A stretch of 64,000 nt of DNA from Chondrosia reniformis (taxonomy: Eukaryota > Porifera > Demospongiae > Chondrillida > Chondrillidae): assembly GCA_947172415.1 (NCBI GenBank), contig OX359196.1:6015901-6079900 (forward strand), given 5' to 3'. The translations under genes and the position numbers were made by a program. This document shows positions 1 to 64,000 of this stretch, piece by piece; position 1 is the stretch's first letter, and each line of letters starts with the position of its first letter. Under the pieces are notes generated by a model. That model was not told the DNA's origin, searched no databases, and worked only from the letters and a program-made list of their open reading frames with translations.

Positions 1-82
1 GTCAGTCACAAACAATACACTATTCAAATTATCAACTATATAAACAGAATTAATACATGATTACATTGTTGCTTTTCTAAAG

Positions 83-686
83 TGTGCATTGGATCCAGAA
101 ACTGATCAACCTCTCGACCAGCTGAGTGAGGACGCCCTAGCTGCGATGCAGAGAATGGGGAAAGATTTTACCAAGCCATCTGACATCCTGGATGCTGAGG
201 ATGAACAAATCAGTCAAGTGATCATTGATGCTATCACTCGCTACAACCAGGCCATTGCCATTTCATACAATCAAAAGGTGAGAGTTTAAAAGTGAGTGTA
301 GATATACAGTTAGACCCAGCTATCTGACCCCAACTTATGCAGAAACAAGAATTCATCCTCAATCTTATCTGTTATATCTAAATTGAAACCTGATTTATAT
401 AGTACTTAATCGTCTAAACTTTTTGATGTAATCAGGTATCTTAAGGCTAATTGTAATTATAAAAGTAGAATATTTCTCTATTTATAGATATTGAAATTTC
501 ACATCTTGGAGTCTGATTTATCAGCGGCCACTGGAGAATTAGGTGTGGTTTTCAAGGCACATCGAATGTAATGTATACTTATAACCACGTTCATCACTTG
601 TTACAGGTCCTAACGGTAAATTGAAACGTGACTACATCGTGGAAAAGTACAAGGAAGAGATTGATATGATGTATGGAGATTCATAA
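83..686 (+). CDS. 3' end of an unrecognised conserved-looking protein (partial)
   Basis: Three exons can be joined in frame: 83-277, 488-542 and 607-686, each bounded by AG/GT and ending at TAA 684-686. The first exon is preceded by an acceptor (AG at 81-82), so the protein starts upstream of the window. The visible C-terminal ~110 residues are acidic then basic (starts CALDPETDQPLDQ, ends EEIDMMYGDS) and predicted mostly helical. There is no membrane segment or known motif that I can name. The stop lies only 29 bp from the stop of the convergent VMA21 gene, so the 3' UTRs must overlap. I do not recognise the family; regular phase and coding character support a real gene. Confidence 0.7.
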
Positions 687-715
687 TCCTTATAACTCAG
701 CAAAAAAAAAGAAAA

Positions 716-1035
716 CTATTTTTGCTTGTGTTCATCTACGCTAGTTTCTTCCTTCCATGCTATATATACAAAAAATCCTATTAAAATATGTACAGCTATA
801 ACGGCAGCGACAGCTCCTGTAATCGCTGTACCCGATGACGACGCAAATCCTAGCAGACCTATAAGTAATCAATCCAAATATCATGTAAAGATCTCATTGG
901 TAAAAAACAGCCAACCGCCTAACCTTCTAATACTATGCTTTTTGTAACGTAGTAACTGAGCAGAGGCAGAACGACCATTCCTCCAGTAAACAGGAGGAGA
1001 AGTTTGAAGGACCTTACCGTGACGGGATCCACCAT
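716..1035 (-). CDS. VMA21: VMA21-like V-ATPase assembly integral membrane protein
   Basis: Two exons, 1035-924 and 858-716, joined across a 65-nt intron, give 84 residues (human VMA21 is ~101). VMA21 is an ER membrane chaperone that escorts assembly of the V0 proton channel sector. The sequence shows the family plan: a short cytosolic N-terminus (MVDPVTVRSFK), a first membrane segment around residues 12-28 (KLLLLFTGGMVVLPLLSYY), the lumenal loop GLLGFASSSG, a second membrane segment with the diagnostic AVIAVHILIGFFVYIAW, and a charged tail ending HKQK. The tail lacks a canonical KKXX dilysine. The start codon is 101 bp from that of the divergent NIPA2 gene. The identification rests on my memory of the family consensus. 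Confidence 0.9.
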
Positions 1036-1136
1036 TGCCGTTCAAGAGTGTAGTTTTGCGTTTTATAAAGCGCACTTACAGCGTCTGGCTATGGTGGCAT
1101 GTGGCGTAATAATTAGATCATCAATTTTCCAATAAA
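1036..1136. promoter_or_regulatory. Divergent promoter VMA21/NIPA2
   Basis: Only 101 bp separate the two start codons of VMA21 (-) and NIPA2 (+). The NIPA2 start sits in AATAAAATGGCGTC, a start-codon context seen again at other genes in this window. No TATA box is evident. Shared regulation is inferred from the geometry only. Confidence 0.6.
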
Positions 1137-3614
1137 ATGGCGTCACTAGTGACTTTACCGATGAATTGTGTACGTAGCTCTGAAGAGATGGCATATTCAT
1201 CTGATTATTTGATAGGCCTCATGCTTGCGGTGAGTTCAAGCATATTCATTGGTGCCAGCTTCATCATAAAGAAGAAGGGCCTACTTAAAGTGGCAAGGAA
1301 CTCGAATAGTCGAGCTGGTAAGAAACATACTGTCTCTATACGGAGAGCGATCACATATCCTTTCTCTTTTGCTCAAAGGGAAGGGCGGCTATGCGTATTT
1401 AAAGGAGTGGCTGTGGTGGGTGGGGCTTCTCACAAGTAAGCACCTAAAGTTGTGTGAATACTACCTGTATCATGATGATACATTAGTTACACATCGATAT
1501 ATATTATAACTGTACTTGTAGTAGGTGGCCTAGTGTAAGGTGTAAGGTGTATGGATAGATTATGGTTGTGTTAAGTAAGACACTGATGTCATCACGATGC
1601 ACTCAGTTCTTATTTTGTATCTTTTAGTGGGCGTTGGTGAGGGAGCTAACTTTATAGCATTTGGCTTTGCTCCAGCTGGTCTGGTGGCTACATTAGGCGC
1701 TCTCAGTGTGCTGGTTGGGTGAGTGGGACAGCCTCGCTAGATTTAACAGATGTGCCTCACCAGCCTTTCTCTGTGTAGGGCCGTGCTCTCCTCGTACCTT
1801 CTGAAGGAGAGGCTGAACCTGTATGGGAAGATTGGCTGTACCTTATGTCTGCTTGGATCCACTATTGTGGTCATTAACACTCCAGCTGAAAGAGAAATAG
1901 ATAGCCTAGCAACCATGCAAGCCATGCTGTTGCAACCAGGTATGTGTATATAAATATATGTGTATACAACTAGTGTATGGAGAAGTATGCTGTGTTCTAT
2001 ACATATAGAGAACAATAAAAATTTTCTACAAAAATAGTGAAGATGTAGGGATGGCACAAAAAGCATAGAAACAAGAAAGGGATGTTACACAGTGAAGCAT
2101 TAGCTATATATGCACGAATCATACAACACCCTTGCTTGTAGGATTCATGCATAGCTAATGCTTCACTGTGTAACATCCCTTTCTTGTTTCTATGCTTTTT
2201 GTGCCATCCCTACATCTTCACTATTTTTGTAGAAAATTTTTATTGTTCTCTAGTTTCTGTACTTTTTATGGAGCATAAGCTAGGAATTCGTTGTATTTTA
2301 AACCACTTTGGTTTTGCAATCTTCGACTGATTATGACGTCATTAAAATGGCGAATTTATTGAGGTCTTGACTCTTGAGCCATGAAAACTGTCATACTCAA
2401 TAATAGCGTTATCGCTCTCGCTTCTACAAAAGAATACAGCTCGGAAAATTTAGAGTAATTTCGATTAAGAAGTAGTCCGAAGGCTTATTTCGTTTTTTAG
2501 TTACAGCGGGCGAAGAAGATGAAGAAGATGAAGAAGAAGATGAAGAAGATGAAGAAGAAAACGAAAATGGGAGATTTCAAAGTTCGTTCGTTTGCCAACG
2601 ATACACGGTCGCTTGCCTTCAAGGCCAATTTATAGCATGTTTGTTCTATATTCAACTCTACATAGTCTCGTTTTGGCGATTTTCAGCCTATTTCAGAATT
2701 TCGCTCCTATACCAATGTATGGGGAAAACGAAACAACCCGTACCATCCCTACATAGAGAGTACTACCGTACTCTCTGATAGGAGAAATAGTGTAGTAGAT
2801 GACTATAGTACTTGTATAATATATGAATTGATATATTCAATTAGTGTTCTGAGTTTTAAGAAAATAATTCATCATTAGCAGAACAAATCTACCTTCTGTA
2901 TAATTTTATATGTGATTCTTGGCCAGTTATCATATAATAAATGAGATACTTGAGTATGTGATCTGTGTTCCCGTTCACTGCCATACTTACCCTTCCACTT
3001 CTCTCCTTCACTCTGTAGCTTTCATTATTTACACAATTATAGTCGTGTCACTTGGTGTCTATCTCATGATCTTTGTTGCCCCAAAGCAAGGATCTCGAAA
3101 CATTCTAATATACATCTCCATTTGCTCTCTTTTGGGTTCTCTAACTGTCCTCTCAGCAAAGGGATTGAGTATATCCCTGCGATTTACTTTTGGTGGAAAG
3201 AGTCAACTACTAAATCCTTTAATGTGGTTTTTTCTTTTAACACTTATTGTCAACATTACCATCCAAATGAATTATCTGAACAGAGCACTAGACACCTTCA
3301 ACACAGCTGTTGTTACACCTATCTACTATGTCTTGTTTACAACCCTGTGTACAACATCGTCAGCCATTTTGTTCCAGATTTGGAAAACTGTACCAATTGC
3401 TGGATTAATCACTACCATTGCAGGATTTTTGGTAATTGTAACTGGTGTGTTTCTACTGAATGCTTTCAAGGACTTCAAAATGTCTTTTGCTGAACTTTGG
3501 CAGCAAACTGAGTTGTACAAGAAGCACCCCCTTCTCCCTCATCCTAATGGTGAAGGTATCCGGCCTAGCCATTCACCACTGAAGAATAACAAGATAACTT
3601 CCTCAGATCCATAA
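1137..3614 (+). CDS. NIPA2: NIPA2-like magnesium transporter
   Basis: Five exons (1137-1317, 1379-1435, 1628-1718, 1779-1939, 3019-3614) join in phase to 361 residues; human NIPA2 is ~360. NIPA proteins are multi-pass Mg2+ transporters of the plasma membrane and early endosomes, of the drug/metabolite-transporter fold. Visible family blocks are [10 protein letters not shown] after the first membrane segment, [80 protein letters not shown] and FLLNAFKDF. About nine hydrophobic segments are present. The C-terminal ~45 residues are polar and unconserved. The fourth intron is exceptionally long (1079 nt against 61-192 for the others) because it carries a foldback element. Assigned to NIPA2 rather than NIPA1 by length and the KEWLWW block. 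Confidence 0.93.
2006..2252. repeat. Long perfect inverted repeat (102-bp arms) in NIPA2 intron
   Basis: Bases 2006-2107 and 2151-2252 are exact reverse complements as far as I can check by eye, with a 43-nt spacer that itself pairs partly (GAATC..TACAA / TTGTA..GATTC). The arms carry the motif GATGTAGGGATGGCAC. The transcript would fold into a near-perfect 102-bp duplex. Confidence 0.9.
2044..2756. mobile_element. Putative non-autonomous DNA element with short terminal inverted repeats
   Basis: ATGTAGGGATGGCAC near 2043-2057 recurs inverted as GTACCATCCCTACAT near 2741-2755, and a third copy lies in the second hairpin arm (~2201-2215). The ~700 bp between hold no long ORF; they include a GAAGAAGATGAA purine run (~2513-2560). 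The element fills the unusually long NIPA2 intron. Exact ends and target duplication are unclear. Confidence 0.45.
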
Positions 3615-3728
3615 ATAGAAGTGTATAGTGTATAATAGTCGGCTTGAACTTTTTTAATTTAGTTTGCATTTGCATGTACTGTATTTATAGTTGAATATAT
3701 GCACGTGTGTGTATATAAATGTTCATTG

Positions 3729-4597
3729 CTATTTGTCTTTGGAACTTCCCTTCTTCTTGTTGGGGTAAAGTCTCTTAAATGTTTCAGAATTAGCTCTGTC
3801 TGTTTTAGTAACTCCACTAAAGTCCAATGTTTTCAGTTGAGGAATATGACTTATCACATAAGATCTGTACCCAGGAGTAGTTTCTATGTCATTTCCATGG
3901 AGGGCAAGAGATTTTAGTTTGGAAAGCTTGGCCAATTTATCAACCTCAGACAGTTTAAAAATGCTGTTACCATGGAGATATAAAACTGTGAGGTTGGGAA
4001 AATTTAACAAATCCTATAGGAACAAAAACAAACCAATTCCTATATCATAGAGAGAGAATAGTGAATACTGATGTAGCTTACTGCAGTTATAGACTTGAGG
4101 TCGTTAAAGGACAAATCTATCCATGCCAATTCTGATGGGTTCACCAGAAGCATTTTAACAGTATCCATGAAACCATCCCAGGATGATAACATGTTGTTGT
4201 TTAACTTGAGAGCATTAGTTGATACTTTCGTCACTTCTGTGATACTAGTTTCAGAACTAGTAATACTTTCATCTTCCTATATTTTAGTATATAAATCGTA
4301 CGCATGATACGATACCTTTGAACTACCTAGACACACTTACCTTCTTACTGTTATCTTGGTGTCTAGAACGCGGTTTCTCTTCAACGATATCTATACTTAA
4401 AACAGAGCGATAATGATAACGTGGAGATCCCATATTATTCTGTACGCCTAACCTTGAAATTTACTAAGCACTTTGAAGGAAAAATCTAAAGGATGGTTTA
4501 TATCCTTGTGAGTATCCACAATTGGGTCTATATCCTTGATTTTTACAGTCGGTTTGGCTGGTGGCAAACCAGGAGTAGCCATTTTCATTGTCGCCAT
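3729..4597 (-). CDS. LRRC51: LRRC51-like leucine-rich repeat protein
   Basis: Four exons (4597-4453, 4390-4341, 4276-4082, 4013-3729) give 224 residues; human LRRC51 (LRTOMT1) is ~192. The LRRs read LVNPSELAWIDLSFNDLKSI, LLNFPNLTVLYLHGNSI and LSKLKSLALHGNDIE, closing with the LRR cap TLDFSGVTKTDR typical of this family. The junction FQ/DIVEEKPRSR across the 62-nt first intron matches the conserved IQDLVNEEPR of the vertebrate protein and settles the splice choice; without that intron there is an in-frame TAG. The start is the first of three closely spaced Met codons. It is a cytosolic protein without a well-defined biochemical role. It lies tail-to-tail with NIPA2 (114 bp between stops). Confidence 0.88.
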
Positions 4598-4734
4598 GGT
4601 AACATGATCCAGTATACATATATGCTTCCAATTTTATGTACATAATAATATGAAACGAAACGACCGAACAAAAACTTAACTGCTATTTTAGCAGATAGTA
4701 TAAACATGCATTATCAGCCAACATCTTGAAGAAA

Positions 4735-7700
4735 TCAAGAAGAACGCTTCTGAATACTAGTAAAAGTGGCACTCTCTATAAGGTGACTGCCTTGTGAATA
4801 TCCCATCTGACTCAGCTCAAAATCGAGTGCCGCCTTGTGCTGGGCTGTTGGGCTCATCTCATCTGAATTCATATCATAGTCAATGTGACCTGATATACCA
4901 TTTAGGGCCACTGGCAGTTTCTTACTAAATCGACCTCCTCTTGTAATTGGATTATCCACAAATTCCAAGGATTTCTGCTGTGATTTCTCCATTTGTAAGA
5001 CCACCTTATTTCTGGAACCAGAGTAGCTCTTTGGTGCCTTCTTTGTACTTCTTTGAATCTGTGAGACAAAAAGACCCTTATTTGTGACTGGCAGTTGAGG
5101 ACCAAGGGTAACATGGTAGTCGTCTTCACTTTCGGAGGTTGGCTGCCCACTGCTGGATCTATGGGTCACAAGGGTAGCCATATTATTAAGGTGCTCCTCA
5201 TTTGGTGATAACTGTTGGTCTGTACTGATAGAAGGTGGCTTAGAAAAGTGCTGAGGAGTCAGATCAGCAGATATACCACTGGTGCTGCTGCTGTTATCAG
5301 GAGACTTTGATTTTACTGATTTTACGGGACTGGTGTCCGTTTCTTTTCCCTCTTTGGAATCTGGTAAAGGAGGATGACCATCCTTCTCCTCTACACTGGG
5401 GTCACCAACTGCAGGCCTGTCTTGTCTAGGAGCATGCATTACTGAGGTAAACCCTGATGCAAAGGGATAGGGCGGGGCTGCTGGCGTAATCATGGGAGGG
5501 GCTGGCATGTATGGTCCATGAGGGTTCCAAGGTACGCCCATATAAGGAAAATAGGGAGATGGTACTCCGTAATACGGATGATTAGGTGGTACATATCTCA
5601 TTGGATTAGCAGCTCCAAGGGGCAGGGAGATATGTTGCGGAGGGTGAGTGACATCATTCTTTTGCATCTCATCTTCTGATTCAACTGGTGATTTGCGCCC
5701 TTTCATTGCACAAGGTTGTTGTGGTGTTGCATCACTACCTTCCTGAACAGAATCTTCAGCATTGAGAGTGCCTTCTTCTTCAACTGTACTCTGTGTGGAC
5801 AGGATTACATTAGAACCAGAGGATGTTCTACTGGCAGTGTTCCTGGAAGTGGTGGGCGGAGTCTCTTCAGGCTCTTGTAAACCTTCCAAATCAATAAATT
5901 CAGCAGTAGAAACACATTTTGATTCAGAAGAGGTGACATTGGCTGTGTTGTCTTCTCTTGGCCTATCTCTTTTAGTTTCTTTATCATCAGTTTCTCCTGA
6001 GGCAGAGGACCACTCTGGCCATTCAATCGGAGGAGAAATGGAATCAAACATTTCTTTAGCAGTTGGTCGTTGCTTACAGTACTCATCGAAACACTACAAC
6101 ATGACAAAGAATGACAGCTCAAACAGTGTCACTTGCATCTCGTGTACAGAGTGCTATACCTACATACATACCTAATAGTAAGTTAGCCAAATAAGTACGT
6201 ACTTCAATATTTATGTACATACCTTCTGTCCATAGTATGCGAAAAACTGTTCTTCAGATTTGAATTTTCCATCGTAAAAGTCTGACAGTGGAGGGGCTGG
6301 TAACTCTGCATGCACTGATGTGAAGTGACCCTCTCCATTTCCTTTGAAGTTGGTAAAGGAGAAATTTGGCAAAAACTTCCAGAGTTCATCTGAAGAAGGC
6401 TGAACTGACCGGGTGGCTTCACTTCCGGCTTCATTGACAGAGAGGGAGCTGGAGGATGTTGATGAAGAGAAGGCTTTGGGAGACACTGCATGGTGTGGTC
6501 CCAACCTGTTAGGACTGTCAGGTGGTTGAGTAGTGCCCTTAGCAGCATCCACTTCGGGTTCTGGTGATGTAGAGAGAGATAATCTGGGATGATTCCTTTG
6601 TTCTGAATTGTGAGATGGATGTGGATGCATAGGTTGCCTGGCAACCATTTCAGTATGAGAGACAGTGAGCCTTTCTTCTGAAGGAGCATAAAAAGCAGAG
6701 TCCATTTTGAAAGCATTGCTTGGACGAGAACTCTGATCCTGGGAATATACACTGTTTTTTATTTGACCATTCCTTGTATCTCTAATTTCTTTGCTTTTTT
6801 CTCTGGAAGATACCTACATACATATGTACATGAATAATCTGCAACACCATTTAGTTAAAGATACGAATGATAAACACATATGTACATACATATGTACATG
6901 TGTACACAATATACGTACATACATACATAAGTACGTACATACGTACATACATACATAAGTACGTACATACGTACATACGTACATACATAAGTACGTACAT
7001 ACGTACATGTGCATAGCCTATGTACATTCATACATACATACCTGTTTTCTCTGCTGAGATAAATTATCAAAAGTAGTGATTTGAGCTCTGTCTGCGCTTT
7101 TAACAGGTTTTGAGGCTTTCTGCTGCATGTCCATACGCTTATTAACAGTACCCTGAGGCTGGATTCCTACATACGTACATACAGGGAAAGGAAAGGATTT
7201 ACCAAAATGGAGGAGAATTAAAAGTCAATTTACTTACTTTCTACCAAATGAGATGGCATATTCCCATAGTTAACTGAGAAAACAGGCAGTTCTTTAGGAT
7301 TGGCCTTTCCCATTTGGATACTCTTATCTGAAGCTGCCATTTTTTGCTCTTCCTTGTTTGACTGGAAAGGTGCATTCTGGGAAGTGGGCTGGACAGGACG
7401 CTTAACTGATTGGGTACTCACTTGAAGTACTGGTTGAGCAGGGGAGCTTCTTACTTGGGTGGGTGGCCTTACTTCCTGAGATGGCAAGCTTACTGGTTGG
7501 GCAGATGAACGGATCGGCTGGGCAGGTGAACGGATCGGCTGGGCAGGTAAGCTTACTGGCTGGGCAGGTGAATGGATCGGCTGGGCAGGTGAATGGATCG
7601 GCTGGGCAGGTAAGCTTACTGGCTGGGCAGGTGAATGGATCGGCTGGGCAGGTGAGCTTACTGGCTGGGCAGGTGAACGGATCGGCTGGGCAGGTGAGCT

Positions 7701-10700
7701 TACTGGCTGGGCAGGTGAGCTTACTGGCTGGGCAGGTGAACGGATCGGCTGGGCAGGTAAGCTTACTGGCTGGGCAGGTGAACGGATCGGCTGGGCAGGT
7801 GAGCTTACTGGCTGGGCAGGTGAACGGATCGGCTGGGCAGGTAAGCTTACTGGCTGGGCAGGTGAACGGATCGGCTGGGCAGGTGAGCTTACTGGCTGGG
7901 CAGGTGAACGGATCGGCTGGGCAGGTAAGCTTACTTCCTGGGGAAGTGCCCTAGCAAACTGACTGGATGGATGGCTGTTGGTTAGTCCTCTTTTCATTCT
8001 ACCTTCTCTTTGAATGTCTTCTGTGTTTGATAAAGAGGTTTTCCCAGCTGAAGCTGTGCTTGGACCATCAACCCTCTGCTGGTGTCTCTTGTCAATCCCA
8101 GAGCCATTTGACTGGTCAATGTGTCCACGAAGCTGTCCCTTTTCACCTGAGGAAGTACTTTCAGTGGTCTCATAATATCTCTGCCTCTGGCTCTTCTCAT
8201 AGTTACCCCCTCTGTTTTGCAAAGACTGTCTCTTCCCTTCAGTAAAACTGCCATCTTGTTCTTGTCTCTGGTACTTCCTCTTCCCTTCAATAAAACTGCC
8301 ATCTTGTTCTTGTCTCTGGTACTGCCTCTTCCCTTCAGTAAAACTGCCATCTTGTTCTTGTCTCTGGTACTGCCTCTTCCCTTCAGTAAAACTGCCGTCT
8401 TGTTCTCCTTGTCTCTGGTACTGTCTCTTTCCTTCAGTTAAACTGCCATCTTGTTCTCCTTGTCTCTGGTGCTGTCTCTTCCCTTCAGTAAAATTGCCAT
8501 CTTGTTCTCCTTGTCTCTGGTACTGTCTCTTTCCCACAATATTGCCATCTTGTTCTCCTTGTCTCTGGTGTTGTCTCTTCCCTTCAGTTAGACTGCCATC
8601 TTGTTCTCCTTGTCTCAGGTGCTGTCTCTTCCCTTCAGTTAGACTGCCATCTTGTTCTTGTCTCTGGTGCTGTCTCTTCCCTTCAGTAAAACTGCTATCT
8701 TTTTCTCCTTGTTTCTGGTTCTGCCTCTTCCCTTCAGTAAGACTGCCATCTCTTTCTCCTTGTCTCTGGTGCTGCCTCTTTCCTTCAGTTAGACTGCCAT
8801 CTTGTTCTCCTTGTTTCTGGTGCTGCCTCTTTCCTTCAGTTAGACTGCCATCTCTTTCTCCTTGTCTCTGGTGCTGCCTCTTTCCTTCAGTTAGACTGCC
8901 ATCTCTTTCTCCTTGTTTCTGGTTCTGCCTCTTCCCTTCAGTAAGACTGCCATCTCTTTCTCCTTGTTTCTGGTTCTGCCTCTTCCCTTCAGTAAGACTT
9001 CCATCTCTTTCTCCTTGTTTCTGGTGCTGTCTCTTTCCTTCAGTAAGACTGCCATCTCTTTCTCCTTGTTTCTGGTGCTGTCTCTTTCCTTCAGTTAGAC
9101 TGCCATCTTTTTCTCCTTGTTTCTGGTTCTGCCTCTTCCCATCAGTAAGACTGCCATCTTGGCTTCTTTGCTTTTGAAATTTCTTAAGAGCATCCTTCTC
9201 AGGAGCTAATTCACTATCTTTGGAAGGTATCTTTGATTGCTTGACTCTCGTGCTGCTGTTTGAGTGACCAGTTTGGCCATCGCCTTTAGGCTGCTTTTTA
9301 TCTTTAACACCCTCAGAATCACTTGTAACAGCTCTTACATCTATCCACTTCAGATCTTTGGAGCCTACAGTCACTCTAAAAGACAAAGGTAACAAATATA
9401 AACACACAAAACATCTCAATAGATGGATAATAATACTTACTCTTCACTTATTTCTGGGACATAAACTATATATTTCTTCTTCCTCAACTGCTTCTTTATC
9501 TGTCCCTTCATCCATCTGTCAGTGTACTTAACTTCACAGTCTTCACCCTCTTTAAGAACAGATTCCTGGTGAATGGCTAAAGCCAAGCTATGGTCCTTTG
9601 TCTCTTGGGCTACAGAATGCGTAACCATGCAAGTATTACAAAGGTATGTAAGCCATGCATATCTGAACATCTATGACTACACTCACCTCTTTTATTGGTT
9701 TCGTATATAGCCTTTGAGGTGTTGCAGTAATGGTCCTGGGAGAGAGCCTGGAGGAGGCCTCGGGTGAACACTATTGAATTCTTCTCGCTTGCTGATTCGA
9801 GTGCCTCCTCGTCCTTTCGTTCAAGCATCTTTGATAAGCTCTTGGTTGTTGGAATATCAGTTTGTAAAACTTTCTTAAAGAGCTCCTCATACAACAAGGC
9901 TGCAGAGAGAATAGAGTGTATTAGCCCTGTCCTTTCAAGGGAATGTAGGCTTTCCTTTTGGCATTAACCACAACCCCTTGAAGAATGCCAAATAACCAAA
10001 TATCAATAGAAACCAAACATATTGAACTACGAAGGTAACTAGGTTACCTCTTTAAATTTTGTTATGTTTTGCCCCCTTACCCCTTGTGATATTTTCTAGA
10101 GAATGTAACATACATACATACCTTGACAAAAGCCGGCTGTTTTGGTCCACCCTTTCTTCATTGCACAATCGTAATGCTGGTCATCTATGAATATCAGTTT
10201 AACATCATGAAGTCCTTTTATGGAAGCTTCTCGGTAAATCTTTTCAGAAACCTTGCCAGACTGTTCCTCTTTATAAATAACTATAGTCCTCCTAAACATA
10301 AAGTATCATATCCAATATATAGACTATTAAGTAGACTAATTTAATTAGCTTCTTCTAACCTTAATATTCTATTTAATGCAACTATTTCTGGTTCGCCACC
10401 CCAGAACTCGAGAGAAGATAACTTCTCCAAATAAGCGCAATGATTTCCACTTAGAAACTACAGAAATAACTTTCATATTGCTTATAAATTCTTTTTATGG
10501 TTTAAACCACAAAGTACCTCCTTGAAATCCTCGATGTTGTTTTTAATATAACTAATGCATACTTCTCTGAGTTCTTTGTGTTTCTCTTGCGTACCGTAAT
10601 GCTGCGCAAATTATAAAAATGGCAGTCACGAGAAGAATCTAATGTTGTTACACTCAATGTGGCTCACCTGAAAGGCTACTGCACGAAAGAGACAAGATCC

Positions 10701-10796
10701 GTCATTTACAACTTCTACCCTTTCCAAATTCCTCTTAGCTAAAAATGCTTCAATCCCAAGTTCTTGCGGCGCCTTTACGCGTTTAACTTTGCCCAT
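4735..10796 (-). CDS. OTUD4: OTUD4-like OTU deubiquitinase with Tudor-like segment and repeat-rich tail
   Basis: Ten exons (10796-10668, 10601-10518, 10457-10360, 10291-10122, 9899-9687, 9609-9441, 9375-7238, 7166-7042, 6813-6223, 6093-4735) join in phase to 1691 residues, against 1114 in human OTUD4. The OTU cysteine-protease domain fills the N-terminus: NDGSCLFRAV with catalytic Cys35, the block EFWGGEPEIVAL, and the C-terminal catalytic-His region FIDDQHYDCA. A Tudor-like stretch follows (EDCEVKYTDRWMKGQIKKQL...YIVYVPEISEE). Then come two tandem repeat arrays and low-complexity proline/serine sequence with a PNHPYYGVPSPYFPYMG region. OTUD4 trims ubiquitin chains and scaffolds other deubiquitinases. 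The start Met is the first ATG; an upstream in-frame TTG is not needed. The excess length comes largely from the repeats. Confidence 0.9.
6840..7040. repeat. TACG/TACA microsatellite in OTUD4 intron
   Basis: This is a degenerate tetranucleotide tract of TACATACG/TACGTACA units filling most of the 228-nt intron 8. Similar ACGTACATACGT tracts recur in several introns of the window (for example ~32730-32780, ~33830-33860, ~34200-34340, ~36110-36370). It explains the open Tyr/Val/Cys-rich reading frames there, which are not genes. Confidence 0.85.
7480..7945 (-). repeat. Coding minisatellite, 21/42-bp unit (SPAQPVSLPAQPIR)
   Basis: About 22 heptapeptide units alternating SPAQPVS/LPAQPIR-type sequence within OTUD4 exon 7. 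The DNA unit is 21 bp, paired into a 42-bp higher-order unit (GGCAGGTGAACGGATCGGCT alternating with GGCAGGTAAGCTTACTGGCT). All units keep frame. Confidence 0.92.
8215..9165 (-). repeat. Coding minisatellite, 48/51-bp unit (DGSLTEGKRQHQKQGER)
   Basis: About 19 tandem copies of a 16-17-residue highly charged unit in OTUD4 exon 7. Units vary at fixed positions (H/N/Y, K/R, R/Q/K, L/F). A block of 16-residue units lacking Gly lies at the low-coordinate end, and one unit is truncated (DGNIVGKRQ). All units keep frame. Confidence 0.92.
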
Positions 10797-11078
10797 TTTC
10801 CGTTGCAAATGAGACCACTTTACAAAATAATGGGAGAAGCTAATGTATTACCCTTTCCTGGATAATTTACAGAGTCGATAGCTATACTGTTCAATGGCTA
10901 GATCCTCTGGTATCAGTCAATAAAATAAGTACTCGTAAGACACCTCCCTCATTTCTTGGGAGGAAGGGAAATTCCGCGAAAAAGGAGTTGCGCAAGATTA
11001 AACTTTGGGCTTTTGTGCGCATGCTCAGTTGCACGATCCCCGGGATTTTAAATCGTTTTGCAGCTAGACTAGTTTTAA
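10797..11078. promoter_or_regulatory. Divergent intergenic region OTUD4/RANGAP1
   Basis: This 282-bp interval lies between the start codons of OTUD4 (-) and RANGAP1 (+). It contains a GC-richer core (~10960-11050, CCGCGAAAAAGGAG, GTGCGCATGCTCAG, CCCCGGGATTTT). The GCGCATGC stretch resembles an NRF1-type palindrome (TGCGCATGCGC). A shared promoter is inferred. Confidence 0.5.
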
Positions 11079-13603
11079 ATGGCCCAAAGACAAATAAGCG
11101 TAAGCGAAGTGATTGATAAATCAGTATTGAAAATAGATACAAAGGAAGAAGGTTTGTAATAGGTTTTAAGTCTGTTACAAGGAGTCTTACCGAACGCTTT
11201 GCTTTATTTCTTTCTAGCTGCAGAGTTGATTCAAGCAGTAGAAGAATGTGACGGTCTAGAGTGTTTAGACTTGAGTGGCAAGTCGTTTGGTGTCGGTGCA
11301 TCGGTTGCTTTGGCAGAAGTGCTGAAGTTGAAAAAGTCTCTGAAAAAGGCCCACTGGAGTGACATGTTTGTCAGTAAACTTAAAAATGAGATACCTTTGG
11401 CATTGGTAAGTACATTTCTAAATGGTTTGTGCTCCAGACTGCTACATAACGACAAATTGTGATTCTTTGGAAGTGTGTACATTACCAACATTTTATACTC
11501 ATTGTAATTAAATTTTCTATGTACATACGTATATTGACATCTGCCATTTTGACGTGTGTATCTTTGTAGAAGGCTCTTGGAGAGGCCTTAATAGAGTCAG
11601 GGGCTCAACTGGAGGAACTGGACCTTAGTGATAATGCTTTTGGTCCAAATGGTGTTGAAGGATTAGTAGATTTGCTAAAGAGTGGACCTTGTTATTCACT
11701 CAAAGTGGTAAAATTCCAGAACAATGGACTCGGTATCGCAGGAAGTAAAGTAAGTTATAACCACTTTAAGTAATCAAGCTGAAAGGGATGTCAACATTAC
11801 CCAGTTTTATATTTAACAAGTTTGCAATATCTTACAATGATTCGCAATCATACTCTAGATGTATTTGTGTGATTTACTGAGCATCTTTTCTCTTGCTATC
11901 AGTTGTTGTCGAAAGCTTTCTTGGAGACCTGTACAGAGGCTGAAAGAGATGGTTTGAAGTTTGCTCCAGAAGTCTTTATAGCAGGCCGGAACAGACTAGA
12001 GAATGAAGGAGCTGAAGCTGTTGGAAAAGTGTTTAAAACAGTTCAGTCTCTGAAAGTTGTCAGAATGATTCAAAATGGAATTAATTTTGAAGGAATCAGT
12101 CACCTGGCAGATGCATTTCTTCTCAATAAAGAGTTAGAGGTTCATTGATATATAAACCCAAGAAGATATTGATTGATTAAATGTCCTATCTCTCTCTCTC
12201 ATTTTATAGGAAATTGATCTTAGTGATAACACATTCACTGAGAGAGGGGCCAGTGTGATGTCAGAGACTATACGTCAACTGGAGCATCTGAGAGTGATCA
12301 ACTTTAATGATTGCTTGGTGAGGAATGATGGAGCCAAGTCTCTGGCCATCTCATTGGAGGAGGGACACGACAGCTTGGAGGAGATCCACCTCACAAACAA
12401 TGAAATTGAGTTGGATGGAGCAATGGCCATCTTAAATGCAGTTGCTAAGAAACCAAATATTAAAAAGATTGATTTAAATGGTGAGTAACAGAGACTACTT
12501 GTAAGGCTGGTCTTTATTGCAATCTGTGTTTGCCAGGGAACTGTTTTGGGGAGGAAGGAAGCCAGCAGATAATAGACTTTATGGAAGGAAATGGCTTGAA
12601 TGATATTTTGGGAGAGTTGGATGAAGATGAAGGGCTGCTATCAGATGAGGATGAAGATGGTGATGATAACGAAGGAGGTTCAACTGAAAGTGAAAATGAA
12701 GAAGGTAGAGGATTGCTTCAAGTCAAAGAAATGAGGCAGCCACCAGATGAAGTTGACAAGAAATCTGAAGATGGCAGATCTAGTGAAAGCTTTGAGGAGC
12801 TTGGGCAAGTGAGTATGGCAAATACTCACTAAACTAAGCACTATTTTAAACTTTTGGTTGAACTTTAGTGTAACCACTGTTTTCATAAGTGTTGTAAATA
12901 TACTGTTGTATGATGAGGACCGTTTAGATCTTGCTAATTACTATTCAAGGATTTGAAAACTACTGAAGAATTTGTGCAACTCTTCTTGTCGATCACATTG
13001 CCTTATAAAGATGGTCTTGATCAGAAGAGTAGGAATGTGATAGAGAGTAAAGTTGGTGAGTTGTGCATCAACTCTTTGACTGCACATAGATTTCAGTGTC
13101 AATTTTCTTAATATAGATGGTCTTTTGAGAAATTTCACATCTCAACATTCTTTCCTATCATTTATCAATGAATTTCTTGTCCAAGTAGGCATTCTCAAGG
13201 TATGACATGCAGAGCACTGCACGTTACATTTATGCAATGAATCTGGATACCAAATTTTTGTTAATTTTCTCATTTCACTAGAGTGAAGATAAAAAGTTTA
13301 GACCAGAGACAGACATTGAGGGTCCTTTGCTTGCTCTGTGTTGTCATGTCTGCAAACAGCAGTATGTCAAGAAGAACCATATTGACATTCTCATTGCCTT
13401 CCTTACAAAGTTAGTACCCTGGGTAGACCTAAGGCTAATTTTCATGGGAGCCTGGCATTTCACAGACAGTAACATGAGAGATACACACACAGACAACTAC
13501 AGTGATGTCTTCTTCCTCCTCCTATATCCTCAGACCCAGTAAACCGCTGGAGCCACTGAAAACTATCCAGCACAAGCTATTGCAAGCATTACACACTTTG
13601 TAG
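11079..13603 (+). CDS. RANGAP1: Ran GTPase-activating protein 1
   Basis: Ten exons (11079-11151, 11218-11405, 11570-11749, 11903-12139, 12210-12480, 12537-12808, 12950-13055, 13117-13199, 13282-13409, 13534-13603) give 535 residues; human is 587. RanGAP1 stimulates GTP hydrolysis by Ran, setting up the nuclear transport gradient. LRR signature blocks are present ([59 protein letters not shown]). An acidic Asp/Glu stretch follows, then the animal C-terminal domain with VGILKSEDK, matching the LKSE sumoylation site of vertebrate RanGAP1, and ending LLQALHTL. Unusually, the Arg in the conserved FTGR[LV][KR]xEIP is Lys here ([10 protein letters not shown]). The acceptor Lys codon is the last codon of exon 8. 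Confidence 0.95.
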
Positions 13604-13728
13604 TCATATCACACATCTTTTGTAAACTTCTCAACACCGTGTCACGCCTGTACGTCGCATGACCCAGCTAGTTACATAATGTGCATAATATTATACAGCT
13701 CACGCATGCTAGGGTAGAGCTGGAGTTA

Positions 13729-14973
13729 ATGGAGCAGTTTGCTATGATTCTTACTTTACTTTTTGCTGTGACGACAGCTAAAGCGACCACAAATCTGCCG
13801 TATAGAGCCATCGGGAATATTAGTGTACCGCATCCTGCTTTCATCGAAGTCTTCCCTTGCGGATACACCACTGCTACCAAGTCGTTATGGATTACTGAAT
13901 TCCAAGCCTTCCGATCCGGTAACGTATATGCCATCGATAACATTACTAACTACTATCCTTCCTTTTCGACAGCCAAATACTCCTCAGTGGCGACTGGCTT
14001 CAAGTGGCCAAACAAGATATCCCTTGCGCCTAAAGAACTAGGTAGTTACGTGGTGGTTCCGGACGGATTCCTAGTTCCCTTTGCGTCCACAGGCGGACTG
14101 TACTTGATATCTGCCTCTTGCAGTTCTGGACGGTATGATGGCGAATCGCCTGTAGAGCTGACAACCCCAAAGAACGGATGGTTCTATCACATGGTCTACT
14201 GGAGGGACATGAACAACGATGGCAAGTTGGACATTATCACTGCCAGAGCGACCAAACCTCTGATTGGAAGCGCCAAAGGACAGCTCTTGTGGTTGGAGCA
14301 GCCCTCCCAGAATCCGATACAGTCAGTGCCTTGGACTGAGCATGTTATTGCTGATGGCCCCGATGTAGGCTTCACTGTAGCAGATCTGCAGGACAATGAT
14401 GGTCAATTTGAAGTATTTGCTGCTGAATTTTTTTCTCAAAAACTTTCACTTTTGATTATCAATGACAAGGATGCTTCGGTCAACAGTACACGTACAATTG
14501 ATGATACCATAGGCCCCGCCTATTATGTGTCAGTAGAGGACCTCAATGCAGATGGTAGCTTAGAATTACTAGTGACCAATCATGTTGCAAAGGAAGGAGG
14601 TTCTGTCTATGCATACGAGATCCCAAGTAACATTATAAAAGGTGACTTTAAGCGACATGTATTAGCAACCGACTTCCCAGTCACAGAAGGAGGCAGTAAC
14701 CAAGCAGCCCCAGGCTTTGCCAGAGCATTTTTCCCACATAAGAACTATAAGGGAAAGCCATACATTACTGTAGCTGGGGATGGATCTCAGAAGGGCTATT
14801 TACTGTATCCCACTGGTGCGGACTTCCAATACAACAAGACTGTAATGGTATCAACCTCAGGAGTAGTGGGGTATATTGCAGTTGATGATGTCATTGGAGA
14901 AGATGGCTGGGCAGAAATCTTTGTTCCAGACTATGATGATAGCAAACTCTATGCATACACATTTGCTCCATAA
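13729..14973 (+). CDS. Secreted FG-GAP/VCBS-repeat protein, intronless
   Basis: One uninterrupted frame of 414 residues starts at the ATG of MEQFAMILTLLFAV and ends with TAA. The first ~19 residues look like a cleavable signal peptide (hydrophobic core, AKA cleavage). The body shows recurring acidic calcium-loop motifs of FG-GAP/VCBS beta-propellers: DMNNDGKLDI, DLQDNDGQFEV, DLNADGSLELL and VIGEDGWAEIFVPDYD. Cysteines are few. An upstream in-frame Met gives a longer N-terminus that would bury the signal peptide, so I prefer the internal start. The lack of introns, unlike the larger neighbouring genes, is notable; similar single-domain propellers occur in bacteria and fungi. Substrate and role are unknown; extracellular binding is an inference. 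Confidence 0.8.
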   Translation: MEQFAMILTLLFAVTTAKATTNLPYRAIGNISVPHPAFIEVFPCGYTTATKSLWITEFQAFRSGNVYAIDNITNYYPSFSTAKYSSVATGFKWPNKISLAPKELGSYVVVPDGFLVPFASTGGLYLISASCSSGRYDGESPVELTTPKNGWFYHMVYWRDMNNDGKLDIITARATKPLIGSAKGQLLWLEQPSQNPIQSVPWTEHVIADGPDVGFTVADLQDNDGQFEVFAAEFFSQKLSLLIINDKDASVNSTRTIDDTIGPAYYVSVEDLNADGSLELLVTNHVAKEGGSVYAYEIPSNIIKGDFKRHVLATDFPVTEGGSNQAAPGFARAFFPHKNYKGKPYITVAGDGSQKGYLLYPTGADFQYNKTVMVSTSGVVGYIAVDDVIGEDGWAEIFVPDYDDSKLYAYTFAP

Positions 14974-15057
14974 AATGAATGATTGTTATTCTTGGCTTAA
15001 AAGTATGCAATTTATACTCATACACACATGTATACTTTATATTGGCAGCTCATAGCA

Positions 15058-16336
15058 TTAAAAACTACTGTAAAAATGTTTCCAAATTAAGGTCCAGTTC
15101 CACTGCATGGGTATTGCAAGAATGGCCAGCACAGATATTGGTACAAATGCATACAACAGAAACACAGTGTTTTGCAAAAACGGAAGTGCTGCAAATAGAA
15201 GCGGAAATGTGAGACCGGAAGTACAATTGTCAGTCTGTATAGGTACATTTAAACTTACTGCTGTAGCCTAGAAAAGTGATAAAGATGTAGTAACTGATAC
15301 CCACGAACCACAATACATCAGAGAGGATCACAGAAAAGATCATTTGATAGGTCAACGCTGATGGGGAACAGAAAAACCATCAACAACTGTAGTGGCATAT
15401 ATAATGAAAGGTCAGAGGTCAACTCACGCCACCAGAGAAGTATTTGTATACCATGTAAGACAACCATCATTGGGAAGAAGCTATTGAGATGGACATCAAA
15501 GGCATATGCCCACTCCACTCTTTGGACAGTTCCCCCTTCTACACTTTTGCTTTGAAATACACGATTACATATAAACCTATCAAAGATGCAATAATATGTC
15601 CCATGTGATGTGCTACACAGGTCACATGATAGTCACGTGATCTTACCACATCAAAGTAGCTACCAGCAATCCAATACCAATACAGTCAATAAAAACAACC
15701 CACAGGAGAAAGAGAAAGAATCCCAGGACACCATTGTGCAGCACCACAGTAAATGCTACAGAGGTTACTATGCAAGGGAAAGGTAAAGAGATTCACTTGA
15801 GAGATTCCAGTGCTAAAGTGACTTACTAAATAGAAACCCGGCTAGCAGTACCAAGAAGGCGGGGTCATCCCTTGCCCAGTAGTGCTTGGTATGTTTCTGA
15901 TACTGAAAGTTCTTGTACCTACACACATGCAAGATAAACAGTGAGCCCACTGAAACCAAATACAATCACTGTATTCTTTCTGAATATGGGCTAGCTAGTT
16001 TGGGAGAGAGGAATTCATGGAGATGTTGAAAAATATAATCTAGAATACATTAGAAATATCTTTGGCTTCGATCATGAGGAGAACTAGAGAATTTTTGTTT
16101 ACTTACACTTTGTGGGGAGTTACCAGTAATAATAACATCTGCCAGGAGGCATATTCGAAGTCCATGTGCTTGAACTTTACAATTCTCCGTAAGAAGACCA
16201 TCTTCCGCGATTCAAGAGAATTACCTAAGAATTGAAGAATTGGTTCAAACTAATCACAATTAAGACACACAAAATGCTAAGTCATGCCAACGTAAGCATT
16301 CGGTTTGGATAGTCAAAAAAGGATACACTTACCCAT
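15058..16336 (-). CDS. UNC50: UNC50 family Golgi/ER membrane protein
   Basis: Seven exons (16336-16333, 16224-16107, 15918-15827, 15755-15647, 15576-15428, 15357-15259, 15188-15058) join to 233 residues; human is 259. UNC50 is a five-pass Golgi protein needed for trafficking of assembled nicotinic receptors and GARP-linked transport. Diagnostic blocks are FKHMDFEYASWQML, WARDDPAFLVLL, WVVFIDCIGIGLLVATLMWF, EWAYAFDVHLNSFFP, GISYYIFITFLGYS and TLPFLQNTVFLLY. The first coding exon holds only four bases (ATGG); an in-frame TAG upstream of it makes this ATG the start. The N-terminus is shorter than in vertebrates. Confidence 0.93.
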
Positions 16337-16817
16337 CGAGGGAAGCTATTACGCAAGAGGACAGGTACAATTTGTATACATACTGTATGTAAAAATTGTT
16401 TTAGTTGAAATCGTGATGTCTATAAAGGCATATTTGCTCTAGCTATCGCCTACCATACATACGTGCATGCCTAAACACAGAGAAGTAAGGTGTATGGTTA
16501 AATTTCTGTATGGTTGTCTTTATCACGATCACCATCTTGGTTAGTTTTCCAGATGTGTTAGTCACTCTTGCAAGCACCACCACCTATTTGTAAGTGGTTA
16601 TAGTTCTAACTTAATTTTTAAAGTTTTTATTTAAATTGTATATACCCTTAGCTTTTATCTCATAATGTGCTATTTGAAATGAATGTTTTCTTTAATAAAA
16701 TTGTAATATTCTTTGTACTCTCACTACATACGTATATTAAAACAACAATCAGAAAACATCAACTGCATTGAACATGTAGATTCATAATCAGTATTATATA
16801 AAAATAGGAATTGTGGG
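16337..16817. other. Intergenic, AT-rich, no feature recognised
   Basis: The interval lies between the UNC50 start and the DMTF1-like stop. It holds short AT-rich stretches and TTTAATAAAATT around 16691 but no coding exon, RNA gene or repeat that I can support. The UNC50 promoter should lie at its low-coordinate end. Confidence 0.5.
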
Positions 16818-19163
16818 CTAATCATCTGGGGTTTCGGTGACACTGTCACCATGGTTACTGATTATCGTTTTCCATGATGGAACCTTGTATTCAAAGAGGT
16901 AGTCGAGGATATCTAAAAGTGGTAAGCAACATTAGACCAAACACAGACTGGAGTACTGGAGAGACAAGTGTCGGGCTTACCCGGAAGGTCTTTGATAAGG
17001 TAATTTGGCACAAACCTCCTCAAATAAGACCACTTTTTATGCAAAAAGTATGCTGAACGAGCTCTAAGGAACACAGAGCATGTAGTTGTACTATAAGAGG
17101 TGCAGTCTTGTACACAATTACCTGTGGTTGGGCCAATTCTTTGCCAGTGCTTGCCAGTCGACTAAACACTCTGAATCACAACCCAGAGAGGACAGTTTCT
17201 CAACTAGAGTAATGCTGTCAGTTATATTCCAATCTTCTCTGTCCTGGCTCATCTTCCAGCATGCATCATAGAACCTTAAACACCAAATGACACATTCACA
17301 AAGAAAGCTTCTATACTGCAATAGCACCTTCTTACCACTTCTTTCTACATTGCTCAGAACTGCGTGTTCCTACTGCACTACTCACAGTTTCCCAGGTTTC
17401 TATTTCAGGTAGGGGACTATCATAAGGCCAAAAGGACTCTGGTAGTTTCACCTTTCTCTGGGCTGCATCCTCTTTAAACACCTTCAACACAGCATCCCTC
17501 AGCTTAGTCTCCTCCCAGCTACTCCACCTCCCTACAAGATAGTAAGAGCTGCACCTAAAGATACTGCCACAATGTAGACTGCACTTCATGTGCTCTATCT
17601 ATCCACACAGAGGCCAGGTCAAGTGACCAGAATGAAATAGAAGCCCAGGCTTCTATCTGGACAAATATGGTATATCCCTAAACAACGACCTGCTTAACAT
17701 TATTGCTCTGCGTATGTGTGATACCTCTTTTTTTAAGATTTTTGAGGTAGCTAAAACGGTTCCGTACAGCATGGCCTGTTCGGCCCATCTTTTGTCCAAT
17801 TGCAGTCCAGTTAGTACCAAATCTTTTGTGCAGTCTACAAATGCATTTCATTTCTCAGTTAAATTGCCACACGTGGTTACACAAGTGAAATGTACATGTT
17901 TTCTTGTATTATCGAACGAACATGTATATATTATATGTACCTTACACATAATCATACAGATCTGTATATGAGATCTGTATAAAGGCTTTTGGGATCTCCA
18001 ATACTAACCTAAACAATTCTTCATCTTCCTCCTCTGAAAACCTTTACACAAAATACAAGTTCAATATATTAGCAACACCATAAGGATCTCCATAATATTG
18101 ACTAACTTTCCAAGGTAATTGGCTGAGTTGTATAGTCTCATTACTTTTCTATACACTAAGAAGAAAGGCCTGTTTATTCCTTTGGCTGTTAAAGAAAACA
18201 TTAAAAACATGCTTACAGGAGCACAAACAATGACAATTTAAAACTCACAAACTTTTCTAAAAAAATTATTTTTTCGCTTGTGTTTCTCAAACAAAAAATC
18301 TTCAAGGTCATCAATTCCATAATTCTGCAAACAAGACTATTTCAGTGAATCCGAGAAGGAACTACAGTTGTCAAACAATCTAACTGTACTAAATTCACTA
18401 TATCCACTCAATAGGCGCAGTCTTAATTAATATATAAACTGATTTCCAATAAACACAAAAGTTAGAGCAATACAGGGGACATAAACTTAGGTGCAACTAC
18501 ACAGCTTCATTTTGCAATCCTACCTTTATAAACTTAATGACATTGCTATGTAATCTCTTAGTCTCCCTCCTGCTCCACGTTCCTTCATTCCAGGACTGAA
18601 CTTCAACTGGAAAACAAGATGGAAAACAAGATGGAAAATAAGATACAACAATAGACAATTGAACACAAAGCAACAATAGGTCTATATACATGGCTTTTAT
18701 CACTCTTAAAAGTACCTGTATCTTTAAGTTTCTGCAGGTTTGCTATAGTGTGAATCTTCTCGTAAAGGTCATCCTCATCTGATGAAGAGGTTATCTGACC
18801 TCTGACCTCTTCATCCATTTCCCTTGGTAAAAAGAGTCTTCTCCTACTGTTATTCACTTGTGAAGTGCTCTTCGTGCTAACAGCTAACTCTGATTCCGAT
18901 ACCGATGTCGTTGAAGTAGAACTGGCCTCAGAGTCCGACTCCTCTGTACTGCTACTGTCTGTGGTAGATTCACTGAGAGTGTCCATTGCTTTATCACCAT
19001 TTCCATTCGCATGAAGTTTCCGTCTCTTTGCAGAGTGTATCCTACAAATCTCAGACTTATCATCGAGTGACCGACTAGTTCTCAGATCTGGTGAATTGAT
19101 GGAGGCTCGGCTATTTGCTACTTTCTTTTTCTTGTTGTGCGTCTTCATAGTATCCGACGCCAT
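16818..19163 (-). CDS. DMTF1: DMTF1-like Myb-domain transcription factor
   Basis: Ten exons (19163-18716, 18606-18524, 18324-18249, 18185-18107, 18041-18009, 17834-17725, 17531-17336, 17274-17122, 17063-16981, 16912-16818) join in phase to 451 residues. The N-terminal third is Ser/Asp/Glu-rich with a basic patch. Then come EGTWSRRETKRL, VSKGINRPFFLVYRKVMRLY (the conserved block before the Myb repeats) and Myb repeats GKFSEEEDEELFRLHKRFGTNWTAIGQKMGRTGHAVRNR and GRWSSWEETKL...TWETVSSAVGTRSSEQCRKKW, followed by a degenerate third repeat (DWQALAKNW) and KKWSYLRRFVPN. VGTRSxxQCRxKW fits DMTF1 (DMP1, a cyclin-D-binding regulator of Arf). TTF1 of the RNA polymerase I terminator family is related and is the main alternative. 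Confidence 0.85.
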
Positions 19164-19206
19164 TTTATTATTTTTCTGTTACAGGAAGTAATGCATCAGA
19201 CAAAGA
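19164..19206. promoter_or_regulatory. 43-bp divergent promoter
   Basis: Only 43 bp separate the DMTF1-like start (AATAAAATGGCGTCGG on the minus strand) from the start of the plus-strand membrane coiled-coil gene. The 5' UTRs must be very short or overlap. Confidence 0.55.
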
Positions 19207-19854
19207 ATGTCTTTGTTGCAAGGTAAAGGGTTTCCGATAACTTTAGCCCTCCTGGTTATAGCATTAATCAGTGGACTAATTATATACCAATGTAAGTTAC
19301 GAGCAGAAACAACTAGAATCCGGGAGAGAATTACTCTTTTTGAAAGAGAAAGGCATTTCTTTGATCAACTGATTCGTGAGGCGAGTAGCAGCAGAGATGT
19401 ACTGCAAAAGGAGGTTGTAGAACTAACGAAAACACTAATAGTAGAGACAAATTTTACAAAATACAAACGGAAGGACATGCAGGTAATGCTTACCGAAGAA
19501 AATGACCTCAACGCGAAGCGTATAGCAGACATATCGTTGGAGCGTACAGCGTATCAGAACCAGCTGATGAAATGCAGGCTAATCACTCAAATGCTGATGA
19601 TTAATAAAACTGGCTACGTCATAGCGTTGGAGAAGAGTAAGCAGTTTTACTGCAGTGCAGGTCTTTTGTCTATGAGGGTTGATTTGAGGATGGACGAGAA
19701 CAGGCTTACCAACTTACAGACACAAGCAAAGAACTTAAAGTCTCTTTTAGGAGAGATGCAGAAGAGGTATTCAGAATTATCATCTACTTTTGCTGGTGCA
19801 ATTAAGATGATTGAAGAATTACATACAGCAAAGGATAAATATTGTAAACAGTAA
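19207..19854 (+). CDS. Single-pass membrane protein with long coiled coil, intronless, unrecognised
   Basis: A single exon of 215 residues. Residues ~9-27 (FPITLALLVIALISGLIIY) form one membrane anchor near the N-terminus. The rest is almost all helical, with a heptad-like pattern rich in Glu, Arg, Lys and Leu (RIRERITLFERERHFFDQL, NRLTNLQTQAKNLKSLLGEM). This suggests a type II or tail-out anchored coiled-coil protein. Two internal Cys occur (KCRLI, FYCSAG). I do not recognise a family. It shares a 43-bp divergent promoter with the DMTF1-like gene, and MLH1 starts 168 bp after its stop. Confidence 0.72.
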   Translation: MSLLQGKGFPITLALLVIALISGLIIYQCKLRAETTRIRERITLFERERHFFDQLIREASSSRDVLQKEVVELTKTLIVETNFTKYKRKDMQVMLTEENDLNAKRIADISLERTAYQNQLMKCRLITQMLMINKTGYVIALEKSKQFYCSAGLLSMRVDLRMDENRLTNLQTQAKNLKSLLGEMQKRYSELSSTFAGAIKMIEELHTAKDKYCKQ

Positions 19855-20016
19855 TATTTGATCCCTCAGAATCAAGTTATTTTATTTTTAATCTTGGATT
19901 GTGTATCTCTGTATCACATGTACATAAGAGTTTAAATGGCAGCAGCACATGCTATGATGTACAATGGGGGATGTATCTGAACTTTTAATTAGCTTTAATT
20001 AACTGACCTTTGTTGA

Positions 20017-23392
<3,376 letters not shown>

Positions 23393-23478
23393 CACCTGCC
23401 ATCTGGACACAATTAAATCATATTATCATAGATTTATATATATATATATGCACTTTTAAATAAAAATATGACCTATTT

Positions 23479-23865
23479 TCACTTGTTAATACTACCATAG
23501 TTTCTTATTTGTGGTACTTTGGAACGCTGAAGTTCTGCTTTCGCAACCAACTCTCTTTCTCTTAGCTTCTTTTCCAAAATGATTGCTTCTTCTAAACTAC
23601 TTAACACAGATCCAAACTGCTTGATTTTAGACATGTTCTTTAAAGCATCGCAGTCGTATTCGGCGTCAAAGGTGACACCATTCATTAGCTTGTTCGAATT
23701 GTTGAGCTTTTTAGTCGTTTCTCTAATCTTGGGCACTGTATTATGTACGTGCTCATTGATCCTGTACATGCCAAGGGATGGTTCATTTGCTACATTTGCA
23801 ATAAAAGAGTTGATATGACGAGAAATCCGCGAAACTTGGATAGCCAAGTCGGAGCTGTCAGCCAT
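23479..23865 (-). CDS. BORCS8: BORC complex subunit 8
   Basis: A single exon of 128 residues starting at ATG 23865; an upstream in-frame TTG is not needed. BORCS8 is a subunit of BORC, which recruits Arl8 and kinesin to move lysosomes to the cell periphery. The family's core is visible: FIANVANEPSLGMYRINEHVHNTVPKI near residues 20-46, then a helical segment (TFDAEYDCDALKNM) and a charged C-terminal helix (EEAIILEKKLRERELVAKAELQ). Length is close to human (119). An AATAAA polyadenylation signal for the convergent MLH1 lies at ~23459, about 20 bp before this gene's stop, so the two mRNAs overlap. Confidence 0.85.
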   Translation of the reverse strand: MADSSDLAIQVSRISRHINSFIANVANEPSLGMYRINEHVHNTVPKIRETTKKLNNSNKLMNGVTFDAEYDCDALKNMSKIKQFGSVLSSLEEAIILEKKLRERELVAKAELQRSKVPQIRNYGSINK

Positions 23866-23938
23866 TTTGTGCAAGTTAAAATGGCTACGTTCAAAACAAA
23901 TGAGTTATCTACTTCGGTAACTTTGGGGTGAGTGTTAG
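23866..23938. promoter_or_regulatory. 73-bp divergent promoter BORCS8/MRG with inverted ATGGC motifs
   Basis: GCCATTTT (23862-23869) and AAAATGGC (23878-23885) form an inverted pair. The left half overlaps the BORCS8 start codon; the right half overlaps an ATG that opens a 16-codon upstream ORF (23881-23931) before the MRG start at 23939. Confidence 0.55.
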
Positions 23939-24876
23939 ATGTCGTCAGGACGGCGGAGAAATCAACCAAGCTCCGCAAGCAGAAAGAGCAGAGCTAAGAA
24001 AGAGACGGCTAAGCGCAATGAAGTAGAGGAAACACAAGTAAGTTTCTCAAAAATTAAAGTAGAAATTTGAATAGTATAGTGATCTTTTGACAATGTCTTG
24101 CTGATAAATTATTCCTTACAGGTTGTAGAAATCGTTGAAGATCCTTTACCTGAGGAAATTAGCCTTGAAATCCCCGATGTCCTTCAACAACTTCTTGAAA
24201 AGGACTGCATCAATATTGTTCATCTGAACTACTCCCTCAAACTTCCTCGCAACCCCAATGTCTGTGACATTCTTCTTCAGTACTACTCGCACGTAGGTTC
24301 CAAAAATGGCGGCAAAGGCGATCATAGTCACCTTTCCCCTTTAAGAGAAATTTTGGATGGATTGAAGACATACTTTGATGTGTATTTACCCGTGTTACTG
24401 TTGTATGATGAAGAAAAGGGACAGTACAAAAGAGAGTGTCAGGACGTGGAACCATCTCAAATATACGGATTTGAACATTTACTTAGATTGTTTGGTAAGA
24501 TACAGAACAAGAAACACATTTGGTTTCTTACCGTAATACTTCACATGAGAGCACTGGTTATACTGAAGCATTGCTTGATTTACATAGGTAATACCTGTAT
24601 CTTGTACATTGCGAGTCAATTTTCCCTATTCTTGCATATTTTTTTCCACAGTTAAAGTTCCCTACCTGTTATCAAAGGCAAAAGTACCACACAAACAAGT
24701 CCAATTTCTCCATACCCATTTTAAGGGTATCTTACAGTAAGCAATTACCTGACCCCTATATATACGTTGTATAGTATACTACGTACGTATGATGCGTCTC
24801 TCTTTACAGGTTTTTAAAGGAAAATGCATCACAATTCACAAACTGTAATGTTTACATTGAAAGAATGTTAATTTAG
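23939..24876 (+). CDS. MRG-domain protein lacking a chromodomain
   Basis: Four exons (23939-24037, 24122-24494, 24652-24736, 24810-24876) give 207 residues. After a basic N-terminus (SSGRRRNQPSSASRKSRAKK) the whole protein is an MRG domain: LPEEISLEIPDVLQQLLEKD, LKLPRNPNVCDILLQYYSH, LDGLKTYFDVYLPVLLLYDEEKGQY, YGFEHLLRLFVKVPYLLSKA and FLHTHFKGILQFLKENASQF. MRG15 (MORF4L1) in NuA4 and Sin3/HDAC complexes carries an N-terminal chromodomain; none is encoded here, so the arrangement resembles MRGX/MORF4L2. A 16-codon upstream ORF precedes the start. Its stop lies 14 bp from the stop of the convergent MCTS1 gene. Confidence 0.85.
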
Positions 24877-24890
24877 ATGTTATATTTATC

Positions 24891-26144
24891 TCATTTTTGA
24901 TATCTCTGCATAACCCAGAGTCCATCACATAATGAATGTATCGTCTCCACTGCAACGCCTTTATTTATCTTTTTACTACATGACGGAAAGAGTATCACGA
25001 AACACTTTCATAAATAGAATACATACATCTTACTTATTAGTTGATTTACTGGACATCTTGTAGGTGGCAAAAGTGTACTAAAGTATCACTATTAGTGTTA
25101 AGTAATTTATCTGCTTAAGAATGACTTCTTGTCTAATAACTTTATATCCCCCTATTCAAGACTAGTCTCGAATCCGATCCTCTCTGCATTGCGATTGTGC
25201 AATAGTGACACACGCAGAGGATATGGGCTGGATTCGAGACTAATTCAAGACTCTGAAAATTAGAGGTAGCTTAGCCAAAAAAGTACAAACCAGTCTATAT
25301 CAGTTGATTGAGTTACATATACTCACATGTCCTCTGTGGATAATTTCATTTTGCCAATAGCTAGTGCATGCTCCTTCCCCTCTGCCATCACTGCCTACAT
25401 ATGTAAATGATCACGCAGGTATCACATTCTACATTACCATACATACTTACAATGAAGCTGTATTCATACCACTACTGTGTCGGACGGAAGATCCTCCTCC
25501 ATTCTAGCTCCAGGTGAAGTTAAACCTGGACACATAATGTTGGCGCCACTTAATATAAACTTGATTGCCCCTTTATCCACCTGAATTTGTGGTAGTATCA
25601 TCGGATCTGTACGGAGAAAGGATACTTCAAACAAGTTAGCCAATATCTAATGTCATCAATTTGTCTCACATTGGTGGAGCAGCCTCATTGTAGGAATGTA
25701 TGGGTCATCCCATTGTCTGAAGAACAGCAGATTGCCTTGGAACGTTAGGAGTTCAATGTGATCATGACTACATATCAAATGGATGCACTTTCATATCTAG
25801 CAACCACACCACACAGAAATTATAGCTCATTCATGTTCCACATACCATTTCACCACCCCTAATCCATTCTTTGGTATAATGTCTTCCACATAAGGTTTAA
25901 TGGAAGGGTAACATTCTGAAATCTTTGTCCTTATGCTACGGACCACAGAGCTCTTTAGCTGATTGTATCCAGATACACTCTCATCTGCTATGAACCTACA
26001 TATAGCAAATAGGAAAGAGATCTTTGAGGATACTGCAAGTAAAGAATACACATATCACCTCAGAAGTGTATTCCAATTCAATTGGTCTAGAGGTGCTATG
26101 AGCCATATATATGTGTAAGGAATAGAAACTCACTTTTTGAACAT
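24891..26144 (-). CDS. MCTS1: MCT-1 (malignant T-cell amplified sequence 1) translation factor
   Basis: Six exons (26144-26134, 25995-25846, 25767-25670, 25606-25470, 25394-25327, 24975-24891) join to 182 residues; human MCTS1 is 181. MCTS1 with DENR drives re-initiation and recycling of 40S subunits. The N-terminal pre-PUA domain reads [20 protein letters not shown] and the PUA domain contains [30 protein letters not shown] and [15 protein letters not shown]. The last exon ([10 protein letters not shown]...DGLWVMQRY) was found by walking past a tempting stop: reading through the exon 5 donor gives an in-frame TGA. The first coding exon has only 11 bases. Confidence 0.93.
25155..25250. repeat. 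Short inverted repeat in MCTS1 intron 5
   Basis: AGTCTCGAATCC at 25164-25175 pairs exactly with GGATTCGAGACT at 25230-25241. Inner segments ATCCTCTCTGC / GCAGAGGAT extend the pairing with a small bulge. The loop is about 26 nt. MITE-like or a foldback remnant; no target duplication is evident. Confidence 0.7.
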
Positions 26145-26191
26145 CCTATTACAATTTGGGGGAAATCCCGATTTAGTATTACGCAATTCAA
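26145..26191. promoter_or_regulatory. 47-bp divergent promoter MCTS1/VPS37A
   Basis: The start codons of MCTS1 (-) and VPS37A (+) are 47 bp apart. No recognisable core element is seen; the 5' UTRs must be minimal or overlapping. Confidence 0.55.
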
Positions 26192-28076
26192 ATGAGTTGG
26201 TTTTGGAATAAAGGTCCTTCTCAGGGCCAGCTTGGTGCCAGCCAGGGGCAGCCGATAGCCCAGCAACAACGAAATAAACAGATCGATTCATTAAAGAAGG
26301 TTATATCAGGGTTAGTTAGAGCCTTATTGGTTTGAGTTAAAAATTGTGAGAAACTTTCTTTCCCTTGACATGCCACTAGAGTAAAAGAGGAAGTAAAGGA
26401 TATAACATACTCTGTAGCATTTACAGCTGGTACCTATGATTATAAACTCTTAATGTGAGCCTCTTAAAGAGTGGACACTATATCTATATCACCAGTGTAT
26501 ATTGGATTGTCGTCATATGTAGAACTTTACCGCCCGGATTTCCCAAAGATCCGCCAAATATCTACATTTCCACTCCCTGTACCCACCCGTGGATCAGTCC
26601 TAATGTGAGCTAGTGGCATGGCTGGCCAATATTGTACATGTGTAGATTTGTTAGTAACATGTATGGTTGATCATATGACTTTCATATGACTGGTCATGTG
26701 ATCAAAAGTGTGCATACTTTTGTATTTCCTATAGCTGGAAGTGGTTGGAAGTCCAGCTCTTAAAAATGTAAGACTTAATGCTACACATGATGTGATGTAA
26801 AGGTATAACCTCTAATTGTCTTCATGCATACAGTACAACTTGCATGAGGACATGGGCAAAATTGTTAAACAAATCTTGGAAGAATTTCAGTCCCATCCTC
26901 CGCAACGAATATCTTTGTAAGTTTGATGGATTAGGAAACTTGATCCACTAGACTCATCACTATGCTGCTGTGACTTTCTCTCCATTCTTCTTCTCCTCCT
27001 TGGCAGTGAGCGACCTCCCACCTACCCCCAACCACCCCCCACTGGAGCAGGGGTACCTGTAAGAAAAGCACCTCTACCCCCTACCACTGGGGTACCTATG
27101 CACAGCTATAAACCTCCTCCTATTCCAGAAGAATTTCCAGCTTTGAATAAATTGAGGTAGTCACAATGTCATTATGCTTATGTAATGTAGGTTCCTATAG
27201 CTTCATTTTTATTCTATCACAAATTCATAGTGATGATCAACTTAAGGAATATGACAGTAATGTAAAAGGTGCAGTATTAATATCTCAGTTTCTGAGCGAA
27301 CATCCTGTTGTAAGTTCCATAGATATTTACCCATAATATGTGCTATGTAAGACTGGCCAACCTACTGTGATATGATTGGTGAAATTACAGCTTTTTTTAT
27401 TTTGTTTTAACTTTTTTGTCTCACATGCCAAGATGGTGAAAGTGAAACAGGACAAGGAGGAGGTGCTGCAGGAAATAGAAGACCAAGCAGAGATCAACTT
27501 GAAGCACAGACCAGAGTTGCAGAAGGGATGGGAGGAGCTGCAGGCAAAGCACATTGAACTGCAAGCTGTGAAAACTAAGTTTGACAAGTTGCATCAGAAA
27601 CAGATGAGTTTCTTGGAGGTTGGTACCCCCTCTCTAGGAAGTAGCGTTCCACATACATATGATTTTTAAGTGATATAGTAATTATGTAGTCTTTTAACTC
27701 TGTACAGAGGTACACCACGAGGAGTGCAGCAAATACTATGAATCAGAATGTACTAAGTTCTGAAACCAAGTCTGATGTGAGATTGGCCATTCTGTCTTCA
27801 GAATGCATTTCACATTGAACTAGATGCATCCGATTCTATTTTTTCATGTGGTTCTGTAGTTGTTGGGAGAAGAATTCCTTGATAAAGGCATTTCTGTTGG
27901 AGATTTCCTCAAAAAATTTAAAGAAGAACGAAAAGTGAGCATATTTTGAAGTTTCTTTGTATTATGATGTAACATATTGTTGTTCTGTTTAGTTGTATTA
28001 TTTGAGACAAGAGAAATTAAGGGTTCTTGAACAAGCCACCACTCCCCCTGCCCCGCCCTCACCCTGGGGGGTATAA
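26192..28076 (+). CDS. VPS37A: ESCRT-I subunit VPS37A-like
   Basis: Eleven exons (26192-26310, 26380-26454, 26523-26604, 26735-26767, 26834-26916, 27007-27156, 27231-27309, 27433-27618, 27708-27776, 27860-27934, 27993-28076) give 344 residues; human VPS37A is 397. VPS37 bridges TSG101 and VPS28 in ESCRT-I for multivesicular-body sorting. The N-terminal UEV-like region is recognisable (ITYSVAFTAGTYDYKL, LPPGFPKDPPNIYISTPCTHPWI), which separates VPS37A from B-D. A Pro-rich linker (PPTYPQPPPTG) follows, then the Mod(r) helical domain (FPALNKLSDDQLKEYDSNV, LQEIEDQAEINLKHRPELQ, DKGISVGDFLKKFKEERKLYYLRQEKL). The stop is 103 bp from the convergent AP2S1 stop. Confidence 0.9.
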
Positions 28077-28179
28077 TATGACTGCAACAACTTTGTTCAT
28101 CTTTCAATTGATATAAAAATACTCACTATAAGCTTCATGTAATATATTACTACAGACTGCGTATGGTGTTATACACACA

Positions 28180-28839
28180 TTATTCTAAAGTGTTCAGATA
28201 ACGGAGTTGTGTGAGGACCTTTGATTGACTGGTCTCTCGGATCTCACCTGCCAGAAACATTTCATCCACTACTGCATACACCTATACAGTAACACACTTT
28301 ATGAAGCAGAGCAGTATACCCAAATGCATTGAAATAAATCACCTTGTAGAAATTGAACACCAAATCTAGCTCACAGACGTTGCTGAAAAACTCGTTGAGA
28401 ACTTCCACAAAGTTGTGGATAGCTTCAAGGTACCCTAAGTTATTGTCTTCCAGGTCCATACAGAAGCAGAAGTACAGACCTGCGTACCTTCTGTATACAA
28501 TCTTAAAGTTTCGGAACTGTAGGATGATATAGGAAGTTTTGAGATCTTAACCAAGTGCTCAGAATCCCGCCTATTAGCGTATATTCCTTATCAAGCTAAT
28601 TAAAGGATACACAAAGAGACTTACCGCCACAAAGTTGGTATGTTTGGCATCGCGTACTGTCACCAAGGCGTGTACTTCCTCGATCAGTCTCTGCTTCTCG
28701 TCGTCATCAAAGTGCATGTACCACTTGGCGAGGCGAGTCTTTCCAGCCCGATTTTGGATCAAAATGAAGCGAATCTGTGATACAAAAAACATGGAAACAT
28801 GGTTATGGGTATGACTTACACAATGAATTACTGTACCAT
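28180..28839 (-). CDS. AP2S1: AP-2 complex sigma subunit
   Basis: Three clear exons (28774-28625, 28516-28343, 28281-28180) encode residues 2-142 of the small longin-fold subunit of the clathrin adaptor AP-2, nearly identical to vertebrate AP2S1 ([70 protein letters not shown]). The basic and hydrophobic residues that bind dileucine cargo are present. The initiator Met must come from a separate tiny exon. ATG at 28839-28837, directly followed by GT (GTACAG) and giving a 62-nt intron, fits and yields exactly 142 residues, but other ATG|GT sites exist. An in-frame ATG inside the intron (MFFVSQ-) is the alternative. Confidence 0.93.
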
Positions 28840-29194
28840 CTCAGAACAATATCTCTCGCCTCCCAACTCAGACAGCCATTTAAAATTACGTCACACTTGG
28901 GGCAGTACTGTACCGACACCATCTATGTACTAGTCGTTTTCCATTCACGTAATTACTAGCCAGGTACACTGCTGTATGCTTACTGTGAGCCGATCTTTGA
29001 GTTAACCATTACTTTATAGCGAAATGTTTGCATTGAGCAGAGAAAAATAAAGCTATATAGGAAATATGTGCATACATAGAATTTAACACATATAGGGTAT
29101 AAATAACATACACCTCCTCTTTGTAATACATAATTTACGTATTTACATATAACGGGTGAAGGAAATCATTGTCTGATTCGGTTTATCAAAGCAT
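28840..29194. other. Intergenic between AP2S1 start and USP stop
   Basis: AT-rich. It must contain the AP2S1 promoter and the 3' UTR of the USP12/46-like gene. No ORF, RNA gene or repeat is supported. Confidence 0.5.
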
Positions 29195-31112
29195 TCACTT
29201 CAAAACGCTTTCTTTTCTCTCTTCATAGAACAGAATGTATCCACATTCACTTGCCACAGTCCTTTGTCCCTCTGGTACACCAAAGAACTCTTCTATAGTG
29301 TGAGGTTCAATGTGCTGTAGCATACAGAAGTGAGAGGAAGTGAAGGATAAGTACACTACCTAATGATATACAAGTGAGCATCTCCACAGCTAAGACACAA
29401 AGGTTGCTATACTGTATGTATAGCAGATAGTTACTGTACTAACATACTGTGCCCTTCAGTACTATTTCAAAACGCTAACCAGATTGCATAACTCACTTCC
29501 ACTATGTCATCATCATATAGTATCCAACCATGACGGTTCTTCACCAAGGTGATGTAGTGACCCTGGTTAGGGGATCCCCCACAGTGAATGATTACTGCTA
29601 TTAAATCATACATAATGTTGGCTGCATCAGCTGAATACGACTGCACAATTACATAAAAAAGGCCGAGATTCAATTAACCACACACAAGACTCAACCATTA
29701 TCTAAAGGGAACCACAACCATTAACTTACTGTGTTAAAGAGTTTAAGCTCAAGTGGAAATGCAACTCTATAAGAAAGTTTTGTAAAGCGTCCAACATGTT
29801 CCATGTATTTAAATCTCTTTAAATGTAAAACAAGAATTCTCGGAAGTACTTTGACCCTCAGACTACAAACACATAAAAAGTTTAGAATGTACTCCAAGGA
29901 GCACACATCAAAGTGACACTATAGACACACCTCTTTGTTGCTTCCTGTTTACTACAGCAAACTTCACAATAATATTTACTCTCCTTGCACAATAGCTCTG
30001 ACTGGGAAAATCCCCTTAAAGGAACGGTAAAAATGAAGGCAATGACTTGAATGACAAGTCTTCCCAAATGTGAGTGCAAGCATACTTTAAACTCTTTGTA
30101 ATTGATGTATTTTGGTCTATGTCGACTGATAAGTCAATAAAATCTTCATCTTTACTTCTTACCTAAACAAAAGAGCATGTGACTATCATGTGACTGTCAC
30201 ATGATGAGCCACAACCTCAATGGCCCCTTACTGTTTCACAACATAGACATCTGGTTTCATTAGTCAGTGTCCCTTTAAATATATGGTCAATCCAAGTCTT
30301 AGACTGACGAGCCTCCTCACCTATTTATCACGTTGGAGAGGAAACAATACTGTTTATTCATATCATGTTTAAGCACACACAAGGTGTTATAGCAGTTGTG
30401 AAATGAAGCATTAGAGAGACACAGCACACAATTACCCATACATTAGTGGGTGGATGAATAACCTGCCCTATTCTACATGTGCATACGTAGGTATGCGAAA
30501 CAGTCAATTAACAATAGATGAGAAGACAGTGATGTTATAAAATATACACATGCGTATATTAGAGATAAGAGTCAAAGCTGACAATTTGAAACTTGTGAAA
30601 GGGACTAACTTGTCATTTCTGCCCTCAAAGTGTCATCTATCGTATTTAAAATGTAATTTAGAAACTCATGTGCATCGTGTTGCTCACGATTGTTAAATAG
30701 CTCTGGAGAAGAAGAACTGCATGGTCAGCTGTTGGTTCTTCAGTAATACACAGATGTCAAGACCTACCATTTGCCTTTCTAAGCATTATAATAAATCTCT
30801 TTAACTGATTTACTGATGATTTTTTCTTCTTATGTTCCAGTTGATAAAACAGTTCACACAGATGGGTGAGGATGGTATGGTCCTGCTGGTCCTCGACTTC
30901 CGGATACTTTAGTACTTCTTTCTTGAAGGGCTCACAGTGGTACAGGGCTTGTATGACAGAGTTACAGTAGCACGTGTTACCAAACTATAAGATAAAGAGG
31001 ATAAGCCATGGTAATCAGAACAACAATCCTCACTGAATTCACATACATTTAAAAGCCCAAAATGACTACTATCGACACTCTTCGCTTTGCTAGGGACGGA
31101 TACATCCTGGCC
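29195..31112 (-). CDS. USP46: USP12/USP46-like ubiquitin-specific protease (5' end unresolved)
   Basis: Nine exons (31112-31047, 30984-30768, 30702-30610, 30320-30232, 30162-30086, 30014-29931, 29862-29730, 29640-29497, 29314-29195) join in phase to 340 codons plus stop; human USP46 is 366. Catalytic Cys lies in [17 protein letters not shown], catalytic His in [10 protein letters not shown] and Asp in LYDDDIVE. Zinc-ribbon cysteines occur in CLCCET and [32 protein letters not shown] and [22 protein letters not shown] match the USP12/46 pair, which act with WDR48/WDR20 on histone and receptor substrates. The first exon shown begins at an acceptor. The initiator lies upstream, probably near the AAAATGGCGAG at ~31180, but I could not fix the splice. 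Confidence 0.9.
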
Positions 31113-31286
31113 CTAAAGCACATAAATAGTATACAAGTCAGTTAAAGATTCATAAATCGGACAGGTAGGAACTCGCCATTTTATTTCCTGCATTAGTCAG
31201 TTTACGTGTCGATTGCGTCAGTGTCAAAACATCCCTCAGTGTTTGTGATCCTGTTGCTGAGGGACGCCCCCATACAGTGTCGCGCT

Positions 31287-34200
31287 ATGGAACTGGTTGC
31301 TGCTACAAGCTACGTACCCCTGAAGGCGTCCTGGGAGAAGGTTGTCAAAGCGCAGCAGTCTTCAGAACATTGGATAAAGGTGTGTGATACCTCCTAAACT
31401 ACGTTACGTATGCTGTAACTGACAGCTTTAATGTATTATATCAGTGCTAAATAAGAGTGACATTTGTAGCTGCTAGTCGGATCCTTTGTTCGTGTGTGCA
31501 GGAATATGGATTGAAAGCAAGCAAATTGAATCCGCAAAAGATTGCATCGCAGCTTGGTTTCAAAAAGAAGTCAGGTAAGTGTTATATAGATGGGTTCTCT
31601 CGAAGCATGTATTCTCTGATAGAACTTGATACAGTTACACTCTGTGTCATTGTAGGACATGTTGGCATAGTCAATAGGAGGGTTACTTCCAAATATGGAG
31701 ACAACCTCTTCACCAGATACAGTGGTCAAGGCGAAGACATTTATCAGGTATATGAAGATTAAACAAGCAATGGAGAGGCAAAGATTTGATAATTGTCTGA
31801 ATATTTAGTAGTAAAGGATTCTCTGTCTAATACACGTCCTTTAGATAACTGCAGATTTGCCAAAAGTGGATGAAATTGAGCATCAGCTCTTATCTTTGAT
31901 TGCAAAATTAAAATCAAGACTGACATGGCTGCGGTCTGGAAGGTATGGTCATGTATTTAGAACTAACATGTATACAACACAGTCTCTCTCTCCTCCATTA
32001 GTCGAGAGACCTGTGGAATTGTAATTGACAGAAGACCTGTGCTGATCTTGTGGGCTAGAACCCCCCATGCTAAGAAAACTGTTTCCATAGCAGCCAAACT
32101 AATTGAAGAACAGTTTGTTCACACAGACTGCTTCAATATAGTTCACTGTTTCTCGGGTGTAGAGCAATGGCAGCATGGAATGACGGCCCCAAGCCTGGAA
32201 ACAATAGAGTCAGCAGTCAGTTGGCTGAAGGGACACTCCCTTACTGTAGCCCAAAAGGGAAAGTACCTAAGCATGTCCATTTTGGAGGCGTTACAGGTAG
32301 CCTTTGGCAACTCAGAGGCTGATAGTGTGTACATCTTGTCATACAGTGATGTCAGTGTAGAGGTACATTCTGAGCTGGAAGCAAGGCTGCAGCACTCTCC
32401 TGTCCGAGTCCACTTCAGTTGCATAGACTGTGCCGACGCAGCAGTGCTGGGGCAGGTGCAGCATCTGGCAAGTGTTACACAGGGACGAATCCACTGCTAC
32501 CAAAGCACTCCAGATCAAGTGCCCAGTTTGACACAAGAAGATGTAGTGATAGTGTCCACTGAATTGGATATTGCTAAAAACTCCCTGGCAGAAGTCCAAG
32601 CTCTCAAGTTGGAATTGAAACAGCAGAGGACAAGACCATCCGGTTAGTGTAATCTCCTCATCTTTGTCTTCCACCATATGGTTCATTGTATGTCACATGT
32701 ACCTCTGTATTTACTCACCTGTGAACATTTATATACGTAAATATATGTACATACGTATGTATGTAAGTACGTACGTATACAACTAGTGGCTAGTGGCTAC
32801 GTGTGTTACTGAGTAGCAATTTATTATCTTTTGAAAGGATCATCTTTTCCAAAGATAAGTTTGACACAGTTAGAAAAAATCCTTATTCTATTAGCAATTT
32901 ATTGGTAAACTGTGCCTTTGTATGTGTGTATGTATATAAATAAGTGGGTGTTACGGTATGTCCTCTCTGCTTTCTCTATATTAGATAAATCAGTTACTGT
33001 AGAAACTACATCCGAAGACTTTATGACTTCTGCAGAGTGGCTTGCTGTGCATGGAGTGAGGTCAAACAAGTTGACCTTTAATGATTTGGTAGGATCCCTT
33101 GCCTTCCGCCATTGTGATGGCACCCTTAAGCAGAACACCTTTACCCATTCCAACGTTGGCCACATAGAAGTGGTGCCACCTTACCAGCTGATTCACGCCA
33201 AATATTGTAGCAAATTTGTTCACCTCCGCTGGAGAGATGATAGCATTATTCACATAAATCTAACTGAAAAGATGTCTGATAGCTTTCAGACTAGGTTGGA
33301 CCAAGTCATTGAGAAGTGCCACAGGCGTATTGCTTGGCTCAAGCAGGGAAGCAGGGAGGTGTTTGGAACAATTCTGGAGGAGTCGGTGGTGATAGTACTA
33401 GACACTTCCTCTTCAATGAAGCTCCATCTTCCTCTTGTTCGACACAAGTTCCAACAATTGCTAAAGGAGCAACTAGTTCATAAGAAGCAGTTTACTATTC
33501 TGCACTTCTCTTCAGAGGTCAACTCCTGGCGCTCCCGCCTTGTCCCTGTGAGTGCCCACACTCTAGATAGTGCCCTCCAGTGGGTTGGCTCCTTACAAGC
33601 CGAGGGATCCAGTAACACTTTGGATGCCCTCAAACTGGCTACCTCCATCCCCGGTGTCCAAGGGGTGTACTTCCTTACAGATGGCAGACCTGATCAAGTG
33701 AGTTCTTATGAATGTAATTAGATTGTATTACGTACATACAGCAAACCAGTCATGTATGTCATGCCGATGGTTCAGTAATATTACCTAATTCGTTACCTAT
33801 TGTTCACAATGCTCTTAGCTACCTATATACGTACTTATGTACGTACATACATACGTATATAATCATCCAAATATGCCTACATGTGTACCTATATTTATTC
33901 TGATTTTAAATAGAATTTACTTTGCTAATAATTATAAACTTTGCTTTTTGTCTCTATTCTACAGTCTCCAAATACCATATTAGGGGCCAAACAGTCATGG
34001 CCTGCCGTACCCGTGCACACCATCTCCTTTAACTGTGGAGACTCACAAGCCAACCACTTCCTCGCTCAGCTAGCAGAAGACACCGGAGGCAGGTATCACT
34101 ACTTTGCAGACAATGTGGAAGATAATCAAGGGCCAATGCCTTATAAGGTACTTATGCAGTTACATCCAAACGTACGTACACTAGCAGGCTGAACATTATA

Positions 34201-37200
34201 TTTTATGCATATAATGTATGCATATACGTATGTACATAGAAGAGGTATAATGTACGTACGTATGCAAACGTGATTATATTTTATGCATACGTATATACAT
34301 ATATGTACATAATAGGAGGTATAATACATACGTATGTATAATGAGTTTCTTTTTCAAAGCTATTGTTACTTCCTATTCCATGTAGAGTGCAGACTTACAG
34401 ATACTATTGGATGAGATTGCTTTAGCCCAACAACAGATAATTCAGGTGCAGCAGCTAGCATGTGAATGTATGGAGCTGAGAGAGAGGCCAGACCCTCCCT
34501 CTCCCAATGAGACTAGCAACACTAGAACAAGAAGGAGCAGCTGTAAGCCAATACACAACAAGTATATTTACATACCCCTAAGACAGAGATGTATATGAAT
34601 GATAATATTGGAATAATGAGACTCAGCAACACAATTTTTACAGAAATGAACGTTTTGACTGGAGGTCTTCTACAACAAATGAGGAAAATGAGTACAGCCA
34701 ATGTTCATTTCTGTGAAACATTGTGTTGCTGAGTCTCATACTATCATTATGAATGTAACAAACAACCCTTATCATTTCATGTACACACATATACGTACGT
34801 ACGTATGTGCAGCATTTCAGTATACGTACATGTAATTATTTTGTATAAGTTAGGGTATACACTATTTGTATGTACATATGTTTGTATCAAAGCTATTTTA
34901 TGAAACATGATTGCATTTATTTGATTATTCTTTTATAGGTGAGAGCATATCAAGTGTGTCTTCTGATCAAAAGAAGTCTCTATTACCTTCCAAGAAGTAT
35001 GCAGGCTACATACGTATATATATACAGTATATATTCATAACAAGAATTCACACTTTTGCTCAAATTTATTTAGATGGTTAAAGAAGAACAGTTTACAAGC
35101 TAAAGGGTTAACCCTGGTTGATGCCTTGGGACCAGCTGCAGTCCCTCACAGTCCTTCCAAGCCAATTCCCAAGAGTGGAAAGAGAGTCTATGGCAAGGTC
35201 CTGCAAGAGGTGCTGCCAATCAGCCATGTGACTTCAAAGGGTCACCTGACTCTGGTCCATCCTACAATTCCAGACTTTCGTACAGTCCAAAGTCAGCTAG
35301 AATCTCAAATTAATGTATATAGAGCAAGGTTGAACAAATTGACAAAGGTAGCTTTATCAGAGGAGGTGTTTGAAACAGTCTGTGCAGACCTCCAGTGTAA
35401 TGAACTTTACTATGAAGATCACAAGGAGAGAATAATGAAGGAATTAAAAAGCACAGACAGCCTGTATACTGACGAAGATTTTCACTTAATTGAGGAGGAG
35501 ATTTCCAAAGGCAATTATTACATAGAATATCTGTCCTCACTCATTACAGCAGCCACAGAGGATTCTCTGCCATCCCTAGCACATGAGCATCAGAATAGTA
35601 GCTCTAAAAAGGAAGTCAAAAAAGCTGCTAAATCTCCCTCAACTAATCGGACTACCTCTTATAAACATAGTGAATTAGCTTCAAAGATTAAATCCACCCC
35701 AGCTTCAAAGAGTAAATCCGCCCTAGCTTCAGAGAGTAAATCCACCTTAGCTTCAGAGAGTAAATCCACCTTAGCTTCAGAGAGTAAATCCACCTTAGCT
35801 TCAGAGAGTAGTTCGTCTCTCCAATCTCAAGGAACCCTGAAGGAAGATTCCTTGTGTGCTGGTTCCATGTCCTCTTTAGCCAATAACTGGCATTCCGACC
35901 AGAGCAAGTCGACTGTGTCTCCATGCCTGGGGGGTCAGGCTGTACTGGCTCAAGATCCGTCAGACGGCTTCTTCTATCCAGCAAGAGTGCATGGTTCTCT
36001 ACCAAGGAAAGGAAAGGTTAAAGCCTTGTTCCAAGACCAGGATAGCCAGCTGATCAGAGTCAACAGAATCATACCAACAGGAGGAGCTCGGCCACGCCCT
36101 GTTCCAAAGGTGTGTACATACGTACATACGTACGTAGGCATACGTATGTTTAAAATTTTGTTTTTATAATATTTCTTGATCTATAACAAGACCCATCCTT
36201 TATTTGACCTATGTACGTACGTACGTAGTTTTCATATAATCAAATACATTTGTGTGCAACATTTGTTTGGAGACCTGAGGTCACAATAACTAAATTAGGA
36301 AAACCTGTTATGATGTACGTACTTACATACGTATGTCACCTGGATTTTTATATATACGTACGTACATACGTATATAGCTTTTTATATCTCTATCTTCATC
36401 TCAGGTTGGGGAATGTGTTTTGGCCAGGGTGAGATCTAAGTATGGCCGCCATTTGATGTCACATGATCAATCATGTGATTTCTTTATTCCTGTCCTAATC
36501 TTGAGAGTGCCTCTGCAGCCCCAGCTCTCTGCAGCATATTACAACACTCTTGCCTACAATGGAGAAGCTGTAAGTATGTCTAACCAGTGAGGCTTGGTAG
36601 CTTTAACAATCAATAGTGTACTCCACCATTCATATGTCCATAGCTTTCAATGAACTTAAATATAAACAGGCAATGATAGGAAGGAACCGAGAAGGAAATT
36701 AAAAAACTGTGGTATATGTAGGGTGTACATTGTATATAGTTTTAACGACATACGTATGTGTCCGTACATACGGATAAACTATGTATTGTTGATGGCTCTG
36801 TATGTTTAATATGCAGGTGATGTGTACTAGAAACCACATGTTTACAATATCAAACAAACAACATGATGCATTCACTAAGGATATCATGAGCAGGCAGGCT
36901 GAAATGAGGCGCAGTAGCATCAGTGTGAGACGGGCTGCTACCACAGGTACTCAGACAAAGGAGTGCCAGAGTCTTTATGAGAAACAGCTCATGAAGCAGC
37001 AGATTGAAGGAGAGTTAGATGTAGAAAGGAAAAGACACGAACAAATGAAAGATGAAAGGGATAAACTAAAAGTGCTACTGGACTATTTAGAGGACGAGCC
37101 CTCCTCTTCCCCAAGTTCAACTCACTCACTTAATGGTCAATTGTCAGATCTAGTTGAATCTGTAGAAGAACTGAAGTACCTTGAACAAGGCACTCAGTAC

Positions 37201-38771
37201 AATGGTACTTCTGAGCGAGCAACATCTCCCCTCCCGGAGCTTGTTACAGTTGGGATCAACACAGTTAGCATTCAGGAGAAGGGTACTTTGACTGACCCAA
37301 TGGTTGATGAAGAGTCAGTTTTTTCAAAACCAGCAATGTTGCCTGATGCCAAGGAAGAAACAGATGGAGTGACAGAAGGTGTGTCAGGCACTGGTGGGAG
37401 GGGTGCATCAGAAGGTGTGTCAGGCACTGGTGGAAGGGGTGCATCAGAAGGTGTGTCAGGCACTGGTGGGAGGGGTGCATCAGAAGGTGTGTCAGGCACT
37501 GGTGGGAGGGGTGCATCAGAAGGTGTGTCAGGCACTGGTGGGAGGGGTGCATCAGAAGGTGTGTCAGGCACTGGTGGGAGGGGTGCATCAGAAGGTGTGT
37601 CAGGCACTGGTGGGAGGGGTGCATCAGAAGGTATAGCATTGGAGGAAAGGGAGAATAAATCTGAAGAAATGGCAAGTGAAAAAGAGAAAATTAAGCCAGA
37701 AAGCATGACAAAAGGAGAGAGTAAGGATTTGTCTGAAGAAAAGACAGAGAAGAGAGATGGAGAACCAGGTGACTCACAATCAACACTTGAACAGAACAGT
37801 ATTCCCAAACTTAACCAACACAGTTTTAGTCCCATTAGAAGCTCTACACCAGTTTCAGACATCCAGGTTGGTACCCAAGTGTTGGTATGTTGGCCTACTG
37901 ATGGATGGTACCACACTGGCAGAGTCACATCAACAGATCATGTTGACACACTGACAGTAATGGATCATAATGGTGATGTGGACACTGTTCCTAAGGCTGA
38001 CGTGATCATACTTCCACATACCAACCATTCTATCAAGGTTGGTGATTTTGTTCTATCACCACATCCTCATTACCGCCCCTTCATCCTGGGACCAGGGAGA
38101 ATCATTGCTCACATGCTTGGTGACTTGTATACAGTCTCCCTTTTTGATGAAGAAACAGTAAACATCCCCGGCAGTAAACTGGTGGTCACTACAGAAGACA
38201 GGTACAAAAAGGATGTTCGGAACATTACTATGAAGCAACAACAGTGGATGGGGCAGACCTTTGTAGTTCGAGATGATGCAGACGGCTTCTATTATCACAT
38301 GACAGCCTGTCGGTACCAAGATGGCTGGTTTGCACTGATAAAGCTCCGTAATGGTTCCTTGGTGCAGCAATCATCCAATCACGTTTTTGGGAGTGCACAG
38401 AGAAAGAGACACATTATGCCCAATGATTATGTAATAGCTTTTGACAGCTATGACATGAGCTCAGTTGGCATTCCAAGCTGGGTGTTGGAAACAAAAGATG
38501 GAATTAACTATATAAGGCAATGCCATGACAACAAAAGGTTTGCTACATGCAATGGTACAATAGAACTGCATATGGTGTAATTTGTGTGTCCTATACTCTA
38601 CAATATAACCATTGACTAAGGCTTCTCTCTTCCTTTTACAGTGTTTCAATTCCTTCAGATCTGTGCATTTGGATATCAGAGGATTACTATAAGAATGCCG
38701 TTAATTTCATTCTCAAAAGTCCCCAATTGAATAATGAGGCCACAAGTGATGACTTGTCAAGTGGCACTTAG
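31287..38771 (+). CDS. VWA3B: VWA3B-like protein: two VWA regions plus DUF4537/Tudor-like segments
   Basis: Thirteen exons (31287-31379, 31502-31574, 31656-31747, 31845-31942, 32002-32642, 32985-33697, 33965-34147, 34386-34542, 34939-34996, 35074-36109, 36405-36569, 36817-38576, 38642-38771) join in phase to 1732 residues. A degenerate VWA-like region (RRPVLILWARTP...) precedes a second VWA with an intact MIDAS motif DTSSSMKLH and the later FLTDGRPDQ. AEWLAVHGVRSNKLTFNDLV and FRHCDG are VWA3 hallmarks. The C-terminal half has several beta-barrel segments of DUF4537/Tudor type (VLAQDPSDGFFYPARV, VLVCWPTDGWYHTGRV, VVRDDADGFYYHMTACRY), coiled coil and two coding minisatellites. VWA3 proteins are poorly characterised and often found in ciliated animals. 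The start is the first ATG of the open frame. Confidence 0.85.
34614..34741. repeat. MITE-like inverted repeat in VWA3B intron 8
   Basis: ATGAGACTCAGCAACACAA..ACAGAAATGAAC (34616-34652) is the inverted copy of GTTCATTTCTGTGAAACATTGTGTTGCTGAGTCTCAT (34703-34739) with a small internal mismatch. The loop is about 50 nt. Only one copy is in this window. Confidence 0.85.
35690..35815 (+). repeat. Coding minisatellite, 24-bp unit (KSTLASES)
   Basis: Five tandem units of GCTTCAGAGAGTAAATCCAC-type sequence in VWA3B exon 10. The first two units diverge (SKSTPASK, SKSALASE) and the last three are identical, suggesting expansion at the 3' side. Confidence 0.93.
37376..37632 (+). repeat. Coding minisatellite, 36-bp unit (EGVSGTGGRGAS)
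   Basis: Seven tandem 36-bp units in VWA3B exon 12, almost identical (one G/A difference in unit 2). They encode Gly-rich dodecapeptides. Both strands stay open through the array. Confidence 0.95.
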
Positions 38772-39113
38772 TCTAAAAATTGAAAACCAGAACAGATCTT
38801 TCCCTATACATTTTAATTTTGGATGTCTTTGCATTATTTGCATAATAGATGTTCGTATATGTATATATTATATATTTATGGACTTGAATGTATGCTCTAC
38901 ATAAAACCAAGTATACTCTGGAAAATATAGATTGTCTCCAGTTGTTCTGGTAGGATTAATGCAAAAAAAGAACAATAGGTTTGAAAAGCGCTTTGCCTTA
39001 AGGATTCGTTCCATTTTGAAGCCTAATATATGCAGAGAAGAAACAGTGTATGACCTAGCTCCAAGACCGAGTCAAATGTGCATGCACCAGTCGTATAGAT
39101 AAGATTAATTATA
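38772..39113. other. Intergenic, AT-rich, no feature recognised
   Basis: VWA3B 3' flank. No coding exon, RNA gene or repeat seen before the TA target site of the transposon remnant. Confidence 0.5.
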
Positions 39114-39115
39114 TA

Positions 39116-39669
39116 CAGTGGGCTCTGGTTTATCCGGCCTCGATTTATCCGGAAACCTGTTTTATTCGACTGGAAGCGTGGGGAACCGAAAGTATCGTGT
39201 ACTATTGTATAGCAATTACCCTGGTTTATCCGTATCCGACGTTAGTGCTTGTGCGACGAAAGGCCGTTGTCCCATATGTATTGCCTTTTTCTATCCGGCA
39301 AGGCTCGACATCGGGCGTACGAACTGCGATCTTCTTCGTGGAGCTACTGTCCTCTGCGCTGCGCCGTTTCTTGGACTCTCGAAGGATGTCGCTAATAGTG
39401 GTTACGCTCAGCTGGAGGAAGCGCTGTGGGTTTGGTTCGGAAACATCCGCTCCAGACGCCTAGCGATTTCGGACGAAATGTTTCGGGTAAAAGCGAAGGA
39501 ATTTGGGGAGACTATGGGGATCAGTGGACTGTTTACTGCATGTAATATACTGTACTTTCTATTAATATCCATGCCACTATACAAATAGAAGATACTTTTT
39601 TATCTGACATCTGATTTATCCGACAAGTTTTGAGGGAACAGATGATGTCGGATAAATCAGAGCCCACTG
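39116..39669 (+). mobile_element. pogo/Tigger-like Tc1-mariner remnant
   Basis: Terminal inverted repeats CAGTGGGCTCTGGTTTATCCG (39116-39136) and CGGATAAATCAGAGCCCACTG (39649-39669) match at all but one base. The 554-bp element is flanked by TA on both sides (39114-39115, 39670-39671), the target duplication of this superfamily, and TTATCCGG termini are typical of pogo/Tigger. An internal open frame (to 39588) encodes a CENP-B/Tc5-type helix-turn-helix fragment (LEEALWVWFGNIRSRRLAISDEMFRVKAKEF). The catalytic DDE region is absent, so it is a non-autonomous deletion derivative. Confidence 0.88.
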
Positions 39670-39836
39670 TAAATCCAAACCAAAAGCAGCATAATCGAAG
39701 AAATTACAAAGTCTTTAATGAAATGACAATGTATATAGAATACCAACAAATTAAACATTTCATGTAATATTTTGAAAATGCAAGAGTACAAAATGTTGCA
39801 TGTTATATACAGCTCATCTACGTATATTCACACATG

Positions 39837-40118
39837 TTAGAGCACCCATATCTCCACCAAATCAGTAAAGACATTTTCATTAACAAGTGGACCATTCCCA
39901 CACCACCTGACCTCAATGTTATCAGTAGTACAGAGGACACTCTTATGAAACCAACCACATCTATCACAACATCTGTTCTCTGGAATGGTGCATCCTTCTC
40001 CATCCCACAATGGATCATTCCATGAGATGGGTCTTAAAGTATATCTACCATCAGATGGAGGGTTAACAAAGCCTGATTCACAATAATAGTCATCACTTTT
40101 CCCTGTGTCCTAGGCATG
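39837..40118 (-). CDS. Terminal exon of a short-chain-collagen (C4)-like extracellular protein
   Basis: An open exon preceded by an acceptor (CCTAG at its 5' edge) encodes DTGKSDDYYCESGFVNPPSDG, WNDPLWDGEGC, ENRCCDRCGWFHKSV, TTDNIEVRWCGNGPLVNENV and EIWVL then TAA. Paired cysteines and the DPLWDGxGC..CC..WF...TTDDIE(V/L)R.C pattern are those of the C-terminal region of sponge and other invertebrate short-chain collagen C4-like proteins, as I remember the family. No collagen Gly-X-Y exon is found upstream within the next kilobase. This may be a gene fragment or the last exon of a gene whose 5' exons I could not connect. Confidence 0.5.
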
Positions 40119-40172
40119 ATTTTAGTATCACTCATACATATGATGAAAAAAAGTGTTTTCTCCCTTCTGACG

Positions 40173-40350
40173 ATTCTGCCAAAACAATGGTTTTGTACAC
40201 TTTCCTCAGTCAAGCCTGTGATGTGTTTAAAGATGTCTACCCTATAATGTAAGTGATACCATGTTGCCTGTTTGACTTCCATGGGTCAGCGTCTCTGTAA
40301 CACGTGCATAGATATTCACTTCTCCAAAAGCACATGTCTCAGTTGTTACA
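40173..40350. repeat. Duplicated segment, copy A
   Basis: Matches 41636-41791 at roughly 85-90 percent, apart from a ~20-bp block (TGTGATGTGTTTAAAGATGT-like) present only here. The minus strand holds an open stretch (VTTETCAFGEVNIYARVTETLTHGSQTGN-like, shared in degenerate form with copy B). It lies just upstream of the collagen-C4-like exon. Confidence 0.85.
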
Positions 40351-40619
40351 ATATTGTAAGACAACTCATTCAAATGTCAAATAAGACAGTAACTGTCAAA
40401 TGAACAACTTCAAGAAAACAAACTGCATATACCATATACATAGACACAATTTGCATTTCACAAAATAGTTCATGACACAGCAGCTCCTCCATTATCCTAC
40501 AGAATGAAAATACATGAAATATACTGATGCAATTAGATGTTTCATAACTTGAATAACACTCAACTCGAGAAATATAGCTTAAAACTGGTCATGTACTTCT
40601 CTCAGCACAACTCAAGTAG

Positions 40620-41250
40620 AGCTGTCCCAGGGCACACCACGAGGAGGTGAAAGTACATCGTGCCCCACCCCACAGCGTTGACACTAACTATTGTGTAACA
40701 GAAGCTGTAACTGCGCAGTAATCTGCACTCATGGAGTTACTAGCCATGACATAGGAATCGATCGGCGTTAGCCTCTCTTTCAGCCTATGCCAAGTCCGAC
40801 CCTCCCGAACCGCAAACTGCCCCGATGAGAATCAGTGTGTTGCCACACCTTTAACTCCTCAGGATCGGATGACGTCCTTGAAGTGGGGACTGGCGAAACA
40901 ACTGCCCAAATCAGGTGTCGACAACCGACTTCAACTTACATAGTTACGCGATTACCTCAATCTCCGTGCCGTCAGACCCCAGCCGAAGCCAGAGCTAGTG
41001 AGGACCAATCCCAAGCACCAACCCTCCCACTGAGTTCCTGATCAAATTGCATATCCAACGTGACACCAGGCCGCATTCTCAGCTCGCTGGCGGAGCCGAG
41101 GGGAATCCTGGGTCTACTTGTCTAGCGCTTCGAACAGGACTACTCGGGATAAGGAAAGACCACCGTCAGGCACAGAAACTTTAGCAATCACACGCGTCAA
41201 GTAAGCCACTGGGGGTAAACTGAGATTTTTCACACCTCGCCATCTTTTAT
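40620..41250. other. GC-richer block of unknown nature
   Basis: Base composition changes abruptly to about half G+C, while flanks are strongly AT-rich. No convincing ORF, splice chain, tRNA or rRNA pattern. The left edge contains a potential stem (GGGCACACC..GTGCCC). It could be an inserted non-coding element, an old retrotransposon fragment or an RNA gene. Confidence 0.4.
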
Positions 41251-41301
41251 ACGGCCGCATTCCATTTTTCCCGCGCAAAATCCAAATTAGGAAATGACGG
41301 T

Positions 41302-41321
41302 CACGTGTTAAGATGACGTCA
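41302..41321. promoter_or_regulatory. E-box CACGTG and CRE TGACGTCA
   Basis: A perfect palindromic CACGTG (41302-41307) and TGACGTCA (41314-41321) lie 50-70 bp upstream of a small ORF at 41371. The spacing suggests a genuine promoter; function is inferred. Confidence 0.45.
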
Positions 41322-41370
41322 GCTTTAATTATAGTTTCTTGACTCACACTACATTCGTAATAGATACAAA

Positions 41371-41526
41371 ATGGCTGACAAAGCGCTAACCGTCAAAATT
41401 GAAGAGAGACGCGAGAACAATTTCATCGCAGTAACTGGTGAATTTAATAACGTTACCAATTTGAGATGTCCCATAAAGGAGTCGTCAGTCGAATCTCTCC
41501 TTAATCTCGCGCTAACCAGCAGTTAA
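41371..41526 (+). CDS. Small ORF, 51 residues, hypothetical
   Basis: ATG in the context CAAAATGGCTGAC, the same start context seen at BORCS8. It encodes MADKALTVKIEERRENN... ending NLALTSS and TAA, with no introns. It is charged, soluble and not recognised. E-box and CRE palindromes sit upstream. It could be a real microprotein, the first exon of a longer gene (no good donor seen), or chance. Confidence 0.35.
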   Translation: MADKALTVKIEERRENNFIAVTGEFNNVTNLRCPIKESSVESLLNLALTSS

Positions 41527-41635
41527 ATGTTAATAAATCTGTAAAACGATTAGAGCGAAGAAGTATAGGTTTGTGAATTGTGAATTCAAAATTAAATGTC
41601 TATTGCATCCCACTTATAGTCTGGAGCAGTTATTT

Positions 41636-41791
41636 ATTCTGCTAAAACAAAGGTTTTGTACACTTTCCTCAGTCAAGTCTACCCTATAATGTAAGTGATA
41701 CCACATTTCCTGTTTGACTTCCATGGGTCAGTGTCTCTGTAACATGTGCACAGATATTCAGATTTCCAAAAGCATATGTCTCAGTTGTTAC
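41636..41791. repeat. Duplicated segment, copy B
   Basis: Second, more degenerate copy of 40173-40350 in the same orientation, about 1.46 kb away. Stops interrupt the reading frame on the minus strand. Confidence 0.85.
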
Positions 41792-42119
41792 TCCAAAGCC
41801 ACCAACACGAGACTGTCATGGCAATCCAACAAGAAATTAAAAACAAACAATGACGCAACTGCAATACGGGCTTGCAGGTATAAACAATATAGTCCGTATT
41901 TTTGCTATAAAATAAGACAGTGAATTCCATGTATAAATCACTAACGGTGCTTAGTACACTGTTTAACGACTTGTTCGAGTTTGTGGAGTCGACTGTATGT
42001 ATTGTGAAATCTGTTTGCTGGTTCACGTGAGATATGTGCACGTGATTAAAGTGTTCGGCCATATTGTGGGCGCGTGAATAAGGGTAAAACGCGCGACTTT
42101 CCTTTTTCTCTGAGGGACC

Positions 42120-42667
42120 ATGTCTGAAGATACTAAAGTTAGCGGTAAACTGTGTAATTTTTGAGTTAAATATTCAGTATAAATATCACCCATCTAGCCG
42201 GATATCAAGCCCGAAACATCTGCTGAAAATCAGATAAACCTCAAAGTTCAAGGATCGGTAAGTCCTATCCTTAATTCTCCCATCATTTGATTTAAAGTAA
42301 CCCTATATAAGTTTTTGATATAAACGGCAGAATGGAAATGTGGTACACTTCAAACTCAGAAAGAATACTGCCTTGAAAAAACTGATGACGGCTTATTGTG
42401 AAAGAGAAGGACTGCGCCCAGGAGCCATCAGATTTGTATTTGACGGAACAAACATCTTAGAGACACATACTCCGAATGATGTAAGTTGATGGACAGTCTG
42501 AGATAGAGGAATGTCAACAGTAACACATGATAGGATCCAAGAATTCAAAGTAGTGCCTGAAACTGAAAGATACCCTTTTCATCCTGTAGCTTGACATGGA
42601 AGATGATGATACCATTGAGGTCTACCAGCAACAGACTGGGGGACATTTTAAGGGAAAATTGCAATAA
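42120..42667 (+). CDS. SUMO: SUMO (small ubiquitin-like modifier)
   Basis: Four exons (42120-42137, 42198-42257, 42331-42480, 42590-42667) give a 101-residue precursor. SUMO is conjugated to lysines of target proteins such as RanGAP1. The ubiquitin fold is clear: INLKVQGSNGNVVHFKLRKN, LKKLMTAYCEREGL, IRFVFDGTNI and MEDDDTIEVYQQQTGG. The diGly is followed by a seven-residue tail (HFKGKLQ) to be removed by SENP proteases. Residues near the N-terminus (KPDIKPE) could serve chain formation. It resembles SUMO2/3 more than SUMO1 in the core (INLKV, YCER, FDG, QQQTGG). The first intron donor GTTAGC was chosen because it restores the KPDIKPE frame. Confidence 0.95.
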
Positions 42668-42950
42668 TTTACCATTTGTTGAACTGTATTTGCATTATGA
42701 TTGTATTTGTTATCACATCCAAATTGGAAATAATTTGCTGAGTTACATTTAATTCATTTGAAGTCTTTTATATGGGTTATGTTGCAGTATTTAAACTTTA
42801 CATATTTAGGCATATGCATGATGCTGTCTTCATCCAAATTTCCAAAGGCTTTCTGTAAGGATTATAATGTCTTTTATTGTGTTTTGATGAATTTACTACA
42901 GCTGGATGTAATTAAACTTTCCATTTTACAATCAATTATTTTTATACAAA

Positions 42951-45900
42951 TCATATTGTTGATGTAGTTTCCGGCAATATAGTACTTTCCTTTATCTTTC
43001 TTGAGCTCCTGTTTTCTTTTTCCTTCAACTTGCATGTATAAATTGGAGATGAAAAGAGGAGTCTATAAAGAGCCATCACTAGGAGCCTAAAGGAAAGATA
43101 GAAAGTGACGGTCAAACATCCACATGCTACATAACAGATTTAAGACGTGTGTGTACTAACCTTGGAAAGATCCCAATTAAAGTAGCCAGTGCCAAGACAG
43201 CCCAGAAGTTAGTGTGAGCTGAGAGTGTCTGCAAAACCCAATGAACATGGAAGATGTCTTTCGGTAGTTGTTGCAGAGAGCAGTATACAAAATTAAAGAG
43301 AAAAGACAAAACTAGGCTTCCCCAAATAGTGAAGTGGTGAAAGGGAGTCTAGAGGAAAAAAGGAGAAAAATAAATGGAGATGCCGGGCATCGATCCCGGT
43401 ACCTCTCGCATGCTAAGCGAGCGCTCTACCATGTGAGCTACATCCCCATGTCGTGGAAGCGCTTGCTTAAAGCTTATAAACCATACTCACCCACTGTTGT
43501 ACTTGTAACGCCAAAGTGAGAGTTACTAATATCAGTAATGAGAGATTGTTGTAAAAACCAAACTCTGCCAAAGTCACTGCTCCAGAATAGTTGGCCTGTT
43601 CCAAATAAAAAGATAAAGAATCAATGTGTTGTACATGTTGTCACAAATCACACTAACTTACTAAAAGGGGCACAAAGAAGCACACAAGGCTGTGGTATAA
43701 AGCTTCTACAAAAATAATCCAAAATTTTAAACGTGTGTAATGTCTGGACTGACTGCCAATAGAGTAGACAGATGTTTCTGATAGTAGTGAATGGGATTGT
43801 AGATCTTGGTCTAGTACTCCAACCACTATTATAGGAACAGATGTGAAGATGAGGTTGAATCCCATAAGGTTGATTGAGTCCACTGCAGTAGAGCCTGAAA
43901 ATCCATTGAGCAGCTGATACCAAAAAAGAAGCAGTGCAAATGCCTACAGAACAGGAAGCAGCATATCGTTATGAATCCAAAACATCATTTTCAAAAAGAC
44001 AGTTGACACATTAGAACGAGGCTTAGGAATATAGCTGTCTTATTAGACTTAAGCATTACTTAGGGAAACCTGCAGAGCTATGGATGAGGATACAATTTCA
44101 TACCATTGTTCCTTGTTTTCCACTAGGGCCATATATCTGTCATATAACTATGTAGGTGTTGCTATAATTAATACCTTTCTGCCCTTTGCTGATGGAAGAA
44201 ATGTGATCCATAGCTACACACATGAATTCCTGGTATTTGTTTGCATAGCAATAATCATGTTAAGGCTAAGAGTTTTTAAACACCATTTCTTTCACTAATT
44301 CACAACTAAGAGAATTGTAATAAGTTTGATTTGTTTAATCATATAGGTATCTTACTAAGTTCTTATAATAGAAGTAGAGCAGGATGCTTGCCAGCCTTGC
44401 ATAGCACCAATGCCCATGAACCAGCAGTAGCTTCTTCAGAAACATGAATCTTCCCATGGCAAAGTCGCTGGACTGAGCTGCTTGCTGCCCCTCATTGCCA
44501 GACAGTCCCACTCCAACGTTGGCTACCTGTATCATGCTGACATCATTTGCTCCATCCCCAACTGCCAGAGATACCGCTTTAAAGTGTTTTTTGACTGCCT
44601 TAACTAAGTTAGCCTGAAAAATGAAACCGTATTACAACAACTCACTGATGAGTCAAAGTCTGAAAGTAAGTACCTTTTGAAGAGGTGTAGCTCTACAGCA
44701 AATGACTGAATCACACTTGCCAATGAGACTCAAGAAGGTCTCTTTAACTTTGGGCTTGAGACAGTAATTCAGAATGGAGCCTTCAAAGACTATAGCTTTC
44801 GAACTACCTTTGTTCACGGGCTGTCTTCCCTGCCTGCCTACGAGAGGGATGAACGGACGAGTGACTGACACTACACTAGTCAGTAGAGTATCCAAGTTGT
44901 TCCAAGAACTGTGGGCACTGTCTTCTAATGAATTCTTAAGGTTCATTTCGTTTAGGTGTACTGCTAAACTTTGAAAGCAGTCCTCCTGAAGATAATAGTT
45001 ACTAAAATAATAATATTCTATGATACTGTAGAGACTTATTGCTAAGTATATATATAGATTTCAAGCTGAATGTAGCTTTTCTGAGTGATAATGTTCTGCT
45101 GCTATATATGTGAGAATCATCTTGAAATCTGGTAACTATTTTTAAAGCTTCTGACAATAAATTGACTGTGTCAATACACTAGGTATATACAAAATGGCAT
45201 ACCTCATTTTCTGCATTTATGGTTAAAACTTCAGTGGACCTGTGAAGTATGTGTGAAGAATATCCGATGTTAATGGCTGTCTCCTAGAGTAATGAATTAG
45301 ACTGATATAATAAGTCATAAAATAATTATTCTAAAAATATTCTTACCTTTTTGTCTCCTGTCAACATCCAAATTTGAATTCCAGCCTGTCTGAGACTATC
45401 AATAGTTTGTGGAACTCCATCTTGCAGCCTGTCTTCAATGCCAGTCACTCCTGTATTTAAATATGACCATATAATCTAAGCAATAAAGTTAAATATTGTT
45501 ATACGTATAACCTGTCATTATCAATTCCATATATGTCAAGCTAACAATGATGTGTCCATCGTGTTTCATGAAATCATGAAATGGAGTTTTACATTACTCT
45601 TGTGTTACTGCAGAGTATATACCTAAGAGTTCCAGCTCTGTTTCTGCTCTGCAGTAGGACTGGTGCATCAGCCTCTCCCTGTCAGAGATGGATACTTCAG
45701 CCTTGTGGTGTTCAGTCAGCCAGGAATGATATTCTTCTAGTTTAAATGTCTATAAATTAGCCAAAAACTGTTATATTGTGCAATTACACATGCCTGCACA
45801 CAAACACTATTATTGTGGAACCTACAAATGGTCACCTCTCTAGGATAGTCACTTGCTTAAAATGTGGCCACTTCAATTCCCAGAATTACATACTATATTA

Positions 45901-48900
45901 CTTTTTATATATCCTTTTAAACCTTGATTATCCAGTCACCTATCTAGTGTGCAGGTAGATAGGTGATATGATTAGGAAGGTTTCATTGTAGACTTAAATA
46001 GATTCAAGACTACTTGCCATCGAGCAATATACGTACAGATCAACATTACTATATTTACCAGTATTCCCTACCTTTTTGGCCAAGCAAAGAGTCCTGAGAC
46101 CTAATTTTGCATAGAGATTCAGATGATGTTCAGTGGCATTTGTCGGATCATTCGTATCACCGTCATCAACACAGAAGGCCTCAGTGTTGTCACTTCCTTG
46201 GGAAGGTGATTGGTTCAACTTATTAAGTATTGCTGAGTCAGCACCCTTGGAATACATGATTATGTCACTTGTCCCAACCTCTTGAACGATGACAGACATC
46301 ATCTTACGCTCGCTATCAAATGGCAGCACTTGCAGGACATCATATTCTACCACTCCTTGATAGAGGGTCAGAATAACCACTTTATTTTGACTCCGATGCA
46401 GCAACGCATAGCCATAGTTTCTGGCAGCCTAAGGAAAATGAATAAGTGGGTAGAGTAGTAGATGGATGGATGGATGGATGGATGGATGGATGGATGGATG
46501 GATGGATGGATGGATGGATGGATGGATGGATGGATGGATGGATGGATGGATGGATGGATGGATGGATGGATGGATGGATGGATGGATGAATGGAAGGGTT
46601 CATGGGTGGATTAGAAGATGGTCAGATGATGGATGAATGAGCAGATGGGTGAATGGGTATGTGGGTGGATGGCCATGGGTGAATGGTGAAAGGGTGGATT
46701 GATAAATAGATCGTACATTAACTAAAGCTAGTTCATCCGGCGACTCAGCCTCATAAACCAATGAATCAAGGTCACAATGACCTACAATTTCTTCTACTTG
46801 TTCCAGCATAGTTTGAGGCCAAGCAGGACACTTAACTGCTGCAGGTTGTAATGTTTGTGACTTTGGTACATCTGTCTCAGCTCCAGAATCACAATCCATT
46901 TTGGAATCAGAATCAGACTGGTAATATTGACATGTCCCTGGTAGTGTAGTTTGAAGAAAAGTGTCTTGACTGTTGTTATCACACAACTCTTCTGGATCTT
47001 GACTGGACGAGATGGGATTATATAGTCGGGACTGAAAATTCTGAAGAGTATTTTGTAGGTTTTGAACCTTAGAGTGAATATTGTGATAGGTGGATTGTAA
47101 GTTGGTTTGAATGCGTAGTTGGAGGTTTTGCAAAGAGATATTCAGTGCTTGTAGCGTGGTTCTAAGACTGATCATAGAGGAGTACATACTTCTGCTATTC
47201 TGCAGTAGGTTCAGTTCCCCGGCCTGGAAGGAGTGGTCAGACACTACAACACTGTTACAGAGCGTCATGGTTAACATGAAATCATTGACGCATGGGACTG
47301 GTTGCATATTGAGTTTTCCAACTTTGGCTAACAGCTCCTCATCAAGATAAAACTCAAGCAGAGTCTTTTCCTACAAGAAGCAGTGAACATAAGGAAAAAT
47401 TAGTCAAGCAAAAATAGGCAATAACAACTCACTAACACACCACAGATGCTATTACGTATCTGGTTAGCCATGGCAAAAGGAAAATTAAATTCAATGAAAA
47501 TTGTGACTGGAATGCTTACCAGATATATACGTAGAGTATGTATGCAACAAAGACCACAATATTTGATGACTTAATAGATCCCATTGCACATACAACCTCT
47601 ATATGCAGAGCTATATGATAGGGGTCCCTATTCCATGTCATCTTAAACTCCCAGAGAAGTTTAAATTAATTAAACTGATAAATTGAATAGATTAGAAGTT
47701 ATAAGAATTATAACAGCTTTCAAATAAAATGTTGACACTTGTTAAACTATAGCTATGTCGTATATAACCATTGTATGTGATGGATTAGGACTTCCGACCT
47801 GTGTATACTTAAAAGACAGAGTGAGGCATCGCGAGTGCCCAAGAGTGGTAGCATGTACGTACGCACGCACATATGTAATGTAATGTATGCCTTCACTCAC
47901 ATTCTGGTGCGATGTGGTGAGTATGTCAGGAGTTTGTAGACCACTCTCCAATGCAGCAAACTGTGAATTTAGCCCATGAGGATAGCTGATTCCACCTATG
48001 CTACAACACCTAAATAACATTTCATTCTCTGTTAGTGTTCCTGTTTTATCAGAGAAAATGTACTGCACTTGACCGAGGTCTTCTGTTAAATTGAGGGATT
48101 TGCAAGTTATTCTCTTATCACCTTTACTGTAATACAGATCTATGTCTCTGCTTATAAAGTACACTTGAAAGACTTTGATGAGCTCCATTGTAATGTAGAG
48201 GGACAGTGGTATTATAACCTATATACAGTACAAGTTACAATATACTAAGGTAATCTAATAATATAATATAATATAAATAATTCATATGGCTCCAAGAAAG
48301 GACCTAGCAACAGAATGGGCATAGTATCATAAATTTAGGGTATAGAACTTATTTTAAATTATATACACACGCAAACAAGCTCCTATGATTGTAATTGTGC
48401 AATCCAAGTAATAGAAATGCAAAGTGCATAGGACTATGAGAATTTAGTTACATAATATGGATTTTAATTTCATATAAAAATCAGATCAATTTCAGACTAC
48501 ACCCACTAATTATGTACATAATCAAATGAAAACTACACACACATAAGGCTTACAGATAATTAATCAGTTTAACATACGTACACGCAATCTTCTACCAAAC
48601 CAATTTAATACATCTCCCATACTTATGGAGTAAGAATCTCTTCTAACTACCTTAAATCTGTCTTTTGTGTTAGACGGGTCATGCATGTTTCACTGAAAAG
48701 ACCCACATGGTGGGCGTGTCCAACCACAAAAGACCCACATGGTGGGCATGTCCAACCACAAAAGAATTACCAAACTGTGTTTCTAGATGCTCAAAAGTCA
48801 AAAGATGATCCACCTACAAGTCTCTTACAATTGTTCCTTAATGGTTTAGCTGGCACATAAGTATGCAACTAGTTCTGACTGAGCAGCACTCACTTGCAGT

Positions 48901-51212
48901 ATCACTATCATGCTCCAAAACCTGATAAATCCTTCCCACACAGCATTTTCATTGAAAGGAAAATATGGCATTTCTTTGTAATTGGAAGACCATATACTAC
49001 TTCCTAGAAATAACATATAACACACATACACATAAAATATATAGACACTTATCAAATTTGAGAAATGACACTGCAAATAACTACCTATGGCCCCTCCAAT
49101 ACAGAGTATGAGGAGAATGATTCCACAACTGAAAATTTCCCAGTTCATGTCTCTCTCCAATTTGCTCCGTTTTGAGCGTGGTCCATTATTATTCAGCATG
49201 GCCTTAGTCTCATGTCCTGCATACATAACCACACCCACAACTTCCTCAGTATTCCGAAGGGTGCAGCCTCTCAATAATAAGTTAGCTGAATTGATGGAAA
49301 TTCTACTGCCATCCTGTTGTTCACTGTAATAAGGAAGGAGTACCAAACTAATTACGCTTAATTTTATATTCAATTTCATATTCAATTTCATACATACACT
49401 ATCTACATAAAAATAATTATTATACCTTTAAAATGTAAGTATATATATATATTTCATAATTTCAGAATGCATTCAACTTGAATTATTAATGGATTTCAAT
49501 TTCATGAAATATCAATTTCTCAGGCTGCGCACATAAAGCAAAGTGAAGCTTGTCCGTATTCACTTATAAGGCTTACAGATATCCTGAGAAATCGCTGGTC
49601 TTGCTAGGCTGATTGCAATGTATTTCTCCAGTCATCCCTTCTGGTAAGAAAATTCCTGATTGTGATGTATCCTTGACCGTATGTCTAACTTTCAGTGTGG
49701 TTTCTCCATCCAAGTTGGCTGTTTCGACATAGCATATACCTTCTGGTTCACTGCTGTGAAGTAGTACTATGTCTGCGGGTATTACTTCATTGCAAACTAC
49801 CCTCAGGAAATCACCCAACCTCACATTCTTCCATTGAGACTTATTGTAGGTCTGCTCCTTCCTATAATATGTTATATGCTTTTATATACATTTTATATAT
49901 TTTATATACTGTATGATATATATAGTATATATGCCATGGCCATGGCCATATAATATATACTAAAGATTATATTTTCACAAGCTCAACATATATTGCAGCG
50001 CCACCTTACATGGCTGGTAATGTTAAGTTGTAAAAATTATGCCCTGCAATATGTAAATACGTATGTAACATCAATTGTTTGGCTAAAATCACAGAATTAC
50101 AATGACATGCAAATAAACTAGTTTATACCACAGAAACTTCATAAAAGAAAATATTGCAAATTGAATAAGAAAATGGCTTCTAAAATGTTATAAACAATAA
50201 CATGGTATGTGGATTGACTTTAATATGACACTTGTCCATGTATTCATACTTACATGAGACAGTGAAACTATGTACTGCAAGGAATATATGTACACAGTGT
50301 ATACCAAGAAGTCCACACTGTTAAGGCCTAGACTGATTAAAATTTGCATGCATAATTCAAAATATACAAAAAATTATAAAATAAAAATGCAAACATTTCC
50401 AAAATGTATCGATATCTTGGGTTATGTGCTTTTGATAAGTATATAAAGTCAACTGTTTTCACGAATGATATATATGTACCTGTTCTGAAGAGGACTGTCA
50501 TATATGGAAGTGAGTACATTCAGATAGGTGCATGCACTAGTATAGTGAGGGGGGAACTATATAGATGTTGAAAATCACGTTAGAAACCACAAATTGACTA
50601 ATCCTATGACTGAAAGAAAACAGATTGAAGGAAATGTAGTAGATTTCACATATATGCACCATAAGCACTGCAGTTTGAGGAAAACTAAAGGAAACAGTCC
50701 ACCCTTGAGTTATATACGTAGAACTGAACATTTATCCATAAATGTATTATGTAAACGCAAATGTATAGTAATGTGTGCTTGCTATATATACAAAACACTG
50801 ACCAGTCGTAAATTCGACATTTTCTATTGTTGACGTCTTTGTCCGAATAGTACCTTCGTAGATCCTCAATGCCGTCTTTTATTGCAGTTATGCCGAGGAC
50901 CACGATGAGAGGTATTACAGCGCTCTCGGCGTAGACAACATTCACAGCTGGTATGTAATTTAAGACAACAACTATCAAAAAGTAGATATTGGCGATACGA
51001 TGAAACTGTTCAAAGAGATTCTTTGGAAGGAACGTCAGTAGAGAATATTTTGTTGTATGAATATTATTTTTTAAGCATCTTCTCTCTCTAGGCCAAGGTG
51101 GCCAGAAGCGACGATACCATTCCTTCTCTGGTGGGACATAAACACACGTTGTAGAGACTGTCCTGATATTATCTTCGTTATCAAGCATCTTTACTTGAGT
51201 CAAATCAGCCAT
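42951..51212 (-). CDS. ATP10: P4-ATPase phospholipid flippase, ATP10 type
   Basis: Sixteen exons (51212-50803, 49861-49577, 49323-49085, 49003-48894, 48218-47901, 47370-46717, 46428-46072, 45749-45623, 45450-45347, 45283-45203, 44985-44674, 44613-44356, 43943-43662, 43595-43491, 43348-43161, 43086-42951) give 1321 residues; human ATP10A is ~1500. Class V P4-ATPases flip phosphatidylcholine or glucosylceramide to the cytosolic leaflet with a CDC50 partner. Motifs: [14 protein letters not shown] in the first membrane segment region, [12 protein letters not shown] in the actuator (DGET), [13 protein letters not shown] (phosphorylated Asp), [26 protein letters not shown] and [12 protein letters not shown] Gln/Ser-rich insert ([13 protein letters not shown]...) lies in the nucleotide-binding domain. 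A tRNA gene and a long TGGA tract occupy introns. Confidence 0.94.
43375..43447 (-). tRNA. tRNA-Ala(AGC)
   Basis: A 73-nt cloverleaf on the minus strand: acceptor GGGGATG/CATCTCC with the alanine identity pair G3-U70, D arm GCTC..GAGC, anticodon loop CTTAGCA with AGC at 43414-43412, T arm with GATCGATG loop, and an encoded discriminator A. A box (TAGCTCACATGG) and B box (GGGATCGATGCC) promoters are present; CCA is not encoded. It lies in the same orientation inside the penultimate intron of the ATP10 gene. Confidence 0.97.
46461..46588. repeat. (TGGA)n microsatellite
   Basis: About 32 perfect tetranucleotide repeats in an ATP10 intron, with a degenerate GGATGA/GGGTGAATGG tail to ~46700. It explains the open HPSI reading frame on the minus strand. 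Confidence 0.97.
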
Positions 51213-51597
51213 ATCTGACCTATATTCGTGTCATCTGAACCTCTAAAAGTGTAACTTTAAGTTTTGAACAGTAGCGCTGCTGTTGCTGTATAGACACTCT
51301 TGGTATAACTTCAATAACGTCATATTGCGTAATTCTTAATTAGTCTCCCGAAAAAAAAAGATATTTCCTTTACTGATTGCACATGCAAATGGTGATCTTT
51401 TTATATAGCTATATATTCACTGATTCTCCCTTTTACAAGCAAATTACCTGGGCAAATTAAGCTATACTTGTCTTTTAAGCAATTATACACACTATTTAGA
51501 AATGCGCGTCTACCGTGGATATCGCGATAATTTACGATAACCACGTTCACTTTAAATCCCTAAACCACTGACCGCAATAACGACTTGGGAGCCGATC
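51213..51597. promoter_or_regulatory. Divergent intergenic region ATP10/membrane protein
   Basis: This 385-bp interval lies between two divergent start codons. TACCGTGGATATCGCGATAATTTACG near 51510 carries TATCGCGATA, a perfect 10-bp palindrome. No TATA box assigned. Confidence 0.45.
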
Positions 51598-52188
51598 ATG
51601 AACAGCATCGGTAAAATTCAAATAGGAAGAAAGGATTTGGTAGTCTTGGTATCCATTGCAGCCCTTATTCTGCTCTGTGTAGTGACAATTGTCATCGATC
51701 TTTCTATATTGGCCAAAAGTGGGAGTTGTGATGAAAAATGTAGCTCAGAAAATTTACCACTGAGAGATATTGAAAATGCACTGAATGCCATTAACGAATC
51801 AATACAGCAGTTGCTGTCTTGGCAATGTACAACAAAGCCACCACTTATACGCTTACCAACAGCGGGACGGTTTCGCTTGGAACACACGACGTTGTGTTCC
51901 CAATTAGAACTTTCCTGTGTGATTACGACAGCAGGCTCTAATTCGAGTTGCGACACAGAAGCAGTTTCAGAGCCACCGAATAGAGTAACCATAAATCATC
52001 AATGTATCGTAAAGCAAGCTCCGGAAGAAAACACTGGCTTAAGCTTAAGGATAGCTCTTGTTTCTAGGAATGGATACTACTGTCATTGCAGCGTGCAAGA
52101 TATACCCAGGACAAGAAATTACGAATGTGTTTACATAAGAACCGATTGCCCTCTACAAACTGCTATTACAGATGCTACTTTTTATTGA
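51598..52188 (+). CDS. Single-pass membrane protein with Cys-rich ectodomain, intronless, unrecognised
   Basis: A single exon of 196 residues. Residues ~14-36 (LVVLVSIAALILLCVVTIVIDL) form a signal-anchor after a short basic N-terminus (KIQIGRKD), indicating a type II protein. The extracellular part has about 11 cysteines (CDEKC, CTTKPP, CSQLELSC, CDTEA, CIVK, CHCSV, CVY, DCPL) and possible N-glycosylation sites (NES, NSS). It has no recognised domain. The even cysteine spacing suggests a small disulfide-bonded domain, perhaps a lineage-specific receptor or ligand; that is inference. Confidence 0.7.
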   Translation: MNSIGKIQIGRKDLVVLVSIAALILLCVVTIVIDLSILAKSGSCDEKCSSENLPLRDIENALNAINESIQQLLSWQCTTKPPLIRLPTAGRFRLEHTTLCSQLELSCVITTAGSNSSCDTEAVSEPPNRVTINHQCIVKQAPEENTGLSLRIALVSRNGYYCHCSVQDIPRTRNYECVYIRTDCPLQTAITDATFY

Positions 52189-52510
52189 AAGACTTGCCGT
52201 TTCAGTTTGAATGTATAATATTCTTCAACTGATCAGTTTATTTTTGTGTTGTTTTTTGTCCCCCAACTTCTACGTATGTGTAAGGAAATCTATATTTAAA
52301 ATATATGTTGTTTATGTATTTGTTGATGTATGTTAAGTTTTAAAGTGTAAATGTATAGCTTTCTGCCACATTGACATCACAGACAAGTTGGCTAATTACA
52401 TTATGACCACTTTATAAATTAATTATTAAAAGTAGCAAGCTTATACTTCATAGGAAAGCCAAAATAAGGTCTCCCCATAAACAAAACAGAGTAACTAGAG
52501 ATTGTATTAA
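52189..52510. other. Intergenic, no gene recognised
   Basis: AT-rich 3' flanks of two convergent genes. From ~52510 the sequence becomes the repeated downstream flank of the monooxygenase array (ACTACAGTATACAG...). GGTCTCCCCATAAACAAA at ~52469 is an inverted match to TTTGTTTATGGAGAGACC in the array spacers. Confidence 0.5.
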
Positions 52511-52582
52511 ACACTACAGTATACAGAAAACTAAACTAGATGATACGGAAAGGTTTAATGTATCAAGTGGAAAAGTTACTTG

Positions 52583-55396
52583 CTATTCCATCACTATGAC
52601 AACTTGTTCTTGCACGGCTTTATTGTTTATGCACTTGTACGCATCTGGGAAACGCTCATATTTGAAGACCATTGGGTCCTTTGGCTTCAATCTGCCTTCT
52701 TGGCACAACTCTGACACATATTCTAGAACCATTCCAAAATTAAGTCCTTCTGTGTCCAGATTAACCTTATAAAATGGAACATCAGGGGGAAATTGTGGAA
52801 GTGCTGGGGTATCTTCTGGATTGAAATAAGTGATAATATCCAGGACCACATCATAGTCGTGCCGCAAAATTTCCACAAAGTTCTCTTGCCTGTAGCTCAC
52901 AATGACATCGGCACCAAGCTGACGCACAAACTCAATGTTGTCTGTAGAACAAGTGGTTGTCACACTAGCTCCCCAAGCCTTAAGAAGCTGGATGGCAAAA
53001 CTACCCACACCACCGGATCCACCGTGAACTAGAACTTTCTTGCCAACGGCATTTCCTTCATTCAGTCCGGCTCTCTTCACAAGAGCTGACCAAACTGTGC
53101 AAGACACCCAAGGGAGAGAGGCAGCACCCACAAAGTCAACATTCTTTGGCTTTAGAGCTACTACATCAGTAGTGGCCACTACATACTGAGCTTGGGCCCC
53201 ACCAGAGGGAAGATGAAGGTACACTTCATCACCTGGTGCAAAGGCGGTGATGTCATTACCGACTGCTACCACCTCTCCAGCACATCCGTAGCCCAGGGCT
53301 AATGGAAGGGAGGACTCTGATACATTTGGTGCAAGACCTTTGCAGGTATGCAGGTCGGCTTGGGTTACCGAAGTTGCTCTGACACTCACTAGGATCTCCC
53401 TCCTCCCGAATGTGACCACTCTCTTTGGCTCCATTTTGACAACTTCTGAAGGCTCTCCAAACTGGTGCATCACAATGCCCTTGTGTCTGGCTACCTGCGT
53501 CCGATCCTCCTTCCTAGAAAAGATGGCACTTAATCCCACAAAGAGTGATGCAGCCACCACTGTAAGAAACAGGACTGCTCCTGGACTGGTTCCAAACAAT
53601 GCCACAGCACTTACACTAACCAGTGGAACTGCTAGCCACTTCATTGATCTGAAGAGAGCCTTCTCAGGTCGAGAGAACCACGGCAGCAAGCGTCTTGGGG
53701 GATTATTACCAACAAGTGTGTCAATCAACCGTTTGGCTCTCTCTGTGGATGGTTCGGTATCTGACCTCCAACCAACCACAGCATCCGGTCTAATCAGGTA
53801 ATACTTCTTAGGATATGCCCTTCTAATTGCGGGGGTTGACTCCATGACATGAACTGAGAGTGGGATGGCTCTTCTCTGAAACTCTCCTTGAAGCTGAAAA
53901 CAGGCTTCCTTGCTGTCCTCTAAAATGAGAAGAACATAGCTCTTGCCAAACAGGTCGTAGATTGTTTCCAGGCTTTCAGTTTCCACATGTGGGGCTCGTC
54001 TACCTGGGCCGTCTAAAGGAATAAATGGATCCTTTGGCTCTGGATCATCTCCTCTCAATTTACCCTCATCATAAACAACAATATTGGATCTGTCATAATA
54101 GAAAGCAAGGACAGTTTGAGCTAGTCGAATGACTAGACTTTTTTTAACAAAGGCCTGGCTTAATTTCCTCACAATGTAGGAGATAATAGGAGTACGCATG
54201 ATGATTAAAACAAACTGCCATACAACAGCAGCTTGTCTCACTCCACCAAACTGGAGGGCAACTTCTTGAACTGTCTGCTCTGCAATACCTCCTCGTTCCC
54301 TGTGGTAGGATTCCAGGAGGTGTGGCCCTCCCCACCCATGTAACATTGCAGCAAGTTTCCAACCCAAATCTGTGGCATCTCCAATGCCAACATTCATCCC
54401 CACTCCTCCAGCCGGAATCCACTGGTGAGCTGCATCTCCACAGAGGAACACATTGCCTTTGTGAAACTTTGTGGATACCACTGCATGTGCTTTCCAAGGA
54501 TAGCAAGCAAGAACCTTAAAATCAATCTCCTTTCCAACTATGGAGTGTAAGATAGGCCGGGGATCCCTGAATAGTGGATGGTTCTCATCAATTTCTTCTG
54601 CTCCAAGTAGCACCTGCACCATGAATTTACACTCTTTGGGATAAAATGCTGCAATTAGGGCTAAATAATCCTTAGTGATAAACCCACCTAAGCCTACCTT
54701 GTCTTGTACTATGTCTAAAAGCTCGGGAGATTGCACATAAATGGCTAGAACTTTCTGGATAACAAACTTCCCATATTGAACGATCCCTAAACTCTTTCTG
54801 ACTGCACTTCTCCCTCCATCACAGCCTACAAGGTAACGAGCTCTTATAGTCTTCTCTTCAGGAGCTTCAGAATCTTTCATTGCACTTGCTTTCTGAATGA
54901 TTGCTGTAACACCATTCTCATCTTGATCAAATGATACCAACTCCCACTCTCTCAGGAAGGTGACTTCGGGTGAAGACTTCACTTTGGCTTCCAAAACTGG
55001 TTCCAATGCAAACTGTGGAATTATCATGGGAATTTCTCCAGAACATCCAGATTCGAAATATAATAGCTTCTTGTTTGGAAGCTTGTCCTCAACCTCTCCC
55101 CAGCTATCTAAATCCAAGGCAAAAATCTCTTGTCCCTGATACACTTGTGTGCCAAAAGAGAATATCTGCTTTACATCTCGAGGGTAAGATACCTTCCTGA
55201 TCGCAGCTGTAAGCCCCAATCGACGGAAACTTTCCATCGAACGGACAGTAACATTAAACGCTCTTGGTAGTACGGTACAGCAGGAGCTACGTTCCACTTG
55301 AATGCAGCGGACGCCATGGTAAGCCAATTCCGAAGTCAGCGTTAAGCCAACGGGACCTGCTCCAATCACCAACACGTCTGTCTCAACACGTTCCAT
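52583..55396 (-). CDS. FAD monooxygenase-MDR oxidoreductase fusion, copy 1
   Basis: One exon, 937 residues from the ATG at 55396 (an upstream in-frame TTG is ignored). Residues 1-375 are an FAD-binding aromatic hydroxylase (PheA/MhpA type): GAGPVG at 12-17, the second FAD/NADPH motif GCDGG at ~191 and the FAD ribityl motif CGDAAHQW at ~319-326. Residues ~455-550 match the thioredoxin-like C-terminal domain of such hydroxylases (PGRRAPH, IYDLFGKSYVLL, YYLIRPDAVVGWR). Two hydrophobic segments lie at ~586-625. Residues ~640-937 are a zinc-free MDR quinone reductase-like domain with NADPH loop HGGSGGVGS at ~791. The MDR C-terminus is short. The likely reaction is hydroxylation of an aromatic or polyketide-like substrate plus NADPH-dependent reduction; substrate unknown. 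Distinct residues (GGFITKDYLALIAAF, AVVWQFVLIIMRT) separate it from copies 2-3. Confidence 0.9.
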   Translation of the reverse strand: MERVETDVLVIGAGPVGLTLTSELAYHGVRCIQVERSSCCTVLPRAFNVTVRSMESFRRLGLTAAIRKVSYPRDVKQIFSFGTQVYQGQEIFALDLDSWGEVEDKLPNKKLLYFESGCSGEIPMIIPQFALEPVLEAKVKSSPEVTFLREWELVSFDQDENGVTAIIQKASAMKDSEAPEEKTIRARYLVGCDGGRSAVRKSLGIVQYGKFVIQKVLAIYVQSPELLDIVQDKVGLGGFITKDYLALIAAFYPKECKFMVQVLLGAEEIDENHPLFRDPRPILHSIVGKEIDFKVLACYPWKAHAVVSTKFHKGNVFLCGDAAHQWIPAGGVGMNVGIGDATDLGWKLAAMLHGWGGPHLLESYHRERGGIAEQTVQEVALQFGGVRQAAVVWQFVLIIMRTPIISYIVRKLSQAFVKKSLVIRLAQTVLAFYYDRSNIVVYDEGKLRGDDPEPKDPFIPLDGPGRRAPHVETESLETIYDLFGKSYVLLILEDSKEACFQLQGEFQRRAIPLSVHVMESTPAIRRAYPKKYYLIRPDAVVGWRSDTEPSTERAKRLIDTLVGNNPPRRLLPWFSRPEKALFRSMKWLAVPLVSVSAVALFGTSPGAVLFLTVVAASLFVGLSAIFSRKEDRTQVARHKGIVMHQFGEPSEVVKMEPKRVVTFGRREILVSVRATSVTQADLHTCKGLAPNVSESSLPLALGYGCAGEVVAVGNDITAFAPGDEVYLHLPSGGAQAQYVVATTDVVALKPKNVDFVGAASLPWVSCTVWSALVKRAGLNEGNAVGKKVLVHGGSGGVGSFAIQLLKAWGASVTTTCSTDNIEFVRQLGADVIVSYRQENFVEILRHDYDVVLDIITYFNPEDTPALPQFPPDVPFYKVNLDTEGLNFGMVLEYVSELCQEGRLKPKDPMVFKYERFPDAYKCINNKAVQEQVVIVME

Positions 55397-55686
55397 TAGC
55401 TTTCGTGTTAGTTGCAAGCCTCAACGTGTACATATAGCAGCTCCTTGGCGTATCTTTGACCTTTAAATAAATCATAGAATATTTCGAATTCGATAATTGT
55501 CGCTATGTACGTGGGTGTAACCTCGCCTAGGACCTTATACGGTCCTGTATAAGCTGTTTGTTTATGGAGAGACCATATTTTTTGTTTTCTATTTATCCAA
55601 GCTTACAAATTAAACTCACTACAGTATACAGAAAACTAAACTAGATGATACGGAAAGGTTACTGTATCAAGTGGAAAAGCTACTTG
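55397..55686. repeat. Array spacer 1
   Basis: This 290-bp spacer between copies 1 and 2 is almost identical to the spacer at 58501-58796. It contains the promoter of copy 1 and the 3' end of copy 2. GGACCTTATACGGTCC (~55529-55544) is near-palindromic. Confidence 0.85.
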
Positions 55687-58500
55687 CTATTCCATCACAA
55701 TGACAACTTGTTCTTGCATGGCTTTATTGTTTATGCACTTGTACGCATCTGGGAAACGCTCATATTTGAAGACCATTGGGTCCTTTGGCTTCAATCTGCC
55801 TTCTTGGCACAACTCTGACACATATTCTAGAACCATTCCAAAATTAAGTCCTTCTGTGTCCAGATTAACCTTATAAAATGGAACATCAGGGGGAAATTGT
55901 GGAAGTGCTGGGGTATCTTCTGGATTGAAATAAGTGATAGTATCCAGGACCACATCATAGTCGTGCTGCAAAATTTCCACAAAGTTCTCTTGCCTGTAGC
56001 TCACAATGACATCAGCACCAAGTTGACGCACAAACTCAATGTTGTCTGTAGAACAAGTGGTTGTCACACTAACTCCCCAAGCCTTAAGAAGCTGGATGGC
56101 AAAACTACCCACACCACCGGATCCACCGTGAACTAGAACTTTCTTGCCAACGGCATTTCCTTCATTCAGTCCGGCTCCCTTCACAAGAGCTGACCAAACT
56201 GTGCAAGACACCCAAGGGAGAGAGGCAGCACCCACAAAGTCAACATTCTTTGGCTTTAGAGCTACTACATCAGTAGTGGCCACTACATACTGAGCTTGGG
56301 CCCCACCAGAGGGAAGATGAAGGTACACTTCATCACCTGGTGCAAAGGCGGTGATGTCATTACCGACTGCTACCACCTCTCCAGCACATCCGTAGCCCAG
56401 GGCTAATGGAAGGGAGGACTCTGATACATTTGGTGCAAGACCTTTGCAGGTATGCAGGTCGGCTTGGGTTACCGAAGTTGCTCTGACACTCACTAGGATC
56501 TCCCTCCTCCCGAATGTGACCACTCTCTTTGGCTCCATTTTGACAACTTCTGAAGGCTCTCCAAACTGGTGCATCACAATGCCCTTGTGTCTGGCTACCT
56601 GCGTCCGATCCTCCTTCCTAGAAAAGATGGCACTTAATCCCACAAAGAGTGATGCAGCCACCACTGTAGGAAACAGGACTGCTCCTGGACTGGTTCCAAA
56701 CAATGCCACAGCACTTACACTAACCAGTGGAACTGCTAGCCACTTCATTGATCTGAAGAGAGCCTTCTCAGGTCGAGAGAACCACGGCAGCAAGCGTCTT
56801 GGGGGATTATTACCAACAAGTGTGTCAATCAACCGTTTGGCTCTCTCCGTGGATGGTTCGGTATCTGACCTCCAACCAACCACAGCATCCGGTCTAATCA
56901 GGTAATACTTCTTAGGATATGCCCTTCTAATTGCGGGGGTTGACTCCATGACATGAACTGAGAGTGGGATGGCTCTTCTCTGAAACTCTCCTTGAAGCTG
57001 AAAACAGGCTTCCTTGCTGCCCTCGAAAATGAGAAGAACATAGCTCTTGCCAAACAGATCGTAGATTGTCTCCAGGCTTTCAGTTTCCACATGTGGGGCT
57101 CGTCTACCTGGACCGTCTAAAGGAATAAATGGATCCTTTGGCTCTGGATCATCTCCTCTCAATTTACCCTCATCATAAACAACAATATTGGATCTGTTAT
57201 AATAGAAAGCAAGGATAGTGTGAGCTATTCCAATGACCAGACTTTTTTCAAAAAGAGCTTGGCCAAATTTCCTCACAAGGTAGGAGACAATGGGAGTACG
57301 CATGATGATTGAAAGAAGCTGCCCTGCACCAGCAGCTTGTCTCACTCCACCAAACTGGAGGGCAACTTCTTGAACTGTCTGCTCTGCAATACCTCCTCGT
57401 TCCCTGTGGTAGGATTCCAGGAGGTGTGGCCCTCCCCACCCATGTAACATTGCAGCAAGTTTCCAACCCAAATCTGTGGCATCTCCAATGCCAACATTCA
57501 TCCCCACTCCTCCAAGCGGAATCCACTGGTGAGCTGCATCTCCACAGAGGAACACATTGCCTTTGTGAAACTTTGTGGATACCACTGCATGGGCTTTCCA
57601 AGGATAGCAAGCAAGAACCTTAAAATCAATCTCCTTTCCAACTATGGAGTGCAAGATAGGCCTGGGATCCCTGAATAGTGGATGGTTCTCGTCAACTTCT
57701 TCTGCTCCAAGTAGCACCTGCACCATGAATTTTCCCTCCTTGGGATAAAACGCTACAAGGAAGGCTAAATAATCCTTAGTGATAAACACAGTTAAGCCTA
57801 CTTTGTCTTGTACTATATCTAAAAGCTCGGGAGATTGCACATAAATGGCTAGAACTTTCTGGATAACAAACTTCCCATATTGAACAATCCCTAAACTCTT
57901 TCTGACTGCACTTCTCCCTCCATCACAGCCTACAAGGTAACGAGCTCTTATAGTCTTCTCTTCAGGAGCTTCAGAATCTTTCATTGCACTTGCTTTCCGA
58001 ATGATTGCTGTAACACCATTCTCATCTTGATCAATTGATACCAACTCCCACTCTCTCAGGAAGGTGACTTCGGGTGAAGACTTCACTTTGGCTTCCAAAA
58101 CTGGTTCCAATGCAAACTGTGGAGTTAACATGGGAATTTCTCCAGAACATCCAGATTCGAAAAATAATAGCTTCTTGTTTGGAAGCTTGTCCTCAACCTC
58201 TCCCCAGCTATCTAAATCCAAGGCAAAAATCTCTTGTCCCTGATACACTTGTGTGCCAAAAGAGAATATCTGTTTTACATCTCGAGGGTAAGATACCTTC
58301 CTGATCGCAGCTGTAAGCCCCAATCGACGGAAACTTTCCATCGAACGGACAGTAACATTAAACGCTCTTGGTAGTACGGTACAGCAGGAGCTACGTTCCA
58401 CTTGAATGCAGCGGACGCCATGGTAAGCCAATTCCGAAGTCAGCGTTAAGCCAACGGGACCTGCTCCAATCACCAATACGTCTGTCTCAACACGTTCCAT
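55687..58500 (-). CDS. FAD monooxygenase-MDR oxidoreductase fusion, copy 2
   Basis: Same architecture and exactly the same length (937 residues, 2814 bp including stop) as copies 1 and 3, intronless, repeat unit ~3.1 kb. All FAD and NADPH motifs are intact, so it should be active. Differences concentrate at ~235-255 (TVFITKDYLAFLVAF) and ~385-435 (AGAGQLLSIIMRTPIVSYLVRK, EKSLVIGIAHTILAFYYNRS). Elsewhere, amino-acid differences are rare (KGAGLNEG for KRAGLNEG, GVSVTT for GASVTT). The copy-specific segments lie in the FAD-domain substrate-side region and just after it, consistent with altered substrate or membrane contact. No frameshift or stop. Probably the product of tandem duplication. Confidence 0.9.
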   Translation of the reverse strand: MERVETDVLVIGAGPVGLTLTSELAYHGVRCIQVERSSCCTVLPRAFNVTVRSMESFRRLGLTAAIRKVSYPRDVKQIFSFGTQVYQGQEIFALDLDSWGEVEDKLPNKKLLFFESGCSGEIPMLTPQFALEPVLEAKVKSSPEVTFLREWELVSIDQDENGVTAIIRKASAMKDSEAPEEKTIRARYLVGCDGGRSAVRKSLGIVQYGKFVIQKVLAIYVQSPELLDIVQDKVGLTVFITKDYLAFLVAFYPKEGKFMVQVLLGAEEVDENHPLFRDPRPILHSIVGKEIDFKVLACYPWKAHAVVSTKFHKGNVFLCGDAAHQWIPLGGVGMNVGIGDATDLGWKLAAMLHGWGGPHLLESYHRERGGIAEQTVQEVALQFGGVRQAAGAGQLLSIIMRTPIVSYLVRKFGQALFEKSLVIGIAHTILAFYYNRSNIVVYDEGKLRGDDPEPKDPFIPLDGPGRRAPHVETESLETIYDLFGKSYVLLIFEGSKEACFQLQGEFQRRAIPLSVHVMESTPAIRRAYPKKYYLIRPDAVVGWRSDTEPSTERAKRLIDTLVGNNPPRRLLPWFSRPEKALFRSMKWLAVPLVSVSAVALFGTSPGAVLFPTVVAASLFVGLSAIFSRKEDRTQVARHKGIVMHQFGEPSEVVKMEPKRVVTFGRREILVSVRATSVTQADLHTCKGLAPNVSESSLPLALGYGCAGEVVAVGNDITAFAPGDEVYLHLPSGGAQAQYVVATTDVVALKPKNVDFVGAASLPWVSCTVWSALVKGAGLNEGNAVGKKVLVHGGSGGVGSFAIQLLKAWGVSVTTTCSTDNIEFVRQLGADVIVSYRQENFVEILQHDYDVVLDTITYFNPEDTPALPQFPPDVPFYKVNLDTEGLNFGMVLEYVSELCQEGRLKPKDPMVFKYERFPDAYKCINNKAMQEQVVIVME

Positions 58501-58796
58501 TAGCTTTCGTGTTAGTTGCAAGCCTCAACGTGTACATATAGCAGCTCCGGATCCTTGGCGTATCTTTGACCTTGAAATAAATCATAGAATATTTCGAATT
58601 CGATAATTGTCGCTATGTACGTGGGTGTAACCTCGCCTAGGACTTTATACGGTCCTGTATAAGCTGTTTGTTTATGGAGAGACCATATTTTTTGTTTTCT
58701 ATTTATCCAAGCTTACAAATTAAACTCACTACAGTATACAGAAAACTAAACTAGATGATACGGAAAGGTTACTGTATCAAGTGGAAAAGCTACTTG
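58501..58796. repeat. Array spacer 2
   Basis: Copy of spacer 1 with a 6-bp insertion (GGATCC-containing CTCCGGATCCTTGG against CTCCTTGG), which explains repeat periods of 3104 and 3110 bp, plus a few substitutions (CTTTATACGG against CCTTATACGG). Confidence 0.9.
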
Positions 58797-61610
58797 CTAT
58801 TCCATCACTACGACAACTTGTTCTTGCATGGCTTTATTGTTAATGCACTTGTACGCATCTGGGAAACGCTCATATTTGAAGACCATTGGGTCCTTTGGCT
58901 TCAATTTGCCTTCTTGGCACAACTCTGACACATATTCTAGAACCATTCCAGAATTAAGTCCTTCTGTGTCCAGATTAACCTTATAAAATGGAACATCAGG
59001 GGGAAATTGTGGAAGTGCTGGGGTATCTTCTGGATTGAAATAAGTGATAGTATCCAGGACCACATCATAGTCGTGCCGCAAAATTTCCACAAAGTTCTCT
59101 TGCCTGTAGCTCACAATGACATCGGCACCAAGCTGACGCACAAACTCAATGTTGTCTGTAGAACAAGTGGTTGTCACACTAGCTCCCCAAGCCTTAAGAA
59201 GCTGGATGGCAAAACTACCCACACCACCGGATCCACCGTGAACTAGAACTTTCTTGCCAACGGCATTTCCTTCATTCAGTCCGGCTCTCTTCACAAGAGC
59301 TGACCAAACTGTGCAAGACACCCAAGGGAGAGAGGCAGCACCCACAAAGTCAACATTCTTTGGCTTTAGAGCTACTACATCAGTAGTGGCCACTACATAC
59401 TGAGCTTGGGCCCCACCAGAGGGAAGATGAAGGTACACTTCATCACCTGGTGCAAAGGCGGTGATGTCATTACCGACTGCTACCACCTCTCCAGCACATC
59501 CGTAGCCCAGGGCTAATGGAAGGGAGGACTCTGATACATTTGGTGCAAGACCTTTGCAGGTTTGCAGGTCGGCTTGGGTTACCGAAGTTGCTCTGACACT
59601 CACTAGGATCTCCCTCCTCCCGAATGTGACCACTCTCTTTGGCTCCATTTTGACAACTTCTGAAGGCTCTCCAAACTGGTGCATCACAATGCCCTTGTGT
59701 CTGGCTACCTGCGTCCGATCCTCCTTCCTAGAAAAGATGGCACTTAATCCCACAAAGAGTGATGCAGCCACCACTGTAGGAAACAGGACTGCTCCTGGAC
59801 TGGTTCCAAACAATGCCACAGCACTTACACTAACCAGTGGAACTGCTAGCCACTTCATTGATCTGAAGAGAGCCTTCTCAGGTCGAGAGAACCACGGCAG
59901 CAAGCGTCTTGGGGGATTATTACCAACAAGTGTGTCAATCAACCGTTTGGCTCTCTCTGTGGATGGTTCGGTATCTGACCTCCAACCAACCACAGCATCC
60001 GGTCTAATCAGGTAATACTTCTTAGGATATGCCCTTCTAATTGCGGGGGTTGACTCCATGACATGAACTGAGAGTGGGATGGCTCTTCTCTGAAACTCTC
60101 CTTGAAGCTGAAAACAGGCTTCCTTGCTGTCCTCTAAAATGAGAAGAACATAGCTCTTGCCAAACAGGTCGTAGATTGTTTCCAGGCTTTCAGTTTCCAC
60201 ATGTGGGGCTCGTCTACCTGGACCGTCTAAAGGAATAAATGGATCCCTTGGCTCTGGATCATCTCCTCTCAATTTACCCTCATCATAAACAACAATATTG
60301 GATCTGTCGTAATAAAAAGCAAGGACAGTGTGAGCTATTCGAATGACTAGACTTTTTCCAAAAAGAGCTTGGCCAAATTTCCTCACAAGGTAGGAGATAA
60401 TAGGAGTACGCATGAGGATTGAAACAAACTGCCTTGCACCAGCAGCTTGTCTCGCTCCACCAAACTGGAGGGCAACTTCTTGAACTGTCTGCTCTGCAAT
60501 ACCTCCTCGTTCCCTGTGGTAGGATTCCAGGAGGTGTGGCCCTCCCCACCCATGTAACATTGCAGCAAGTTTCCAACCCAAATCTGTGGCATCTCCAATG
60601 CCAACATTCATCCCCACTCCTCCAAGCGGAATCCACTGGTGAGCTGCATCTCCACAGAGGAACACATTGCCCTTGTGAAACTTTGTGGATACCACTGCAT
60701 GGGCTTTCCAAGGATAGCAAGCAAGAACCTTAAAATCAATCTCCTTTCCAACTATGGAGTGTAAGATAGGCCGGGGATCCCTGAATAGTGGATGGTTCTC
60801 ATCAACTTCTTCTGCTCCAAGTAGCACCTGCACCATGAATTTTCCCTCCTTGGGATAAAACGCTACAAAAAGGGCTAAATAATCCTTAGTGATAAACCCA
60901 GTTAAGCCTACTTTGTCTTGTACTATGTCTAAAAGCTCGGGAGATTGCACATAAATGGCTAGGACTTTCTGGATAACAAACTTCCCATATTGAACAATCC
61001 CTAAACTCTTTCTGACTGCACTTCTCCCTCCATCACAGCCTACAAGGTAACGAGCTCTTATAGTCTTCTCTTCAGGAGCTTCAGAATCTTTCATTGCACT
61101 TGCTTTCCGAATGATTGCTGTAACACCATTCTCATCTTGATCAATTGATACCAACTCCCACTCTCTCAGGAAGGTGACTTCGGGTGAAGACTTCACTTTG
61201 GCTTCCAAAACTGGTTCCAATGCAAACTGTGGAGTTAACATGGGAATTTCTCCAGAACATCCAGATTCGAAAAATAATAGCTTCTTGTTTGGAAGCTTGT
61301 CCTCAACCTCTCCCCAGCTATCTAAATCCAAGGCAAAAATCTCTTGCCCTTGATACACTTGTGTGCCAAAAGAGAATATCTGCTTTACATCTCGAGGGTA
61401 AGAAACTTTCCTGATCGCAGCTGTAAGCCCCAATCGACGGAAACTTTCCATCGAACGGACAGTAACATTAAACGCTCTTGGTAGTACGGTACAGCAGGAG
61501 CTACGTTCCACTTGAATGCAGCGGACGCCATGGTAAGCCAATTCCGAAGTCAGCGTTAAGCCAACGGGACCTGCTCCAATCACCAACACGTCTGTCTCAA
61601 CACGTTCCAT
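58797..61610 (-). CDS. FAD monooxygenase-MDR oxidoreductase fusion, copy 3
   Basis: Intronless, 937 residues from the ATG at 61610. Here the upstream flank diverges (no TTG-led extension), which supports this ATG as the start in all copies. FAD motifs are at 12-17, 190-194 and 319-326; the thioredoxin-like region is at ~455-550, membrane segments at ~586-625 and the MDR domain at ~640-937. Residues ~235-255 (TGFITKDYLALFVAF) and ~385-435 (GARQAAGARQFVSILMRT, GKSLVIRIAHTVLAFYYDRS) mix features of copies 1 and 2, suggesting exchange among copies. The upstream region (61611-61991) is unlike the spacers between copies 1-3, so this copy marks the boundary of the young amplification. Confidence 0.9.
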   Translation of the reverse strand: MERVETDVLVIGAGPVGLTLTSELAYHGVRCIQVERSSCCTVLPRAFNVTVRSMESFRRLGLTAAIRKVSYPRDVKQIFSFGTQVYQGQEIFALDLDSWGEVEDKLPNKKLLFFESGCSGEIPMLTPQFALEPVLEAKVKSSPEVTFLREWELVSIDQDENGVTAIIRKASAMKDSEAPEEKTIRARYLVGCDGGRSAVRKSLGIVQYGKFVIQKVLAIYVQSPELLDIVQDKVGLTGFITKDYLALFVAFYPKEGKFMVQVLLGAEEVDENHPLFRDPRPILHSIVGKEIDFKVLACYPWKAHAVVSTKFHKGNVFLCGDAAHQWIPLGGVGMNVGIGDATDLGWKLAAMLHGWGGPHLLESYHRERGGIAEQTVQEVALQFGGARQAAGARQFVSILMRTPIISYLVRKFGQALFGKSLVIRIAHTVLAFYYDRSNIVVYDEGKLRGDDPEPRDPFIPLDGPGRRAPHVETESLETIYDLFGKSYVLLILEDSKEACFQLQGEFQRRAIPLSVHVMESTPAIRRAYPKKYYLIRPDAVVGWRSDTEPSTERAKRLIDTLVGNNPPRRLLPWFSRPEKALFRSMKWLAVPLVSVSAVALFGTSPGAVLFPTVVAASLFVGLSAIFSRKEDRTQVARHKGIVMHQFGEPSEVVKMEPKRVVTFGRREILVSVRATSVTQADLQTCKGLAPNVSESSLPLALGYGCAGEVVAVGNDITAFAPGDEVYLHLPSGGAQAQYVVATTDVVALKPKNVDFVGAASLPWVSCTVWSALVKRAGLNEGNAVGKKVLVHGGSGGVGSFAIQLLKAWGASVTTTCSTDNIEFVRQLGADVIVSYRQENFVEILRHDYDVVLDTITYFNPEDTPALPQFPPDVPFYKVNLDTEGLNSGMVLEYVSELCQEGKLKPKDPMVFKYERFPDAYKCINNKAMQEQVVVVME

Positions 61611-61991
61611 TAGCTTTCACGTTTCTTACTTGTAAGCCTCAATGTACAGGTAGTATAATAACTCCTTGGCGAATCTTTGACCTCTTATACAGGACCACAA
61701 TTTCCTATCACGTTCTAACGTATGGTCCAATAGGATTGGTCACGCCGTAGGTTACGCCCATGTTGAGCGGAAAAATAGTGTTTCCTTAGTGATTATTTTA
61801 TGCTTATCATCAAATAATTCCTAAGCAAACATACAATTTTGTAATGTCATTGATAAATAAATTTTCACAAAATGTATCAAGACATTCTGTTCCATTTTAG
61901 CCTATAGTGTTTATAGAAGGTAATATTCTGTTCCATTCTAGCCTATAGTATAGTCCTAATAAGTGTTAATAGAAGTCTAATCAGGTAAATG
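61611..61991. other. Spacer between copy 3 and copy 4, diverged
   Basis: Only the first ~70 bp resemble the other spacers (AACTCCTTGGCGAATCTTTGACC). The rest is AT-rich with a small internal direct repeat (TATTCTGTTCCATTCTAGCCTATAGT at ~61924 and a near copy at ~61885). It holds the promoter of copy 3 and 3' UTR of copy 4. Confidence 0.6.
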
Positions 61992-64000
61992 TTACATTTT
62001 GATGATGACTTTTCCTCTAGAGTGACCATCAGCCACTTGTTGGTAAGCTGCCTTCACTTCATCCAAGGAGTACACAGAGCTGATTACTGGTTTTAGTTGA
62101 CCATCTTCCACCAGTGGACGAATGTAGTCCAGTGATTCCTTGCTTGGGTTGGCTGTGCAGTAGAAGAATCCTCGTCCATACAGAAGACGAGAGTGGAGAA
62201 TCTTCAGTCTGTAGAACCAGTTGTAGGCTATGGAACCGAGGAACAATCCCAAGTAACGCTGGAACACAAAGCTGGGACTGACCAGGCTGACGTATTTGGC
62301 ATCCCCAAACTTCTTCAATACTGCAAGTGAGGGACCTTCATAGTGACGGAGGAGACCAATAGTATCCAGGACCACATCATAGTCGTGCTGCAACACCTCC
62401 ACAAAGTTCTCCTGCCTGTAGTTGACAATGACATCGGCACCAAGCTGACGCACAAACTCAATGTTGTCCGTAGAACAAGTGGTTGTCACACTAGCTCCCC
62501 AAGCCTTAAGAAGCTGGATGGCAAAGCTACCCACACCACCGGATCCACCGTGAACTAGAACTTTCTTGCCAACGGCATTTCCTTCATTCAGTCCGGCTCT
62601 CTTCACAAGAGCTGACCAAACTGTGCAAGACACCCAAGGGAGAGAGGCAGCACCCACAAAGTCAACATTCCTTGGCTTTAGAGCTACCGTGTTGACATCA
62701 GTCACCACATACCTGGCATGGCTGCCTTGATAGCTCACCGGAACAGCTGCATATACAGCATCTCCTGAGACCACACCCTCCACACTGTCGCCAACTGCTA
62801 CCACTTCACCAGAACAGTCTCGACCGAGGACATGAGGAAACTCTGCTATGCCTGACGATTTGTACACCTTGGACAAGAAGCTTGCACCGTAACCCTGGCA
62901 CATGCGCACATCAAGAGGATTCACCGAGGATGCTCTCACTTGAATGAGCACGTCGTTAGGACCAAACTTGTTGGTTGTTGTGGGGTCAATCGCCAAGGCA
63001 ACAGATGGGGAATTGTAGCTATTAATAACAGCAGCGGTGTACTTGGAGACGCTCTTGACAATGCTGCCTGTCTGTTTCCATGGATAGCCCTGTAAAATGG
63101 CCAGGAATGTGATGGCAGCAAAGAGGGGCACATAGGTGGGAAGGTCTGTATATCTGTGAAGCTGATAGGCCAGCATAGCACTCAGGGCAGTGGAGAAGAC
63201 CAGTGGCAGCTTCACTGGTGGAACAAGAGCTTCAGCAGTCACCAATGTTGGTCTCACTCTCAAAGGAGGATCCATTCCTGTTACTACATCAAAGATTCTC
63301 TTGGCCTCTCCTTCGGTTGGCTGGAAGTTGGAGCACCATGCGATTATCGTATCTGCCCTGATCAGATAGTAGCGCTTTGGGAACACCAGAGTGACCTGTG
63401 GCTTGTTTGGGAGGATGTGAACCTGAAGGGGAATGCCACGCTTGCTAGCTTCATTCTGCATGGTAGCACATTCGCTCATCTCCCCACACACTACAAAAAG
63501 GCAAAACATTTGACCCAACTCGGGAAGGTCGTAACAGGATTCATAGGCAGGAAGCAGTTCGATGTGGGGCAGTCTCCTTCCTGGCTTGGCAACGGGGGAA
63601 AATGGAGCCTTGAGGAACTCTGGTGGCAGGTTCATTTGCTCATCTTCTGGTTCATGGACGATGATGTGTGAATTGGAGTATTCAAAAGCAAGCACTATCT
63701 TTGTTGTTGTTTTTAATGCATCCATATAATGGTTGCCTAAAACCACACCAAGTCTAGCACCAACATGTATAGCAGTTAATGAGAATCTGTTAAAAAGGCA
63801 TAAATTGGTACTTTCAACCTCAGAATAAAAGTTGGAAACATATCTCAAGGTATTTTCTGCTACAGGCATCCTTTCAATGGCATAAGAATCTAAAAGGTGA
63901 GGTCCTCCCCATTTTTGAAGATCAGCTGCCAATTTCCAAGCAAGATCCACTGCATCACCAAGCCCAGATTTTATTCCAAGTCCTCCACTCACTGGCCATA
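61992..64000 (-). CDS. FAD monooxygenase-MDR oxidoreductase fusion, copy 4 (5' end beyond window)
   Basis: An open frame of about 669 codons runs off the window end. The first in-window residues WPVSGGLGIKSGLGDAVDLAWKLA align with the FAD ribityl region of copies 1-3, so the GxGxxG part lies outside. The thioredoxin-like region (PGRRLPHIEL, KRYYLIRADTIIAW), membrane segments (LPLVFSTALSAMLAYQL, YVPLFAAITFLAIL) and MDR domain are present but well diverged. The exception is a tract around the NADPH loop that is nearly identical to copies 1-3. The MDR C-terminus is full length and RTN4IP1-like (LLRHYEGPSLAVLKKFGDAKYV, FFYCTANPSKESLDYIRPLVEDGQLKPVI, VYSLDEVKAAYQQVADGHSRGKVII), unlike the shortened end of copies 1-3. 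It is intronless throughout the visible part. Confidence 0.9.
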   Translation of the reverse strand, partial: WPVSGGLGIKSGLGDAVDLAWKLAADLQKWGGPHLLDSYAIERMPVAENTLRYVSNFYSEVESTNLCLFNRFSLTAIHVGARLGVVLGNHYMDALKTTTKIVLAFEYSNSHIIVHEPEDEQMNLPPEFLKAPFSPVAKPGRRLPHIELLPAYESCYDLPELGQMFCLFVVCGEMSECATMQNEASKRGIPLQVHILPNKPQVTLVFPKRYYLIRADTIIAWCSNFQPTEGEAKRIFDVVTGMDPPLRVRPTLVTAEALVPPVKLPLVFSTALSAMLAYQLHRYTDLPTYVPLFAAITFLAILQGYPWKQTGSIVKSVSKYTAAVINSYNSPSVALAIDPTTTNKFGPNDVLIQVRASSVNPLDVRMCQGYGASFLSKVYKSSGIAEFPHVLGRDCSGEVVAVGDSVEGVVSGDAVYAAVPVSYQGSHARYVVTDVNTVALKPRNVDFVGAASLPWVSCTVWSALVKRAGLNEGNAVGKKVLVHGGSGGVGSFAIQLLKAWGASVTTTCSTDNIEFVRQLGADVIVNYRQENFVEVLQHDYDVVLDTIGLLRHYEGPSLAVLKKFGDAKYVSLVSPSFVFQRYLGLFLGSIAYNWFYRLKILHSRLLYGRGFFYCTANPSKESLDYIRPLVEDGQLKPVISSVYSLDEVKAAYQQVADGHSRGKVIIKM

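Follow-up and report, generated by a model that had tools for sequence, protein, structure and literature searches.

A tandem array of single-frame genes joining an FAD monooxygenase to an MDR reductase in the sponge Chondrosia reniformis

Results and discussion

Organization of the array

The window analysed is the whole 64,000-nucleotide stretch of Chondrosia reniformis contig OX359196.1. At its end lies an array of fusion genes, each a single open frame without coding introns, as the first-pass annotation had observed, and the array extends past the window. Four genes run head to tail on the minus strand within 52583-64000, the last of them truncated where the window stops, and a fifth lies beyond (Table 1). 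The description as single-frame tandem copies is therefore upheld, with the count raised from four to five, and the five adjacent copies bear out the proposed tandem amplification. The predicted proteins range from 937 to 993 aa; g1, g2 and g3 are 937 aa each from their ATG, and g1 and g2 would be 944 aa if an upstream TTG were counted. Open frames and Pfam matches show one continuous frame through the FAD and MDR parts, and both halves are predicted to form one polypeptide.

A nearby gene that carries a P-type-ATPase-like DKTGTLT motif is, when read by eye, interrupted by introns, and the published genome has 7.20 exons per transcript (PMC12181767). Both agree with the earlier contrast between intronless array genes and intron-rich surroundings, but the window holds six other long open frames (269-729 aa, Pfam matches in four of the six), so the uninterrupted frame of the array genes is notable rather than unique. 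A shared upstream motif, considered as a regulatory element, was set aside, as it is present only in g1-g3, where shared ancestry suffices to explain it.

Table 1. Features of the array, in window coordinates
Feature	Position	Strand	Description and basis
g1	52583..55396	-	937-aa fusion gene, one open frame
g2	55687..58500	-	937-aa fusion gene, one open frame
g3	58797..61610	-	937-aa fusion gene, one open frame
g4	61992..64000 in window	-	Second subfamily, 989 aa; 5' part to window-equivalent 64961
g5	window-equivalent 65937-68918, outside window		993 aa
g1 variable island 1	54557..54796	-
g1 variable island 2	54086..54316	-
g2 variable island 1	57661..57900	-
g2 variable island 2	57190..57420	-
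g3 variable island 1	60771..61010	-	aa 201-280; within the inferred middle/substrate-binding domain
g3 variable island 2	60300..60530	-	aa 361-437; overlaps the inferred second segment of the middle domain
g4 variable island 2	63669..63893	-	g4 island 1 lies beyond the window
g1 tract copy	52835..53161	-	Gene-conversion tract (NADPH-binding fold); codon/third-position comparison
g2 tract copy	55939..56265	-	Gene-conversion tract; codon/third-position comparison
g3 tract copy	59049..59375	-	Gene-conversion tract; codon/third-position comparison
g4 tract copy	62361..62687	-	Gene-conversion tract; codon/third-position comparison
g3 FAD-binding monooxygenase domain	60477..61598	-	aa 5-378; Pfam
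g3 hydrophobic linker	59727..59861	-	aa 584-628; possible membrane hairpin; hydropathy only
g3 MDR half	58797..59690	-	RTN4IP1-like, shortened in C-terminal Rossmann half; Pfam, structure search, alignment
g4 MDR half	61992..63050	-	Complete, RTN4IP1-like; Pfam, structure search

Domain composition

Pfam matched FAD_binding_3 (E 1e-74 to 1e-75), Rng_hyd_C (E ~1e-8), ADH_N and ADH_zinc_N in g1-g3, and the end of FAD_binding_3, ADH_N, ADH_zinc_N and full ADH_zinc_N_2 in the window part of g4; profile searches found FAD_binding_3, ADH_N and ADH_zinc_N at all five gene places. The thioredoxin-like domain of the first-pass annotation corresponds to Rng_hyd_C in g1-g3; the window part of g4 has no Rng_hyd_C match at E 0.001, and its thioredoxin-like segment was placed by alignment with g1-g3 only. 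All five copies have the FAD_binding_3 fold with GxGxxG, DG and GD motifs (group A monooxygenase motif names from PMC9299503 and PMC3546652). The GMNxG segment following the GD motif is kept in g1-g3 and g5; g4 reads GIKSG, with Lys at a position where Asn is 90% or more invariant across 48 aligned rows. An equation of this Lys with PgaE Asn289 was dropped because the positions, counted by eye, disagree. The nearest solved relative of the FAD half is RebC (187 bits), with RubL, RdmE and GrhO5 at 123-134 bits, and RebC/RdmE-type hydroxylases score above phenol hydroxylase or MhpA-type models; a group A FAD enzyme is thus retained from the former PheA/MhpA-type assignment, and the subtype is revised. 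W301 of g3 aligns with a Trp of RebC, and the motif is kept in all five copies. This Trp is described as a fingerprint of type I hydroxylases, on the re side of the flavin, and RubL as showing quinone-reductase activity on its own substrate (PMC9299503).

The C-terminal half had been read as an NADPH-dependent MDR reductase, in line with its ADH_N and ADH_zinc_N matches and with the structure search: RTN4IP1 (2vn8) is the nearest solved structure for the g4 half (219 bits, the next 128) and the best MDR chain for g3 (138 bits). The NADPH motif GGSGGVG is retained in all five copies. The MDR catalytic and Rossmann domains are complete in g4 and g5 and incomplete in g1-g3, which lack ~50 residues of the C-terminal Rossmann half; ADH_zinc_N_2 is covered at 32 of 134 positions in g1-g3 and at all 134 in g4. 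With those residues missing, g1-g3 may be poor or dead reductases. A predicted structure of the MDR half was set aside for its low confidence (mean pLDDT 65.6; below 50 at 121 of 352 residues).

The two halves are joined by a hydrophobic linker with basic flanks. Hydropathy gives one merged stretch at residues 584-628/629 in g1-g3, with room for two helices. In g4 it gives two segments (578-598 and 605-625), and likewise in g5. The test is weak, as parts of folded domains passed the same threshold. In place of the two membrane segments previously reported, two hydrophobic segments are seen in g4 and g5 and a single stretch in g1-g3.

Origin of the fusion

The claim that the FAD and MDR families otherwise occur as separate enzymes is upheld within the prokaryotic loci searched: at E 1e-5, no single frame of at least 150 aa matched both HMMs in any of 80 genome loci or four plasmid loci, and on this sample a bacterial fusion was rejected as the origin. 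In two phylum samples, matches came from four of 299 genomes (E 1e-60) and one of 296 (E 1e-50), none reaching the reductase, in a weak test that scored the two best candidates per genome; the loci kept from these samples (L143-L145) had no MDR match. In six of 3257 plasmid records, matches over 80% or more of g3 fell in a single place, and the two that were opened proved to be neighbouring genes rather than fusions. Among viral contigs, 78 pattern matches yielded no relatives. Literature searches returned no report of RTN4IP1 fused with an FAD monooxygenase, nothing on sponge HGT with an FAD-dependent monooxygenase and nothing joining RTN4IP1 and sponge; on intronless sponge HGT and on flavoprotein monooxygenase-MDR fusions, nothing on topic was found among the matches listed. 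The term "monooxygenase" is absent from the main text of an Amphimedon HGT paper (PMC4784904) and from that of a metazoan HGT compendium (PMC13342648).

Lateral acquisition, as first proposed, is possible for the FAD half. In its full form, this origin would have the FAD half arrive laterally from bacteria, become joined to a retrocopied sponge RTN4IP1 and then be amplified, a sequence of events that we consider a substantial possibility, though somewhat short of even. It is consistent with the intronless coding frame of every copy, the many bacterial relatives of the FAD half, and the RTN4IP1-like insertion of the MDR half, four residues common to g4 and 2vn8 and absent in six of six bacterial MDRs aligned. 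Moreover, no separate RTN4IP1 was recognised among the genome matches outside the array (ADH_N 6 of 11, ADH_zinc_N 11 of 16, ADH_zinc_N_2 1 of 3), five of which were compared with the array's MDR halves; only the region at C1:5476k matched well, at 28-31% identity, and the exon-wise search may miss a small-exon RTN4IP1. Against this origin, no close donor is seen, the best bacterial relatives of the FAD half among the loci kept being 33% identical, and the tree places the sponge rows, of unusual letter make-up, on a long stem with no supported sister. Bacterial MDRs at 38-40% identity also exist. A bacterial MDR (L146), 40% identical to that of g4, finds RTN4IP1 second among solved structures (187 bits, the best 193), so that an RTN4IP1 match alone does not make the MDR half eukaryotic and is not an exclusive feature. 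Vertical descent with intron loss may be an alternative. Retroposition, also suggested earlier, is unsupported, nothing found separating it from other causes.

Subfamilies, gene conversion and variable islands

The copies form two subfamilies, g1-g3 and g4-g5, which are 46-47% identical over 916-920 aligned residues (46% for g3 and g4, with dN 0.52, dS about 1.9 and a ratio of 0.27). This likeness spans the whole length, indicating that the fusion predates their split. Across this divergence runs a ~330-bp tract over the NADPH-binding fold, in which third positions of g3 and g4 are identical at 103 of 109 sites as against 266 of 807 outside. In the six between-group pairs, third-position identity is 91-94% in the tract and 32-34% outside (0 of 10,000 shuffles for each pair). 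Judged from these third positions, the tract across two old subfamilies is gene conversion.

Differences among close copies are concentrated in two islands within or overlapping the inferred substrate-binding domain, whose limits (PMC4515095 and PMC9474520 for island 1, PMC4515095 for island 2) were transferred from HbpA by alignment ranges rather than residue by residue. This HbpA-delimited domain, 15-16% of the length, holds 27 of 46 variable columns in g1-g3 and 53 of 84 in g4/g5 (27 of 46 and 55 of 84 when HbpA segment 77-95, outside the main domain set, is included). Within the FAD half, the replacement rate in this domain relative to the rest (D2/rest) ranges over 7.0-11.2 for pairs among g1-g3 and is 5.4 for g4/g5. 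General fast evolution of the middle domain was rejected as the cause, since in a bacterial control of 945 non-independent pairs from 44 rows, none closer than 87% identity, the ratio had a median of 1.30 and a maximum of 1.64.

The islands might only mark where conversion tracts fail to reach, with no selection on substrate range; we regard this as a possibility, on balance a doubtful one. It would account for the synonymous divergence of the g4/g5 islands (dS 0.60-0.62, compared with 0.19-0.20 in flanking FAD segments and 0-0.07 in the 3' half), which rises along with dN, and escape from conversion does explain part of the replacement pattern. It also suits island 1 of g1-g3, where dN/dS is only 0.16-0.23 and no nonsynonymous excess is present. 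However, it is the same two stretches that vary in both subfamilies, and they fall on the inferred substrate domain; the variable columns of the subfamilies also overlap (17 common columns, of 42 and 82, in 916; p 1e-8, partly since both sets cluster). The nonsynonymous share relative to the rest is also higher for both g4/g5 islands (p 0.0008) and for g1/g2 island 2 (p 0.03; g1/g3 island 2, p 0.15). Island 2 has dN/dS of 1.47, 1.21 and 0.81 in g1-g3 pairs and 0.65 in g4/g5, and some segments outside the islands likewise have dN/dS above 1 or zero synonymous change.

Proposed function

We lean modestly toward reading the array as five bifunctional redox enzymes, that is, membrane-tethered hydroxylase/quinone reductases in which the cofactor cores are homogenised and the substrate domains have diversified. 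The N-terminal group A monooxygenase, the linker and the C-terminal RTN4IP1-like MDR would act as one chain, the linker entering the membrane as a hairpin so that both catalytic domains face the cytosol. In this scheme the reductase would convert a lipophilic quinone or enone to an electron-rich hydroquinone or phenol, which the group A enzyme would hydroxylate; alternatively, it might act on the quinone to which hydroxylation leads. In either order both steps would share one membrane-associated substrate, and the coupling of hydroxylation to reduction suggested earlier appears the natural reading of a one-frame fusion. RTN4IP1 itself is described as reducing a quinone-like acceptor with NADPH (PMC10830421). 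Gene conversion would hold cofactor domains, linker and reductase alike and leave the substrate-binding domain to diverge, so that the copies would form a set with different substrate ranges, serving either to detoxify phenols and quinones that come from the diet or from symbionts, or to make defensive compounds.

A simpler arrangement, which we think unlikely, is that catalysis in g1-g3 is confined to the FAD half, their shortened MDR half being a remnant that serves to bind NADPH or to keep the protein together, in an ordinary detoxification expansion. The reduced ADH_zinc_N_2 coverage and the missing ~50 residues speak for it, as does the MDR tail of g1-g3, where differences are few and for the most part nonsynonymous (Sd 1-2, Nd 3-5, versus Sd 4, Nd 1 in g4/g5). 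On the other hand, the frame stays open to its end with GGSGGVG in every copy, conversion has held the NADPH fold alike across subfamilies, and the g4/g5 reductase is complete with few nonsynonymous differences. An assembly or contamination artefact, with bacterial DNA or haplotype copies set side by side, is very improbable even though the specimen also yielded 53 binned bacterial genomes, since the array lies inside an 8.1-Mb contig of a HiFi/Hi-C assembly (PMC12181767) near an intron-bearing gene, its GC content is 43-48% as against 35-46% in the rest of the window, and copy differences are strongly uneven along the gene, unlike those of alleles.

More tentatively, and on balance against the odds, the bifunctional reading may be carried further to an animal enzyme array resembling variable domains, in which conversion would hold cores, hairpin and reductase, once across subfamilies, around a diverse substrate domain, in a fusion unrecorded in the sources searched. 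Sponge chemistry is often credited to the sponges' bacteria. If correct, the array would provide redox tailoring chemistry encoded by the sponge itself, pairing oxygenase and quinone reductase in one animal-encoded chain on a membrane. It would also be a clear case of conversion and substrate diversification acting on separate domains of one enzyme, and would offer a partner hypothesis for RTN4IP1-type quinone reductases.

Comparison with known systems

In the two Streptomyces plasmids opened, FAD monooxygenase and MDR genes adjoin, 138 and 150 bp apart, but are separate genes; they are also close at bacterial locus L139, and the RTN4IP1-like insertion is missing from the MDRs of both L128 and L139. 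The RebC/RdmE/GrhO5-RubL type I group A hydroxylases, the best solved relatives, share the Trp aligned with that of RebC and, in g1-g3, the thioredoxin-like domain, but are chains of 533-555 aa without a fused MDR half. RTN4IP1/OPA10 resembles the g4 half in its GxSGGVG motif, its four-residue insertion and its rank as best solved match. It is described as a separate mitochondrial matrix protein (PMC10830421), whereas the sponge MDR half is fused behind an N-terminal FAD fold whose GxGxxG begins as early as residue 11 or 12, too near the terminus to accommodate a presequence. RTN4IP1 Arg103 falls in an alignment gap against g4 (counted by eye), and relative to RTN4IP1 the MDR half of g1-g3 is shortened. 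The closest known architecture is that of the angucycline oxygenase-reductase fusions PgaM, UrdM and LugOII, which are bacterial, have an SDR reductase and, in the available excerpts describing them, carry no mention of a membrane linker, whereas the sponge array is a eukaryotic tandem whose proteins join the oxygenase through a hydrophobic linker to an MDR.

Organization of the fusion gene array

The window lies at C8:6015901-6079900 of the sponge genome (117.38 Mb in 15 contigs). A tandem array of four genes had been described in the first-pass annotation; this was borne out, and the array is larger than noted, with a fifth gene, g5, located beyond the window. The first four genes are arranged head to tail, and a search of the whole genome with g3 returned six matches: the five array genes and one weaker MDR match on contig C1. 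The coordinates of the array and of other frames and repeats in the region are listed in the Table.

Table. Features of the array and its surroundings (window positions unless stated otherwise)
Feature	Position	Strand	Description
g1	52583-55396	-	Open frame, 937 aa from ATG
g2	55687-58500	-	Open frame, 937 aa from ATG
g3	58797-61610	-	Open frame, 937 aa from ATG
g4	61992 to past window end	-	Long open frame; 989 aa once read beyond the window
g5	65937-68918 (window-equivalent)		993 aa; fifth gene
Frame upstream of g5	L007:7490-8578 (retrieved locus)		362-aa open frame immediately upstream; several hydrophobic stretches (by eye), no Pfam match
Frame beside g1	51598-52188	+	196-aa frame converging on g1; hydrophobic N-terminal stretch, no Pfam match
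Tetranucleotide array	46461-46594		(GATG)n, 33.5 copies, 98% matches
DUF4537 frames	35126-38580		Two open frames matching DUF4537 (Pfam); the second contains a 36-base tandem repeat, 7.2 copies, 99% matches
Repeat-rich frame	7230-9419		729-aa open frame, mostly tandem repeats (periods 42, 51 and 63 bases); no Pfam match

Pfam domains occur in g1-g3 in the order FAD_binding_3, Rng_hyd_C, ADH_N, ADH_zinc_N. The in-window part of g4 contains the end of FAD_binding_3, ADH_N, ADH_zinc_N and a full ADH_zinc_N_2 (134 of 134 positions, versus 32 in g1-g3), with no Rng_hyd_C match at E 0.001. In genome-wide domain searches, each of the five frames matched FAD_binding_3, ADH_N and ADH_zinc_N. Further FAD_binding_3 matches were found on contig C3, within frames open over 494 and 426 aa (L015 and L016; G000:C3:6515457 and 6518540), and one TAG falls inside the first match; intron-poor flavoenzyme genes may thus not be unique to the array. 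The top NCBIfam model for g3 is PRK06126, at 425.8 bits, below the model cut-off of 445. The nearest solved chain to the FAD half is RebC (186.6 bits) and that to the reductase half is RTN4IP1 (2vn8), at 138 bits for g3 and 219 bits for g4, where the next match scored 128; structure prediction of the reductase half yielded a poor model. The halves are joined by a hydrophobic linker, which covers aa 584-628 in g3 and comprises two segments in g4 and g5; the hydropathy threshold used to identify it also flagged stretches within folded domains. This linker is flanked by basic residues, which would suit a hairpin topology with both domains cytosolic.

The genes form two subfamilies. Protein identity is 95.8-97.5% among g1-g3 and 91.5% between g4 and g5, and falls to 46-47% across 916-920 aligned residues between groups. 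Between-group dS is high (1.9 for g3/g4, 2.1 for g1/g5) with dN of 0.51-0.52, indicating that constraint has preserved the fused frame from a time that predates the recent copies.

Probable gene conversion and a mosaic in the putative substrate domain

The strongest new facts are a conversion tract that crosses the subfamilies and a mosaic in the substrate domain. Of 25 windows of 40 codons, 22 show 37-62% DNA identity between the groups; one boundary window shows 75-76%, and the two on the reductase NADPH-binding fold reach 92-99%. In a segment test, the g3/g4 tract spans g3 residues 746-854, with identical third positions at 103 of 109 codons inside versus 266 of 807 outside, a score matched by none of 10,000 shuffles. 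The other five between-group pairs behave similarly (91-94% inside, 32-34% outside; each 0/10,000). Because the third positions are more alike than protein-level constraint would keep them, we read this tract as gene conversion across subfamilies. The g1 copy of the tract occupies window positions 52835-53161. Its limits differ slightly against g5 (g3 residues 751-854), and there may have been more than one conversion event.

Within each group, nucleotide differences are concentrated in two islands of the FAD half. In g1-g3 these islands make up 157 of 937 codons and hold 39 of 65 (g1/g2), 32 of 55 (g1/g3) and 22 of 47 (g2/g3) nucleotide differences; in g4/g5 they hold 129 of 204 (154 of 989 codons). 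In HbpA, the middle domain comprises residues 77-95, 198-294 and 375-427 and forms the floor of the substrate site (PMC4515095); in FlsO1, the pocket is formed by parts of the middle domain (177-259) (PMC9474520). The islands match the two larger HbpA segments, with limits transferred via alignment ranges. The domain so delimited contains 27 of 46 variable columns in g1-g3 (151 of 937 residues) and 53 of 84 in g4/g5 (148 of 989). The replacement ratio of this domain to the remaining FAD half is 8.1, 7.0 and 11.2 for the three g1-g3 pairs, 5.4 for g4/g5, and 1.3-1.4 between groups. In a bacterial control (945 pairs of 44 rows, from 44 of the 80 loci), the median was 1.30 and no pair exceeded 1.64; the closest bacterial pair is 87% identical, so the high identity of the sponge copies is not represented in this control.

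The nonsynonymous share is raised in the g4/g5 islands (p 0.0008). For g1/g2 it is also raised in island 2 (p 0.03), but not significantly so for g1/g3 (p 0.15). Island 2 dN/dS is 1.47 (g1/g2), 1.21 (g1/g3), 0.81 (g2/g3) and 0.65 (g4/g5); island 1 dN/dS in g1-g3 is 0.16-0.23, and a few low-count segments outside the islands show dN/dS above 1 or zero synonymous change. The g4/g5 dS is 0.60-0.62 in the islands, 0.19-0.20 in flanking FAD segments and 0-0.07 in the 3' half. This rise in dS counts against a purely selective reading, and escape from conversion is thus part of the cause.

Origin of the two halves

Bacterial relatives of the FAD half are numerous but distant, the best reaching 33% identity among 80 of at least 447 confirmed loci. 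In a tree of 76 bacterial and four sponge rows, the latter flagged by a warning on letter make-up, the sponge sequences form a single clade with a long stem (1.24) and no supported sister. A four-residue insertion is common to the reductase half and RTN4IP1 and is absent from all six bacterial MDRs compared. Plasmid-borne bacterial MDRs, however, reach 38-40% identity to the reductase half, and for one of these RTN4IP1 is the second-best solved match (187 bits). No separate RTN4IP1 was recognisable in the sponge genome using the g4 reductase half and three MDR families as queries, with five non-array regions compared; the one good match among these resembles a zeta-crystallin-type reductase. 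A chimaera of a bacterial-type half and a eukaryote-type half is plausible from these sequence comparisons; lateral transfer and retroposition, suggested in the first-pass annotation, are at most candidate routes.

Possible function and comparison with known fusions

The earlier suggestion that the fusion couples hydroxylation to reduction is reasonable. Activated aromatic rings are the targets of hydroxylation by group A enzymes (PMC3546652). RubL, which is related to the FAD half, acts as a quinone reductase on its substrate (PMC9299503), and RTN4IP1 passes NADPH electrons to a quinone-like acceptor and is required for coenzyme Q synthesis (PMC10830421). The tethered pair might reduce a lipophilic quinone and then hydroxylate the product, or act in the reverse order. 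Reductase activity may have been lost in g1-g3, and hydroxylation by g4 may be weak, as its GMNxG segment is replaced by GIKSG. Only g5 combines the checked motifs with a complete reductase.

No single frame matching both halves was found in 80 bacterial genome loci or four plasmid loci, and MDR frames were present in the flanks of five and three of these, respectively. In two Streptomyces plasmids examined (L027 and L028), an MDR gene comes after an FAD monooxygenase gene, with gaps of 138 and 150 bp, and the surrounding genes, which include P450, ferredoxin and methyltransferase genes, resemble a secondary-metabolite cluster. An MDR reductase also adjoins an FAD monooxygenase in a third Streptomyces locus, L139. 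Fusions of this kind are known in PgaM, UrdM and LugOII, in which the reductase is an SDR (PMC10728087), whereas that of the sponge proteins is an MDR.
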